Source of the DNA: a virus
IMG/VR virus record: IMGVR_UViG_3300020187_000041
Coordinates: 1-56,325 of that record
Reading direction: 5' to 3' (one strand)
DNA: 56,325 nt
Of this stretch, positions 1 through 56,325 are shown piece after piece; within the stretch, counting starts at the first letter, position 1, and every line of letters begins with the position of its first letter. A program made the translations under genes and the position numbers. Below the pieces are notes generated by a model, which did not search any database, was not told where the DNA came from, and worked only from the letters and a program-made list of their open reading frames with translations.

Positions 1-61
1 CACTGTCGGCACCACCTGATATTTTTAGTCCTATTCTAGTAATACTAGAATCTATACTCAT
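1..61 (-). CDS. PP-loop ATP-pyrophosphatase-like protein, N-terminal fragment
   Basis: Only the first 20 codons lie in the window. The reading frame opens with ATG at 61-59 and runs off the left edge. Residues 11-20 read GLKISGGADS. SGGxDS is the nucleotide-binding PP-loop of the N-type ATP pyrophosphatases (QueC, TilS, ThiI, asparagine synthetase C-domain and relatives), which adenylate a carbonyl or tRNA base before amidation or thiolation. The motif lies close to the N-terminus, which fits a stand-alone PP-loop enzyme better than the C-terminal domain of asparagine synthetase. The gene follows the 95-1012 methyltransferase-like gene on the same strand with a 33-base gap and would be the next gene of the late leftward operon. 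The motif is seen directly; the substrate cannot be told from this fragment. Confidence 0.6.
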   Translation of the reverse strand, partial: MSIDSSITRIGLKISGGADS

Positions 62-94
62 TTTATAGTCATCTTGACTGTTTTTAAATAACAT

Positions 95-1012
95 CTACTT
101 ATATCCAATTAGCATAAATCTCGTATATTTATCAAGTTCTAATTCGCCACTATATAATATATTTTGCATAGGAGATTGTGTTTTAAATTCTTCAATACTA
201 TTGACACAATTTACGTGCTCTTCAACTTCAAAATAATTATTGCTTTGTAATATTACTAATTTACCATTAGGAACCTTTGCATACCATTCGTCAAAGCTGG
301 CAATATGTTCACAACTGGTATTAATAATAGTATCAGGACTATCAGTAACTGGATAACTCATTCTGTTGTTAGCGTTACTCCAGTACTGCCACGTATGCGT
401 GTTATAGTCAATATCCATTATATCTTGTGTAATGCTTTTAAATTGCCATTGATTAACAAACCACGACTTGTTAAACACTTCGGCAATATTTACACAACTT
501 GGATCAATGTCAAAAGATCTAACTTTATCTACTTTAATGTTACTTTCAAACAACATTGTTGCAAGTGTCGCATACCAGCCTGCGCACAAGAATACTGTAC
601 CTAAATCTAAATTTAATTTCTTTAATTCTTTTACAATCCAAAGTTTGCTTTTCAATTGTCCTCTACTAAAACAATCATTCCATATTTTAGTTTCGTTAAC
701 AAAAAAGTTTTTAAATGCTGCAACAAATTGTGTGTCTACATAGCGTTCTAGTATAGGCCATAACTTCCAAGTATTATCCTCTAAGACTAGTCTGCGCAAA
801 TCCTCATCATTGACTAAACGAAATAGACTGTGCAAATTTTGTTCTAATACTGCTTTACGTAATTCTTCAATATCTCCCAAGACATTATTAGGCATCAGTC
901 TAAAAATACTGCTGATATCTTGATCAATGTACGCTCTACGCAAGTCTGCTAACTTGGTGTTTGTAGGATACAATAATTCAAATCTGTCTAATAATTCAAA
1001 TGTAGGAAGCAT
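95..1012 (-). CDS. Methyltransferase-like protein with N-terminal helical repeats
   Basis: The 305-residue protein has two parts. Residues about 22-93 hold three degenerate repeats of about 25-30 residues built on the pattern DLRRAxxxQDxxSIFRLMP, predicted helical. Residues about 135-300 look like a Rossmann class I SAM-dependent methyltransferase: a glycine-containing first loop (VFLCAGWYATLA), an acidic end to strand 2 (VRSFDIDPSC), then TQDIMD and an INTSCEH segment at the place of motif IV. The usual GxGxG is weak (CAGW), so SAM binding is inferred. It abuts the next gene upstream (stop of that gene at 1013). It is a clear relative of the 1013-1978 product: both have RSFDI followed by W-(K/Q)FK-(A/S)-TQDI. 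The substrate is unknown. Confidence 0.6.
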   Translation of the reverse strand: MLPTFELLDRFELLYPTNTKLADLRRAYIDQDISSIFRLMPNNVLGDIEELRKAVLEQNLHSLFRLVNDEDLRRLVLEDNTWKLWPILERYVDTQFVAAFKNFFVNETKIWNDCFSRGQLKSKLWIVKELKKLNLDLGTVFLCAGWYATLATMLFESNIKVDKVRSFDIDPSCVNIAEVFNKSWFVNQWQFKSITQDIMDIDYNTHTWQYWSNANNRMSYPVTDSPDTIINTSCEHIASFDEWYAKVPNGKLVILQSNNYFEVEEHVNCVNSIEEFKTQSPMQNILYSGELELDKYTRFMLIGYK

Positions 1013-1978
1013 TTACTTAATACCAATTTTCATAAAATAATTTACATTATTAATTCGTAATACACCACTGTATATCTCTTCAGTTAATACAAATTTGCGG
1101 CTGAATGCTACAGAACTTTTAAATGGTCTAGGAACATCTCCATCTCTTCCTAACAGTACCACGTGCCGAGTAGTAGGAATCATACCCCACCATGATTCAT
1201 AATCTTCCAAGTAACTTATATTATGATTAATTATTAATCCTGGAACTTCATTAAATGGATCACTAGTATTACCATCAGGTAATACTGCTGAAAACGCATT
1301 AGTTTCATAGTTTAAATTATAAATATCCTGGGTGGTTGCCTTAAATTTCCAATTATTTAATAATTCGTCTTGCATCATATAGTCTGCGATAAACTGACCT
1401 GTACCATTTATATCAAATGATCTAATATTTTCAAATTTCAATTTAGTGTCTAATATTGATGCTGCTAGTAATCCAATTTCACCTCCTAAAATATATATAG
1501 TACCAAGATATTTATTATTATAAGAATTAATCATTGATGAAGTTATCCAGGAAATAATTTTTCCATTTTCGGCAGTTGAGAATTCACCGATATCAAAGTT
1601 TGGAAAATTATATAGAACGTCTTTCAATCGATCTAAGATTTTAGAATCACCATTACCAGTATCCATGTTTGAATAATAAGACATAAAATTCATAGTAGAT
1701 ATATAATTTCCTAACTGCTGTGGAATGTTTTCATTGCCAAATGTATTATGCATAAGAGTATAATTATATGTTTCTAATTTAGGAAGTTCAAAATCATGTG
1801 CAATTTCTTCTACTACTGAAAAAAATGATGAATCATCTACTTCTTCATTTTCATCTTCAATTAATAAAGATGAATTGGATCCTGTTGCAATTTGATTATA
1901 CAAGTCTTCATTACTTTCAATAGTTTTTTCTTTTCGCCTAGAACGTTTTGTTACTGAAATATCACTCATAGTATTCAT
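1013..1978 (-). CDS. Methyltransferase-like protein, paralogue of the downstream gene
   Basis: This 321-residue protein shares its C-terminal two thirds with the neighbouring 305-residue protein. Residues about 165-200 read GTIYILGGEIGLLAAS then IRSFDINGTG, and NWKFKATTQDIYNL follows. This matches the Rossmann core of class I SAM-dependent methyltransferases. The first 75 residues are acidic, low in complexity and probably disordered. The N-terminal helical repeats of the paralogue are absent. The start at 1978 is chosen because AAAGG lies five bases upstream; a second ATG at 1969 is possible. The start overlaps the end of the glycosyltransferase-like gene (stop at 1962-1964), so the two are translationally coupled. 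Tandem duplication of the core followed by N-terminal divergence is inferred. No substrate can be named. Confidence 0.55.
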   Translation of the reverse strand: MNTMSDISVTKRSRRKEKTIESNEDLYNQIATGSNSSLLIEDENEEVDDSSFFSVVEEIAHDFELPKLETYNYTLMHNTFGNENIPQQLGNYISTMNFMSYYSNMDTGNGDSKILDRLKDVLYNFPNFDIGEFSTAENGKIISWITSSMINSYNNKYLGTIYILGGEIGLLAASILDTKLKFENIRSFDINGTGQFIADYMMQDELLNNWKFKATTQDIYNLNYETNAFSAVLPDGNTSDPFNEVPGLIINHNISYLEDYESWWGMIPTTRHVVLLGRDGDVPRPFKSSVAFSRKFVLTEEIYSGVLRINNVNYFMKIGIK

Positions 1979-3071
1979 TAAACCTTTCTTTTAACCATGT
2001 AAAATCATTTATCATATTTAAATTTTCTTGATTATCTTTATTATTTAATCCGTATTCTCTGCCCGCTATTGCACCATCATGTGCATATTCACCATATTGT
2101 TTAGAGTTGCTAATGGTTGAATCACACCAAACATTCAGACGTTTCTCTGTATCACTGTCTATCTGTTCTTTAATAATCTTACTACTCAATTTTGTACATT
2201 CTCTGAACGCACTCTTCCATGTATTAAAAGCATCAGTATTAAACATTGTAATATTTGAAACTTCTGGCATCAATTTGAAACTATCTGAAATGCTAGTTGT
2301 GAAATCTATATTCCATTTTGTGGCATTTCTCAATAAATTTGTAGGAAGTAATTTGACACCTCCATAACCATATTCCAAGTCATTAATAGGATTACGTGAA
2401 TGCCAAACATGTACAGTTTCTTCATCCCATCTTGGTGCAAAATAATCAAATTTAAACTCTGGAGTTATTATAGCATCAGCATCTACCACATAAAACATAC
2501 TTGTTTCCGCTAATTCAGCCGCCTTTTTATGTGCTTCAAATATTCCTTTAACACCATCAATTCGCTTGGCATGTGGAAATCTCTTCAGAAGGTTATTATA
2601 ATTATCATCTGCAAAAATTTCTTTATAACTAATATAAACAATATCATATAACAAATCTTCCATGTCATATGTAAATATATATTCATTATGTTCTTTATAT
2701 TTGCCTTTTAGTCTATATAAGGCAGACTCGATGTCAGAAGTATTGTATGTCCTATGTAGTAATTTAATACCATCTAACGTATCATTTCTCCACAATCTCA
2801 TATCATTATTCCATAAATGAGGTATCTGATTATCCCACTTATCAGGTTTAAAATTCCAGTCAAAGGCAGGATCTATTACAATATCAGGATCAATGATCCA
2901 ATAATATTCTGTATTCGTCAACATAGAAATCTTAGAATATACATACTCTAAATCATATGGCTCGCTCAATCTTATCAATTTGACATGAGGCATTTGATTC
3001 CTCACCATTTTAAATCTGTCAATATCATTAATTGACAGATCCTGGGTCATGAAAAAACAATCGTATGGCAT
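1962..3071 (-). CDS. Glycosyltransferase-like protein with two homologous halves
   Basis: The 369-residue protein contains two copies of one GT-A-like unit. Copy 1 (about residues 25-110) has MPHVKLIRLSEPYDLEYVYS, then YYWIIDPDIVID with acidic cluster DPD at 61-63, then a (D)GIKLL segment. Copy 2 (about 160-245) has FPHAKRIDGVKGIFEAHKKA, then FYVVDADAIIT with DAD at 197-199, then GYGGVKLLPT. DxD acidic pairs bind the metal and nucleotide sugar in GT-A enzymes. The signature RIDGVKG-x3-AHK recurs in the 22901-23842 product, so the two genes are related. It lies directly downstream of the carbamoyltransferase gene. Whether both halves are catalytic is unknown: copy 1 has lost the RIDGVKG motif. 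Sugar transfer is inferred from the fold signature. Confidence 0.6.
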   Translation of the reverse strand: MPYDCFFMTQDLSINDIDRFKMVRNQMPHVKLIRLSEPYDLEYVYSKISMLTNTEYYWIIDPDIVIDPAFDWNFKPDKWDNQIPHLWNNDMRLWRNDTLDGIKLLHRTYNTSDIESALYRLKGKYKEHNEYIFTYDMEDLLYDIVYISYKEIFADDNYNNLLKRFPHAKRIDGVKGIFEAHKKAAELAETSMFYVVDADAIITPEFKFDYFAPRWDEETVHVWHSRNPINDLEYGYGGVKLLPTNLLRNATKWNIDFTTSISDSFKLMPEVSNITMFNTDAFNTWKSAFRECTKLSSKIIKEQIDSDTEKRLNVWCDSTISNSKQYGEYAHDGAIAGREYGLNNKDNQENLNMINDFTWLKERFNEYYE

Positions 3072-3106
3072 CTATATCCTTATTCAGTTATAATAATATT
3101 ATCATA

Positions 3107-4639
3107 TTAATCATCCGATGTCAAGACTTTAATGTCGTGGCATCTCTCAAACTCATATACATCATTTAAATCATTGACAATTGGTTGACCTTTAATATTT
3201 AATGATGTATTCACAAGCATAGAACAACCAGTCTTTTCTTTAAACTTAGACAACAATGTATATAACCCTGGATGCTGTTCATTGTTAACGGTCTGTACCC
3301 GTGAGGTCCCGTCTGCGTGTATGATTGCAGGGAAATCAAGCGGATACTTACACTTAGCAACAAATTGCATATAAGGTGAACTATTAATGTTTTCTGGCAT
3401 AATGAAGTAATCGTGTACATCTTCTTCTAGTATCATAGGTGCGAATGGTCTAAACTTTTGCCTACGTTTGATTTCATTCATTCTGTCCTTAATTGTATCT
3501 CCGCGTGGATCAGCAGTTAGAGTACGATTACCTAATGCACGTGGACCAAACTCTGCACGACCATTTGCAATGCCAATAATGTCACCATTAAGTAATGCAT
3601 CTAATGCTTTCTCTACTGGATAACTACCTTCTATATTATGTCCTAGATAAGGAGTTTCCCATTTAATTCTTGCATCGAAGAATTTTTGTGAAGCGCCGAT
3701 ACAACTACCAGCATCACCTGGATTTGGCATTATCCAAATATTTTTAAATCGTTCGGTTATTAAACTATTCGCACTACAATTAAGAGCACACCCACCCATC
3801 AATACTAAGTTAGTACTGAATGCCATCTTTTTAATATCATCTATAATTACAGATAACATTTGTGTGTATATTTCTTGTGTCGCTGCAGCAATATCATAAT
3901 GATCTTGTTCAGTTATTAATTCAGGTAAAAAATCTTTACACCCACGATGCAGATTCTTTTTTAGGTTGACCACATGGTAAAATTTACTACTATGATCATT
4001 TAATACTATTCCAAATTCATCATACATATGTTGAATTATAGTTTTATTATTAACTTCTCTATTAATATCGCCATACGCTGCCATACCCATAAGAATATAT
4101 TCATCTTCCTGCGGTTTTAATCCTAGTCTATCAGTCATTGCACTATAGAATAATCCGACACTGGCTGGATATGCTTGTGAATAATATTGCACAAGATTAT
4201 CATTTTTGCCACGCCATATGCTTAATGTTTCCAATTCACCTATGCTATCTATCACGAGAATAGCCGCATCATTGAATGGACTTGTAAAATATCCACTTGC
4301 AGCATGTGTATAATGGTGTGATTGATATACTATAGGAATATCTTTTAATTGTTCAAAGTTTTTTAAATAATTACCTGGCAATTCTTTTAAATCAAATGCA
4401 AGTGAATATTGTCCTGCAATCAACTGTCTCCATTTTTTAATAAGTGGCTTCTCATACCACGCTATTACATCAGGCTTACCATATGATAAGGCTTCTTGAA
4501 TTATTTCTGCATTCAAGTTAGGGTCATTTTTTATTTTAGAATAGCGTTCACTATGACTGGCAAAAAGAATTTTACCATCACAAATGACGCTGACCGCAGC
4601 ATCATGGTTTAACGCACCTGATATTCCTAGTATAATCAT
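3107..4639 (-). CDS. NodU/CmcH-family O-carbamoyltransferase
   Basis: Enzymes of this family move a carbamoyl group from carbamoyl phosphate through carbamoyl-AMP to a hydroxyl of a sugar or natural product. The N-terminal Kae1-like domain opens with ILGISGALNHDAA (His12, Asp13) and has the SER motif at 30-32. Metal-ligand histidines lie in QSHHYTHAA (His108, His109, His112), followed by VIDSIGE near 129-135. The C-terminal carbamoyltransferase domain carries RAEFGPRALGNRTL at about 357-370 and a C-terminal NTSLNIKGQPIV. The length of 510 residues is slightly short of the usual 550-600, but both domains appear complete. The ATG overlaps the TGA of a 37-residue gene. Neighbouring glycosyltransferase-like and methyltransferase-like genes suggest a glycan as acceptor; that is inference. 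Confidence 0.9.
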   Translation of the reverse strand: MIILGISGALNHDAAVSVICDGKILFASHSERYSKIKNDPNLNAEIIQEALSYGKPDVIAWYEKPLIKKWRQLIAGQYSLAFDLKELPGNYLKNFEQLKDIPIVYQSHHYTHAASGYFTSPFNDAAILVIDSIGELETLSIWRGKNDNLVQYYSQAYPASVGLFYSAMTDRLGLKPQEDEYILMGMAAYGDINREVNNKTIIQHMYDEFGIVLNDHSSKFYHVVNLKKNLHRGCKDFLPELITEQDHYDIAAATQEIYTQMLSVIIDDIKKMAFSTNLVLMGGCALNCSANSLITERFKNIWIMPNPGDAGSCIGASQKFFDARIKWETPYLGHNIEGSYPVEKALDALLNGDIIGIANGRAEFGPRALGNRTLTADPRGDTIKDRMNEIKRRQKFRPFAPMILEEDVHDYFIMPENINSSPYMQFVAKCKYPLDFPAIIHADGTSRVQTVNNEQHPGLYTLLSKFKEKTGCSMLVNTSLNIKGQPIVNDLNDVYEFERCHDIKVLTSDD

Positions 4640-4749
4640 TTGTAAATAAATGGATCACGCTTACGAAGTTCTTCTAGTCGTTTTTTTAATTTCTTTTTAT
4701 CTTTATATCGTGTATACGGATATATTATTATTTGCCATATTTTTTTCAT
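4636..4749 (-). CDS. 37-residue basic peptide coupled to the carbamoyltransferase
   Basis: An ATG at 4749-4747 opens a 37-codon frame ending in TGA at 4638-4636, which overlaps the carbamoyltransferase ATG in the classic ATGA arrangement. The product starts MKKIWQIIIYPY, continues with a strongly basic helical stretch (RYKDKKKLKKRLEELRKR) and ends DPFIYK. It fills the 112-base gap between genes that is otherwise unexplained. A short hydrophobic N-terminus and a basic amphipathic helix suggest membrane or partner-protein binding. From memory, small proteins of this kind accompany carbamoyltransferase genes in other marine T4-like phages, but I could not verify that here. Function is unknown; the exact four-base stop/start overlap is the main support. 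Confidence 0.65.
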   Translation of the reverse strand: MKKIWQIIIYPYTRYKDKKKLKKRLEELRKRDPFIYK

Positions 4750-4751
4750 TT

Positions 4752-5009
4752 TTAAAATATTCCCATATTTACCAGTGTTATTAATATTATTACAGTAAAA
4801 ACTTTTACTATGAACATTTTACCTATACCTTTTCCGGTATCTTTAACTGCTGGTCGCCAAGTTTCCCATCTGCCTATTTTTTTCCATTCTTCTTTAGATG
4901 TCCATAACCCGCCCACATGTTTGAGCCACTGTTTGAACGTTTTGTCATCGTGCTTCTTACGTTCAGTATGCCAGGCATCTAATATTTCAAAAATATTCTT
5001 AATTCCCAT
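4752..5009 (-). CDS. Small membrane-anchored protein
   Basis: The 85-residue product begins MGIKNIFEILDAWHTERKKH, has a basic aromatic middle (FKQWLKHVGGLWTSKEEWKK, then WETWRP) and ends in one hydrophobic segment (MFIVKVFTVIILITLVNMGIF, about residues 65-85). This suggests a C-terminal membrane anchor with the rest in the cytoplasm. I prefer the ATG at 5009 over an upstream TTG at 5042, because the TTG would run into the preceding GIY-YIG gene and has no clear ribosome-binding site. GAGAATGATAAT precedes the chosen ATG. Two bases separate its end from the 37-residue gene. No family is recognised. The context suggests a helper of the carbamoyltransferase block. Confidence 0.6.
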   Translation of the reverse strand: MGIKNIFEILDAWHTERKKHDDKTFKQWLKHVGGLWTSKEEWKKIGRWETWRPAVKDTGKGIGKMFIVKVFTVIILITLVNMGIF

Positions 5010-5019
5010 ATTATCATTC

Positions 5020-5292
5020 TCAATTAACGTAATGTATTTCAAACCATCCTAGCATAACTTTGCCATCTTCCGGAGTAGCGTTAAACCATTCTCCCTTAAC
5101 TCTTTTGTGTGCATATTCCTTATGTAATGTTTTTTCTAAATTTCTAACTTCTTTTTCTTCTACTAAGATAGTATCAATTAGTTGAAGTTTGTTAGGATTT
5201 CCTGTTTGTAATGTCTTCAATCTTTTTTCTGGATTATTACTGAAACCAAACTTACATAAATCTTTTCCATCAGATATGCAATATATATACAT
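5020..5292 (-). CDS. GIY-YIG family protein (T5orf172/Mug113 type)
   Basis: The 90-residue protein is almost only a GIY-YIG-like domain. It has YIYCISDG (strand 1), CKFGFSNNPEKRLKTLQTGNP (strand 2 and the conserved Gly...Arg helix), a central ILVEEKEVRNLEKTLHKEY with the conserved Glu, and RVKGEWFNAT near the C-terminus. This order is typical of the T5orf172/Mug113 branch. In this branch the first YIY and the Arg (residue 24) are kept, and the GEWF motif follows. Members are presumed metal-dependent nucleases, often stand-alone in phages. The ATG at 5292 overlaps the last base of the SGNH gene stop (TAATG). A role in cutting host or rival DNA is inferred from the family, not shown. Confidence 0.75.
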   Translation of the reverse strand: MYIYCISDGKDLCKFGFSNNPEKRLKTLQTGNPNKLQLIDTILVEEKEVRNLEKTLHKEYAHKRVKGEWFNATPEDGKVMLGWFEIHYVN

Positions 5293-6023
5293 TATCCATT
5301 GCCTTCACGTGTTCGTTTAATATCATCGAATATAATGTTAGCCCAATCTTTATGTGCTATCTCATTAGGATGTAGAAATTTTTCATCGCCCTCTATATTA
5401 TAATATAGTTCTTTATCATACATGTAAGTAAAAAATGTTTGTTCCTCATAAAGATGCTGCATATCAATTTGTTTCATAACATTCTCCATCTCATATGTAG
5501 TACATATTTCAGAAAATCTGGTGGGATCAATAAGATTAGGTGTTAGATTTAAAGAATTAAATAGCACATATTCTAGTTCTGCATTTTTTAAAAAGTTCTG
5601 CAGTGTAATAACATTAATAAGATATTGGTGAAAGTCGTATACAGGTGACCAGAAATGTTTCATATATAATGCATTCAGTTTCTTCAAATCATCATTTGTA
5701 CTAGCATCTAGTCTTATATTACCATGATATTCAATTGCAGGTATATTGTGTATCAATAAGTTTTTATCTTCAATAAAATGTTCTTTTCTATTTGGAGTTG
5801 TTAATCCAATTGCAACAAACGGACGTTCACCATTAGCAAGCATATCACTTATTGTTTTAATTGCTGTACGAACAATATAGAAATTAGAAACGCCTCTATC
5901 TGCCTCGGTTTGTGTTTGTTTTCTATCAAATCCTAATAGTTCCGCTAATTCATACGGCCAAGCATTTTCTTTATTTGCTAGTCCAGTGCCGTATGTAAAA
6001 CTACATCCATTTGCATATAACAT
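5292..6023 (-). CDS. SGNH/GDSL hydrolase-like protein
   Basis: The 243-residue product starts with ANGCSFTYGTG, where Ser8 fits the block I nucleophile of SGNH hydrolases. RGVSNFYIVRTA near residues 43-54 supplies a block II-like Gly and Asn. FVAIGLTTPNRKE near 72-84 corresponds to block III. LHPNEIAHKDWA near the C-terminus (His218 to His224) matches the HPN-x3-H block with the catalytic His. Such enzymes deacetylate or de-esterify glycans and lipids. It is the first gene after the late promoter at 6057-6064, with AAGGATAT before the ATG. Neighbouring carbamoyltransferase and glycosyltransferase-like genes suggest carbohydrate ester chemistry. The family assignment is fairly firm; the substrate is unknown. 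Confidence 0.7.
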   Translation of the reverse strand: MLYANGCSFTYGTGLANKENAWPYELAELLGFDRKQTQTEADRGVSNFYIVRTAIKTISDMLANGERPFVAIGLTTPNRKEHFIEDKNLLIHNIPAIEYHGNIRLDASTNDDLKKLNALYMKHFWSPVYDFHQYLINVITLQNFLKNAELEYVLFNSLNLTPNLIDPTRFSEICTTYEMENVMKQIDMQHLYEEQTFFTYMYDKELYYNIEGDEKFLHPNEIAHKDWANIIFDDIKRTREGNG

Positions 6024-6056
6024 ATTTAATATATCCTTTTTTATTATATTCGTAGT

Positions 6057-6064
6057 TATTTATC
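6057..6064 (-). promoter_or_regulatory. T4-type late promoter for the 6023-to-1 operon
   Basis: The minus strand reads GATAAATA here, matching the NATAAATA box recognised by gp55-type late sigma factors. It lies about 30-35 bases upstream of the SGNH hydrolase ATG, and no other promoter for the leftward genes is visible. It is back-to-back with the rightward sigma-70 promoter at 6077-6105. Confidence 0.6.
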
Positions 6065-6076
6065 TTGAGAAAAGGG

Positions 6077-6105
6077 TTGACATTATAGACGAATCACTTT
6101 ATAAA
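6077..6105 (+). promoter_or_regulatory. Sigma-70 promoter for the small rightward operon
   Basis: TTGACA at 6077-6082, a 17-base spacer and TATAAA at 6100-6105 form a near-consensus promoter. It lies about 28 bases upstream of the first rightward ATG (6134). CTTTATAAAG (6097-6106) is a perfect 10-base palindrome over the -10 box. Host RNA polymerase should read it without phage factors, so the operon is probably early. Confidence 0.8.
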
Positions 6106-6133
6106 GAATGTATAAGTTAGATAGGAAATAGTC

Positions 6134-6331
6134 ATGCATAAGAAAAACAGTTATTTCTTCGAAACAAAAGAAGAGGCTCTTTCGTATATTGAAGGTTTCA
6201 ATACAAAAGAAACTGGGCGGCCAGATCGTGACACTCACATTCGTGGCCCATTCGTACACGATAGCGGGCATGATGTTAGCGATCCCAATCGTCAAGTTGG
6301 GTTTGTAGTACACGTAGAAAAATACAGTTAA
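6134..6331 (+). CDS. Small early protein of unknown function (65 residues)
   Basis: This is the first gene behind the sigma-70 promoter at 6077-6105. The product is MHKKNSYFFETKEEALSYIE at the start and ends in a strand-like GFVVHVEKYS. The KEEALSYIEGF helix resembles a pattern common in tiny phage proteins that begin with an aromatic strand followed by an amphipathic helix, but no named family is recognised. It is hydrophilic, rich in His and Asp in the middle, without membrane segments or cysteines. An AGGAAA element precedes the ATG. Its TAA overlaps the AGGAG of the next gene. Early position and size suggest a host-interaction role, which is inference. Confidence 0.6.
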   Translation: MHKKNSYFFETKEEALSYIEGFNTKETGRPDRDTHIRGPFVHDSGHDVSDPNRQVGFVVHVEKYS

Positions 6332-6341
6332 GGAGAATATT

Positions 6342-6494
6342 ATGTGGTCAGTAACAGCAAAAAACTTTGGTGAAAATGCAGATAGTTTTCACGTCAGTGG
6401 CTTAACATATGATAATGCACGGGCATTGCACTCTAGTCTTAGTAATAGTGGCGAATGGGCTCAAGTTCGTAGTTATGAAGTAGTTACCAAGTAG
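6342..6494 (+). CDS. Small early protein of unknown function (50 residues)
   Basis: An ATG at 6342 with AGGAG at 6331-6335 opens a 50-codon frame ending TAG at 6492-6494. The product starts MWSVTAKNFGENADSFHVSG and ends WAQVRSYEVVTK, with a likely strand-helix-strand layout (LTYDNARALHSSLSNSG in the middle). The ribosome-binding site and its place between two co-oriented genes make it credible despite the length. No family is recognised. It is co-transcribed with the 65-residue and 256-residue genes. Confidence 0.65.
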   Translation: MWSVTAKNFGENADSFHVSGLTYDNARALHSSLSNSGEWAQVRSYEVVTK

Positions 6495-6541
6495 AAAAAC
6501 TAGTCTGAATTCGAACCAAAAACATAACGAGATGAACTGAT

Positions 6542-7312
6542 ATGAACATTATGAATGCACACGACTTCGTAGATACCACACGTAATATCGATTTCGTAAA
6601 TGAAAAACTTTACGGAAAACAGTCTATATCAAAAGTTCAGTTAGTTGCTCTTGCTATCATGGCACAAAAGATTAACGGCGAATACGTTAAACGTGGCGGC
6701 AAGTCTGACTTTGTTGATATCTATGATCCCGAACTTGATGAAACGTTTCAACGCTTCGCAAAAGTTAAAGAAGCGAACCGCAATGTCATGGAAATTTTGG
6801 CAGAGAACAATTCTCTTATCACTATGGATGTCATGATAGAAGCACACGACATGATTAAAGGTCTCGAAATGGATTTTATGTTCAAAGTTCTCGGTGATAA
6901 TATGAACGATTTTGAAACCAGTATACATGAATTTCTAGCAGAGAATGATGATAATCTCAATGTTCGCTATCACATTGGTGTTGTTGCTTACATTCCAGAA
7001 TATGTAAAACGTGATGCTAATAAAAAGAAATTAGAAGAACGTTCAGTTGGTTCTGAATACATTGGAAGTGAAGGCGATAAAGTTACCATAGACATTGAGA
7101 TTATTTCTAAACGTCAGGCAACTGCTTGGGCTGGATGGAATGTTAATGCTATAACACCAGACGGTAATCGTGTTTCATTCTTTACTACAAAAGATGAATT
7201 ATCAGAAATGACAGGTGTTTTTAGTATTACTGCAAAAGTCAAAGATTGTAGCACAGTTTGGGGCAATTCAGATATCAAGGAGACCAGGTTGAATTATGTA
7301 AAAATATTATAA
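6542..7312 (+). CDS. Early protein with OB-fold-like C-terminal domain
   Basis: The 256-residue protein is the last gene of the small rightward operon. Residues 1-150 are largely helical, acidic and unrecognised. Residues about 168-256 look like a compact beta domain: SEYIGSEGDKVTIDIEIISK, then a WAGWNVNAITPDGNRVSFFT hairpin, then MTGVFSITAKVKDC and ETRLNYVKIL. This order (YxGxxGDK, aromatic strand, DGN turn, FxITAKVK, T-L) recurs in phage and archaeal proteins as an OB-fold-like nucleic-acid-binding module; that is recalled family knowledge, not a search result. The start is uncertain by three codons (a second ATG at 6551). Its end overlaps the end of the convergent membrane-protein gene. 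A nucleic-acid-binding early role is inferred. Confidence 0.65.
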   Translation: MNIMNAHDFVDTTRNIDFVNEKLYGKQSISKVQLVALAIMAQKINGEYVKRGGKSDFVDIYDPELDETFQRFAKVKEANRNVMEILAENNSLITMDVMIEAHDMIKGLEMDFMFKVLGDNMNDFETSIHEFLAENDDNLNVRYHIGVVAYIPEYVKRDANKKKLEERSVGSEYIGSEGDKVTIDIEIISKRQATAWAGWNVNAITPDGNRVSFFTTKDELSEMTGVFSITAKVKDCSTVWGNSDIKETRLNYVKIL

Positions 7313-7525
7313 GTAATATATCCATACTAATCCAGGTATTATAATAAAAAACTGTGGTAAAAAATTTAGTATAAGTGCTTTCTCATTTTGTTTCCAGCCT
7401 ACATATATCCAACCAGATGCACCCAACATCTGTAGAAAACTATTCCATGGTGTCCATCCTTGCACGTGAAATAGCATTGCGGCAAGTATTATGATTGCAC
7501 TGCCATATTTAATATAAGTAATCAA
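7307..7525 (-). CDS. Small two- to three-helix membrane protein
   Basis: The 72-residue product is hydrophobic almost throughout. Segment 1 covers about residues 4-22 (YIKYGSAIIILAAMLFHVQG), segment 2 about 28-45 (NSFLQMLGASGWIYVGWK) and segment 3 about 52-71 (LNFLPQFFIIIPGLVWIYYL). KQNEKA forms the only polar loop. The size and pattern resemble small cyanophage membrane proteins of the DUF6552 type; I recall this and have not checked it. The only start that keeps helix 1 is a TTG at 7525, one base after the TAG of the sulfotransferase-like gene, with GAGG 11 bases upstream. The 3' end overlaps the plus-strand gene. Its function is unknown. Confidence 0.6.
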   Translation of the reverse strand: MITYIKYGSAIIILAAMLFHVQGWTPWNSFLQMLGASGWIYVGWKQNEKALILNFLPQFFIIIPGLVWIYYL

Positions 7526-7526
7526 T

Positions 7527-8159
7527 CTATAACGCGCCTCTTTTACTACTTGCTAGTTTTATTAAATCATCTAGTTCAGTGTATTCTATATAATTCATAT
7601 ACTTCTTATTCTTGTCCTGAACAAGTATTTTTTCTATTTCTGCTATATTAATATTCTTTGGTATGTGTAATTGTTGTTCAATACTATTTACATATTTTAT
7701 ACCATAAAGATATAATAATTCTTGACTTACAAATATATGTTTCTTATCCATGAAAAAATCTAATTGTTCTAAAAATCTAGGAGTAGTGTGGTGACCACGA
7801 ACTCTAGTTTGTTGATGTTCTAATATATTACGGTCTCTACCAATAATCATATAAGTTACAGTATCAAATTTCTGTGTCGCATAATGGTGAAAGTTTTTAA
7901 AATCTGGTATCTTTGTTTCGCCATCAAATATATATGGTGCGCCCATACTGGTGTAATAATAGTCGTGTGTTGTGGTATCAAAGTCTAGTAATAGTTCTGC
8001 ATTTTCCCAACAATCTGCAAAGGGTTCCATGTCATGACCTTCCCAATATTTATGTTGTAGTGTTTTCCAAGCAAAAACGTTTTTATTACTACCAAATATC
8101 TTTGCATACAAATGATTACCACTGCCTTGTGGTCCTACTGCTATGACTAGTTGCTTCAT
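7527..8159 (-). CDS. P-loop sulfotransferase-like protein
   Basis: The 210-residue protein opens with a strand and P-loop-like turn, VIAVGPQGSGNHLYAKIF (residues 5-22). GPQGSGNHL is the usual form of the PAPS-binding loop in the phage sulfotransferase-like family, with GSGN in place of GKS. YMIIGRDRNILEHQQTRVRG in the middle fits the 3'-phosphate-binding strand and loop with Arg. The C-terminal KYMNYIEYTELDDL is helical. Family members may sulfate glycans, but many phage versions are uncharacterised and the donor is not proven. Its ATG overlaps the stop of the 2-oxoglutarate oxygenase gene by four bases, so the two are coupled. Acceptor unknown. Confidence 0.6.
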   Translation of the reverse strand: MKQLVIAVGPQGSGNHLYAKIFGSNKNVFAWKTLQHKYWEGHDMEPFADCWENAELLLDFDTTTHDYYYTSMGAPYIFDGETKIPDFKNFHHYATQKFDTVTYMIIGRDRNILEHQQTRVRGHHTTPRFLEQLDFFMDKKHIFVSQELLYLYGIKYVNSIEQQLHIPKNINIAEIEKILVQDKNKKYMNYIEYTELDDLIKLASSKRGAL

Positions 8160-8827
8160 ACATCTATCTTTAAGTCGTATGTACTGAATAATCTATGCAT
8201 TTCTGGGGTTGCTACACCCGTGACTAATAATGTAGAACGTGGGGTGCGTCCTGCATTTGCAGTACAATGAGGAGAGTTAAACCAATCAAAACTGTAAATC
8301 TCCCCGGCACGATATCCTGTATGAACAACATTACCATATTGTAAAAAGTGTCCAGGTTCCCAATCACCTAACATAATCATAAAACGATAAACTGTTGTAG
8401 GCTCTTTTTTATTCCATTTTTCTAATTTGTCTACATGTAAGTTCCATACTTGACCCGGCATTTGTACATGGACTCGGCGTTGTACATCTCTATCATCACC
8501 TGGTAATAGATGTAATGCATCAGTCATTGATTGAAATATTGGTTCTATCTGATAATCTAACTTAGTTAGTACCAAATCGGCAGGAGCACCAGTCTGTATC
8601 AAGTCTAATTCTTCTGCTTCAATATCTTCGCTACCGTTCGGACTGTCAATTGGATTACGTGTTCTCCAAGTAATGTCATTACTTTTTGCAATAGTACGTT
8701 CTAATGCTTCTTGCCAATCACCTTCAAATTTGCCGATATATCGCATGCCATCGTATGCTGGATCATGCTTAAATGGATCATAATGATAATTGTTTCTTGG
8801 CGATGTTTTTTCCCAATTGCTTTGCAT
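8156..8827 (-). CDS. 2-oxoglutarate/Fe(II)-dependent oxygenase
   Basis: The 223-residue product has the full facial triad of the cupin-fold dioxygenases. VWNLHVDKLEKW gives His131 and Asp133, DWFNSPHCTAN gives His187, and the 2-oxoglutarate-binding Arg197 lies in RTPRSTLLVTG. The spacing (HxD, about 54 residues, H, ten residues, R) is right. The strand MLGDWEPGHFLQYGN between them resembles aspartyl/asparaginyl beta-hydroxylase-like phage enzymes. It would hydroxylate a protein or small molecule using 2-oxoglutarate and oxygen. An AAGGAG site precedes the ATG. A late promoter and hairpin lie in the 56-base gap upstream, so it can be transcribed separately from tctC. Its substrate is unknown. 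A functional link to tricarboxylate or 2-oxoacid uptake is speculation. Confidence 0.85.
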   Translation of the reverse strand: MQSNWEKTSPRNNYHYDPFKHDPAYDGMRYIGKFEGDWQEALERTIAKSNDITWRTRNPIDSPNGSEDIEAEELDLIQTGAPADLVLTKLDYQIEPIFQSMTDALHLLPGDDRDVQRRVHVQMPGQVWNLHVDKLEKWNKKEPTTVYRFMIMLGDWEPGHFLQYGNVVHTGYRAGEIYSFDWFNSPHCTANAGRTPRSTLLVTGVATPEMHRLFSTYDLKIDV

Positions 8828-8845
8828 TACTTTCTCCTTGTAAAT

Positions 8846-8870
8846 TAGTGGAGGGAATATCCCTCCACTA
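8846..8870 (-). other. Strong hairpin between tctC and the oxygenase gene
   Basis: An 11-base-pair stem (arm TAGTGGAGGGA and its exact complement) closes on a three-base loop. On the minus strand no run of T follows, so it is a poor intrinsic terminator for tctC. It begins four bases after the NATAAATA box at 8875-8882, so it would form the very 5' end of the oxygenase transcript. A 5'-stabilising or 3'-trimming role is inferred. Confidence 0.75.
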
Positions 8871-8874
8871 CGTT

Positions 8875-8882
8875 TATTTATT
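8875..8882 (-). promoter_or_regulatory. Probable late promoter for the oxygenase-sulfotransferase genes
   Basis: The minus strand reads AATAAATA, one of the forms of the late box NATAAATA. It lies just after the tctC stop codon (8884) and about 50 bases upstream of the oxygenase ATG. The sequence is AT-rich here, so chance is possible. The matching hairpin spacing at tctA supports it. Confidence 0.45.
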
Positions 8883-8883
8883 T

Positions 8884-9948
8884 TTATTCTGTAGGAAATA
8901 AGTTTTCTTTCAATACTGAATTCAGACCCAGTGCTTCTTTATTAAAACGAACTAGGGTACGTAATGCATCTTCTGTGATAAATGTCATCAACGTATCACG
9001 CATCTGATTGCCACGCTCACCGATGAACCATTCATACTTACCATTCTTTGCTTCAATCGCAGCCATTGATTCTGGATCATTAGTCATTTTATTCATAGCA
9101 ACAACTAAACGGTCACGCAACTCTGGATTACCTTTGTTTACCCAAATTGCTTTCTGTAGACCATCACGAAATGACTTAACTAATACGTATGCATTATAGA
9201 ACTCACCTGATGGTTCAACACCATAACGTTCTTTAAACTGAATTTCAAATTGTGCACCTGGAAAGTTCGGGTCGTCAATATGCTTGCCTGTTGTAGGATC
9301 TAATAAACCGTGGTGAAACCATAGTTCTGCATTTTCATCTGGTGCAATATGTTTTTGATAAGTTGCCGGATTTTCACGTGAACCTGTTAAGTCGCCACGC
9401 TTAAATGCTAAACGTCTTTCGCCACCTGACATACCTTGTACCCAAGTTACGTTTTCACCGAAACATTCAATATATTCATCAAGTGATTTATCTGGTCCAC
9501 AAATCATCATTGCGATTGCAAATGCTTCTGGAACAGCACCTGACGTACCAGCAAACACTGGTTTATCCATATCTGCGCCTTTAACTTTACCCATAATAAT
9601 GTTCAAGTTCATAAGACCGATTGAGTCATACTCTGCATAATCGTAGTCCACATTCTCTTGTAGAAATGATACACCATTGCCACCATGTGTCACAACAATT
9701 GTATTTTCATCAAATCTTAGTTCATTATGGAATTTATTGATACCTGGAATATCTCGGGCGCCTGGAATATTTCGAATTGTAATACGCTCACCCAAATGTT
9801 TCTCTAGTTCTTTCATAATGATCTCAGTCCATACAGTGGTACCACCGCCAGGTTTTTGAGGGTTAACGACTGTAATATCCGCCGATACAGTTGATGCTAA
9901 TAGCATTGTTCCTGCAATTGCACTAACAATAATATTTTTAATTTTCAT
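8884..9948 (-). CDS. tctC: TctC-type periplasmic solute-binding protein
   Basis: TctC proteins are the periplasmic receptors of tripartite tricarboxylate transporters; they bind citrate or other carboxylates and deliver them to the TctA-TctB membrane pair. Residues 1-23 form a classic signal peptide (basic MKIKN, hydrophobic core, cleavage after VSA). The mature protein starts DITVVNPQKPGGGTTVW, matching the P-GGG-(T/S)D ligand loop of the family. The lobe layout follows: GINKFHN, TIVVTHGGNGVSF, KPVFAGTSGAVPEA, LVKSFRDGLQKAIW. At 354 residues it is longer than the usual 320-330. AGGAG precedes the ATG. It lies 35 bases downstream of tctA, in one operon. The ligand cannot be predicted. It should need export by the host Sec system. 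Confidence 0.85.
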   Translation of the reverse strand: MKIKNIIVSAIAGTMLLASTVSADITVVNPQKPGGGTTVWTEIIMKELEKHLGERITIRNIPGARDIPGINKFHNELRFDENTIVVTHGGNGVSFLQENVDYDYAEYDSIGLMNLNIIMGKVKGADMDKPVFAGTSGAVPEAFAIAMMICGPDKSLDEYIECFGENVTWVQGMSGGERRLAFKRGDLTGSRENPATYQKHIAPDENAELWFHHGLLDPTTGKHIDDPNFPGAQFEIQFKERYGVEPSGEFYNAYVLVKSFRDGLQKAIWVNKGNPELRDRLVVAMNKMTNDPESMAAIEAKNGKYEWFIGERGNQMRDTLMTFITEDALRTLVRFNKEALGLNSVLKENLFPTE

Positions 9949-9983
9949 CTTTTTTTCTCCTATAATTTTTAGATGATCGTTTT

Positions 9984-11477
9984 TTATACAAAATCAATTT
10001 TTGCTTTGTTGAAAAATAAGCCCCAAATTGCTGCAACTACTGTCAATGAGATAAACACTGCAGGCATTGGTCTGAATAATAATTCTTCCCATCCATAGCC
10101 AAATGATGTAAACTGAACATAAGTTGTTTCTAATCTGTAACTTAAAATAAATCCAATCAAGAAACTCACCCGACTAAATTTAAAATACTTCATGCCTAAT
10201 CCTAACATCATACAAATTGCCAACATAATATAATCGTCGATATAACCTGTATATTGTGTGCTACTCCATATCAATGAAGCGAGAATAGGCCAAAAATAAT
10301 ATTTAAATGGAATACTTGTAATATAAACCGCATATTTGATAAATGCATATGAAATAGGTAATATAATCATAAGACTCCACAAGTAACTGCTTAATAAAAC
10401 ATCAAAGAAACGCTGGTCTTCTAGTACACTAGGTGTGCCTAATTCTAGTCCAACATACATTAATAGTCCCATTACGATAACTTCAAACGGTGCTCCTGGT
10501 ATTCCGAACAATACAGTTGGAACATACGATGTTGCTTTTTGTGCATTATTCGCACCTTCACAACCTATAACGCCTCTAACATGTCCTTTGCCAACTGGTA
10601 TTTCATCGTCTTCTGTGCCTTTTTTTGAAACTGCAACTGTTTGGCTGTAAGCAAACCAGTCTGCTATATTTCCACCTATACCTGGAACAAGTCCAACAAA
10701 TCCACCGATAAGACCGCCACGCAATCCATCCCATTTCCATTTCCAAGTATCTTTGATGCCTTCTATTAACTGACCTTTAATAACTTGATTAGTTAATGTA
10801 ATTTTTTGTGCTTTCATTCTGTATGCACTTAATAGTTCTGGGAACGCCAAAAGTCCAGCCATTACAGGAATAATTTGTACTCCTGCTCCTAGATACTCCC
10901 AATCAAATGTCCATCTGTCTGCGGCTGTTTGGGGATCCATACCAATACGTCCAACAAGAATGCCAAGTATAAGTGCAATCAAACCTCTGAACCAGTACTT
11001 ACTAGAAACAAAAATAACACATGTCATAGCAAATATCAAGAACGAAAACATTTCTGCGGTACCAAAATATAGTACAATTTTTGTATACCATGGCAAGAAT
11101 AAGAATACTGCAAGTCCCCATATAAGACCATTAAGCCATGATGTTGAAATTGCAGCACTCAATGCCCTTGCTGCTTCGCCCCTACGTGACATTGGAAATC
11201 CATCTACCATAGTTGCAGCGGCACCACCGGCACCTGGTATGTTCATTACGATTCCACAGAAACTATCACCTATACTACTCGTAACAACAACTGCTGTTGT
11301 GAATACAACTAGCATATATGGATCTTGAAAATATGTCACGAATGAGTAAATAGCAATTAGACCGGTTGTTGCTCCGGCAACAGGAATCAAGCCCACGAAA
11401 AATCCGTAAGCGACACCTGCCATTAGTATGAGAAAATATTGGGCGTGCTCCCCCAAGAACTGTAGGATTACATCCAT
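9984..11477 (-). CDS. tctA: TctA-type tricarboxylate transporter large membrane subunit
   Basis: The 497-residue protein is of full family length (about 500) with about 12 hydrophobic segments. Both inverted-repeat signature regions are present. The first has GLIPVAGATTG at 29-39, then MNIPGAGG at 78-85 and VDGFPMSRRGEAARAL at 91-106. The second has GGFVGLVPGIGGNIADWFAY, then GKGHVRGVIGCEGANNAQKA, then FGIPGAPFEVIVMG. TctA carries out sodium-coupled carboxylate uptake with TctB and TctC. No TctB gene (about 150 residues, four helices) is visible between or beside the two genes. AAAGGATAAG precedes the ATG. A late promoter lies about 90 bases upstream. An intact reading frame over 1.5 kb implies selection for function. 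Confidence 0.92.
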   Translation of the reverse strand: MDVILQFLGEHAQYFLILMAGVAYGFFVGLIPVAGATTGLIAIYSFVTYFQDPYMLVVFTTAVVVTSSIGDSFCGIVMNIPGAGGAAATMVDGFPMSRRGEAARALSAAISTSWLNGLIWGLAVFLFLPWYTKIVLYFGTAEMFSFLIFAMTCVIFVSSKYWFRGLIALILGILVGRIGMDPQTAADRWTFDWEYLGAGVQIIPVMAGLLAFPELLSAYRMKAQKITLTNQVIKGQLIEGIKDTWKWKWDGLRGGLIGGFVGLVPGIGGNIADWFAYSQTVAVSKKGTEDDEIPVGKGHVRGVIGCEGANNAQKATSYVPTVLFGIPGAPFEVIVMGLLMYVGLELGTPSVLEDQRFFDVLLSSYLWSLMIILPISYAFIKYAVYITSIPFKYYFWPILASLIWSSTQYTGYIDDYIMLAICMMLGLGMKYFKFSRVSFLIGFILSYRLETTYVQFTSFGYGWEELLFRPMPAVFISLTVVAAIWGLFFNKAKIDFV

Positions 11478-11546
11478 AGTCTTATCCTTTAAAATTGTTT
11501 TTATTAGATTTAAGACATGCTGTTGTAACTCTACAATACATGATAA

Positions 11547-11564
11547 TAATACGAATCCGTATTA
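11547..11564 (-). other. Hairpin at the expected 5' end of the tctA transcript
   Basis: A seven-base-pair stem, TAATACG with CGTATTA, closes on a four-base loop. It begins four bases after the late box at 11569-11576, the same spacing as the hairpin at 8846-8870. It would sit at or just after the transcription start in the 85-base leader of tctA. Confidence 0.55.
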
Positions 11565-11568
11565 CTTT

Positions 11569-11576
11569 TATTTATC
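11569..11576 (-). promoter_or_regulatory. T4-type late promoter for tctA-tctC
   Basis: GATAAATA on the minus strand matches the late box. It is the only promoter-like element in the 117-base gap between the methyltransferase gene stop (11595) and the tctA start (11477). It predicts late transcription of the transporter pair, apart from the upstream accessory operon. Confidence 0.6.
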
Positions 11577-11578
11577 TT

Positions 11579-11594
11579 TTATATACGTATATAA
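11579..11594. other. 16-base perfect palindrome at the end of the accessory operon
   Basis: TTATATACGTATATAA is self-complementary and begins one base after the stop codon of the 11595-12272 gene, just upstream of the tctA late box. It may be a weak transcript end or a protein-binding site. No T-run follows on the minus strand, so it is not a standard terminator. Confidence 0.5.
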
Positions 11595-12272
11595 TTATTT
11601 TTTACGTAATACGAAATAAAATCTATCGTTATCGTCTTGGCGCAATGTTAAGACATCACAGTTAAGATATTTTGCAGCATTAGATATAAAAATAGGATCC
11701 CAGTCATAAAAGTTAATCCATTTAGCCTCTGGTTTATCATGTTGTATGCCTGGATTAACTCTGAAATATAAGAAACCACCAGTTCTAACTATTTCTACTA
11801 CACTTTCAAGTTCTTTCAATATCTTATCACTACTACCGAAATTAATACTACCTAAACAAATAGCAACATCATATTTTTGATCTGTCTTGTAATCCAGTGT
11901 ATGAATATTAATATCCGCTCTATCATTATATGGATCAATACCAACTAAGTTTTTAATCTTTCCTTTAAACTCATTATATCCACATCCAATATCAATGACA
12001 TGTTCTGGACTCATACTATTGACTTCATCAATAATTGCAAGACCACTATACTTAAACTTCTTTGTTTCAGGTTGCCAAACTTTACTAAAATAATTACATA
12101 ATACTTCTCTGTCAATCTGTTCTGATAATGCATAAATTTCTGTATCTTCAATTTGCGACAGTTCTATGTTGAACACGCCATTAATTACCTGACAAAATGT
12201 ATGTGTATCTAGACGCAATCGAGGATTACTTTTTAAAATTCTATCTAATTCAGTTAATATTTTAAAGTTCAT
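11595..12272 (-). CDS. Class I SAM-dependent methyltransferase
   Basis: The 225-residue protein has a helical N-terminal region (residues 1-85) and a Rossmann methyltransferase core. Motif I is HVIDIGCGYNEFKG (91-104), with acidic motif II in LVGIDPYND. YDVAICLGSINFGS is the motif IV strand, and GGFLYFRVNP is the motif VI-like strand. The C-terminal strands LTLRQDD and RFYFVLRKK complete the sheet. Its ATG directly follows the stop of the P-loop protein gene (adjacent bases). It is the last gene of the large accessory operon. The second methyltransferase of the operon (12812-13423) has the same NSLHFGN/GSINFGS signature, so they are related. The substrate is unknown. Confidence 0.8.
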   Translation of the reverse strand: MNFKILTELDRILKSNPRLRLDTHTFCQVINGVFNIELSQIEDTEIYALSEQIDREVLCNYFSKVWQPETKKFKYSGLAIIDEVNSMSPEHVIDIGCGYNEFKGKIKNLVGIDPYNDRADINIHTLDYKTDQKYDVAICLGSINFGSSDKILKELESVVEIVRTGGFLYFRVNPGIQHDKPEAKWINFYDWDPIFISNAAKYLNCDVLTLRQDDNDRFYFVLRKK

Positions 12273-12815
12273 TTAATTGTTCAAACCATTTATATATGTT
12301 GTCACGAATATATCACTATGCTCTACGTGTTGATTCCATTGTAACATATGTTTCTGTGCAAAGTCAAGTATTAATTTATTCTGTTGTTTAATTTCTTTCT
12401 TCATGCCGTCAACATCAACATACCATTCATAGTTAGGATAAGTTATATTAAACCCACCTGCTTCTAGCCACCACTTTAAACTCGCATCATTTGGTCTGTA
12501 TACTAATTGTATATCAGCATGTGGATATTGTTCGATTATCTGATCAAAATAATAGGGCCATTCGTGACTCATTAATAACTTAATACCTGTACTATTAAAC
12601 GGTGCTAATAAGTTTTCTATACTAAGATCCACCGGAAACTCCATTCCTGTACCAAAGTAACTCTCACAGTGACCAGAAAAATCATTATGTTTATAAACTC
12701 TGTGAGGTGCTCTATCACTAGTGTCATATTTAGGATCTTGTTTTATCTCTCTGGCAATGCCACTCCACCGAGATCCAGGTACACCTGTAAAGAATATTAG
12801 TTTTGAATCATTCAT
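12273..12815 (-). CDS. P-loop (sulfotransferase/kinase-like) protein
   Basis: The 180-residue product starts LIFFTGVPGSRWSGIAREI. The strand and GVPGSRWSG loop have the shape of a P-loop, but the Walker lysine is replaced by Arg-Trp. This form is common in a phage protein family annotated as sulfotransferase-like. The middle strand DIQLVYRPNDASLKWWLEAGG has an Arg at the place of the 3'-phosphate-binding residue. Aromatic content is high (WYVDVDGM, HEWPYYFDQ). It overlaps the upstream methyltransferase stop by four bases and abuts the downstream methyltransferase. Flanking by two methyltransferases suggests a shared pathway. Group transfer or kinase activity is not proven. Confidence 0.5.
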   Translation of the reverse strand: MNDSKLIFFTGVPGSRWSGIAREIKQDPKYDTSDRAPHRVYKHNDFSGHCESYFGTGMEFPVDLSIENLLAPFNSTGIKLLMSHEWPYYFDQIIEQYPHADIQLVYRPNDASLKWWLEAGGFNITYPNYEWYVDVDGMKKEIKQQNKLILDFAQKHMLQWNQHVEHSDIFVTTYINGLNN

Positions 12816-13423
12816 TTAATTATCACTCTAACAACACCAAAAAACGGATCACGATGCACTGTATTATGATATACAATTTCTACATCTTGATCAATAGTTC
12901 TGTTATTTAGTTTAGCAAGATACCAGTATAATTGATCATTTGCTAGATGTGTGTATATTTCTTCTCGGGTGGTTTCTTTTTGTCCATGCCAAAAGTATTC
13001 TACATCACCATATTGTTTCCAGGTTTCAATTTTTTTCCATTCATCAATGGGCTGATTTTCATTGAAACTTATCCACATTTTATCACACTTGGATAGTGCA
13101 CGTTCTAGATTTTCATGTATGTTTCCAAAATGCAAACTGTTCACAGCGATTCCATAATTAAATTTTTGCAAGTCTTCAAATGCTTTATCATCTATATATG
13201 CAAATGTATCTGCTTCCAGTGTTCGATCTACACCATATATATTAGGATAAAATAATTTTAAATTATTTTCACCACATCCAATATCTAAGATATTATTATC
13301 GCAACTTTCAATGAAGTTATATAAACTTGTATTCATAAAGTATGGCATATAATCACCACGACGGCTAGTATATTGAAGTTGTCTTATATAAAACTGCCAA
13401 GTATCGTCATAATGCTTTATCAT
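12812..13423 (-). CDS. Class I SAM-dependent methyltransferase
   Basis: With the ATG at 13423 the product has 203 residues. Motif I is NNILDIGCGENNLKLF (about 43-58), motif II lies in IYGVDRTLEAD, the motif IV strand is YGIAVNSLHFGNIHENL, and a late strand is KMWISFNENQP. The C-terminal strands VEIVYHN and FFGVVRVIIK finish the fold. A longer frame from 13492 would start inside the upstream gene with no ribosome-binding site, and its first 23 residues do not look like methyltransferase sequence. The chosen start leaves a 16-base gap after the upstream stop and has AGAAAGAA before it. It overlaps the 180-residue P-loop gene by four bases. Substrate unknown. Confidence 0.8.
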   Translation of the reverse strand: MIKHYDDTWQFYIRQLQYTSRRGDYMPYFMNTSLYNFIESCDNNILDIGCGENNLKLFYPNIYGVDRTLEADTFAYIDDKAFEDLQKFNYGIAVNSLHFGNIHENLERALSKCDKMWISFNENQPIDEWKKIETWKQYGDVEYFWHGQKETTREEIYTHLANDQLYWYLAKLNNRTIDQDVEIVYHNTVHRDPFFGVVRVIIK

Positions 13424-13439
13424 TGTGTTCTTTCTTTTC

Positions 13440-14531
13440 TTAAAAAATAATACCATCTTCAGATTCAATTGATATAATATCCCAATTATCACCCAAATAA
13501 TGCGTTTCCGACATACGACTCACCGTTTCAATATTATTATTGACAATATTCGTTGGTTGCATACTTTTAATAGTAGTTAAAAATTCTTGATTTACGACTT
13601 TTCCTATCTGGTAGTTATTGAATATGTTTCTGTTTTGTAACTCAAAATGTTCAATCCAATGATTAAATCCAGTACTATTATAGAGATAATTATAATTATC
13701 ATTATAGTCTATTTCAAATGTTCCATCAATTATCATCATATTACTAATATCCCAAGCAGTAGGATCATCAAATTGAAAATATGCAGTTAGATAATCTTTT
13801 CCTAAAATCTTTTTAAGAGCATACACGTTATATTCAGAACCTTGAAATGCAAATTGTGAGAAGTCTGGTTGCACCATTTCTTCATAAAATTTCTCATGCC
13901 ATCCGCCATCTACCGTTTTGCCATCAATATCAAATACTAAACAACCATTGTTTCTATCAAGTTCATTTGCTCTGGAAGAACGTAGATATGCAGATTCGTA
14001 AAAATGTATATATGAATTTATTTTCTCTAACGCATTAAAAAATTCATCATTTTTATCATCCGATAATTGATAAAAATCTTCAAGTGTTGGATGATTTAGA
14101 ATAAAATCAGATATTTCATAATGTGTTACTCCATTTTTCTTCATATCGAAGATATCTTTTTGTAACTTTTTACTTAAATACGGAGTTTTATATTTCGTAA
14201 TCATGCTTGTTGTAAATCCACGATGTAAATAATTAGTCGTTTCCCATGACATACCAATGTAAGCATACCCTATCCATTTTCTGCCTGAAATTTTTTCTAT
14301 GGTACGTATTGCTGTATTGATTTGGTCAACGATCATCTTAGCATGTTCAGTATAATTGGGAGAATGGTCACCTTGCTGTAACAATATTGCATGGTCTCTT
14401 GTCCATCTGGCAATATGCCGATTATTAATAAAAGCACGATACCAAGAGTCCACAAATTCATTTTGTAGAAGTTCAATTTTAACAGACAAATGATTTTTAA
14501 ATTTTATGTTAATCCACTTTGGTGTTGTCAT
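13440..14531 (-). CDS. Accessory protein of unknown function (363 residues)
   Basis: No family is recognised. The sequence is well formed and aromatic, without signal peptide or membrane segments. An N-terminal IKFKNHLSVKIELLQNEFVDSW is followed by a helical stretch (HAKMIVDQINTAIRTIEKI). A central NGCLVFDIDGKTVDGGWHEKFYE may be a metal or ligand site. A C-terminal TAYFQFDDPTAWDISNMMII segment leads to acidic tyrosine-rich strands. It overlaps the stop of the large B12-type radical SAM gene by four bases (ATGA), so it is made together with that enzyme. A role as carrier, scaffold or substrate-handling partner of the radical SAM proteins is possible but unsupported by motif. Confidence 0.6.
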   Translation of the reverse strand: MTTPKWINIKFKNHLSVKIELLQNEFVDSWYRAFINNRHIARWTRDHAILLQQGDHSPNYTEHAKMIVDQINTAIRTIEKISGRKWIGYAYIGMSWETTNYLHRGFTTSMITKYKTPYLSKKLQKDIFDMKKNGVTHYEISDFILNHPTLEDFYQLSDDKNDEFFNALEKINSYIHFYESAYLRSSRANELDRNNGCLVFDIDGKTVDGGWHEKFYEEMVQPDFSQFAFQGSEYNVYALKKILGKDYLTAYFQFDDPTAWDISNMMIIDGTFEIDYNDNYNYLYNSTGFNHWIEHFELQNRNIFNNYQIGKVVNQEFLTTIKSMQPTNIVNNNIETVSRMSETHYLGDNWDIISIESEDGIIF

Positions 14532-16570
14532 TTTTTTACGATTCCATTAAAATCATTTATATTACATTCCAATGTATATACTTGTGTATCAAAACTCATA
14601 TCTTGCCGACGCACTTCATCGTTTAATACTCTTGGATCCTCTCTAGTAGTTTCATGTTTAAATCTATGCTCAACTTTAAAAGTAAGTTGTTCATTTTCAT
14701 CAACCCGCATATTAATAGTTCCCCAATATGGACTTACAATAAATCCTCCAAACTCGGACAGGTCGTCATCTAAATCATGATGCATATTTAATTCAAATGC
14801 ACCATATGTTTTATATAGAATCCAAGCAAATGGCAAATATTCATTTGCTAAACTTGCACTAAATTGTAATTTCTCAGTGTCGCCGCTGAAATAGTCAAAT
14901 GATTGTCCAGTTTCTTGTGGAACATAATCTACAAAATCATCATTGGTTAATTGTTTAAAATCAAAAAATTGTGTTAGACCAGGTCGATACTGTGCATTTT
15001 TTACTGTTCCATCTGCGATATTCACAGCAAGATATAACCAAATCTGCATAAACTTTAATCTAATAAATCTATGTAAAATAGTATTAGCATAATCTTCTGT
15101 ATACCAATTACTCATAAATGTATTATCCCATGGTTTGTCTATCCATTGTAATTTATAATCTGCCCAATTAACATTCAGGTCACTAAATGGCGCATCTCCA
15201 CATGTCATTCCAGGACTAATTGCAAACATCCATTTTCTTGTGTTATGTAAAACATGTAAACTATGCAGAAATTCGGCTGGACCTTCAGTAGGAAATCCTA
15301 CAACCCAGTTAACGTGATTCTTCATACCAACTTTAGCACCATCACGTAGATTATTTTCAATTTCCCAAACTTTTACCTTTTTCTTCATATCGTCTAAAAC
15401 TTTTTCACTGCCACTTTCGACTCCGAAACTTAGACTCATACATCCACTATCAGCAATCTTCTGAAATAGTTCTAAATCCATCCGTCCATCACAACGTGCG
15501 TAACTATTCCACCTGATATCAAGTTTTTTATCAATAATCATGTTTACGAGATTTTTGAATTCTTTAAATGCACCATTCGCAAGACTATCTACAAACCAGA
15601 ACCGACGAGTACCATATGTATCTATTTGATATTGCATTTCATCAATGACACGATCACTTGTTCTAAATCTATATTTCCAAAACCAGGTTTCAGCACAGAA
15701 ACTGCACTTAGCAACACAGCCTCTGCTAGTCTCAATACTTGCTCCTTCCGGATGTTGATATAGATTTAAGTCATAATCACTGTAATCTGGAAATGGCAAT
15801 TGATTTAAATCTAGTTTACTCTGAAAACCACCAAATGTAACCATCTCTTTATTCATTGGAAGTTCTTTATAGTTTTCTAATAATGTTAATAGTTCTTGTT
15901 CACCTTCGCCCGTAACACGATAATCAATAATTCCGGATTTAAAATCAAGTGTTGAATAAATTAGATCCTCGAACCAATCATTAAACGCTTCTGGTCCACC
16001 TACTACAATCTTAGTTGATGGACTGCGTTCTTTAATTTTTTCAATCATGTACATTGTACTCAACAGGTTGGTCAAGTATACACTAAATCCAACTATGTCA
16101 TCGCCTTGTTCAATAATTCTATCAATGCATTCATCTAATTTAGGTTTAATAATTGGAAAAACTTCATCATCATAAACAGGGCGCTCCCATGCGAAATAAT
16201 ACCTACTTTCCCAATAATCTTTATCATGATTTTCTTTACAATAATGATAGCACTCAACGTTTAAGTCATAGACATTGACACGATATCCATAATGTCTAAG
16301 TAAACCACTGAGTCTTGCAATATTATATGGAGGAAAAATAATTCCCCATGCTGGTGCAATAATCATGGAAATTCCATCATTACTTTCATATGGGTTTACT
16401 TCAGTGTAATAATTATATCCTCGTGGGTGTACTTTATTTTGTACTACTGGTATTCTTTCAGTATCACCCAGATGACTTTCAGCATGATCTATTCGATCTT
16501 GCTCAATAAGTTTTTTAATAACCTCATCACGATCTTCGCTTTCAAAGATTATATCTTTATTTTTAGCCAT
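14528..16570 (-). CDS. B12-binding-type radical SAM enzyme
   Basis: The 680-residue protein has the layout of BchE-like radical SAM proteins. A cobalamin-binding-like Rossmann domain spans about residues 60-230, with IIAPAWGIIFPPYNIARLSG, LRHYGYRVNVYDLNV, DIVGFSVYLTNL and STKIVVGGPEAF. The classic DxHxxG is not evident, so cobalamin binding is uncertain. The radical SAM core follows with ETSRGCVAKCSFCAETWFW; Cys285, Cys289 and Cys292 bind the 4Fe-4S cluster. FGVESGSEKVL and VNWVVGFPTEGPAEF are typical core strands. The C-terminal 200 residues are unassigned. Such enzymes methylate unactivated carbons or form rings. The start overlaps the upstream gene by 22 bases. Substrate unknown. Confidence 0.85.
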   Translation of the reverse strand: MAKNKDIIFESEDRDEVIKKLIEQDRIDHAESHLGDTERIPVVQNKVHPRGYNYYTEVNPYESNDGISMIIAPAWGIIFPPYNIARLSGLLRHYGYRVNVYDLNVECYHYCKENHDKDYWESRYYFAWERPVYDDEVFPIIKPKLDECIDRIIEQGDDIVGFSVYLTNLLSTMYMIEKIKERSPSTKIVVGGPEAFNDWFEDLIYSTLDFKSGIIDYRVTGEGEQELLTLLENYKELPMNKEMVTFGGFQSKLDLNQLPFPDYSDYDLNLYQHPEGASIETSRGCVAKCSFCAETWFWKYRFRTSDRVIDEMQYQIDTYGTRRFWFVDSLANGAFKEFKNLVNMIIDKKLDIRWNSYARCDGRMDLELFQKIADSGCMSLSFGVESGSEKVLDDMKKKVKVWEIENNLRDGAKVGMKNHVNWVVGFPTEGPAEFLHSLHVLHNTRKWMFAISPGMTCGDAPFSDLNVNWADYKLQWIDKPWDNTFMSNWYTEDYANTILHRFIRLKFMQIWLYLAVNIADGTVKNAQYRPGLTQFFDFKQLTNDDFVDYVPQETGQSFDYFSGDTEKLQFSASLANEYLPFAWILYKTYGAFELNMHHDLDDDLSEFGGFIVSPYWGTINMRVDENEQLTFKVEHRFKHETTREDPRVLNDEVRRQDMSFDTQVYTLECNINDFNGIVKK

Positions 16571-17793
16571 TGGTCTCTATACTCCGCTAATTTAGGATGT
16601 ACCAATCCTATATCTTGATTACGTATCTGATCATATTTAACTGTTCGTTTTGCCCAGTTAAGTCTACGGGCATCTAGGTCATCAAATTTACTCCGAAGTC
16701 TGAATACCGTTGCATCCATTCTGCATTGTGTTTTTCTATACTCAGGTAGGGTTTCAACTCGCTGTTCGATCTGATCAGCAATTTTCATTCTATCATCGTG
16801 TGGAATTATGTCTATGCTCATATCTTCTGGCCAATTCACATGATTAAAAACTAATATATTATTGCTATGTTCTTCATGTTCTTTCCAAAAGTCAATAATA
16901 TTAGGTAAATCAAAAACATTATAGGCTTGAACTGTACTCAATATATTTACTGTGCTTACACTACTAATATTCCTGTACATATGATAATTAGTTTCAATAG
17001 TATTCCACTCGCTCGGATGACGTATATAATCATTTGTATATCCTATGCCATCAATGCTATATTGAATATCAACACTATCAAACTTTTCTAACCAGTTAAT
17101 TACTTTACCTTTTCCTCTGGTACCATTGGTTGTTATATCTAAATGTAAATGTGTATTACCAGAATCAACGCACCATTTAAGAAATTTAATAACACCAGGC
17201 ATGAATAATGGTTCGCCGCCTGCCAACTTTATGGTTTTTATATGAGGAATAAGTGCTTGTAAACTTTCATACATAGTTGGATTATTAATCCACTCTTGTA
17301 ATTCAAACCAACTTTCGCCAGTTACTTCTTCTAATTCTGGATGCTTTTTGTGTTCATCTGCAAACGTACTACTAACTGCAACAAAGCACATTCTACATCC
17401 TAGATTACAAAATCTACCAGGACGCAAATCTAACCACAATGGTTTTTCTGTTGTATTACCAGTCTCTACTGAAATATCCCAATCATGCGTTGGCGCTTTA
17501 AAGTAATTATTATGTGCCCATCTATCACTGCCGCCTCCTTTTTCATCTAATGCATAGCACATATGACATGCCTTAATTGGTTTTCCATCAATCATATCTT
17601 GTCTAATTTTTTGATATGCAGGACTATTCCAAATTTCTTCAAATGTTTTATCAGTTAAATCTTCAAATAAACTTTCTCTCCAGTCGGCAACACAGCATAA
17701 TTTTGCAGCGTTATCTGTACTCAAATGCATATGCGTAAATGGCAGCACACAAAAGTGTTTATTATCTTTTACCTGTTGTTGCCAATTTGACAT
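16549..17793 (-). CDS. Radical SAM enzyme with N-terminal Cys cluster (twitch/SPASM type)
   Basis: Residues about 13-95 form an auxiliary region with FCVLPFTHMHLSTDNAAKLCC (Cys15, then the CC pair), EEIWNSPAYQKIRQDM and CHMCYALDEKG. This is the twitch/SPASM signature that often precedes the core in phage members. The core has GRFCNLGCRMCF, with Cys129, Cys133 and Cys136 as cluster ligands. TIKLAGGEPLFMPGV is the SAM-binding GGEP motif. LDITTNGTRG and DIQYSIDGIGYTNDYIRHPS are canonical strands. The 414-residue length fits. It overlaps both neighbours by about 22-32 bases. Its upstream neighbour has the same architecture with an extra N-terminal domain. Auxiliary clusters in this family are used for peptide or protein modification; the target here is unknown. 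Confidence 0.85.
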   Translation of the reverse strand: MSNWQQQVKDNKHFCVLPFTHMHLSTDNAAKLCCVADWRESLFEDLTDKTFEEIWNSPAYQKIRQDMIDGKPIKACHMCYALDEKGGGSDRWAHNNYFKAPTHDWDISVETGNTTEKPLWLDLRPGRFCNLGCRMCFVAVSSTFADEHKKHPELEEVTGESWFELQEWINNPTMYESLQALIPHIKTIKLAGGEPLFMPGVIKFLKWCVDSGNTHLHLDITTNGTRGKGKVINWLEKFDSVDIQYSIDGIGYTNDYIRHPSEWNTIETNYHMYRNISSVSTVNILSTVQAYNVFDLPNIIDFWKEHEEHSNNILVFNHVNWPEDMSIDIIPHDDRMKIADQIEQRVETLPEYRKTQCRMDATVFRLRSKFDDLDARRLNWAKRTVKYDQIRNQDIGLVHPKLAEYRDQWLKIKI

Positions 17794-19441
17794 CTTTTTT
17801 CCTCATTTCCTTAGCAGTACAAAACTGAACCATTTTATATATATCTTCCAAACTTTCTTTCCAATTTTCTTTTCTTATTTCATCTAATTTCTTTCCTGAA
17901 GCGAAAAATGTTTTCCATTGTGATGGGTCATCTTCTACTGAATTCATATGTGTTAATACTGCTTCAAGACGGGTCTCTGTAAGACTTAACCATGCGTTAT
18001 CATCCGGCCATTTCTTTCTAATATCAACATAAAATTTACGATAACGATTTGTGATATATGATTTCATTGATTTAGGAATATTTTGAGTGTTTAAATAATC
18101 TGGTCCATATAAGTTATGAACAATGATATTACTATCGATGGTATTCCAGTTTTGTTCACGCATCCACCATTGCATATCTAACAAATGTAACACATTCATA
18201 ATACTGACTGTCATTGTTACGCTTGCTTTAAGATTTGTAAATTCATTATTGTCAATACGTTTCATATTCTTATAAGCAGTATTCCATTTTCCAGGATATC
18301 TGATATACTCAAAATGTTCATATATACCATCAATGCTCATTCCCAAATTAACTTCCTTAAATTTCTTCCACTGTTTAAATATAGCACCTGGTACACCAGC
18401 CATATTAGTATTGTAGTCTAAAATTAAATCTTTGGCATATCCATTATCTATCGTATACTGCAGTAACTCTCTATGTGTATGATTTATAGTAGGTTCTCCG
18501 CCAGTAAAATAAAATCTTTTTATATTTGAAATTTCATTTTTTATATTTGAAACTAAGTCAGTTTTGTCAAACCATTCAAATGGAGAATCTTTAACAATTG
18601 CAGAACCGTTTTCATCTGTTTCAATAGTAACATCTCCTATTCCACGATTAAAAAATGTATTCTTACCTGTAAACTTCTCCCAATCTTTATACCATAAATT
18701 ACTATCTGTTGGTCCACAACTACGACATGCTAAGTTACACTTATTACCAAATCTTAGATCCCAATGTTCAATAGGAAAATCTTCATGATTTATAGAACCA
18801 TCTTCTGCAGTATTCAAAATTGCATTATCAAAAGTTTGATTAAATGCTTGATTGGTCCAAGTTCGTCTACTACCGATACCATTATCTTCCTCATCCCAAC
18901 ATAACTTGCATATCTCCGAACGTTGCCCACTAAGCATTTCTTTTCTTAACTTTTTCCATGCTGTGGAATTTCTATGTTCCGATATGTTATCAGTTGTCGT
19001 AAGCGCAGTGCCGTCATCTTTAAAGACAGTGCCATATGCCTCTTCACCATCAAAGCCTTGATTATTAATCATCTGACAACACATTCTGACTGTGCCATTT
19101 GCATTTGTACTAACATGATTCCATGGCACTGCACAGAATGACTTTCTTCTTCCATCATCTTTCTTCGCAATCATCACTGATCGCATAGCATGTAGTTCAT
19201 CTACAGTGTAATCAAATTTAACCGATATAGATTTAATCAATTTGTCATCTATATGTGTGGCAATTAATGTTCCTAAAACAACTGACTTATCTAAATCATG
19301 TTCAACAACGCTCTCTAACACATCCTTGGGACACTCTGGATCTTGAACCATATCAATTCTCTGTTCAGATGTTCTAAATACTGACAAGTCAAATTTATTA
19401 TCAGTATCAATTTCCTCATATTTTAATCCATCATCATTCAT
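17762..19441 (-). CDS. Radical SAM enzyme with N-terminal extension (twitch/SPASM type)
   Basis: The 559-residue protein starts with about 95 residues of acidic helical sequence not found in its neighbour (SEQRIDMVQDPECPKDVLES and on). The Cys-rich auxiliary region follows: FCAVPWNHVSTNANGTVRMCC, WKKLRKEMLSGQRSEICKLC. The core has FGNKCNLACRSCGP with Cys235, Cys239 and Cys242. RFYFTGGEPTINHTH is the GGEP motif. VNLGMSIDGIYEHFEYIRYP matches the substrate-side strand of its 414-residue neighbour (same SIDG...IR(H/Y)P), so the two are paralogues. It overlaps the next gene's start by 32 bases and the upstream gene's end by 8. Two related enzymes made together may act as a pair on one substrate; this is inference. 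Confidence 0.85.
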   Translation of the reverse strand: MNDDGLKYEEIDTDNKFDLSVFRTSEQRIDMVQDPECPKDVLESVVEHDLDKSVVLGTLIATHIDDKLIKSISVKFDYTVDELHAMRSVMIAKKDDGRRKSFCAVPWNHVSTNANGTVRMCCQMINNQGFDGEEAYGTVFKDDGTALTTTDNISEHRNSTAWKKLRKEMLSGQRSEICKLCWDEEDNGIGSRRTWTNQAFNQTFDNAILNTAEDGSINHEDFPIEHWDLRFGNKCNLACRSCGPTDSNLWYKDWEKFTGKNTFFNRGIGDVTIETDENGSAIVKDSPFEWFDKTDLVSNIKNEISNIKRFYFTGGEPTINHTHRELLQYTIDNGYAKDLILDYNTNMAGVPGAIFKQWKKFKEVNLGMSIDGIYEHFEYIRYPGKWNTAYKNMKRIDNNEFTNLKASVTMTVSIMNVLHLLDMQWWMREQNWNTIDSNIIVHNLYGPDYLNTQNIPKSMKSYITNRYRKFYVDIRKKWPDDNAWLSLTETRLEAVLTHMNSVEDDPSQWKTFFASGKKLDEIRKENWKESLEDIYKMVQFCTAKEMRKKDVKLATTGKR

Positions 19442-20327
19442 TTGGCTGTCCTAATTTATTATTATTTTCTATCCAACGATTCGTTATGCCAATCGCTTTA
19501 TCAGTGTCCAATTTTGGTACTATTTTTTTTATTTTTTGCCAGAATATGGTAGAATCTTTATCTAAGTTATCAGAATCAACAACATGTAAATTCTTAAAAG
19601 TTCTTACATACTTTGGTAAAAAAGTTATGTATGTATTTATTAAAGATTCTTTATGGTCTTCTTTAAGGACATTTATGTCACTGGTGTGCTTCAATCGTAT
19701 GTTTTTATTTTTAACAATCGATGAGTGATGTGTGTCATATGAAACAGGATTTTTATAATTATTAGATTCTAACAAATCATTTAATAGTGCATAAAGTTCA
19801 TGTCTCCAAACCCAATCAAATTTTTTTGTTTCATCTATCATAAATTGTTGTTGTTTTTCTGACAGTGTAGTAGAAATTGTTGAGTTTATAAAATCAACAG
19901 TAATAGGACAATCTACTTTTACCGCTAACTTTTTTATCGCTAGATCGGCAAAATAGTCTATTGAATCTTTTTTAGGAAATGCTAAGTCAATATAAATTAT
20001 CGTAATATCTGGTAAATATCTTTTATAAAATTCTATAGAATTATTGCTTGGATGGTCTTTTACAATAATTCGTTTTTTAATAGAAACGAAATCACCCTTG
20101 TATCTTGTTTCAATACCATTCTCAAATTTAGTTATATCTTCTACTAAATCCATATATCGTAACGCACATATTGAATGATATTGATTCACATTTTTATTTA
20201 CCCACGTGTATATGTCTTCAAATTGATCACAGCATGTACTAAGTGTATGAGCAATGTGTTCGCCACCAAGACCAGCAGGATACACTATCAGTATTGGATG
20301 CGCATTAATAAAATCATTATGATTCAT
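19434..20327 (-). CDS. Degenerate P-loop protein of unknown function (297 residues)
   Basis: The N-terminus reads ILIVYPAGLGGEHIAHTLS (about 12-30). The strand-loop-helix shape resembles the loop of phage sulfotransferase-like proteins, but GGEH replaces the Walker GKS/T, so nucleotide binding is doubtful. RIIVKDHPSNNSIEFYKR and ITIIYIDLAFPKKDSIDYF fit further strands of such a fold. The rest is helical and Lys-rich (FDWVWRHELYALLNDLLES). Its ATG shares one base with the stop of the 464-residue radical SAM gene (TAATG), and it ends eight bases inside the next radical SAM gene. It is therefore embedded in the radical SAM gene series and may act with it. Function unknown. Confidence 0.55.
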   Translation of the reverse strand: MNHNDFINAHPILIVYPAGLGGEHIAHTLSTCCDQFEDIYTWVNKNVNQYHSICALRYMDLVEDITKFENGIETRYKGDFVSIKKRIIVKDHPSNNSIEFYKRYLPDITIIYIDLAFPKKDSIDYFADLAIKKLAVKVDCPITVDFINSTISTTLSEKQQQFMIDETKKFDWVWRHELYALLNDLLESNNYKNPVSYDTHHSSIVKNKNIRLKHTSDINVLKEDHKESLINTYITFLPKYVRTFKNLHVVDSDNLDKDSTIFWQKIKKIVPKLDTDKAIGITNRWIENNNKLGQPNE

Positions 20328-21706
20328 TATTGTTCCTTGAAAAATTCTATTTCATTATCACTGTAATTTACAAGAGATTCTGCATCATTGATGTCACGAA
20401 TAGGCACTAAACTAAGTGAGCCTTTCATTCTTCCATTTGCTCCAGTTGTATTCCATTCTGGAATTTCTGTAATTCTATCTTTGAGTTGTTGTGCACGATC
20501 AAGAAATCCTGGTGGGGTCATTAGTTTTATTTCTAACCATAAGTCATCATCTATAATATCATGGTGTTTCATTATTATTTTACAGTTATCTAAAAATCTA
20601 TCTTCATTACCGCGATACAAATCCATACTTGCAAAATGTGCACTCATATTAACACTATTTATGTATTGTGTTGCTTCACTCCAGAATTTTGTACTTCGAC
20701 TACCATTTGTAGTTACCAATATCCATTGATTTCGGGACTTTAAATATTTTAAAATGTCAATGAATTGTGGATGCATGGTAGGTTCACCTCCACCAAAATT
20801 CCATCTGATTTGTTCGCCATTACTCCAATTATCTATAATCATATCGATAGTATTAATAACAGATTCAAACGATGGAAACTTTTCAGTATTACTATGAACT
20901 GCCGGCCAACAATAGTCACATGCATAATTACATCGTCTTCCAATGTCCCACAAGATTTGATATGGAATAGGAAAGTTCATTTCTACTCCAACACTTTCAT
21001 CTATATTATCAGTGATATAATTCTTACCGCCACGTTTAGTGCCATCATATTGATTATGAGTCACGTCCAGTAACTTCATATGTTCTACGGTTTTTGCTTT
21101 ACTTAAAATTACATCCGCACCGCAGCCACAACTCTTAAAAGGACAAACTGTATAATTTTCAGGTATGTCAATACCTTCACGAATATTGCCTAATAATCCC
21201 CAATTTTTTGGTATGTCATCTAATGTACTTTCCCATTTCCATGCACTTGCAGTTGTATCAATATTATCTGTTTGAATGTTCTTTCCTAAATTCTTAAAAA
21301 AAGTTTCTTCTGCTTCTTTCAACGCATCTTGTAGTTTAATATGTTGTTCGCATGTTTCCCAGCCGTTCTTAGGCAACGGCCAGCCACCTATAGTATTTTC
21401 ATTATACCATTCAATATGCGGATAAGAACCGAATATTCTTTCACGTTCAACCCTCCAGCCTTCTACAGTTGTATCATGATGTGCAGTACTATTTCTATGA
21501 CTACTGGCACAGTTACCATTCCATATATTACCATCGTAATCTATATAAAGTCCACGCACTCCTGCACTACACTGCCATCCCTTCCATTTGTTATGTTCTC
21601 TTGCAATAGCCTCATCCACACTCATTCTAATAAACTTGCCATTCGTATCATACACACGTAGTTGTTTATTATCTAATGGGATCCGAGGATCTGATTTAAT
21701 AGGCAT
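20327..21706 (-). CDS. Radical SAM enzyme with auxiliary Cys domain before the core
   Basis: An auxiliary region comes first: KWKGWQCSAGVRGLYIDYDG, then NGNCASSHRN, later NYTVCPFKSCGCGADVILSK. The radical SAM core follows with RRCNYACDYCWPAV (Cys259, Cys263 and Cys266 with the start chosen here) and WNFGGGEPTMHPQF. ILVTTNGSRSTKFW and SVNMSAHFASMD are core strands. In the upstream radical SAM gene the same auxiliary unit stands after the core, so the domain order is exchanged. I prefer the ATG at 21706 over one at 21721 because TGAGG lies at the right distance and the upstream one has no ribosome-binding site. It overlaps the preceding gene by 11 bases. Auxiliary cysteines suggest extra clusters. 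Substrate unknown. Confidence 0.82.
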   Translation of the reverse strand: MPIKSDPRIPLDNKQLRVYDTNGKFIRMSVDEAIAREHNKWKGWQCSAGVRGLYIDYDGNIWNGNCASSHRNSTAHHDTTVEGWRVERERIFGSYPHIEWYNENTIGGWPLPKNGWETCEQHIKLQDALKEAEETFFKNLGKNIQTDNIDTTASAWKWESTLDDIPKNWGLLGNIREGIDIPENYTVCPFKSCGCGADVILSKAKTVEHMKLLDVTHNQYDGTKRGGKNYITDNIDESVGVEMNFPIPYQILWDIGRRCNYACDYCWPAVHSNTEKFPSFESVINTIDMIIDNWSNGEQIRWNFGGGEPTMHPQFIDILKYLKSRNQWILVTTNGSRSTKFWSEATQYINSVNMSAHFASMDLYRGNEDRFLDNCKIIMKHHDIIDDDLWLEIKLMTPPGFLDRAQQLKDRITEIPEWNTTGANGRMKGSLSLVPIRDINDAESLVNYSDNEIEFFKEQ

Positions 21707-22703
21707 CTTCCAAAACCTCATATCTATTTTTAGGAAGTACTTTTTTACTCATAATGTCAAAGTTACAATGACACATACTTTTTGTACACATTACAGGTTT
21801 AGTAGGCCATTTAATAGATTCAGGATATTTCATATTTCCAAGTATTCCGCCAACTCTACACCATCCTATCATAACACTGCCATCGAAATCTACAACAATT
21901 TGTTCAACACCACTCCAACACAACCAACCTTTCCAGTTATTTGTCTTATCGTTAATAAAACGATGAGCACTACTATTTTGTTTCATGTTATTGACATCAT
22001 CATGCATATCCATACTACCACGATAAATTTTCCATTTCTTATCATGCTGTATTTTATTACCTAATCCCCACCATTGATTGTCAATATATTCAATCTGTTC
22101 TGGAGTATAATCATATAATGTTTCACCAAAATCAATGATTAGTGGCTGTAATGCAAGTGATATATTTGGAATGTCTATTACACTTTCAGCCACCTTTTGA
22201 CATCTTGGCCATATCTCTGGGTCGTAATGCATCATAACATTTACATGTGTTCTACATTGTTGACTCATTATTTTTACAACTTCGATGAAATGCTCTGCAT
22301 CGCCTTCTTCTGGATGATATGAAAGACATACATGGTCAAATTTTGTTTTATTCTTTTCCCACCAGCGAATCGTTCTACTACTATTGCTAATGAATCCTAT
22401 ATCATGACCAATTTCTTTGATGTACTCTGCACATTTAATAAAATCTTTCCAGAGTGTTACTTCTCCACCTGTAAATTCAAAATATACAGTTCTAGGATGA
22501 TAATGAGCAATCGTAGAATCTATGAATTTCTTTACAACATCAAAGTCATTCCATCCAAAACTGCCGTCATTTAGAATACTTGGACAATAGGAACATGTGA
22601 AATTGCACATATTTCCTAAATTCCAATTAACCACAACCCAGTCTTTGGCTTCATCGTGGTGATGATCAAGTCTATTATAAAATTCCTGCGGTCCGAGGGG
22701 CAT
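21696..22703 (-). CDS. Radical SAM enzyme with auxiliary Cys domain after the core
   Basis: The core starts close to the N-terminus: NMCNFTCSYCPSIL with Cys33, Cys37 and Cys40 as 4Fe-4S ligands. VYFEFTGGEVTLWKDF follows, with GGEV in place of GGEP. IGFISNSSRTIRWW and HVCLSYHPEEGD are core strands. The C-terminal part carries the auxiliary unit NWKGWLCWSGVEQIVVDFDG, then GWCRVGGILGN, then VMCTKSMCHCNFDI. This resembles SPASM-type cluster domains. The 335 residues look complete. AAGGATTAATAC precedes the ATG and lies inside the end of the small coiled-coil gene (stop at 22707), so translation is coupled. It forms a divergent pair with the downstream radical SAM gene. The acceptor is unknown. 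Confidence 0.82.
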   Translation of the reverse strand: MPLGPQEFYNRLDHHHDEAKDWVVVNWNLGNMCNFTCSYCPSILNDGSFGWNDFDVVKKFIDSTIAHYHPRTVYFEFTGGEVTLWKDFIKCAEYIKEIGHDIGFISNSSRTIRWWEKNKTKFDHVCLSYHPEEGDAEHFIEVVKIMSQQCRTHVNVMMHYDPEIWPRCQKVAESVIDIPNISLALQPLIIDFGETLYDYTPEQIEYIDNQWWGLGNKIQHDKKWKIYRGSMDMHDDVNNMKQNSSAHRFINDKTNNWKGWLCWSGVEQIVVDFDGSVMIGWCRVGGILGNMKYPESIKWPTKPVMCTKSMCHCNFDIMSKKVLPKNRYEVLEDAY

Positions 22704-22706
22704 GTA

Positions 22707-22889
22707 TTAATCCTTGTCTGTCTCAAGTTCATCGAGTCTTGTTTCAAGTCGTTGGACGGATTGTAGTATTTCCCACAATTTCCAATCCATTGTTTTAGCA
22801 AGTTCTAAAATTTCATTATTGAAATCTGTTGAATTTCTTTCTGCTACAGTTGTATCATTTTCCGGTATTAGTCTAATTTTTTTAACCAT
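22707..22889 (-). CDS. 60-residue coiled-coil peptide upstream of radical SAM genes
   Basis: The product begins MVKKIRLIPENDTTVAERNS and ends in an acidic amphipathic helix (WEILQSVQRLETRLDELETD). Hydrophobic residues in heptad-like spacing suggest a short coiled coil. It has no cysteine and no membrane segment. AAAGGAAATTAC precedes the ATG at a good distance. Three bases separate it from the next radical SAM gene, and 11 from the upstream glycosyltransferase-like gene. An overlapping frame (22616-22801) has no such site and was rejected. It may be an adaptor for a neighbouring enzyme. A peptide substrate of the radical SAM proteins is a possibility that the sequence does not prove. Confidence 0.65.
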   Translation of the reverse strand: MVKKIRLIPENDTTVAERNSTDFNNEILELAKTMDWKLWEILQSVQRLETRLDELETDKD

Positions 22890-22900
22890 TGTAATTTCCT

Positions 22901-23842
22901 TTATTTGTCCCAGCCGGTTGACTTTTCAGTTGCCAAAGGATTATGAACTCTCTTTGGATTATTATAAACACGTTTAAAGTAGCGTGATAGTTCTGGTGTA
23001 GGATCACACATCTCCATACCAAGATTTTCACATAGATAGTCTCCTAATGTTAATGTACGATCATACAGTAAATCTTCATTCTTTGATAACTCAGAATAAA
23101 CAGTATCATAAAAAAACGTTTTAAACCAATCATAATTACTGATACTCTCAATGATAAAATCTGAATTGAAATTTACATCATAGCATCCCATCCTAGCACC
23201 TAATACTGCCCATAGACCATTTTCAACATCAGATCCAATATTGCACCATGTCAGTAGTCTTTCATAATTTTTAGGCCATATTCTTCTATTAAACTCACTT
23301 GGCGGTACTCTAGTACCTTCATCAAGCGACATTTTTACTCCTTCACGATATCCACTGCGAAACGCTTGAAATGGCGAGCCACTATTAAATATCATTGAAT
23401 ATGTATTATTCATTTGCTTATAGTCTAGATCCCAACAAAAGTCAAGTTTCTTGGTTTCACTATCTGCGTTCTCATGTGTGCGCATATCTAATACTAATTG
23501 AACTGGCCAGCATTTAATTCCACCATTGCCATAGACCAATCCATTAGTAAGATTTTTAGCTCCCCACGATATTACGCTGTGACTCAAATCTGTGTTCTCA
23601 GGAAAAGATAATGTGATATCAAAAAACTTTTTATCTACAATATTATCACCATCTATCGTAATAAATCTATCAGTTTTACTAGCACGGGCACATGCCTTAT
23701 GTGCATTATCAAATCCTTTAACACCATCAATCCTCTGTGCCATTGGAAATTTACTTAGTAGGTCTACATAGTGTTCTTCTTTGTTCGGTTCATCGTAACT
23801 AAGATAGAATATACTTAAATCTTTTATAATAAGCTTTGTCAT
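22901..23842 (-). CDS. GT-A-like glycosyltransferase
   Basis: The 313-residue protein has IFYLSYDEPNKEEHYVDLL near the N-terminus, then FPMAQRIDGVKGFDNAHKAC (33-52) and RFITIDGDNIVD with DGDN at 64-67, the metal and nucleotide-sugar site of GT-A folds. GLVYGNGGIKCWP matches the GYGGVKLLP of the two-copy protein at 1962-3071. NTYSMIFNSGSPFQAFRSGYREG is also shared (ITMFNTDAFNTWKSAFRE there). The C-terminal 100 residues (WCNIGSDVENGLWAVLGARM on) are also conserved in kind. It overlaps the 206-residue gene by four bases (ATGA). Sugar donor and acceptor are unknown. The family is widespread in marine T4-like phages, by recollection. Confidence 0.65.
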   Translation of the reverse strand: MTKLIIKDLSIFYLSYDEPNKEEHYVDLLSKFPMAQRIDGVKGFDNAHKACARASKTDRFITIDGDNIVDKKFFDITLSFPENTDLSHSVISWGAKNLTNGLVYGNGGIKCWPVQLVLDMRTHENADSETKKLDFCWDLDYKQMNNTYSMIFNSGSPFQAFRSGYREGVKMSLDEGTRVPPSEFNRRIWPKNYERLLTWCNIGSDVENGLWAVLGARMGCYDVNFNSDFIIESISNYDWFKTFFYDTVYSELSKNEDLLYDRTLTLGDYLCENLGMEMCDPTPELSRYFKRVYNNPKRVHNPLATEKSTGWDK

Positions 23843-24459
23843 CTTTGTTCTCTTATATCCTCCATACTGTATGTAGTAAAAATGTAATCAGCATATATAC
23901 TTATTTTCTTATATTTATGTTCGTATTTAATTGTCTGTTTTTTACCCGTTAAAATTTTAGAGTAATCTAATTCAATTGTGTCAATTAATAATCCTGATTC
24001 ATTTTTCATTGTTATATAAAATTTATGTGATTTATTGTTTTTAATGATAATATCTTTATCATTATTTTGTTCAACAAAAAATTCTTCCAGGTTAGATGTT
24101 GCCAAGATATCGAATCCATCATCTGTCACATAAATTTTTAAATCTGGTGATGAATGATAATCTATATGGCGAATATTATTACTAGCGTTATTTTTTACAA
24201 TATACTTAGCTGAATCTCTTCTAACAATTACGTAATGCATCTCATCTTTTTTAAAAACCACATTGTACCCATTGATAACATAGGTACCATCAAGAAATCT
24301 CAACAAATCAGCAGCAGAAAAGTATGCGAAATTATTTTTATTATTTTTATCAACTCTATTTTCAAAGGAAAGAATTGTACCATCTGAATCAAAGTATACG
24401 ACTTTAAATGGGTTGTCAGAACTTAGAGTTTTTATACTACGGATCATATACATTCTCAT
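23839..24459 (-). CDS. Beta-rich protein of unknown function (206 residues)
   Basis: No family is recognised. The sequence alternates short strands and polar turns (FKVVYFDSDGTILSFENR, YVINGYNVVFKKDEMHYVIV, DLKIYVTDDGFDILATS, HKFYITMKNESGLLIDTIEL, ISIYADYIFTTYSM), which suggests an all-beta fold without catalytic signature. Lysine and asparagine are abundant. Three in-frame ATGs (24459, 24453, 24447) lie inside the end of the glycosyltransferase gene, so the exact start is uncertain; none has a clear ribosome-binding site and coupling is likely. It stands between two glycosyltransferase-like genes. Carbohydrate binding would fit but is a guess. Confidence 0.55.
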   Translation of the reverse strand: MRMYMIRSIKTLSSDNPFKVVYFDSDGTILSFENRVDKNNKNNFAYFSAADLLRFLDGTYVINGYNVVFKKDEMHYVIVRRDSAKYIVKNNASNNIRHIDYHSSPDLKIYVTDDGFDILATSNLEEFFVEQNNDKDIIIKNNKSHKFYITMKNESGLLIDTIELDYSKILTGKKQTIKYEHKYKKISIYADYIFTTYSMEDIREQR

Positions 24460-25294
24460 ATTGTTTAATCATATCATTTGTCAACCAATCTTTTTCAACA
24501 TAATGAAACGGCAATGTTTGAATGAAGTTATGTATATTAATTTCCAAATCATCAGATACATTGCTTGTTAATGTATCTTGCCAATCAGAGAAAATATTTT
24601 TTTCAGGAATGTTTTGAATATAACTTTTCATATGCACAAATGCAGGAAAAGGCAAACTAGATATAAATTTTTCTTTACCTAGTATTTTAGCAGCAAGTGC
24701 ATATGCTACATCCGCACTTACCCAATCTTGGCCTTTGCCTTTTAAGAACTCATTATAGTATAATTCCCAGTTGTTTATAATCCTTTCAACTAATCGAAAG
24801 AATTCATAAGAAACTTCAGACTTATTAAAGTATGTAAAATTGCTATATACATCAGGTAACTCACAGTCTGTAAATTTCTTTCTATAAAAATCAGAGATTA
24901 TTGGTTCATCTCTGAATGTTCTAGGGTTTGTACATAATAACACATCATACTTGCTATCACCTAGCATATCCCACCAATGGTCAATCGATTTTGTAAATAA
25001 TTGATCTGTATCTAATATTATTGTTTCATCAAATGGAGACATGTTAATATACTTCCATTTGTTCTCTATTTTCCATGTGCTATTAAGTGCATCGTCATTC
25101 CATGGAATATCTACAATGTAATCAAATACATCACAACACTTTTGTTCCAATCTGTCACTTGTTTTTTTATCAACACACAAGCAAATTGCATTTTCACGTT
25201 GCGTGGTCTTAATGCTCAGTGCAAGTGCGTATGCCATTCTTAGATAATCATGCTCATCTGTATTTTGGGCTATTACAATATATCCTCTACTCAT
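24437..25294 (-). CDS. Glycosyltransferase family 8-like protein
   Basis: The 285-residue protein starts GYIVIAQNTDEHDYLRMAYALALSIKTT, the donor-binding strand and helix of GT-A enzymes. ICLCVDKKTSDRL follows. MSPFDETIILDTDQLF carries the DxD at Asp95-Asp97. VLLCTNPRTFRDEP and YSNFTYFNKSEVSYEFFRLV fit acceptor-side elements. A late DWVSADVAYALAAKILG resembles the DQ-alpha motif region of family 8 (usually DQD or DE; here SAD). It overlaps the upstream paralogue by four bases (ATGA). The two are homologous along their length. It probably uses a nucleotide sugar in the cytoplasm; acceptor unknown. Confidence 0.65.
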   Translation of the reverse strand: MSRGYIVIAQNTDEHDYLRMAYALALSIKTTQRENAICLCVDKKTSDRLEQKCCDVFDYIVDIPWNDDALNSTWKIENKWKYINMSPFDETIILDTDQLFTKSIDHWWDMLGDSKYDVLLCTNPRTFRDEPIISDFYRKKFTDCELPDVYSNFTYFNKSEVSYEFFRLVERIINNWELYYNEFLKGKGQDWVSADVAYALAAKILGKEKFISSLPFPAFVHMKSYIQNIPEKNIFSDWQDTLTSNVSDDLEINIHNFIQTLPFHYVEKDWLTNDMIKQYENVYDP

Positions 25295-26154
25295 AATGTA
25301 ATTCCATTTTCAAAAAACGAATCCAAATGTTTTGTAATGCTTCGTTTATTCATAATGTGAAGATCGGATCGTTGCAATCTTACTATATTTCTGACTGTGC
25401 GATTTTTAGCAGTTATCATAACAATGTTATCAGGTCCATCGACTCTTAAAATTTGATCGGTATCAAAACTATTAACAAGTTTATTGAAGGGAAGATTTGG
25501 TACTATAGCATTTACTTCACCATTCAGAATATGCAATGCAATACTGAATGTATGATCATTTCTATATAATGCCACATCACATTTATAAAGATTATAATAA
25601 TACCTATAGTTATTCTTAATATGATTTACCAATTTGAATAGATTCGAAGAGAATTCACATTTTCTAAAGTATATTACAGTAGCCCAATACATATCTATGC
25701 TAATATCATTAAGTCTGGCAGTATTTGAAGTTTTTGTTTGTGATATATCGGTAAAATCTTTGGTAATCATAAAATCATTGCGACTACCCCATACGCCATC
25801 TAACTGGTTTGTCATAATAAAATAATCACAATCTATTACCAGTGTTTCATCATATGGAGATAGAGAGTAAACATCACCTCGACTTTTATTAATAAACGGT
25901 GCACCTTCTACGTTCTTAATAGTATCGCGGTATTTTCGCATGGTACTATCTGTACTTTTTGGTATAACAATAGTTCTATCAAAATAACAGTCAACCAATT
26001 TACGATTTTCATTTAATGATGATTCGTCTGTTATAAGACATATTTCATCAAAGCCAGAAAGATACTTTCTGGCATATCCAGCACTTGCACACGATATTTT
26101 TACATAATCAACATAATCGTTGTTCTGTGCAAAAATTATTATACCTTTTGTCAT
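25291..26154 (-). CDS. Glycosyltransferase family 8-like protein, paralogue
   Basis: The 287-residue product matches its downstream neighbour in order: GIIIFAQNNDYVDYVKISCA, ICLITDESSLNEN, then LSPYDETLVIDCDYFIMT with DxD at Asp108-Asp110, then WATVIYFRKCEFSSNLFKLV, then FSIALHILNGE. The loop between strand 4 and the DxD is longer than in the neighbour. The region after DxD has lost the DQ-like motif of its partner, so activity may differ. It abuts the 115-residue gene upstream (stop at 26155) and overlaps the downstream gene by four bases. It is the second gene of the large accessory operon. Tandem duplication is inferred. Confidence 0.6.
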   Translation of the reverse strand: MTKGIIIFAQNNDYVDYVKISCASAGYARKYLSGFDEICLITDESSLNENRKLVDCYFDRTIVIPKSTDSTMRKYRDTIKNVEGAPFINKSRGDVYSLSPYDETLVIDCDYFIMTNQLDGVWGSRNDFMITKDFTDISQTKTSNTARLNDISIDMYWATVIYFRKCEFSSNLFKLVNHIKNNYRYYYNLYKCDVALYRNDHTFSIALHILNGEVNAIVPNLPFNKLVNSFDTDQILRVDGPDNIVMITAKNRTVRNIVRLQRSDLHIMNKRSITKHLDSFFENGITL

Positions 26155-26502
26155 TTATAAATCTAATGCAATTTCAATTTTTGTGGAACTTCTAAGTTGT
26201 TCATATTCTTGATAGTAAAAGTTAAGGGAAGAAAAATATCGTTCTGATACTAGTTCTAAGAATTCATTTACATCAGCAATATTAATAGGTAAATTATTTT
26301 TGTCCAATATATTTACATTCATTTTATCAGACTGAACTAAATAATTTAAAAATCCTATTAATTCTTGGGTCACAACAAATGTGCCACCATTTTGATAAAC
26401 ATGTAATTCGTTCATTACTTTATCTTGCATAACTTTTCTATTTAAATTAAAATTACGCATTGTATTTTTGTACGACAAAATATTTTCTAAATTTTCTTCC
26501 AC
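26155..26502 (-). CDS. First gene of the accessory operon, unknown function (115 residues)
   Basis: The start is GTG at 26502, with GGAG six bases upstream, and a sigma-70 promoter lies about 35 bases further up. The product begins MEENLENILSYKNTMRNFNL, has a conserved-looking strand pair (LHVYQNGGTFVVTQELIGFL) and a C-terminal helix (ADVNEFLELVSERYFSSLNF). No family is recognised. It is acidic, mostly helical and without cysteines or membrane segments. As the leader gene of the glycosyltransferase/radical SAM operon it may be a regulator or small scaffold. Nothing in the sequence decides between these. Confidence 0.6.
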   Translation of the reverse strand: MEENLENILSYKNTMRNFNLNRKVMQDKVMNELHVYQNGGTFVVTQELIGFLNYLVQSDKMNVNILDKNNLPINIADVNEFLELVSERYFSSLNFYYQEYEQLRSSTKIEIALDL

Positions 26503-26527
26503 TAGTTACTCCACGACTAAGACTTAC

Positions 26528-26544
26528 AGTAATATACTATTACT
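26528..26544. promoter_or_regulatory. Operator-like inverted repeat at the accessory promoter
   Basis: AGTAATA and TATTACT form exact seven-base arms around a three-base centre. The repeat overlaps the -10 box and the likely start site of the leftward promoter at 26542-26570. A protein bound there would block transcription. A second short palindrome, TTAGTATTACTAA, lies at 26583-26595. Confidence 0.4.
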
Positions 26545-26570
26545 ATACTATAAATTTTTTAAAATGTCAA
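26542..26570 (-). promoter_or_regulatory. Sigma-70 promoter for the accessory operon
   Basis: On the minus strand TTGACA (26570-26565), a 17-base spacer and TATAGT (26547-26542) form a strong promoter. It lies between the stop of a virion gene (26596) and the GTG at 26502. No late box is seen here. The 16-gene operon behind it is therefore probably read by host polymerase, unlike the virion genes next to it. Confidence 0.75.
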
Positions 26571-26595
26571 GAAGTTTTTATTTTAGTATTACTAA

Positions 26596-27666
26596 TTATG
26601 ACATAATTATTCCAACAAAGTCAGTTATTATACTATACACTGGCATCTCCGACACCACACCTAAATTTGATGTATCTGCATCATCCGCACGTTGTTGAGA
26701 AATATAAACCGATAAATTGCCTTCAACCCAATCACCATACGTTACTTGGTCGGGATAATAACCACCATAACCACCATAGCCACTATATCCTAGATAACCA
26801 TCTGGATCTCTGTCTGGATCATTTCTCAATAATACATAAAATTCCATACTACCTATTTCTACTGTAGAGAATCTTGCCCAAACTTCAATTTGATGTTCAG
26901 TGACATCATCTAGAGGACTTGGATCGTTTAGCATTACAGTAACTTTTTTATGAAACACTTTTTTGTATGTCGTAGTCATTTCATTAAATCCTACGCCGGG
27001 TACACCTACATTATTTGAAGATTTTGTTGCAATGTGACTAAAGATAATATTACCCACATCGTCCAGTAAAGATGCCCATGATGAACTTGGTATATAGCCA
27101 GTTGGGTAATCACTTAGTTCTGTTTGTATTCTTATTTCACCACCTGCATTGAAATATTGACGCCTTGCGTCTTCACTTTTAAATTTTGCACGGAATTCAA
27201 ATTTCTGTTCATCTAATCTAACTTTCCATGTTTCGTCTGGAGTTGCTTCGAGATTTTGATTTGGATTCAAATAGGTATGCATTGCACTAAGAACGTTTTG
27301 TTGTGTTGACATTTTTAACAATGTATAATTTAATTTATTCTGTCTAATATTAATAATATCGTCTTTGATAGTATCAATAGTATGAATTACAGTGTCTAAT
27401 TTAGTAAAATCACCATTATATATATTTGCACTAGTTGTTAATTCGGTGCCCTGATGTGCCGCTGCAAATCGTATTGAATAAAATAATTCCATCCAATTTC
27501 TCTTACTTAACTGTTGGCCACGATTAACATGATTAACGAATAACTGAGTTTGCCCATAACCAGAATCGCCTGCCCCTGTACCAACTATTTCATTGATATC
27601 ATTTGCCAATAAGTTAAAATCATCTGACGTAAACTGACTTGTTAGAGGGTAACTTTGTGGTGACAT
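26596..27666 (-). CDS. Virion structural protein (tail/neck type)
   Basis: The 356-residue protein starts SYPLTSQFTSDDFNLLANDI and has a GTGAGDSGYGQTQ loop at about 29-41, a pattern that I associate with structural proteins next to the baseplate genes of cyanophages (recollection). The middle is helical (LDTVIHTIDTIKDDIINIRQ). The C-terminal half is beta-rich, with a WKVRLDEQKFEFRAKFKS start and VFHKKVTVMLNDPSP. A Gly/Tyr-rich loop (GYLGYSGYGGYGGYYPD) interrupts it near residues 293-309. AAGGAG precedes the ATG. It is the last gene of the leftward virion block and shares the late transcript from 28387-28394. Exact position in the particle unknown. Confidence 0.6.
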   Translation of the reverse strand: MSPQSYPLTSQFTSDDFNLLANDINEIVGTGAGDSGYGQTQLFVNHVNRGQQLSKRNWMELFYSIRFAAAHQGTELTTSANIYNGDFTKLDTVIHTIDTIKDDIINIRQNKLNYTLLKMSTQQNVLSAMHTYLNPNQNLEATPDETWKVRLDEQKFEFRAKFKSEDARRQYFNAGGEIRIQTELSDYPTGYIPSSSWASLLDDVGNIIFSHIATKSSNNVGVPGVGFNEMTTTYKKVFHKKVTVMLNDPSPLDDVTEHQIEVWARFSTVEIGSMEFYVLLRNDPDRDPDGYLGYSGYGGYGGYYPDQVTYGDWVEGNLSVYISQQRADDADTSNLGVVSEMPVYSIITDFVGIIMS

Positions 27667-27679
27667 TCGTTACTCCTTC

Positions 27680-28354
27680 TTAATTTACTTGTATTGTTAT
27701 TGTGTAATCGATTATAATTGTTCTATTTGCTGATAGTAATACAGGATGAAAAGTAACATGTGTTAACATCATCGTCTTCGATTCATCCATTGCGCCATCA
27801 CTAGTCACTCCTGCCATTAGTCCAATTTCATCAATTGTAAATGCATTTACACTATTCGTATCTGGTGAACTGTCTGTTTCTGGTAAACGTAGACCAGGAT
27901 CAATTATTTTAACTGATTCTTCATATGCATTGTGGTCCACTTCAACTGAACATACAATTTTTGCAGTATTTTCTGGAACAGACTCGTTTGTATCCATCAT
28001 TTCACCAGCATAGTAAACTGTATTAGTAGTTAACTGTTCATATGTCTTTGCATATAAAGTTGAGTTACTTGAAGGTATTGGTAACTGGTCATAATTTCCA
28101 AAAACCCTGGGTGCTCTATATTCTAATGTAGTAGTAGATTTAGAACCGCCATTTCCGAAAGCCATCCAATTAACTATTGGTGATCCACCGTTTGAGTTTA
28201 TACTTGTTGGTTTGCCTGCTAATGCACTCGCAAGAGCATATGCCATATTACCAGGATGTATTGCATTCTTTTTTTCTAAAAGTACTTTGCCTGTGTCTTT
28301 GTCATATATTTTTACTGTGCCAATAATTTGTGACATGATATTATCATTGAACAT
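27680..28354 (-). CDS. Virion structural protein, tail-fibre-associated type
   Basis: The 224-residue product carries SQIIGTVKIYDKDTGKVLLE then KNAIHPGNMAYALASALAG, an N-terminal strand-helix pair seen in small phage tail proteins. NWMAFGNGGSKSTTT is a glycine loop. The C-terminal FTIDEIGLMAGVTSDGAMDE then LLSANRTIIIDYTITIQV resembles the ending of appendage proteins that pack on the baseplate; this is family-level recollection. GAGAG precedes the ATG at 28354; an ATG six codons later is the alternative start. It is the first gene after the late box at 28387-28394. No enzyme motif. Virion location inferred from context. Confidence 0.6.
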   Translation of the reverse strand: MFNDNIMSQIIGTVKIYDKDTGKVLLEKKNAIHPGNMAYALASALAGKPTSINSNGGSPIVNWMAFGNGGSKSTTTLEYRAPRVFGNYDQLPIPSSNSTLYAKTYEQLTTNTVYYAGEMMDTNESVPENTAKIVCSVEVDHNAYEESVKIIDPGLRLPETDSSPDTNSVNAFTIDEIGLMAGVTSDGAMDESKTMMLTHVTFHPVLLSANRTIIIDYTITIQVN

Positions 28355-28386
28355 TTATTTCTCTCTTTTTATACCAGAACTTATTC

Positions 28387-28394
28387 TATTTATC
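28387..28394 (-). promoter_or_regulatory. T4-type late promoter for two virion genes
   Basis: GATAAATA on the minus strand matches the late box, 33 bases upstream of the 28354 ATG, in the only gap (56 bases) between the giant gene and its downstream neighbour. No hairpin follows it. Confidence 0.6.
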
Positions 28395-28410
28395 ATTTTT
28401 TTAAAACCTA

Positions 28411-31400
28411 CTATATTAGTTGTCTTTCTAGTTGTTCTGCAAGAAATGCAATTTTTTCTATAGCAGACATGATGTAAATAGTATCTCCAGGTTCTATATT
28501 AACTGCTAGCCCAGTGAATAATGATCGCTCATTAATATGTATTGTGGCATCATTTTTTTCACTATAGTGCATAAATTCTAACTTACCAGATGAATTTTCA
28601 ACTGCAATTAAAATTACACTGTTTGCAACCGCAGTCTTAAATTTACTTGCATCGGTTACTGTTATTTGTCTATACCCATTTTCCAACGATACAGATGCAA
28701 CCGTATCAGAGTCTATAGTATGCATTAAATGTCCACTACCAAATGTATCATACACTACAAACGTCTTCTTGTCAAGTGTTGAATTGCCTATACCATCTGT
28801 AATATCTGATGAATATTCATCAATTCGTAAAACAGTTGATTCTAATATTTGTGAATCTACCAGTCCAGTGTCAATGCCACCTTTATCTGCGGTAACGGAG
28901 TATGGATTTCTTAATATTTTGCCAGTATCATATTTGCCATCTTTTATATCCAGGAACTCATCGTCTGGTGCTATACCACCATCATACGTAGTATAATCAT
29001 ATCTGCTATAATCACCGCCCAGGTCTATTGTTAATTTCATATGATGTAGTGTATCTACATTGGCAAGAATATCTTCACTTAATGGATAGATTCTACGAGC
29101 ATGACGTAACTTAGTATGATACGGCTTTGCTTCCATAATATATTCAATAGTATCAGTATATGTATCATTTTGATAAATTGCATATTGTCGTAATGGTTTA
29201 TTTAATAGTGTCAAATCAATATAACTCGTTTTAAACAGCCATTCCGGATGTTCATTTTCAGTATACAAATAATTTAACATATCAAAGAATACATCTTTAA
29301 TAAACGATGTTTTCCCATAATAATATATCATGTCAATAAACTCATGTAACTGGGTACTGATAACATTGGTATAATACTTGGATTCGCCACCATTGCCTGT
29401 CTGCCCTGGTATAAGTATATCGTCAAAATTCAAATTCATTGATCCATCTTTTTTATTGACCAATGTAATTTGATCTAGATTGCCATAAGGAAAATAAAAT
29501 TCTTCATAGTCTGGATTTTTTATTTTAAACGATCTTATACCACTATTAGCCATACTACGCATATCAATATTTCTCGTATTTCCTAGATATTGATAACTTG
29601 TAATCGTTTCATAGTCTGAGTCTATATACCAATTGGTACTGTTGAAGATATAGTGATCTAACTTGATATAATCTTCATAAAATGGAAATTCCGAACTTAG
29701 TAGTTTATTATTAAAGAATGTATTAATTATTACTTTAAAATTTTCACGTGCATATTCTACATTCTCAAACAAATTATCTGAGATGTTTTCTAATTCATAT
29801 ACACGAACAACATCATTCTTGATTACATCCCTATTGTTATTAATGATTAATTCATCACCGTCAATAGTAAAATCAGTAATTTCTAAAAATTCATTATTGA
29901 CAGATACGGATATATCTTCTATATCTAAATCTAATAGAAACTCATCCTTTACTATAGCGCCATTAACATTGATATTGTTTTCATTGACTCTTACCTGAAA
30001 TTTATTTGATATTTTGGAGTTTGCAATACTATTTTTAAGTCTCTCTAGATAATCTGCCATAATCGGCTTATCTGATTCGCGGGAAATCATTTCCCAATCA
30101 GTATGTTTATCTTGTCTATCTACGGTATCTTGATATTCAGTCGTAACTGTAATTGTTTTGTTTGAACGTGCCACTTTATTATTTAAAACAATAGTATTAC
30201 TATTAATTGGTATAAATTTATTTTTAATAGAACCAGTTTCAATAATCATTCTTATTTCATCAGTGCTATACTCTTTGTTATAACGTGGCAAAGTTCCTAT
30301 ACTTGTCCAATAGAAATAAGTTGTGACTTCTTTGTTTTTAGCATCATTCCACTCTTTTTTGGTATTAAACCATGTAATACCAGCAGGCAATATTTCATTT
30401 TTTACCCACTGTTTAATTTCAACTACTGAGCCATCAACAATTTTACCCCAAAATCTTTTTGTGTAATCTGGAATAATATTGCCATTCGCATCACCGTAGT
30501 CATTATAACGATAATATCTAGTGCTATTTGTATCCCACCAAATTTCTCCTAGATGTTCATCAAGCCATAATCCACTACTCAGAAATTCATCATATTTTGA
30601 TGGATCGTTCCAACTAATATAGTCTATATCTTTCATTATAGAACCCGGCAATTTTAAATTTAAAGGATCATATAAATTATGAATTTTAAATTCAGTATCA
30701 TCTTCTTTTATTATAACTCTATCAATTAAATCTACATCAACTTCTTTTGCTTTTCTATTTAAGACTTGAAGACTGCCAACTGTATTTCTTAGAATTACTG
30801 CCCAGCCATCATCTCCTGTGTAGTTATCTACCCACAATCTACTAGTGTCATTAAGACCCAAATCTCTATAAAATTCATCAAATGATTCTCCGTTATATCC
30901 TGGAGTATATCTAACAGATTTCCATCTCATCACTTTAAAGTTTATATTACTAACATTACTATACTCAGTATATAGTCCAATCTTATCTAATAATAATTGA
31001 CTTGTTCCTTCAAATGACAAACTAATTTGATCGATAACATTAATAACAATTCTACCATCCGATGTAATAAGAGCCGATACTGAATCTGATTGTTCGTTTA
31101 TCTGAGATATGAATTGTATAGCAGATTGACTTAATACAATGTTAGATATATATTCACCAGAAACAATGCCAACAGCAGTGAGTGGTGTTCCAAGTACATT
31201 TGAAATGTTAATCTTATATTCATTGCCAGATATTAATAATCTATCATCTACGTTACTCGCAGAAAATGTAACCGTTGTCAATGAAGAATTTATATCTGAA
31301 ATAATATTTTCTAAAGAGTTTACAGTAATAGATGTAGAATTAAATCCAAGTCTAGCCATTGCACCATCGGTAACTTCTGATAATTGCAATGATATTCCAC

Positions 31401-34400
31401 TACTTGTTAATTTTAATTTACCATCAGAAATGCTGGCGGTCACATTGGCAATGTTAAGATCGTTAATCTGTGTCTTAATACTCTCAGTAGTTGGAGATAA
31501 ATTTCTATCAAAATCAGAACTATCGAAATTAAATGCAGCAAATTGTTCGCCACTCAATGACATTGTATTTCCAGTACGGGATATTTCAAGTTTGTTATTC
31601 TGTAATGCAGCAGATATGTTGGCCTGTGTGTTTATTTGTACTGCTAAATTGCCCAACTTTGTTTCAGTATATGGTGAAGACCCGATTAGTCCTAAAATAT
31701 CAACCGCGGTAGAACCCTGTATCGTAACTGAAGGTTCAGTAGAGGTTAATACAAGTTTATTATCAATCGAAGTTGCATTGACCGCATTTGTTGATGCATT
31801 AATAGTATCAATAATATCACTTAATTCAAATGGAATAACAGTGTCATCGGATTGGTCACTTGCAGTGCCGGCGTCATCTATTACAGGAGTGAATATTATA
31901 GTATCATCATTAATAATTATAGACGTAGGACTTGTGATTTGTGGGTTACTCACTGTTCCAGAAATTACAATATCTTCTGCTGTATATGCTACAGAGGTGT
32001 CACCAGTAACAATTAATTCAGATCCAGATGGTAGCGAATCAGACGTATCAATTCCCGATGTTGCTACAATAGGTCCCGTATCAATGTTGCTAACTATAAA
32101 ATTAACATCATCAATTGTAATAGTATCATTTTCTTGTGCAGTAACATTGTTTGTTGCCTGTGCTACTGTTCCAGTAAATGTGACGATACTATTGCCAGCA
32201 TTTAATTGATTATCAAATTGATCAAATACACTAATATCAATTTTATCTCCAGGTGTAACAACAGGATTAACTATTGCAGCATTATCACCTCCTATACGTA
32301 ACGCTGAAGTTGAACCAGCAGTATCATTGGAATCAAATACAAAACTAGTATTATTAATTACAAGTGTTTCACCGTCAATTATATTGGGATTAGAATTTAG
32401 ACTTATTGCTTCTACGCCAGTTGAATCATTGGATGGAACAAAAACACTATTGTCTGTTGTAGTATCAATTTCAACAGCAATCGGTTCAAAATCAGTATCA
32501 AAGACAAGATATTTAAAAACAGTAGTGCCATCTGATGCTTCTATTGTACCATCTTCAATAAGATAATAATATCCATTTAATTCTGGATCAATTTCCTCAT
32601 TGTTAATTCTTAAATAAACTGTATCGGTTACATCTATTTCATTGATTAACACAATGTAAAGTTGTGAATCTTCAGTTTCACCAACAAATACAATTTGTGC
32701 AACTTCGCTTAATCTTCTAACATCCCAATCTCTTAGTGTATCAAATTGTATCCATGCCAAATCACCTTCATAATAATTTTCACCAACAGTTGTTTCTAAT
32801 ATTGTAGAGTTTCTTACAACATAATTAACATCTCTGCTATTGACATATCCGGTTGTTTTAATAGGTGTTGTTCTCGGTGTTGTACGGTACAAAAATGGAT
32901 TACTGTCATATGTAACAGTGTAAGGATCAGTGAATATAGTTCCAGTCTCAATATCCTTACTAATCGATATATTTCTGTTTAAGTTTCCATAACTATCAAG
33001 TTTTAATGCCCATACTTCATCAGAACCAATATCAGAAAAATTAGAATTATTATTAATAATTTTATTGATACTACCGGGAGTACCTTTATCTGATATGAAT
33101 CCTTTATAAAATTCCAATTGTGACTCACGTTCTATCATATGATTTGATAGATAACTTCTAGGAGTAAACCCAATATGACTTGCTTTTATCAAATTTATAT
33201 TTGACAAACTTTGATCCACCATTGTATCTCTATAGAATTTAGTATCAGAAATCATTGTCTCAAAATTGGGGTTCAATGTATTGTTCTGAACAATGTAGCC
33301 GTCGATTCCTAATGTACCATTCCAGTCATCAGTTCTATTACAATCAATCATCATTCTTAAATTTCTATTATGATTAATAGGATCATAAATCACATCACCA
33401 AAGTTATCGATACGATCAACAACAAATGCATGTTCTATATCAACAATATCTATTTTCATGCCATAAACTGGTACTACCGATTCCCATGTTATAGAATCGC
33501 CTTCTGAGAAGAATTTGATTGCTGTACTAGGTATTTGTCTACCACTGCTATCAAGAACTTTGTAGAAATTTTTGTTATTTTCTCTTTGAACACTAGCAAT
33601 GCCATATGGAGCAGAAAAACTGCCAGTAAGTAATATCGGCGTCAAAGTTATAAACTCACCAATTTCATGTTGTTCTGCCGTCCATTCCAGAAATTTAATC
33701 AATAGACTTTCAAAATTTACACTTTCACCGGAATCATTGATATCAGTGAAACTCCACCCAACTGTCGTTAAATAATTTTGATATCCAATAAGAAGTTGTG
33801 CAACATCATCTACTGAATATAATATATCGCCATAGTTATGGGTTTTCAATTGGTCGATAAATGTATCTTTATATCCTTTAGCGACAATTCTATTTACCCT
33901 GGGCCAACTCTCTAAAATCTTCCAGTATGTATCTTGATCATCATTGAATGATGCACTACTATTATGGTCATATAGTGAGATATATGGGACACCCTGATAT
34001 ACTACATATGTATCTTGTTTATAGAATGCATTTGCTTGCCAATCATTAATAATTGCTTCATCGCCTTGCGTTTTCCATAATTTTTCACCTGATGTTATAT
34101 CCCAATTCAAAGTAAAGAATTGTGGATTAAAATCATCATATCCATTGATTCTATATCCAAACTTTTTAATCTTAGGTTGTGCAATAAGTGTCCATGCTGT
34201 ATAATCAAAATTTATTTCTTTTGTAATTTCTTTAAACGTTGCAGATTCAACTTTTCGAACATAATATCTGTTATCTGATGGATTATATACTATATCTTCT
34301 TGTTGATATGTTGCAGTATCATCTATATTATAAGTAGGATAAGAAACGTCCAATGAAACTTTTTCTAGTACTATAGCACTAAAACTTTCAGAACGATTTG

Positions 34401-37400
34401 GCTCACCAGAGTGAATAAACAAATCATAATTATCTCTTGGAATCTCTGCATATCTTGAATTTGATAATCCACTTTTTTCACTGTTTAGTTTAAAGTTATT
34501 AACAAATCCACCTAACTTAGATCCTAGTTTAAATTCATATCCTTCCTGTTCTTTAAGTATACGATCCGTATCTATACTTTCAATTTGATGAAATATATTT
34601 ACTACGGTATTTAATTCATCAGAATATAAATCTATTATCTCAAAAGGCTTTGCAATCATTGCCATCAAAAATTCAATAAACGAGTATTCACTACTACGTC
34701 TCCATGCTTGTTCAATAGGAGAACCGTCACCAAATTCCCAATCTTGGTTCATTAATTCAATCTCTTTTAAGGTAGTTTGCGAATTGAAAAATAAATCATC
34801 AATTGTGCGAATATCGCCATTTTCATCTATAGGAATAGGCCAATTTGTAGAATATGTTGATTTTAATTCTTCCCAAAATTCATACTGAGTGTATCTACCA
34901 GAATTCATTTCAAAGCCTTCTGGTGGTATACTATACCCAACTGTTACCCAAGGTTCTATTGTTGGATGGTCTGTGCCATAAGCATATTGAAAAATACCAC
35001 GCCAATATCCAGGTGAAGCATCATTACGTGCACGATAATTCCATGTTTTATAATCATCAGCATTATAATCTGTATTATATAGATTGTCAATATTATTACG
35101 TAACATCCACTTTTTAAAGAATGGATACATAATATATTTTTTTTCATTTAAAGAATACTCAATCGTACTATTTCTGTACATACCATATTTTGTTTTCTTT
35201 ATACTTGTACTACTCTCGGTTTGTTCAATTCTATTATATACCAAACTTTCAAACATTAATGTGATGTCATCAGTTCTGTCACCCCATATTAGGGTTTTTG
35301 AACCATCGTGTCCAACCAAGAATGTTTTTTCTTCATCATATTCAGTGTCTGTTATATATCTAGGCTTATACACCGCATTTAATCCTAGTTTAGTTGCACT
35401 GGGAGGAATAAATGTTTCTTTTAATATTGTATAATATCTAACCTCAATTACATCATCTGCATCGATAGTTCTATCAAACTCAACTTCAACCTCATTTAAC
35501 ATTTTATAATCAGTTGCTATTTTACCATTTATCAAGATACTAATATTATCATTATAGACAATTTCTGTAGCAACTGAACTTGGTATAAACTGAGTTTTTG
35601 CTCCCGCAACAATCGGATTAACTTTTGCTGTTATATAATGTGTTGGAGTATCGCCAGCATTTATCATCATACTGCCATCAAATACACTGATGTTTTGTCT
35701 TTTCGCTAGAGCGATTGCACTTACTGCCTGTTCAAGAATATCAGAATCGCTCATTGTTTCACTATCAGCAGTATTCAATATTTCTTGTACATTGTTGATA
35801 AAATTATTCTTATAACTATTATATGCAGTTGCAATATATTCAAGTGCAGTATATGGATTATAGTCATCTCTGGTTATTGCAAAGTATGCTTTTTTAATGT
35901 CAATAGAATTACGAACCATAATACTACCAAATTTATTGTGGCGAAGTTTATCAGTATTATCACCTATATTACGATAGTTGTTAACAGCAATTTGATTTCC
36001 TGTAAGTCCAATGGAAGTCTCAATTTGTCTTTTAAAATGCTCAAAAACGGTAGAGTATGTAAAGTTTCTATCATTATGTGTTTCATTGTCTGGATTATAT
36101 TCAAGTGCTGGATCAATACGTTGCCATGCGGTATCGCCATCAATAACCACGTTATCTTTTGTTGTAAAATCTACATATACATATCCTGTTACCGGACTAT
36201 TAAATATAATGAACTTGCCGTCAAAAACTGTATAATTATCAATTTGCTTGATACCTTCTACATAAACGTCAATAGTCTCATCTGTTTTTGCCTCTTGTAA
36301 CAACTGCAATATGCTATGTTCTGCTTTTCCGTATTCATGACGCAAATTTCTATAATCAAATTCTGTTATAATATATAAGTTATGATGGGTATCATTTATT
36401 TTATATGTCACGTTATCTGCTAAGTCAATATTAAATGTAAATTCACTCTGATAATCACCAGGAGTCAATAAAGCCTGTATAGACAAAAATTTGTCAACGA
36501 TACTATCTTCGTCTTCAACGTAATGAAAAATTTTACTATCTTCACTTGTATTTAATTCTGAATCATATACTTTAAAAGTAGGTACTTCCCATTCAACGGC
36601 TGCCTGACTACTATCGCTTAATTCAATATTACGATCAAATTCAATTATAGGTCTTTTTGCTTGTATTATATATGATTTATTTTCATCATTTATATATTGG
36701 CGAATGTCATCATAATGATACCAGGAATTTCTATCACTCCACCAATTTATTGAACTAGTAGTGTCATCATTCTTATCAATAGTTATATAATGTGTATCAT
36801 TACTATTGCCTAAACTAAAGACATTTGCAAGTTCAGTATATATTTCCCAATCTGGAGTGCTTGTTTCTGGATTCTCACGATATTCTATTAAGTTAATTAT
36901 ACCCTGTGTCTTATTTGGAAATCGCAATGCATATGGATTAACTTCTATATTCCAACGATCTTGTATTGTATCACGTAGAATATAATTATTTTCTCCCAAG
37001 AGAAGTGTAATTCGTAATTCTGATGTATTTACATATGTATCACCTGCGCTTGGTGTTACAGGTCTTATATCTGACTGCGTAAATGTCGGAGATGACGTAT
37101 CACTTGTGCCCAACCTTGCCCAGCCGTCAACTGTCTTTATCCAGTAAACAACTTGATTTTTTGAAATTACAACAGCATAATCTCCTATTTCAGCGAAATC
37201 ATCTTTGGGAGCAACTTTAGCATTAATTAATGGTGCAAGATTATCTGTTCCTGGTTCTCCGTTAAGTATGTATGGTTTTTGTTTAATCCATTCGCTATAG
37301 CCAGAATCATAAACTTTATATTCGTATAGAGCATATTCACTTGTAAAGCCCATATTTACCCAGTAATATAATTCCCAATTACAGAATTTATCAATATCAA

Positions 37401-37755
37401 TTGGCAAATTAATCGTATATGTATCAGATTTAAATAATCTTCTATGATCATTAGTTAATGATCCTTTATTATACATTGAATTTAGTAAATCATCATAGTA
37501 TATGTTGTCTCCAATATTAGTATTAGAGAATACAGGTTCTAACCCGTAATTGTCACGCTGAAATAGATGATCAGGAAATGACACATATGCATCATTGTCG
37601 TTATATACTCCTTTTTCTTTTCTTCCTATAAAAGCCTTTGTTTTCGTAACACTGCCAGCAGAAAATGCTCTCTCAAGGGTACTATCGAAAATAGTCTCTA
37701 ACTCTTTATTTTGAAGATGTACTGGTAAAAGATTGTATATTTTATTATTTGCCAT
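28411..37755 (-). CDS. Giant baseplate/tail structural protein (3114 residues)
   Basis: The protein follows gp6 with three bases between them, the place of gp7 in T4-like genomes. I see no clear similarity to T4 gp7, so it is named by position. The N-terminus (LLPVHLQNKELETIFDSTLE, 9-28) and the C-terminal EAKPYHTKLRH (about 2872-2882) are motifs I associate with large cyanophage structural proteins. Residues about 1239-1278 look like a small carbohydrate-binding module (FYKQDTYVVYQGVPYIS...TYWKIL); a weaker copy lies at 1144-1187. Residues about 1775-1942 are Thr/Asn/Asp-rich beta modules. Residues about 1943-2270 hold five degenerate repeats resembling the flagellin hook IN motif. No frameshift is visible over 9.3 kb. 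It probably forms wedge or peripheral fibres that contact the cell surface. Confidence 0.75.
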   Translation of the reverse strand: MANNKIYNLLPVHLQNKELETIFDSTLERAFSAGSVTKTKAFIGRKEKGVYNDNDAYVSFPDHLFQRDNYGLEPVFSNTNIGDNIYYDDLLNSMYNKGSLTNDHRRLFKSDTYTINLPIDIDKFCNWELYYWVNMGFTSEYALYEYKVYDSGYSEWIKQKPYILNGEPGTDNLAPLINAKVAPKDDFAEIGDYAVVISKNQVVYWIKTVDGWARLGTSDTSSPTFTQSDIRPVTPSAGDTYVNTSELRITLLLGENNYILRDTIQDRWNIEVNPYALRFPNKTQGIINLIEYRENPETSTPDWEIYTELANVFSLGNSNDTHYITIDKNDDTTSSINWWSDRNSWYHYDDIRQYINDENKSYIIQAKRPIIEFDRNIELSDSSQAAVEWEVPTFKVYDSELNTSEDSKIFHYVEDEDSIVDKFLSIQALLTPGDYQSEFTFNIDLADNVTYKINDTHHNLYIITEFDYRNLRHEYGKAEHSILQLLQEAKTDETIDVYVEGIKQIDNYTVFDGKFIIFNSPVTGYVYVDFTTKDNVVIDGDTAWQRIDPALEYNPDNETHNDRNFTYSTVFEHFKRQIETSIGLTGNQIAVNNYRNIGDNTDKLRHNKFGSIMVRNSIDIKKAYFAITRDDYNPYTALEYIATAYNSYKNNFINNVQEILNTADSETMSDSDILEQAVSAIALAKRQNISVFDGSMMINAGDTPTHYITAKVNPIVAGAKTQFIPSSVATEIVYNDNISILINGKIATDYKMLNEVEVEFDRTIDADDVIEVRYYTILKETFIPPSATKLGLNAVYKPRYITDTEYDEEKTFLVGHDGSKTLIWGDRTDDITLMFESLVYNRIEQTESSTSIKKTKYGMYRNSTIEYSLNEKKYIMYPFFKKWMLRNNIDNLYNTDYNADDYKTWNYRARNDASPGYWRGIFQYAYGTDHPTIEPWVTVGYSIPPEGFEMNSGRYTQYEFWEELKSTYSTNWPIPIDENGDIRTIDDLFFNSQTTLKEIELMNQDWEFGDGSPIEQAWRRSSEYSFIEFLMAMIAKPFEIIDLYSDELNTVVNIFHQIESIDTDRILKEQEGYEFKLGSKLGGFVNNFKLNSEKSGLSNSRYAEIPRDNYDLFIHSGEPNRSESFSAIVLEKVSLDVSYPTYNIDDTATYQQEDIVYNPSDNRYYVRKVESATFKEITKEINFDYTAWTLIAQPKIKKFGYRINGYDDFNPQFFTLNWDITSGEKLWKTQGDEAIINDWQANAFYKQDTYVVYQGVPYISLYDHNSSASFNDDQDTYWKILESWPRVNRIVAKGYKDTFIDQLKTHNYGDILYSVDDVAQLLIGYQNYLTTVGWSFTDINDSGESVNFESLLIKFLEWTAEQHEIGEFITLTPILLTGSFSAPYGIASVQRENNKNFYKVLDSSGRQIPSTAIKFFSEGDSITWESVVPVYGMKIDIVDIEHAFVVDRIDNFGDVIYDPINHNRNLRMMIDCNRTDDWNGTLGIDGYIVQNNTLNPNFETMISDTKFYRDTMVDQSLSNINLIKASHIGFTPRSYLSNHMIERESQLEFYKGFISDKGTPGSINKIINNNSNFSDIGSDEVWALKLDSYGNLNRNISISKDIETGTIFTDPYTVTYDSNPFLYRTTPRTTPIKTTGYVNSRDVNYVVRNSTILETTVGENYYEGDLAWIQFDTLRDWDVRRLSEVAQIVFVGETEDSQLYIVLINEIDVTDTVYLRINNEEIDPELNGYYYLIEDGTIEASDGTTVFKYLVFDTDFEPIAVEIDTTTDNSVFVPSNDSTGVEAISLNSNPNIIDGETLVINNTSFVFDSNDTAGSTSALRIGGDNAAIVNPVVTPGDKIDISVFDQFDNQLNAGNSIVTFTGTVAQATNNVTAQENDTITIDDVNFIVSNIDTGPIVATSGIDTSDSLPSGSELIVTGDTSVAYTAEDIVISGTVSNPQITSPTSIIINDDTIIFTPVIDDAGTASDQSDDTVIPFELSDIIDTINASTNAVNATSIDNKLVLTSTEPSVTIQGSTAVDILGLIGSSPYTETKLGNLAVQINTQANISAALQNNKLEISRTGNTMSLSGEQFAAFNFDSSDFDRNLSPTTESIKTQINDLNIANVTASISDGKLKLTSSGISLQLSEVTDGAMARLGFNSTSITVNSLENIISDINSSLTTVTFSASNVDDRLLISGNEYKINISNVLGTPLTAVGIVSGEYISNIVLSQSAIQFISQINEQSDSVSALITSDGRIVINVIDQISLSFEGTSQLLLDKIGLYTEYSNVSNINFKVMRWKSVRYTPGYNGESFDEFYRDLGLNDTSRLWVDNYTGDDGWAVILRNTVGSLQVLNRKAKEVDVDLIDRVIIKEDDTEFKIHNLYDPLNLKLPGSIMKDIDYISWNDPSKYDEFLSSGLWLDEHLGEIWWDTNSTRYYRYNDYGDANGNIIPDYTKRFWGKIVDGSVVEIKQWVKNEILPAGITWFNTKKEWNDAKNKEVTTYFYWTSIGTLPRYNKEYSTDEIRMIIETGSIKNKFIPINSNTIVLNNKVARSNKTITVTTEYQDTVDRQDKHTDWEMISRESDKPIMADYLERLKNSIANSKISNKFQVRVNENNINVNGAIVKDEFLLDLDIEDISVSVNNEFLEITDFTIDGDELIINNNRDVIKNDVVRVYELENISDNLFENVEYARENFKVIINTFFNNKLLSSEFPFYEDYIKLDHYIFNSTNWYIDSDYETITSYQYLGNTRNIDMRSMANSGIRSFKIKNPDYEEFYFPYGNLDQITLVNKKDGSMNLNFDDILIPGQTGNGGESKYYTNVISTQLHEFIDMIYYYGKTSFIKDVFFDMLNYLYTENEHPEWLFKTSYIDLTLLNKPLRQYAIYQNDTYTDTIEYIMEAKPYHTKLRHARRIYPLSEDILANVDTLHHMKLTIDLGGDYSRYDYTTYDGGIAPDDEFLDIKDGKYDTGKILRNPYSVTADKGGIDTGLVDSQILESTVLRIDEYSSDITDGIGNSTLDKKTFVVYDTFGSGHLMHTIDSDTVASVSLENGYRQITVTDASKFKTAVANSVILIAVENSSGKLEFMHYSEKNDATIHINERSLFTGLAVNIEPGDTIYIMSAIEKIAFLAEQLERQLI
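30940..31930 (-). repeat. Five degenerate protein repeats in the giant gene
   Basis: Five units of about 55-70 residues share the pattern (I)xxIN...VTAS...D-(G/N/D)-(K/R)-L-x-(L/I)-(T/S), then a short strand and LG(L/F). Examples are IINDDTI...DTINASTNAVNATSIDNKLVL, IKTQINDLNIANVTASISDG and ISDINSSLTTVTFSASNVDD. The layout is like the flagellin hook IN motif. The DNA copies have diverged, so the repeats are old. Confidence 0.6.
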
Positions 37756-37758
37756 TTT

Positions 37759-40700
37759 TTATTCGCCCAATAATTCCGCTGCTACTATACTAGAAATAAT
37801 TTTAACATCTGCGGATGATGTTAAACTCAAGAAAATTTCAGTAGGTTCACTACTAATACTTAGCAAGTTTGAAAACTCTCCGGTTTGATATTTTGGTGTT
37901 ATTATAATACTTGAAACATAATTAGGCAAAGTTCTGTGTACATATGCTGCTAATTCTGAAAAGTAAAATGTTTCTCCAAAATCCCAGTTGTCAATATCAA
38001 AGAATGTATTAACTGCATTTGCAACTGCCGTTTTTATTTCACTATCACTGTATGAAGTTCCTGATTTCTTAACAACTTTAAATACCGCTTGGTTCTCTGC
38101 TGCAGCAAATGAACCAAATAGATATTTAAACTTAACAGGTATATAACTGATATGATCTGATATACTTGCTTTAGGTTCAATACCTTGCATAATTTTTTTC
38201 AATTCATAGTTCGTTGGTTCCGATGGTATGATATCACTAAAGCCACCATTTATCCATGTATTAACTCTGCGAACATAGTCCGAACTAAGAATATATAAAT
38301 CAATGATATTACTTGTACCAGGATCAATTCTCTTATCAATATCAGCATAATGATCCCATCTAAATGTCATAAATTTGTCTTCAACATAACTTCTTCCCTT
38401 CAGGATTCTATAAGTCACACCATTATATATAATTTTGTCTTTATTATCTGGATCTACTAATTGATATCTATCAGTTGGCAAAATTTCCCATCCGTTCGCA
38501 GTCTTTTCTTGCCATATGCCATCATTTAATGTAACATCGACTCCACTTATGAAAAATCTCAATGAAGCGGTCGGTGGTATTCTATCATTTTGTGATTCAT
38601 TATATGCTATAACTGTATCACTGATACGTTCATATAATATATTATTATTTTGGTCTGTGTATGTTTCCAATACAATATGTGAGAAATTTACTACTGATAT
38701 ATCGCCAAGATCATCCGCGGCTTCACTATACACATCTTGATTGGAAAGAACTTCTAGCATACCATGTGGATTTCTAGTTATATCAGTACTACTTAATTTT
38801 ACCTTACTATAATCAACATATCCTGCAGGTGTTATATATTTGTCAACTATGTAAGTTTCTGCGTCAGCGTATGATGAAACTCTATCTGTTTTTATACATC
38901 TTACCATTCTAGTGAGTTGAACTTTAAATTCTGATAATGTGGAAGTTCCACCAATATTATTAACGGTAATAGTATTATCTGTTCCACCATTTGTAGGATC
39001 AACTGTCCAAAATAATATTTTATAAGTATCAATATCAGTTGTTATAATTTCACAGTGTTTTAAATCTATATCAATTCCATCTGAATCTTGCAATGTAAAG
39101 TTATCAGGCGCAACATTCGGTGCAGTAAAATTTATTTCAGCGAATGCATATTGTTTCCAATATATATCCAGATCCGGACTATCTGGATCTAAGCCATCAT
39201 TATTTTCATTCTGTATAGAAAAACCAGTTGAACTCATATCATCAAAAATAAATTGATATGTGTTAGAACCATCAAACTGTGTAAAGAATTCAGTTTGTAC
39301 ACCAAAATCACTATTAGTCGCATTGTATCTAGTTTTACCAGTAGGCAATTCGGATTCATCTACCCATGCAAAATTACCATTATTTGCTGCAATATTAAAA
39401 TAAGTATCAGATACCTCACCTTTAAATCCATCCAAAACTAATTGAGAATCTGTATATGTTGAACTATATACAGTGGATGCGGTATTTGAAGCAGCACTAT
39501 TTGAAATTGATGCCACCCCAAACGAAACAACTGATGCGCCGGCAGATACAACAGGAGAATTTGGATCTATCGAATTTATACTGATGTCATCATTGAATGA
39601 TTCTGTAGATAATTTACTAGATAAATTATCTACTGTATATGCAACTGTGTATGTTGGAGAAATTCCTATAGTTGTAGATTCATCTGGAGTAATATCATAT
39701 GATGATCCTCCAGGTGATATCAGTGTATGTAAATTTTCAACCACTTCCAAACAATCATTTGTATCCACAAATGTATTTGTAATTACTGCGCCAGGAGTAT
39801 CTTTCCATTTTATATCGAATGTTGCAGTATCGTCGGTCTCAACAATATTAATAATATCACCTGTTCCTACATGAATAGTTTGAGTTTCTTCATACGTGTC
39901 TTCTAAATTTTTAGTAGTTGAGTAATATTTCAGAAATAATCGATCACGCTCAGCTAAGTTTGTTTCATTGTTAACAACAAATTTATTGTTATTATAATGA
40001 AACTTTATTTGTTTTGTACTGTCAAACACGATTTTTTTACCAGTGAAACGTGCTGTATATGCTGCTTCATTTTCTCTTATACCAGGAACATATGTAAATG
40101 TGATAAACACATCTGTACCTTCAACAAGTGGAGGATCAACTAATTCATCATGTAATCTCCATCCCCATACATTTGTAGTTGTACCTGATTCATACATCAA
40201 TGTAAATGTCTGAACTGACAAATCTTCTATTTTATTAATTTTTATATTATTAATTTCACTGTCTTCGAGTCTAGTTCTATATCCTCTAACTATTCTATCA
40301 ATTTCTCCGCTATTCTCGGGAATTAAATATTCGATGAAATATGAATCCATTGCTGATCCAGCAACACTAGATTCAATGTTACTGACAGTTGTCCATGTTT
40401 TAGTGTTTTCATTTCCACTGTTTACTAATATATGATCACCAGGATATATATATGTAGTATTATAATTCACAGATGATGATACATCAATGATGCTTTTATT
40501 TGTACTTCGGGTATTGAAATTAAGATTAGGATCTGTAATAACTGAGTTAGGATTGTACATATTTTCACAATAATATAAATTAATTAAACTTGGATGCTTT
40601 ATAACTTCTGTTATTTTATTTCTAATAAAATTGTCAATCTGATTATTTTCTCTATTAAAACTCAGACTCATTGTTATATTATCATCTTCCAAGAAGATAC

Positions 40701-42153
40701 TACCGTCTGTTCCTATCGCACTTACATTTGAGTGATGGCCGGTTACGTCATCCATTTCAAAGAACCTGGAATTTCCTGCAAATGTGGTATTAACTGCTTT
40801 TGATTTTGCAATAATATTTGAGCCAAGTGTTAGTGGATATATATTATAATCTTGTGCATTTATCATTCTATCTTGTGAATAATATGCGCGTGGTGCAATT
40901 TGTCTCACACTCTCAAATGTCTCAGCCGAAAAGTTTTCGCTAAAGTCTCTGGTAGTTGACATTGTTAAAGTTAAATTATATGGTCGGTCATCAGCACCAA
41001 TATAAGGCACGATGATTGTGACGTTATCTATATCATTTGCATTAACCGAGAAATTTTGATTTTCTACTTGTCTAAACCATACTCTATAATTACCATATGC
41101 TGCATTACCAAACACACCATCGGGAAAATTAACTTTTATGCTGTTGTCAACATTCGTAGTAATACTAGCAATTTCACCTGATCCATTTTTAATAGTATTA
41201 TATATCGCAGATTCTTTACTTTGATTGTCAATCAACGAAACAGTTGAAAAATATCTTCCATTGCTATCTACTTTCTGTAACCAAACATCACTATTTGATA
41301 TATTAATATTATTAATATTTTTTATTACATTTGACAATTTAACATTGTATGTGAAATCTTGGAATTTTAATTCTCCTGCCTTACTATATACAAAAAATCC
41401 AGTTCTGTCACTTGCTGGTCCTAAATTATCGTTGCGATTGACAATTGTAAAATTACTCGATGCCATAGGTTCTGATTCTACAATTGAATCATCAATTATT
41501 TCTACCTTAGTAGTTTCAAATAAACGGGTTGCACCCGAAACATTTGATGTGAAAGGATATGAGACTGATTTGCCATTAGGATTTTCATTGACTTCGTATA
41601 TATTATTTTCTATACCGAGTATATCAATTTTTGCAATAGGATCTAAAATCTTAGAATTTTTAGATAGTGCAGAATCCAAAACTGTAATGAATTTTTCATA
41701 CCAGTCTGTGTCATTTGCATCATTCCAATTAATAGTGGTATTAGAAAGTGAATCTCCAGCATTATCAAATACATCTTGATTCGTAGTGACGCTTGTAATT
41801 TTCATAAAACCACGTGCATTGATCGGTCGTGTTTTTAAGTAGCCAAGATTCTTGGCCATTCTCAGTACAGATTCTTTACGCTCTGCCGTATCCAAGAAAT
41901 TTTCTCTTGTATTCATATCAAGTCTGAAAGCCAATGAGTGTCCTAAATATGCAACCAAATCTAAGATTGCAATAAATTCTGAACTTGCTATAAAATCATT
42001 AAATTTTGAAGGATATGTTGTTTTAACGTAAGAAAGTAATGCTTCTCTAATAGTGTCAAAATCATATGCTTTCAAACTAATATTACTGTATGCAGTGTAA
42101 ACCGCACTCCAACTTTCACTAGCGAATAAGTTATCAACTCTTTCTTGGCCCAT
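37759..42153 (-). CDS. gp6: Baseplate wedge protein gp6-like
   Basis: T4 gp6 forms the inner ring that joins the baseplate wedges. The N-terminal part here (YDFDTIREALLSYVKTTYPS, then FIAILDLVAYLGHSLAFRLD, then REN then AERKESVLRMAKNLGY) is the signature helical domain of gp6/J-like proteins. The central region carries QIAPRAYYSQDRMINAQDYN followed by SKAVNTTFAGNSRFFEMDDV at about 445-470, the strongly conserved gp6 core. The C-terminal end has LGSFAAAENQAVFKVVKKS and DNWDFGETFYFSELAAYVHR. The 1464 residues are more than twice T4 gp6 (660); the extra length lies mainly in a beta-rich insertion (about 700-1150) with Asp/Asn/Thr-rich strands. It directly follows gp25 (one base gap). Confidence 0.9.
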   Translation of the reverse strand: MGQERVDNLFASESWSAVYTAYSNISLKAYDFDTIREALLSYVKTTYPSKFNDFIASSEFIAILDLVAYLGHSLAFRLDMNTRENFLDTAERKESVLRMAKNLGYLKTRPINARGFMKITSVTTNQDVFDNAGDSLSNTTINWNDANDTDWYEKFITVLDSALSKNSKILDPIAKIDILGIENNIYEVNENPNGKSVSYPFTSNVSGATRLFETTKVEIIDDSIVESEPMASSNFTIVNRNDNLGPASDRTGFFVYSKAGELKFQDFTYNVKLSNVIKNINNINISNSDVWLQKVDSNGRYFSTVSLIDNQSKESAIYNTIKNGSGEIASITTNVDNSIKVNFPDGVFGNAAYGNYRVWFRQVENQNFSVNANDIDNVTIIVPYIGADDRPYNLTLTMSTTRDFSENFSAETFESVRQIAPRAYYSQDRMINAQDYNIYPLTLGSNIIAKSKAVNTTFAGNSRFFEMDDVTGHHSNVSAIGTDGSIFLEDDNITMSLSFNRENNQIDNFIRNKITEVIKHPSLINLYYCENMYNPNSVITDPNLNFNTRSTNKSIIDVSSSVNYNTTYIYPGDHILVNSGNENTKTWTTVSNIESSVAGSAMDSYFIEYLIPENSGEIDRIVRGYRTRLEDSEINNIKINKIEDLSVQTFTLMYESGTTTNVWGWRLHDELVDPPLVEGTDVFITFTYVPGIRENEAAYTARFTGKKIVFDSTKQIKFHYNNNKFVVNNETNLAERDRLFLKYYSTTKNLEDTYEETQTIHVGTGDIINIVETDDTATFDIKWKDTPGAVITNTFVDTNDCLEVVENLHTLISPGGSSYDITPDESTTIGISPTYTVAYTVDNLSSKLSTESFNDDISINSIDPNSPVVSAGASVVSFGVASISNSAASNTASTVYSSTYTDSQLVLDGFKGEVSDTYFNIAANNGNFAWVDESELPTGKTRYNATNSDFGVQTEFFTQFDGSNTYQFIFDDMSSTGFSIQNENNDGLDPDSPDLDIYWKQYAFAEINFTAPNVAPDNFTLQDSDGIDIDLKHCEIITTDIDTYKILFWTVDPTNGGTDNTITVNNIGGTSTLSEFKVQLTRMVRCIKTDRVSSYADAETYIVDKYITPAGYVDYSKVKLSSTDITRNPHGMLEVLSNQDVYSEAADDLGDISVVNFSHIVLETYTDQNNNILYERISDTVIAYNESQNDRIPPTASLRFFISGVDVTLNDGIWQEKTANGWEILPTDRYQLVDPDNKDKIIYNGVTYRILKGRSYVEDKFMTFRWDHYADIDKRIDPGTSNIIDLYILSSDYVRRVNTWINGGFSDIIPSEPTNYELKKIMQGIEPKASISDHISYIPVKFKYLFGSFAAAENQAVFKVVKKSGTSYSDSEIKTAVANAVNTFFDIDNWDFGETFYFSELAAYVHRTLPNYVSSIIITPKYQTGEFSNLLSISSEPTEIFLSLTSSADVKIISSIVAAELLGE

Positions 42154-42154
42154 G

Positions 42155-42526
42155 TTATTCTCTTTCTAAATTCAATGTTAGTTCAACTTTTTCGTTTGTA
42201 GGTATTATTGAAACCGATAGTTGAATATCAATAGTATGATTGGTATCTGTTATATTTAAAACTTCAAGACGCACACGTGGATCACCATCTATTATATAAT
42301 TTATATCTTTTCTGATTAAATCTTTCAACTCAGGTGTAAGTGGTTCAAATATTAAATCATGTATTATGCTACCGTAAGTAGGCATCATTATACGTTCACC
42401 TTTGCGTGTCATAAGATTATTCATCAAATCTTCAATAATCAAATCCTTACCGTAAAGATTATGATTTATTGCGTTTTTGTTCTTGGTACTAAATCCTGAA
42501 AATCTAATCTGCATCATGTCTCTCAT
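42155..42526 (-). CDS. gp25: Baseplate wedge protein gp25-like
   Basis: gp25 is the small lysozyme-inhibitor-like wedge protein that primes sheath assembly. The 123-residue product has GKDLIIEDLMNNLMTRKGER, MMPTYGSIIHDLIFEPLTPE, IRKDINYIIDGDPRVRLEVL and a C-terminal strand pair (HTIDIQLSVSIIPTNEKVEL). This order (TRKGER-x5-P-x-(Y/F)G-(S/C)-x(I/L)-x-(D/Q)L(I/L)FE) is the family signature. It is the first gene after the late box at 42548-42555 and precedes gp6, as in T4-like genomes. The start is uncertain among ATGs at 42526, 42517 and 42514, since GAGAG lies just inside the frame. Confidence 0.93.
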   Translation of the reverse strand: MRDMMQIRFSGFSTKNKNAINHNLYGKDLIIEDLMNNLMTRKGERIMMPTYGSIIHDLIFEPLTPELKDLIRKDINYIIDGDPRVRLEVLNITDTNHTIDIQLSVSIIPTNEKVELTLNLERE

Positions 42527-42547
42527 TCTTAAACTTTTTATTAAGAG

Positions 42548-42555
42548 TATTTATC
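42548..42555 (-). promoter_or_regulatory. T4-type late promoter for the gp25-gp6 operon
   Basis: GATAAATA on the minus strand, 22 bases upstream of the gp25 ATG. The surrounding bases (AGTATTTATC then GTATTAACT on the plus strand) closely resemble those at the gp48 late promoter (52860-52881), so the two control regions are related. Confidence 0.7.
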
Positions 42556-42588
42556 ATCGTATTAACTTCGTACATTTGAAAATACCAC

Positions 42589-42617
42589 TTGACAATCGTA
42601 TATTTTTGATGTATTAT
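42589..42617 (+). promoter_or_regulatory. Sigma-70 promoter for the clpP operon
   Basis: TTGACA (42589-42594), a 17-base spacer and TATTAT (42612-42617) form a near-consensus promoter. Transcription should start near 42624. This rules out the ATG at 42622 as a start for the small gene and supports the one at 42640. Confidence 0.8.
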
Positions 42618-42639
42618 AGATATGTTGGGAGTAAAAACT

Positions 42640-42843
42640 ATGGATGATGATCCAAAGATAATAAAACTAGAACCTTTTCAGAAAAGTAATGGAGTATTGT
42701 CAATGCAAATGATAACTACAGTAGAAATGTTTCAGTTAGAAATAAATGAACTTCAGAAAAATTTGTATGCTGCATATGACCGAATTACCGAACTGAAAGA
42801 AGAAATACGAAAACTTGAATCTTCAAAAACAAATAAGGAATAA
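42640..42843 (+). CDS. Coiled-coil peptide upstream of ClpP (67 residues)
   Basis: With the start at 42640 (GGGAG eight bases upstream) the product is MDDDPKIIKLEPFQKSNGVL at the N-terminus, followed by one long amphipathic helix (VEMFQLEINELQKNLYAAYD then RITELKEEIRKLESS). Leu/Ile/Val heptads suggest a dimeric or trimeric coiled coil. An earlier ATG at 42622 would lie at the transcription start and was rejected. Three bases separate it from clpP, so the two are one operon. No family is recognised. The pairing suggests a role linked to the protease, for example as an adaptor or substrate tag, but that is only context. Confidence 0.7.
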   Translation: MDDDPKIIKLEPFQKSNGVLSMQMITTVEMFQLEINELQKNLYAAYDRITELKEEIRKLESSKTNKE

Positions 42844-42846
42844 TTA

Positions 42847-43446
42847 ATGCCAACTCTAGTACCAATGGTTGTAGACCAATCTGCTAATGGTGAACGAAGT
42901 TATGATATCTTCTCTCGGCTTCTTAAAGAACGTGTTATATTTTTAACTGGTGAAGTCAATGACTACCAAGCAGATTTACTATGTGCACAATTTCTATTTT
43001 TAGAAAGTGAAAATCCAGAAAAAGATATCCATTTTTATATTAACTCTCCGGGTGGCGCAGTAACCGCTGGTATGGCAATATATGATACTATGCAATTTAT
43101 TAAGCCAGATGTCAGTACGACTGTAATGGGACAAGCATGTTCTATGGGATCACTATTGGCAACTGCTGGTGCAGCAGGAAAACGATATATTTTACCAAAT
43201 GCCAGGCATATGATTCATCAGCCAAGCGGTGGTGCTGGCGGTCAAGCAACTGATATGGAAATTCAAGTTAAAGAAATCTTAAAGATGAAAAGGTCACTAA
43301 CAGAAATTTATGTTAAACATAATAGTGCTAACAAAACACTAGATGATATGCTTGCAGCAATGGAACGTGACAACTTTATGAATCCAACTGAAGCTCTTAA
43401 CTTTGGCTTAGTAGATGAAGTTATTACGCATCGTCCTGAACTTTAA
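42847..43446 (+). CDS. clpP: ClpP-family ATP-dependent protease subunit
   Basis: ClpP forms a 14-subunit barrel that degrades proteins fed by ClpX or ClpA. The 199-residue protein is full length and keeps the whole catalytic triad. Ser99 lies in [10 protein letters not shown], His124 in [12 protein letters not shown] and Asp175 in [11 protein letters not shown], with spacing nearly equal to the Escherichia coli enzyme (97, 122, 171). [20 protein letters not shown] is the oxyanion-side strand, and the handle region is standard. The N-terminal axial-loop segment ([20 protein letters not shown]) is also kept. No unfoldase is visible in the window, so it would rely on host ClpX/ClpA or mix with host ClpP. 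The TAA overlaps the stop of the convergent gene. Confidence 0.95.
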
Positions 43447-44084
43447 CTAAATCCAGGCACATAACTCCACATTTTGGCAGTTTCAATTCTTAAAGCGGCA
43501 AGTCGGTCATCGACTCTGCCGTTTTCTCTTTTTATACTTGTTTGTATTTCATCAGTAATATCATACCATTGTCTGTTGTTAATGAGTTTAATGATAGGAC
43601 TATTTTCTATCTCACTTACACCTTCATAATAAAAATAATGAATGAGTGCATCATATTGTGGCTGACCTAATGGTTCATGAACAAATTTTTCTAAAACATT
43701 ACCAATTGCTCTTAATTGTTTCTCAAGTATTAGTTGTGCTGATGCAATTGTTATCTTTGCAGTTTCAATTGAAATACGTTGAGAAGCAACAGTTATATAA
43801 CCATATTTAATCTCAACATCTGGAATTTCATAGTTATAGCCTATAATATTTCTGCCATTTATTGTCAGTGACGGAATAGTATCCTTTATAATACTATTTT
43901 TACTCAAATTAGAAAAAACCAATTGATTTACTGGAAAGGATATTACATTAGTGTAGGATAGGGTATATGTTGGCATTGAATTAACGTCATATCCTGTTCC
44001 TAAATATGTACCGTATGGAGTAATAACATGCAATGGCAACTGTATATAATTTAAAAGTGATCCTTTTTTCTTATCATAAATCAT
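43443..44084 (-). CDS. Lysozyme-like-fold baseplate protein, probably without activity
   Basis: The start at 44084 has AGGAG eight bases upstream; a longer frame to 44129 lies inside the upstream gene. The 213-residue product has a beta-rich N-terminal half ([20 protein letters not shown] on). The C-terminal half resembles the C-terminal lobe of phage lysozymes (GH24): [20 protein letters not shown] then [20 protein letters not shown] then RQWYDIT and [13 protein letters not shown]. The catalytic Glu-8-Asp-5-Thr of GH24, normally just after the first helix, is not present in this order, so it is probably structural or inactive. It follows the gp5-like spike gene, where T4 has its lysozyme domain fused to gp5. 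Confidence 0.6.
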
Positions 44085-44085
44085 T

Positions 44086-46398
44086 TTATGCTCTCCTAGT
44101 AGGAGGCGAATATTTCCAACCGCCTTCATCTCTTGCCTGTTTCAGCCAACCAGGCGCACTTCTCCAACTATGTGTCTTGCCCCACATACCCTGATCATTT
44201 CTATATGTTGCGATATCAACATGTACGCCAACACCACCCATATATCCCTCTCCTGCACCTACCGCATTTGCTCCAGCAAGAAAACATTCTCTTGCAAATT
44301 TTTTCATAATTCCAGTATCTCTTCGCACTGATAATTTTCCACTTTCTTTGTCAGCCGATGATTTATATAACCAAACATCTGCAGCAAATCCATTATCGTG
44401 ACCTGTGCCGCCAGTTCTTCTAGTACCTCTACCCTCCTGATCTTGACCACCAGAAAATATAACTAATTCAACCCCTGTTGCTTTTGCTGCTGTTTCTAGT
44501 ATAGAAAATAGTTTTGGTTGAATTGGTTTATTTCGTATCTGCCCAGAGAAGTTAGCCGAGTAAGTTACTGTTCCTGTACCACCAGCCACTTGTTCCTCTA
44601 TACTTTGATCATTAATTTGTTGTTGTTCGGCTGTAGAATCTGCAGAATTTGCGCCTGCACTATTTAAATTAGGCTTCGTAGCAGGTATTTGTCCGCCATT
44701 TGCACTTCCAGTTGCACCTGAACCCGAACTTGTATTAGCAGGAGCAGGTTTTCTACGCATCATTGGTTCATGCGATACCATAGTTGACATGATACTTTCA
44801 TCTATTTTAGAACTTTCTAGGTTTTGTATATCATTGTGTGACACTGTACTAAGTCCAGGTGATTTTGCTGCTTGTGGTCCATTCAAATGTAGAATACCTC
44901 CCGTCGAAACATACATATTACTTCCTACTTTTATATGATTACTGCCAGCACTATCATAAAACTGCGAACCTTCACTTTTTATATGTGTTTGATTTCCACT
45001 GTTAACAGCAAAATTATTACCAGATTTTATGTTTATTTTTTCGCCTGATTCTATATTAATATTTTGGTCTGCGCGTAAGTTGAAATCCTTTTCCGTGCGC
45101 ATACTTAATGATCCTTGTGCATATATCATTACTTCGCCAGACGGTCCAATTTCTATAAATCCTGACCCCGTACTATTAACCATATAGATTAAATCATTTG
45201 TTCCATCTAATATAATACTTGCACCTGAACCTGTTTGTAATCTTATTTGATTAGGATGAATAAATCCATCATCATCAACACTGCCATCATCCATAGTAAG
45301 TGCGGTTGAACCGGGAGTTTTAATACCATATACAGTATTAGGTTTTGGGTTATCATAATTTGCATTTCTCAAAGGCGAAGCAGTTGTTTGTCCTCTAACA
45401 CTATCGGAATAAATTCCTTGAGCCGCAAGATTTATATTTCTAGGATGATTTTCTGGTATTTGATCAAAAGTTCGGGTATCAGAATTTACATCATTATTTG
45501 CAGAATTTGCCTGATTTCTACCTGTTTTCACTTCGTCTTCCGGTTTTTCACCTCCTGGAATAACGGGTATTTGTCCTGAACCCTTACTATCACTAGTCGA
45601 ACTAATACTTGATCTTTTATTTACCTCTGCCGCCACCTGTTCTGCACCTTTACTATTACTAGTCGAACTGGTACTAGATGGCGATTTTGTTTCTATTCCT
45701 GCTATTGGTCCTTGTGCATAGGCAAGATCATTATAGTATGCTTCTGATTTAACAACTTCTTCAGTAACTGGAACAACAGAAACTTGATTTGCGCCTTTAC
45801 TATCACTTGTTGAACTATTGGAAGATAATCCACTGTCATTTTTATCGGTAGCAACATCCCATGTACGTTGATCCATACTAACATTTTCAGGTGCGTTATC
45901 ATCATATGATATAACATCACGTTGTGCGGCAGTGAGTTCCGTGGGATTAATTTTTCCACTAGGCTTGTCTTTAAAAACGCCCTCGCCTTGTCCAGTTCCA
46001 TCTACTTTTGCTTGTCCCGATGTACCACCTGCTGCAATATCAGGTACTTCTTGTGCCACCGCAAACCAGTATCCTTCACTTAATTCTCCATTATCAGCAA
46101 AGAATACTAGAATCGTAACTCCTATACTTGGAGGTACTGCATGGAATCCATAACTACCAGATGAATTAGAACCGCCAAATGGAGATGCATATTGAAAAAA
46201 CACAGGTCTTTCTTTATTTCCACCCAATTTAGGAACATAAGCAGCAATTCTACCTCTGCCTTCCGGATCTGGCTTTCCTGCAACGGTTATTGCATGGTAT
46301 ATACCGCTTTGAATATTATTCATCACGGGACTTAAATTAGAAAGATTGTCCTTCTTTAAAGCACCTGATAAATCGTTTTTGTTGTCATCGCTATACAT
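44086..46398 (-). CDS. gp5: gp5-like baseplate spike with M15-type peptidase domain
   Basis: Residues about 34-125 form an OB-fold of the gp5/VgrG type (GIYHAITVAGKPDPEGRGRI, then GVTILVFFADNGELSEGYWF). A long disordered linker with three SSTSDSKG-type repeats follows. Residues about 375-510 are a beta-helix with alternating short strands (GEVMIYAQGSLSMRTEKDFN, then LRADQNINIESGEKINIKSG), the needle of the tail tip. The C-terminus (about 625-760) is not T4 lysozyme but an M15 peptidase-like domain: HDNGFAAD gives His667 and Asp674 and GVHVDI gives His726, the zinc ligands of D-Ala-D-Ala peptidases. It probably pierces the outer membrane and cleaves peptidoglycan cross-links. It overlaps the downstream frame near 44086. 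Confidence 0.85.
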   Translation of the reverse strand: MYSDDNKNDLSGALKKDNLSNLSPVMNNIQSGIYHAITVAGKPDPEGRGRIAAYVPKLGGNKERPVFFQYASPFGGSNSSGSYGFHAVPPSIGVTILVFFADNGELSEGYWFAVAQEVPDIAAGGTSGQAKVDGTGQGEGVFKDKPSGKINPTELTAAQRDVISYDDNAPENVSMDQRTWDVATDKNDSGLSSNSSTSDSKGANQVSVVPVTEEVVKSEAYYNDLAYAQGPIAGIETKSPSSTSSTSNSKGAEQVAAEVNKRSSISSTSDSKGSGQIPVIPGGEKPEDEVKTGRNQANSANNDVNSDTRTFDQIPENHPRNINLAAQGIYSDSVRGQTTASPLRNANYDNPKPNTVYGIKTPGSTALTMDDGSVDDDGFIHPNQIRLQTGSGASIILDGTNDLIYMVNSTGSGFIEIGPSGEVMIYAQGSLSMRTEKDFNLRADQNINIESGEKINIKSGNNFAVNSGNQTHIKSEGSQFYDSAGSNHIKVGSNMYVSTGGILHLNGPQAAKSPGLSTVSHNDIQNLESSKIDESIMSTMVSHEPMMRRKPAPANTSSGSGATGSANGGQIPATKPNLNSAGANSADSTAEQQQINDQSIEEQVAGGTGTVTYSANFSGQIRNKPIQPKLFSILETAAKATGVELVIFSGGQDQEGRGTRRTGGTGHDNGFAADVWLYKSSADKESGKLSVRRDTGIMKKFARECFLAGANAVGAGEGYMGGVGVHVDIATYRNDQGMWGKTHSWRSAPGWLKQARDEGGWKYSPPTRRA
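45570..45822 (-). repeat. Three copies of a Ser-rich linker repeat in the spike gene
   Basis: Near-identical units of about 35 bases start near 45575, 45640 and 45787 and encode SSTSDSKGANQ, SSTSNSKGAEQ and SSTSDSKGSGQ. They lie in the disordered linker between the OB-fold and the needle. Copy number could vary by recombination. Confidence 0.7.
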
Positions 46399-46400
46399 TT

Positions 46401-46478
46401 TTACTCTTCGCCTTCAATAATTATAAACGGGTTAATACGAATTCTCATTTTCGTCTTTGTGTTTTTATTTTCTAACAT
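46401..46478 (-). CDS. Possible 25-residue leader peptide before the spike gene
   Basis: The 137-base gap upstream of the gp5-like gene holds one frame with ATG at 46478 and TAA at 46403-46401. It encodes a basic then acidic peptide (MLENKNTKTKMRIRINPFII, ending EGEE). Its last codons contain the GAAGAG that serves the spike gene. No strong ribosome-binding site of its own is visible. The rest of the gap holds two copies of TTTCTAACATTT and no clear promoter. Confidence 0.25.
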   Translation of the reverse strand: MLENKNTKTKMRIRINPFIIIEGEE

Positions 46479-46535
46479 TTATTTTACTTTCTAACATTTG
46501 ATGTCATACCTTATATAATAAAGAAATATTACTTA

Positions 46536-49500
46536 TTATTCCGCTTTTATCCAGCGGAATCCATTCCAATCTGATCCGAATGTTTTATTATAATAATCAA
46601 TCATAGTTTTTGATGCCGTATTGGTTACGAGATCGCTTTCAATTAAACTTTTTTCAAGCGCAGAGCCTGCATATATTTTCTGGTTTCCTACCATACTAAA
46701 AAATCTAGAATCTTTATAGACACGGGTGGGAGACTCTGCAAGTGGCTGTGTTGGATCAGTGATTATAAATTCTTTCCATGTCTCGTAATCAGTCGCACTC
46801 TGAGTCCTAGTCCCAATTAAGGGATAACTATCAGCAATTTTTTGTTTTGTGCTTTCTAGAAACTGTCTTGTAAGAATAGTTGTTGACGATGTATCTACAA
46901 CATCTCCTTCTAATACATTTGGCGAAAAGGGTATATTATATACAGATGCAAGATCAGTATTAGTAAATCCGGTAACCACAGTAACTGAATCACCATTCGG
47001 CGTAACTGCTTTTGTAATTGTCATACCATCACTAGTAAACAGATTCTTCATTACTGCATTTGCAGATTCATACTGTGCAAGATGTTCCTCTGTAAAATCT
47101 TCCACTGGTATGTCAGTAATTGCATTAATAGGTAAAACATAACCAGCCGATGGACTGGTAGGCATAGACTCTGAGTCTAGATCAACCACAATTGATCCAT
47201 CTGGATTAACTCTTATTCTTTCAGCAGTAAACTCATTTGGTGAATATGAAAGAGAAGCAACATCATTTTGCGCCCCATACCTTGTATCTACTAGAACCTG
47301 CGCCTCTGTATCATTCCAACTCCATTCACTGTCACCGCCTGATAATCTGTCATTGTATACTCTAATTGATTTGTCCAATTCATTATTAATTTTAAGTAGT
47401 TTCGCCTCATTCCGAATGGGATCCAATTGTGCAACTTCATCAATTTCATCATATGCATCACTCAAATTATTATAATGTCTTTTTTCATCCACTGACAAAT
47501 CATTGTAACTGCCACCTACTTCTGCAATCATCTGGGTTTGTGCGTCTTGTATTCTCGCTTGCATTATTGCTTCTCTAGGTGTTTTCATTGGAGTATTGAT
47601 AATTTTTTCTGCGGTCACGGGCGGATCGGCAGGAAGTGTTGACACAGTGTACGGATTATCTATTTCGTTTAATAGTTTTACTTGATCAGGAGGAAGCGTA
47701 TCTAAATATTTTCTTACCTTTATTCCATTACGAGTGTCTGCTACCTCTTTATATCCATCAACTACATCATCTGGTAAATCCAGAGATTCTAATTGTTCTA
47801 TATTATAATCAACTACGGGAGGTCTAGGATCAGTATATACTTCAGTAGATTCTATTGGTAATAAGCCTCCTAACATTAAATTAGAAGTTTCTATACGAAG
47901 TGAAGATGGTATATCGGCATTGGGAGACATATCAACCGTTGGAGTCATTAAAGTTTTAGTTGGTGTTTCGATTAATTCATCGACACTTAAAGAATTCATA
48001 CCTTCAATTGTCTGTATTTCAGTCATAATATTTGAAACGTCAACGTCACTAATATTATTAGGTGGTATTACTTCAGTTGTATTATCTGCATATACTTTTG
48101 TGTTTAAAAATGCCACTAATTCAGGTGAAACTATTTCTCCATTATCTACTTGTTGTTGTAAAAAATCACTTGCATCTTCTGTGTTTCCATATTTATTTCT
48201 TATATCATTCTTAATTTTTTCAACTGCCGTGGCCGCTTCTGGTGATCCAAATGCTGCAGCCATTTCTGCTTCATTCATCAGTGCAGCAAGTCTATTCACA
48301 TCTGATGCATGTGGTGTGGCATATGAGAATATAAAATTATGTGCATCCTTTGCTAAACTTCCATGTATATGTCTGAAAGAATTTTTGGCAACTGTTCTAG
48401 GATCAATAGCACCATCGCGCCCAAGTGCATCAGTTATATCCGAAGGTATTCCTGCAACATCAGCCAAATCCTGAAATTCATTGGGTATTGATGCGACTAG
48501 ATTATTAGCAACACCTGCAAATTCGCCAAGTGTTTCGTCACCAAAGTTTATATTTCTGAAGGCATTTATGGCACTACCACCAAATTCACCAAGTGGATCA
48601 GAACCGAAGAGTGAATCCCCAAAGGAATTTATACCACTGCCATCAGCACCTGCAAATTCACCAAGTGGATCAGAACCGAAGGATGAATCTCCAAAGGGAT
48701 TTATGCCATTACTGCCGCCGGGTCCATTGCCGGATCCACCAATAACATTATTTCCTCCACCTGTTTCAACACGTTTAAAATTATCTGGTATAGGCAGGCG
48801 TACACAGTTTAATTGTTGAGTGAATTGTCCTTGTGCAAATGTATTAATAACACTCTTTACAGAATACAAAAATATATCCAAATTATCAATTTTTATATTA
48901 TCAAAATCATCTACTCCATCTGCTTTATTAACTACCAACAATAAATAATTTGTTCCGTTGACATTTGTAACGATAGATTTATGTGCGTCCGATGTGTTAT
49001 CCTTGCCAACTATTTGTTTTTTTACATCTTCAGTTATATAAAATTCCATCCAAAAAGGATCACCTTTAATAGTCATAGATAGATTTGCCATACTTAAATC
49101 ACCATTCAATGATTCAAATAATTTACTTCTTGCAAGTTCTATATTTTCCAAGTCAGTAGATTTAAACGTTGATACTGATTTTTTCCCTCTCATCATTGGT
49201 ATTATATTATTCATAAAATTAATACTGTTTAATTGCATTGCATCCATTAAGTCGGAAAATTCTGCATCTGTTAATTTTTTAAAAATATCACCATCTTCTT
49301 TTAATTCTTCTGCCAATACAAGTCCTGTAGGATCACCCAATAATTTTGCACGTGTACTTGCATTGTTAGAATTAAATCCCGCAAAACGCCCTGCGAGACT
49401 TGCTCCAACTTGTTCTGCAATCGTTCTATCGTCCGAACCTATTTTAAGTGTTAAATCACTTATTGATGATGCTGTTTCACTTAATTCGTCAGAAATATTA

Positions 49501-51947
49501 TTAATATCGTCTTCTAATTTAGATATTTTTTGTAATAGTGGTTCACCTGTTTCTAAATTTTTGACAAATTCTGTAATGTTAATGCCGTGTCGATTTGCAG
49601 CAACTTGAATGTCAGCCAGACTCTCTGCCTTGCCCAATTCGTCAAAGAATTTGTCTTTTGATTCTGGATTTGTAGATTGTATATCGCCTTCGTTATCTGG
49701 ATCGTTTAAGTCAGCCATTAATCCAGAAAATTCAGACTTCGCTTGTTCCTGTTTTAATTTTTGTAATTCTTCTTGCTTCTGTTGTTGTGTAGTACTAAGT
49801 TCCGTTTTCTTTTTATTAAAATCATCTAAGGAAGAAACTGTTTTATTAAAGTTTTCTAACTGCTTACTTTCTAATATATTATCTAATTGCATTCCAGCCG
49901 GTAAAAATTTATTCCAAGAAAATTCATTTCCTGGTGGAGAATAACTTTTAGTAAGTTGCTTATCTAGTGATATAGTTAAATCTAATATCTGATCATTTAG
50001 TCCAGTATAATAATAATTATATAATTTTCTACATCTACCTGTCTGAAAAATTTCATCTAGTATTTTATTTGTAGATGATATTTTTGCAGTTTGGTCAGTG
50101 ACATTTTGAACTACTATCTCTTTATGCATGGATATATTATAAACAGTATGATGTGACATTATATTTGTGATTGGATTATGCTTCTTCTGTATTATTTCTG
50201 GAGAAATTCTAACAACCTTAGAAAAACCATCAATTGATGCAGTTAACTCTTGTCTTATCTGTACATTCTGAATCAGAATATCATATATCAGATCAATGAT
50301 ACTTACTCCTATAGGAACTTGTCCTATTTGTTCAGAAACATTAAACTTGGTTTTGCTTTTTTTACTAACATTATTACTCGCCGCACTTTTATTAGCAATA
50401 GGTCCATTCATTGGAGTACTTGAATACTCATCTTTAAAATCAGATTCGAGTTTTATTTCATAAGTATTAACGAAATCTGATTGTTCTGAACTAAAACTAG
50501 TAGCAGCCCGGGCAGATGTATTCAATTCATCGTTAAAATTATTAAGTGTTTCCTGTAATGTATCTCCTATTACAAAATTAAAGTCTATTTTAGTAGTATT
50601 TACTCCATGACTCACAGATGCATAATTCGAAACTGTTCCACTAATAGTGGTTGTAGTACCGGTTTCATCTGTTGTCGTATTCAAATCAATAAATTTATCA
50701 ATTCGAAATGGTATAACTTTAACAGTTGGTAATTTTAGTATATTGGTTGGATTATCATAACTGTATCCATTATATGTAACTTTAATAAAGAAGGTAGCCG
50801 TATTAATATTTACATATTCCATCAAATTTGCAGCAGAATTCAATGTATCATTTAAATCACTATCACCAATTTGTGTTATATCAAATTGTAATCCCTTATC
50901 TATTCCTACCATTTTTGCAGCACTACCATAACCAGTTCCTAAATTTTCGACAACTAAGTTATCAATATTAAATTCTGTTGTTACTGCTGATTGTGCAATT
51001 ATTAATTTAGGAATTGTTTGTTCTGGCCATTCTCCTCTTATAGTCTTTTCAAACTCTATGTCTTTAAACTGTAAGAAATTTTGAGCGTCATCTTTTGGAA
51101 TAATAAAAAATTCTATATTATAAGTATAATTTTCATAGTTGTCTAGTTCATTTTCATAATACATTCCCGCTTGTTCTGTTTGCTGTAGAACTTCTTTCAT
51201 ATTTCCTAAACTCGAACTTGAGAAATTTGAATTACTATTTGAACCGTTAAATGTGACATCTGATACATCATCACCAACTATCGATCCGTCAGTTTCATCA
51301 TTCGCCACTGTGAATGGAGAATTTGCTTTAGCGGCATCAAATCGTTCTTGTGCATCAGCCCTATCTCTAGAAGATGCATTAGGATCTGCATTTGCTTCAT
51401 CTAAATTTTTTCTTGCTCTTTTAAACTCAGTTAATGCTTTTTGTTCTTCAGAGGTTAAAGTTCGTCTTGATTCAGAATCTGCAGCGCCGACATCTTTTGG
51501 AGGAAACGTTGTTTGGCCCTCACCTTTTGCTAGACTAATTCCTTTTTTAAGTGATGGTCTAAAGTGGTCTAGAGATTCATTACCACCTTCATGTTGTATA
51601 ATTGCACCTACTAATTTTTCAGTAATTGCTGGATTTGCTGATAGATCAATATCTTGATCAGGACTAACTCCCAACTTTTTGGCAACTGCATTTACATATG
51701 CAGTTGTATTATTTTCATTAGGGGGCGCCCACTTATTAATAATTTCACGAACTGATCTTCTATTATAACCATTGTCAGATCCCGGTCTATTATATTTGTA
51801 TAGTAATTTTGTCATCGCTCGGACACCCATTTCTGGAGATCCAAAAGTTACAAATGACTGGTCAGTACCCTTAACCGAACCATTCCAGTTAGAGCCTCCA
51901 TGTCTAATATTACCAGGATTATTATTTCTTACATTACGCGGTGCCAT
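46536..51947 (-). CDS. Giant tail protein with N-terminal muralytic domain (1803 residues)
   Basis: Residues about 4-118 match the phage P5-type lytic domain: RNNNPGNIRHGG, then W-G, then FVTFGSPEMGVRAMTKLLYK, then EIINKWAPPNENNTTAYVNA. Such domains belong to the lysozyme-like superfamily and are carried on virions. Residues about 230-620 resemble a beta-rich structural segment (YTYNIEFFIIPKDDAQNFLQ onward). Coiled-coil stretches follow (TTQQQKQEELQKLKQEQAKS, then SKLEDDINNISDELSE). Residues about 1080-1146 hold three INxFGDSxFGSDPLGEFAG repeats. The C-terminal 600 residues are acidic and unassigned. It lies between gp53 and the gp5-like spike and is late transcribed. It probably spans the baseplate hub or the tail tip. 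No frameshift seen over 5.4 kb. Confidence 0.75.
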   Translation of the reverse strand: MAPRNVRNNNPGNIRHGGSNWNGSVKGTDQSFVTFGSPEMGVRAMTKLLYKYNRPGSDNGYNRRSVREIINKWAPPNENNTTAYVNAVAKKLGVSPDQDIDLSANPAITEKLVGAIIQHEGGNESLDHFRPSLKKGISLAKGEGQTTFPPKDVGAADSESRRTLTSEEQKALTEFKRARKNLDEANADPNASSRDRADAQERFDAAKANSPFTVANDETDGSIVGDDVSDVTFNGSNSNSNFSSSSLGNMKEVLQQTEQAGMYYENELDNYENYTYNIEFFIIPKDDAQNFLQFKDIEFEKTIRGEWPEQTIPKLIIAQSAVTTEFNIDNLVVENLGTGYGSAAKMVGIDKGLQFDITQIGDSDLNDTLNSAANLMEYVNINTATFFIKVTYNGYSYDNPTNILKLPTVKVIPFRIDKFIDLNTTTDETGTTTTISGTVSNYASVSHGVNTTKIDFNFVIGDTLQETLNNFNDELNTSARAATSFSSEQSDFVNTYEIKLESDFKDEYSSTPMNGPIANKSAASNNVSKKSKTKFNVSEQIGQVPIGVSIIDLIYDILIQNVQIRQELTASIDGFSKVVRISPEIIQKKHNPITNIMSHHTVYNISMHKEIVVQNVTDQTAKISSTNKILDEIFQTGRCRKLYNYYYTGLNDQILDLTISLDKQLTKSYSPPGNEFSWNKFLPAGMQLDNILESKQLENFNKTVSSLDDFNKKKTELSTTQQQKQEELQKLKQEQAKSEFSGLMADLNDPDNEGDIQSTNPESKDKFFDELGKAESLADIQVAANRHGINITEFVKNLETGEPLLQKISKLEDDINNISDELSETASSISDLTLKIGSDDRTIAEQVGASLAGRFAGFNSNNASTRAKLLGDPTGLVLAEELKEDGDIFKKLTDAEFSDLMDAMQLNSINFMNNIIPMMRGKKSVSTFKSTDLENIELARSKLFESLNGDLSMANLSMTIKGDPFWMEFYITEDVKKQIVGKDNTSDAHKSIVTNVNGTNYLLLVVNKADGVDDFDNIKIDNLDIFLYSVKSVINTFAQGQFTQQLNCVRLPIPDNFKRVETGGGNNVIGGSGNGPGGSNGINPFGDSSFGSDPLGEFAGADGSGINSFGDSLFGSDPLGEFGGSAINAFRNINFGDETLGEFAGVANNLVASIPNEFQDLADVAGIPSDITDALGRDGAIDPRTVAKNSFRHIHGSLAKDAHNFIFSYATPHASDVNRLAALMNEAEMAAAFGSPEAATAVEKIKNDIRNKYGNTEDASDFLQQQVDNGEIVSPELVAFLNTKVYADNTTEVIPPNNISDVDVSNIMTEIQTIEGMNSLSVDELIETPTKTLMTPTVDMSPNADIPSSLRIETSNLMLGGLLPIESTEVYTDPRPPVVDYNIEQLESLDLPDDVVDGYKEVADTRNGIKVRKYLDTLPPDQVKLLNEIDNPYTVSTLPADPPVTAEKIINTPMKTPREAIMQARIQDAQTQMIAEVGGSYNDLSVDEKRHYNNLSDAYDEIDEVAQLDPIRNEAKLLKINNELDKSIRVYNDRLSGGDSEWSWNDTEAQVLVDTRYGAQNDVASLSYSPNEFTAERIRVNPDGSIVVDLDSESMPTSPSAGYVLPINAITDIPVEDFTEEHLAQYESANAVMKNLFTSDGMTITKAVTPNGDSVTVVTGFTNTDLASVYNIPFSPNVLEGDVVDTSSTTILTRQFLESTKQKIADSYPLIGTRTQSATDYETWKEFIITDPTQPLAESPTRVYKDSRFFSMVGNQKIYAGSALEKSLIESDLVTNTASKTMIDYYNKTFGSDWNGFRWIKAE
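46538..46560 (-). terminator. Hairpin at the stop codon of the giant tail gene
   Basis: ATTCCGC and GCGGAAT form a seven-base-pair stem with a nine-base loop that runs into the stop codon. On the minus strand no T-run follows, only AT-rich sequence. A weak or processed transcript end is possible. Confidence 0.3.
48511..48710 (-). repeat. Three tandem Gly/Asp/Phe repeats in the giant tail gene
   Basis: Units of about 65-70 bases encode INPFGDSSFGSDPLGEFAG, INSFGDSLFGSDPLGEFGG and INAFRNINFGDETLGEFAG. The two units at 48577-48641 and 48646-48710 are nearly identical in DNA, which points to a recent duplication. They probably form a flexible spacer. Confidence 0.75.
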
Positions 51948-51949
51948 TT

Positions 51950-52240
51950 TTAGCCCATTCTATCTATATTTTTTTTACTGGGTATTTTAATTTTTGTACC
52001 AGCAGTAAAATCATTAATAGGGTCCTGTATAATATCTGGATTACGTTGTGAAAATATCCACCAATATTTTGCAGTACCATAATTCTCATAACTGACTAGG
52101 TCGGGTCGTAAATTAAATTTTTGTGGTATAATATATTCCATGTCCAACGGATCTTTGTATATAAATCTAGGTTGCTGAATATCTAATATTTTATCAAACA
52201 TCACACGTGTATTTCTCCATGGCGAATTATTACTATACAT
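51950..52240 (-). CDS. gp53: Baseplate wedge protein gp53-like
   Basis: T4 gp53 clamps neighbouring wedges around the hub. The 96-residue product has YIIPQKFNLRPDLVSYENYG, then TAKYWWIFSQRNPDIIQDPI, then NDFTAGTKIKIPS. This is the conserved gp53/LysM-like unit (LRPDL-x-SY-x-(L/N)YG...YWWIF...RN...D-x-DPI-x-DF). T4 gp53 has 196 residues; the short form is usual in marine T4-like phages by recollection. Its start overlaps the end of the gp48-like gene by eight bases. It lies two bases before the giant tail gene. Confidence 0.88.
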   Translation of the reverse strand: MYSNNSPWRNTRVMFDKILDIQQPRFIYKDPLDMEYIIPQKFNLRPDLVSYENYGTAKYWWIFSQRNPDIIQDPINDFTAGTKIKIPSKKNIDRMG

Positions 52241-52835
52241 ATCCTTCTCCTCTTAAACCACCTGATAAGTATTTTTCTAATGTAAAATTATCTCTTACGT
52301 TTTTAGGTGAATATGTAACTAAAAAATCAATCACAAAAGTTCCACTAACTGGCATTTGTATTACAGTTTCAGGATTTTGTTCAGTTCTAGTCTCTATATC
52401 AATATACGAAACATCCGCATCTAAGTTATATACAAAATTATTTACTAACACAGGAATATTTTGAAAAACTCCATGTGCATTAAATCTCAGTACAGGAGGT
52501 GGCAAGCCACGCTGTTCATCATTTTTTCCAAATCTCATTTTCATAGCACCTCTAAAAAAATCTAACGCACTAAGTATAGTTTGTCCTTGTTCAACATTTT
52601 CTATTATTATAGGCGCAGTAACATTAATTGTGGCATTTGATCCACTTTGAAAAAACTGTTGCTGAAAATTAGAATGTGTAGGTGATACTTGTGTGTAATT
52701 TGCATTTGACATATTTGTAATAGTAGGGGTATATGGAAAATTGAAACTACTCATACCATCACCTTCGACACTCAATCTGCCACTAGGATCCGAAATGTTT
52801 ACCGGCTGTGAGGTACTATATGGATTATATGCCAT
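52233..52835 (-). CDS. gp48: Baseplate tail-tube cap protein gp48-like
   Basis: The start at 52835 has AGGAG nine bases upstream. A longer frame to 52910 would cross the late promoter and was rejected. The 200-residue product has an N-terminal polar region, then APIIIENVEQGQTILSALDF, FFRGAMKMRFGKNDEQRGLP, PPPVLRFNAHG and NIPVLVNNFVYNLDADVSYI. The C-terminal strand FVIDFLVTYSPKNVRDNFTL completes the unit. FF...KM-x-FGK...PPPVL...NVPV-x-(L/V)...YNLP-x-DVDYI is the pattern I associate with gp48 of marine T4-like phages. T4 gp48 (364 residues) is longer. It caps the baseplate hub and nucleates the tube. It is the first gene of the leftward hub operon. Confidence 0.75.
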   Translation of the reverse strand: MAYNPYSTSQPVNISDPSGRLSVEGDGMSSFNFPYTPTITNMSNANYTQVSPTHSNFQQQFFQSGSNATINVTAPIIIENVEQGQTILSALDFFRGAMKMRFGKNDEQRGLPPPVLRFNAHGVFQNIPVLVNNFVYNLDADVSYIDIETRTEQNPETVIQMPVSGTFVIDFLVTYSPKNVRDNFTLEKYLSGGLRGEGYV

Positions 52836-52861
52836 GCTATTGATCTCCTGATTATTAACAG

Positions 52862-52869
52862 TATTTATC
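52862..52869 (-). promoter_or_regulatory. T4-type late promoter for the gp48-gp53-spike operon
   Basis: GATAAATA on the minus strand, 26 bases upstream of the gp48-like ATG chosen here. The flanking sequence is shared with the gp25 late promoter region. Confidence 0.7.
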
Positions 52870-52926
52870 ACTGTATTAACTACGAATATTTTAAACTTTA
52901 TACTTGACACGTATTATTTTTTAAGG

Positions 52927-52955
52927 TTGACTTTTATCTTACTTTGTAGTATTAT
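52927..52955 (+). promoter_or_regulatory. Sigma-70 promoter for the gp55-gp47-gp46 operon
   Basis: TTGACT (52927-52932), a 17-base spacer and TATTAT (52950-52955) lie just upstream of gp55. A second TTGACA lies at 52904-52909, without a partner at the usual distance. The gp55 ATG (52984) follows after about 20 transcribed bases. Confidence 0.7.
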
Positions 52956-52962
52956 AATACTA
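52947..52962. promoter_or_regulatory. Operator-like palindrome over the gp55 promoter
   Basis: TAGTATTATAATACTA is perfectly self-complementary over 16 bases and covers the -10 box and start site. Its half-site TAGTATTA resembles the AGTAATA arms at the accessory promoter (26528-26544). A repressor site is inferred; AT-rich -10 regions can form palindromes by chance. Confidence 0.4.
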
Positions 52963-52983
52963 ACATTTTAGGAGATTAAAATT

Positions 52984-53874
52984 ATGGCTAGACGACAAAA
53001 TTATTTAAACAACAGGGATATGCTAAAGCAAATTCATATTTCAAAATCAAACTTTTCATGGTTTGAAGATCGAGAAAGATTCAATCAATTTGATATTATC
53101 ATTGATAATATCGCTGGAGAACTTGATATTAAAAGTGAAATAATATCACGTTTGCCAGAGGCAAGACAATCAAGAGCAGATCGTATACAAAAAAATAGTT
53201 GGACGCTGAATACCGATAAGAAAAAGAAACAAATAGATTTTGTTGTTGATGTTGATAGCTTCAATGAAGAAGAACTTGTATTCCGTGTTATGACATTTGA
53301 ACATATTCCAGATGAACCTGGCAGAAAATTAAATCCTAAAACTGTCGCTGATCATAAGGTAAAATTAAATTTTCCACCATATAAACATTATGTTGTACGA
53401 AATGGCGAAATTGCCGAAGTCGGTATATCACATTATAATAAAGATAAAGAATTTGACTTGACATCTGGAAAGATTACTGCTACATTAGCAAATATGTATA
53501 TTAAACTAGTAGAACGTTACTCACAACGTGGCAACTGGCGTGGATACACATATATTGATGAAATGAGAGGACAAGCCTTATTACAATTAACGCAAATTGG
53601 ACTACAGTTTAATGAAGCAAAATCTGATAATCCGTTTGCTTATTATACTGCAGCAGTTAATAATTCATTTACACGTGTTCTCAATATTGAGAAGAAAAAT
53701 CAAGGCATTCGAGATGATCTATTAGAAAAATCAGGACAAGCACCGAGTTGGACACGTCAACTTGAACATGAAATGAAATCACAAGAACGATGGAAAAAAG
53801 TAATTAAAACTAATATCACAGACGAACAAATTCCAACTGAAACAATTAAAGAGATTTACGCAGATAATGAGTGA
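52984..53874 (+). CDS. gp55: Late-transcription sigma factor gp55-like with N-terminal domain
   Basis: gp55 binds host core RNA polymerase and directs it to NATAAATA late promoters. Residues about 164-245 carry the sigma-like core: LANMYIKLVERYSQRGNWRG, then YIDEMRGQALLQLTQIGLQF, then NPFAYYTAAVNNSFTRVLNI and EKK. This matches the T4 gp55 segment around NPFAYFT. T4 gp55 has 185 residues; here about 160 residues precede the core (NNRDMLKQIHISKSNFSWFE, later LVFRVMTFEHIPDEPGRK). This extra domain is not part of classic gp55, and similar forms in other alphaproteobacterial T4-like phages are a recollection. AGGAG lies nine bases before the ATG. It overlaps gp47 by eight bases. It fits the late boxes found in this window. 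Confidence 0.85.
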   Translation: MARRQNYLNNRDMLKQIHISKSNFSWFEDRERFNQFDIIIDNIAGELDIKSEIISRLPEARQSRADRIQKNSWTLNTDKKKKQIDFVVDVDSFNEEELVFRVMTFEHIPDEPGRKLNPKTVADHKVKLNFPPYKHYVVRNGEIAEVGISHYNKDKEFDLTSGKITATLANMYIKLVERYSQRGNWRGYTYIDEMRGQALLQLTQIGLQFNEAKSDNPFAYYTAAVNNSFTRVLNIEKKNQGIRDDLLEKSGQAPSWTRQLEHEMKSQERWKKVIKTNITDEQIPTETIKEIYADNE

Positions 53875-54880
53875 TAATCTATTCAAAAAATTGGCATTCT
53901 TTACCGATATTCACTTCGGCATGAGAAATAATGCACAACAACATAACAAAGATTGTAGTGACTTTGTTGATTGGTTTATCAAACAAGCACAAGAGAAAGG
54001 ATGTGAAACATGCATCTTTGGTGGTGATTGGCATCATAATCGTGCTAGTTTAAATATATCAACAATGAAGTACTCAATTGAAAGTTTGCGAAAACTAAAT
54101 GACGCATTTGATAATGTATACTTCATAAAAGGTAACCATGATTTGTTTTATCGTGAGAGCCGAGAAGTCAGTAGCGTAGAGTTTGCTAAAGAATTTGAAA
54201 ATATAACAGTTGTAGATGATACCACAGTAATAGGCGATGTTGCTCTTGTAAGTTGGCTAGTGGGTGACGAGTGGAAGAAAGTTCCCAGTATTCGTTCAAA
54301 ATATATGTTTGGTCATTTTGAACTACCTACATTTAAATTAAATGCAATGGTAGAAATGCCAGATCATGGCGGACTAAAACAAGAAATGTTCTCCCATCAA
54401 GATTACGTATTCACTGGTCACTTTCATCAACGACAGGTAAAGAATAATATTATTTACACTGGGAATGCATTTCCACATAACTTTTCTGATGCATGGGATG
54501 ATGAACGAGGATGGATGTTCTTAGAATGGAATAGTGAGCCTGAATTTTTTACATGGCAAGATGCACCAAAGTATAAAACTATTAAACTATCACAGTTACT
54601 AGATGATCCCGTTAAGTATCTATTACCAAAGTCAACAATTAAGATTTCTTTAGATATAGATATTTCATACGAAGAAGCAAACTTTATTAAAGATACATTC
54701 ATTGAAACATACTCATTACGTGATGTAACACTTGTTCCTGTCAAAACAAATGAACACGAAGAAGACATGGGTGCAGAGATACATTTTGAAACTATTGACC
54801 AAATTGTATTATCACAGTTAGCATCACTAGATGGTAGTTTTAATAAGAACGTTTTGATAGAGATTTATAATGACCTCTAA
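53867..54880 (+). CDS. gp47: Recombination endonuclease subunit gp47 (Mre11-like)
   Basis: gp47 is the Mre11-type nuclease that with gp46 (Rad50-like) resects DNA ends in T4-like recombination-dependent replication. The phosphoesterase motifs are all present: FFTDIHFG (Asp14, His16), IFGGDWHHN (Asp54, His56), IKGNHDLFYR (Asn90, His91, Asp92), a later FGHFELP and FTGHFHQRQ. YTGNAFPHNFSDAWDDERGW is the following family motif. The C-terminal third is a small capping domain. The 337 residues equal T4 gp47 (339). The start overlaps gp55 by eight bases, and its end overlaps the dehydrogenase gene by 11. Confidence 0.95.
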   Translation: MSDNLFKKLAFFTDIHFGMRNNAQQHNKDCSDFVDWFIKQAQEKGCETCIFGGDWHHNRASLNISTMKYSIESLRKLNDAFDNVYFIKGNHDLFYRESREVSSVEFAKEFENITVVDDTTVIGDVALVSWLVGDEWKKVPSIRSKYMFGHFELPTFKLNAMVEMPDHGGLKQEMFSHQDYVFTGHFHQRQVKNNIIYTGNAFPHNFSDAWDDERGWMFLEWNSEPEFFTWQDAPKYKTIKLSQLLDDPVKYLLPKSTIKISLDIDISYEEANFIKDTFIETYSLRDVTLVPVKTNEHEEDMGAEIHFETIDQIVLSQLASLDGSFNKNVLIEIYNDL

Positions 54881-55472
54881 AAAAGTATTAATAACAGGTA
54901 ATAAAGATTATGGACTTTGTAAAGAAATATGTCATATTTTTGATAGTGTGGATAATATTGATTATACTACTGCTTCTAGGTCAAATGGCTGGGAATTAAC
55001 AAATCAGTCAAATCAGAATAATCTCGCTGATTTTTTTATTTCAGAAGGTTTTAATGTATTCATAAACAGTTCTGCGATGTGGAAGTTTAATCAGACATTA
55101 TTAGCAGAAACAATGTACAATCGTGTGATTGATTCAAAAGTATCTGCACATTTCATACATATTGGAAGTACAGCCGATACTGGTGTTAAGGGCAGAACAT
55201 GGCGATATCCAACAGAGAAAAAAGCATTACGTAACTATAATAGAGATTTATCTTATATGGCAATAGGAGGTTCAAATGTTAAAACAACTTTGTTATCTCC
55301 TGGCAGTTTAACTACTCCAAATGTGATTAAAAAACATCCGGATAGAAAACTTATTGATACCAGATATATCGCTGAAATTATTTTATGGTTGCTTTCTCAG
55401 CCGGAATATGTTAATATAAATGAGATCAGTCTAGATCCAATTCAAACAGGAACATTTGCAAGAGAGAGGTAG
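54870..55472 (+). CDS. Short-chain dehydrogenase/reductase-like protein between gp47 and gp46
   Basis: The 200-residue protein has the order of an SDR enzyme. The NAD(P) loop is VLITGNKDYGLCKEI, where TGNKDYGLC fits TGxxxGxG with Cys for the last Gly. FNVFINSSAMWK is the NNAG-like strand. FIHIGSTADTG gives catalytic Ser100. YPTEK gives Tyr113 and Lys117. VKTTLLSPGSLTTP is the PG motif. It is shorter than the usual 250 residues, mainly between the cofactor loop and NNAG. It overlaps gp47 by 11 bases and ends eight bases before gp46, inside the DNA-resection operon. No recombination role is known for the family. Its substrate is unknown. Confidence 0.75.
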   Translation: MTSKKVLITGNKDYGLCKEICHIFDSVDNIDYTTASRSNGWELTNQSNQNNLADFFISEGFNVFINSSAMWKFNQTLLAETMYNRVIDSKVSAHFIHIGSTADTGVKGRTWRYPTEKKALRNYNRDLSYMAIGGSNVKTTLLSPGSLTTPNVIKKHPDRKLIDTRYIAEIILWLLSQPEYVNINEISLDPIQTGTFARER

Positions 55473-55479
55473 ATTACTT

Positions 55480-56325
55480 TTGCTGAAAATAAAAAATATT
55501 ACTATTCGTAATTTTATGAGTGTAGGTAATGTAACACAAGCTATTGACTTAGAAAGAGATTCATTATCGCTGGTTTTAGGTAATAACCTAGACTTGGGCG
55601 GAGATGGTTCAAGAAATGGCACTGGCAAGACCACACTGATTAACGCACTATCATATGGACTATATGGTAATGCATTAACTAATATAAAAAAGAACAATCT
55701 TATTAATAAGACAAATAGTAAAGGAATGCTTGTTACTGTTGATTTCGAATTCAATGGTGGTGATTATCGCATTGAGCGTGGTCGCTCACCCAATATATTT
55801 AGATTGAAGCGTGATGGCATTGATCTAAACGAAGTAGAGGATGAAGCACAAGGTGAGATGCGACAAACACAGATAGAAGTAGATTCTATCATTGGTATTT
55901 CACATTCAATGTTCAAACATATTGTTGCATTGAATACATATACAGATCCATTTCTATCAATGAGGGCTGGCGACCAAAGAGAGATAATCGAAGAACTATT
56001 AGGTATCACTGAACTATCACGTAAGGCAGATATTCTTAAAGATAGTATTAAGACAACAAAAGAAAATATAAAAGATGAGGAATATCGTCTTAAATCAATT
56101 GAAGATGCAAATGGCCGCATTTTGAAATCTATCAAAGATATTGAACGTAGACAAAGAGTGTGGACAGAAAAGCATAATAGTGAAATAAATGATCTTGTAA
56201 GTGGATTGGATTCTTTATCTCATATAGATATAGATGAAGAGATTACAAATCATACTCTTATATTAGAGTACCATGAAAAGAAAACTCGTTTAGATGAAGC
56301 AGTACGTTGGATTAATAGTATTGAA
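55480..56325 (+). CDS. gp46: Recombination endonuclease subunit gp46 (Rad50-like ATPase), 5' part
   Basis: The gene runs off the right edge; 282 codons are present. The first codon is TTG at 55480 (GAGAGAGG about ten bases upstream), giving MLKIKNITIRNFMSVGN, which matches the N-terminal strand of SMC/Rad50 ATPases and of gp46. The ATP-binding loop is LGNNLDLGGDGSRNGTGKTT, with Lys50; it has an insertion before GTGKTT that I associate with marine T4-like phages. DFEFNGGDYRIERGR and ALNTYTDPFLSMRAGDQREI, then LLGITELSRKA, are further Rad50-type segments. After about residue 185 a coiled-coil arm begins. gp46 powers gp47 in DNA end resection. Confidence 0.93.
   Translation, partial: MLKIKNITIRNFMSVGNVTQAIDLERDSLSLVLGNNLDLGGDGSRNGTGKTTLINALSYGLYGNALTNIKKNNLINKTNSKGMLVTVDFEFNGGDYRIERGRSPNIFRLKRDGIDLNEVEDEAQGEMRQTQIEVDSIIGISHSMFKHIVALNTYTDPFLSMRAGDQREIIEELLGITELSRKADILKDSIKTTKENIKDEEYRLKSIEDANGRILKSIKDIERRQRVWTEKHNSEINDLVSGLDSLSHIDIDEEITNHTLILEYHEKKTRLDEAVRWINSIE

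Follow-up and report, generated by a model that had tools for sequence, protein, structure and literature searches.

A phage-borne TctA–TctC pair without TctB, probably a two-component uptake system

Genes for a receptor and a permease of the tripartite tricarboxylate transporter (TTT) family are carried by a large marine T4-like phage without the small subunit TctB, and the TctAC family to which they belong is essentially confined to phages. With moderate confidence, we propose that the pair forms a virus-specific uptake system of two components, made late in infection, in which a periplasmic receptor would serve an ion-driven permease independently of TctB. The window, that is the whole stretch of DNA analysed here, is the virus record IMGVR_UViG_3300020187_000041 of 56,325 bases, a phage fragment. 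An earlier note, made from the letters of this DNA alone, had described tctA and tctC as phage-borne and intact, and we indeed recovered both as complete open reading frames on the minus strand, 35 bases apart (Table 1). Identical copies of both genes (100% identity) are found in a second record of 120.8 kb (IMGVR_UViG_2747842453_000002, L002).

Table 1. Features in the window around the tctA–tctC pair and the late sigma factor gene.
Feature	Position	Strand	Basis or remark
DUF6552 protein, 72 aa, hydrophobic	7307..7525	-	Pfam PF20189, E 6.1e-8
Second small sulfotransferase-like protein	7527..8159	-	Sequence pattern only, no Pfam match
2-oxoglutarate/Fe(II) oxygenase-like protein, downstream of tctC	8156..8827	-	HxD...H...R
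tctC-like periplasmic solute receptor, 354 aa, signal-peptide-like N terminus	8884..9948	-	AlphaFold fold match
tctA-like permease, 497 aa, without C-terminal TctB half	9984..11477	-	Pfam TctA
Late-promoter-like box GATAAATA	11569..11576	-	99 nt upstream of tctA start codon
SAM-dependent methyltransferase, upstream of tctA	11595..12272	-	Weak Pfam Methyltransf_23; profile matches TehB-type
Small sulfotransferase-like P-loop protein	12273..12815	-	Family matches Sulfotransfer_3, best E 6.6e-4
T4-type late sigma factor (gp55-like) gene	52984-53874		

Other phage-type genes in the window encode an SbcD-like nuclease, a head maturation protease and a baseplate hub. Since the closest late sigma proteins among GenBank phages belong to the Pseudomonas jumbo phage PA5oct group (49% identity), the phage of the window is probably a jumbo phage itself; the same match was considered as a pointer to the host and rejected, as 49% identity names no host. 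The window also holds a gene for a Nol-like carbamoyltransferase (3107-4639; PHROG 1601, E 1.2e-100) and, in the phage late region, a run of radical SAM-like genes (14528-22703), one with a B12-binding domain and one with a SPASM domain.

The receptor is too diverged to be recognized by Pfam. It has no match in Pfam, PHROG or NCBIfam, it stays below the cut-off of the TctC model PF03401, and only 4 of 37 relatives match that model weakly (best E 6.2e-5). A profile built from the 37 homologues retrieves BugD with E 2.5e-5. The AlphaFold model of the protein (pLDDT 93.7) matches eleven TctC/Bug structures with Z 18.8-21.4, the next family reaching Z 13.7, and the best of these matches are Bug27, TphC, the terephthalate-binding protein, BugD, AdpC and MatC. 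Judged by its predicted fold, the protein is thus a true TctC. These structural homologues bind diverse acids, and hence we claim no substrate. The permease is more easily assigned, with a full-length match to Pfam PF01970 (E 1.5e-88; 297.7 bits against a curated cut-off of 28.9). Residues G21, G25, G29, P32, P81-G82, D92-G93, G262, P265-G266, G325 and P327, among others, are invariant in phage TctAs and also conserved in bacterial TctA. Its AlphaFold model (pLDDT 85.8) has no significant match among PDB structures and is uninformative on the TctA fold; the mechanism of TctA is therefore argued by analogy below.

The pair is widespread in viruses and seldom found in cells. In IMG/VR we found 142 related TctA loci and 47 TctC loci; when the best 80 of the TctA loci were kept and merged with the TctC loci, 106 loci had both genes, lying no more than 150 nt apart in 95 of them. 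Phage-type TctC was found in 3 of 84,980 prokaryote species genomes, in a scan that used two short peptide patterns and may miss diverged members. The first of these three carriers is a Pelagibacter MAG, in which the contig is phage-like and the order TctA-TctC-sulfotransferase-like-2OG-methyltransferase matches that of phages. The second is Marine bacterium B5-7, where TctA-TctC and related enzymes lie on a bacterial contig, and the third is an Omnitrophota MAG with methyltransferases flanking TctAC. When about 1,040 genomes were searched with a profile, these three carriers alone were close (E 1e-139 or better), all others giving E 1e-23 or worse. Among GenBank phages we found only distant TctAs (≤36% identity), in records that are unannotated or of bacterial appearance, and no TctC, the TctC of B5-7 (L126) as query likewise retrieving nothing; phage isolates therefore give neither host nor phenotype. 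On the B5-7 contig (L126:6536-11354) the pair is accompanied by a sulfotransferase-like gene, a methyltransferase and a hydroxylase-like gene, and the phage cassette may have come from this one or, conversely, have given rise to it.

The absence of TctB, which the earlier note had pointed out together with a proposal to search metagenomes for further pairs, holds across the family. The Pfam model PF07331 has no match in any of 46 phage records, namely the window, the 120.8-kb record with the identical genes and 44 others of 28 to 383 kb, most of them fragments; a tctB gene elsewhere in the genome, which would have contradicted the note, is thus found in neither of the first two. Moreover, a TctB-like profile run against 1478 open reading frames neighbouring TctAC retrieved nothing (best E 0.11). 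The same Pfam search works in bacteria: in B5-7 it finds TctB adjoining or fused to three ordinary TctAs and not to the phage-like one, and in the Pelagibacter MAG beside an ordinary TctA. In the Omnitrophota MAG the phage-type TctA is the sole TctA, and no TctB was detected in the contigs examined of this possibly incomplete genome. Several candidates for a hidden or substitute small subunit were rejected. Long gaps between tctA and tctC hold outer-membrane barrel-like, rubredoxin-like or sulfotransferase-like proteins or unrelated enzymes; DUF6552 proteins occur near TctAC in a minority of loci only; and other small multi-helix proteins near TctAC form no recurring cluster.

The relatives of phage TctA suggest how the small subunit disappeared. 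Its nearest ordinary bacterial relatives are TctAs of 640-720 aa, whose C-terminal part of 130-154 aa resembles TctB, as seen by hmmsearch against a fused TctB recognized by Pfam (E 4.4e-9) and by hhalign (probability 86%, E 5e-6). Phage TctAs, of 473-512 aa, have no such extension, and all phage, B5-7 and Omnitrophota TctAs end at a common column of the alignment, just before it. In the TctA tree, whose root is arbitrary, the phage clade joins beside the long fused TctAs on a long stem, and the simplest history is hence that phage TctA would have lost an ancestral fused TctB half.

These relations bear on a possibility raised by the earlier note, namely a mixed transporter in which phage TctA and TctC use the TctB of the host, so that the host TTT is redirected to a substrate chosen by the phage. 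Such hosts can carry ordinary TctCBA, as the TctB beside an ordinary TctA in the Pelagibacter MAG illustrates, and TctB is poorly conserved. However, phage TctAs are nearest to TctAs with a fused TctB-like half, not to those with a free TctB, and lack exactly that half, which weakens the idea of borrowing; the Omnitrophota MAG, although perhaps incomplete, points in the same direction. We therefore regard a mixed transporter as unlikely.

Enzyme genes recur around the pair. Among about 107 phage loci, a relative of the methyltransferase lies within a few kilobases of TctAC in about 100, the sulfotransferase-like family (the product of 12273..12815 having no PDB match) is near in 75, and a 2OG oxygenase in 48, all families being broad single-linkage clusters; relatives of the second sulfotransferase-like protein occur in 19 TctAC loci. 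The oxygenase-like protein has no sequence match in Pfam or PDB, and H131, D133, H187 and R197, the iron triad and the 2OG-binding arginine, are invariant in 17 homologues. With these frequencies, the special link between transporter and oxygenase on which the earlier note had speculated does not stand out from the other neighbours.

A broader version of this link is that the transported solute is a precursor, which the neighbouring methyltransferase, sulfotransferase-like and 2OG oxygenase proteins would consume in modifying either a small molecule or the surface glycans of phage or host. The recurrence of the first two families is in its favour, as are the occurrence of both enzyme types beside TctA-TctC on the bacterial contig L126 and a second TctC of a 383-kb phage record (that of L031). 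This protein (L220:6196-7158) is canonical (PF03401, E 1.9e-23), has no TctA beside it, and its gene overlaps by 4 nt with a sulfotransferase-like gene of the kind neighbouring TctAC. However, enzymes of these kinds are frequently encoded in the late regions of large phages anyway, and a common hot spot for insertion may account for the link; moreover, the families are broad and suggest neither a pathway nor a substrate. As the main explanation of the pair, precursor supply has in our judgement a low probability.

Another kind of neighbour is found in seven loci of one clade (L029, L032, L033, L035, L036, L040 and L046), where a protein of 185-196 aa with a signal sequence is encoded between tctA and tctC. 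Two of three sequences examined match porins or outer-membrane barrels and one has no match. A barrel-like gene at this position favours uptake across both membranes.

Both genes are kept by selection, as the earlier note had concluded from their intact frames: among close phage pairs, which are not independent of each other, median dN/dS is 0.068 for TctA (135 pairs) and 0.060 for TctC (126 pairs). This bears on roles outside transport, in which TctC or TctA would act as a surface or periplasmic decoy, as a block to superinfection or as a factor in DNA entry. A TctA-only protein of the archaeon Methanococcus maripaludis is essential for DNA uptake rather than serving acid uptake (PMC10133366), and TctA alone may thus do other things. 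However, receptor and permease are kept together under strong selection, and TctC retains a ligand-binding fold that a decoy or block would not need; a non-transport role is accordingly very improbable.

T4-type Gp23 capsid genes are present on contigs of all three phage TctA clades, which identifies the cassette as phage DNA. In the records of L028 and L037 (G018, G023) the Gp23 matches are short pieces in small open frames, which suggests that the capsid gene is interrupted or very diverged there. Although single IMG/VR contigs can be chimeric, we found no other support for the misassembly of a host operon into a phage contig, and this reading, a contamination that the earlier note had kept in mind, can be set aside almost entirely, since the pair recurs with phage neighbours on dozens of independent contigs, several with Gp23, and the few cellular copies of TctC include one on a phage contig.

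Transcription of the pair is likely to be late. The earlier note had seen a late box upstream of tctA and suggested expression when virions assemble; the site is real and late expression likely, and only the letters need care, as the box reads GATAAATA, one mismatch from the T4 late box TATAAATA. Of the six GATAAATA sites in the window, four are intergenic and precede a start codon by 29-99 nt, where their overall frequency would predict about 0.2, and ATAAATA is the top enriched 7-mer upstream of genes (6 of its 15 occurrences in the window). The exact T4 box is strongly depleted, with 1 found and 16 expected. These sites upstream of genes, together with the late sigma gene, make late transcription of tctA and tctC likely in the phage of the window. 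Among relatives, a late box lies within 150 nt of tctA in 13 of 77 distinct upstream regions, and promoters may hence usually lie further up the operon.

The two components have not always travelled together. A single TctA clade, which includes that of the window, is paired with TctCs that branch at three different points of the TctC tree, and constraining these TctCs into one group was rejected (AU p 0.006, a value somewhat optimistic because the group was picked after the first trees had been seen). On the evidence of these trees, phages have re-paired TctA with TctCs of different lineages, which fits a receptor that serves as a swappable specificity module. A bolder proposal, which we hold to be rather doubtful, is that a virus-only lineage dropped the small subunit and swaps receptors, so that the pair is an exchangeable module for one specific solute used by phage modification enzymes and not by general metabolism.

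According to the two-component model that we prefer, a T4-type late promoter would probably drive tctAC late in infection, and TctC would be exported into the host periplasm and bind a small solute there, either an organic acid or a comparable anionic or zwitterionic compound. By analogy with known transporters, TctC would then pass this solute to phage TctA in the inner membrane for import by symport without TctB; in one clade the solute probably enters through an outer-membrane barrel that the phage itself encodes. The benefit may be that the infected cell is fed or that a phage modification pathway is supplied. Most archaea have a TctA and no TctB (PMC5898192; PMC5812351), which gives the model a precedent; TRAP transporters, by contrast, cannot do without DctQ, their equivalent of the small subunit (PMC5812351).

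Auxiliary transporters of phages are known, and a complete receptor and permease pair that is essentially virus-confined is unusual among them. The pair offers a way to test whether TctB is needed by TctA at all and to ask which solute is so limiting for large marine phages that they bring a high-affinity uptake system of their own. In addition, the viral TctCs are compact soluble receptors, the ligands of which can be screened directly. Our literature search, of incomplete coverage, found no description of the receptor–permease pair, its missing TctB, its spread or the swapping of receptors. A tctA domain has been reported on SUP05 viral contigs alongside a 2OG-Fe(II) oxygenase (PMC4164917), and tricarboxylate-transport genes beside a nitric oxide reductase gene on a phage contig from an OMZ (PMC8115048); in the passages concerned these are single mentions, which describe neither TctC pairing nor missing TctB nor a family.

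Compared with TctCBA of Salmonella and relatives (TC 2.A.80), the phage system has the same permease family, a receptor of TctC fold and adjacent genes, but it lacks TctB, has the gene order A-C, is carried by phages and, in the window, has a TctC too diverged for PF03401. The bacterial systems of TctC with fused TctAB (e.g. L168-L182) are the nearest ordinary relatives of both phage proteins; their order is C-A and their TctAs are of the long kind, whereas phage TctA is without the TctB-like half. The virus-encoded ammonium transporter amtB with the downstream porin ompL (PMC8115048) is alike in being a phage-borne nutrient transporter beside an outer-membrane porin, and differs in transporter family and substrate. 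The stand-alone TctA of archaea (arCOG04469) resembles phage TctA in occurring without TctB; however, archaeal TctA is mostly without TctC too (PMC5898192), whereas phage TctA comes with its receptor.
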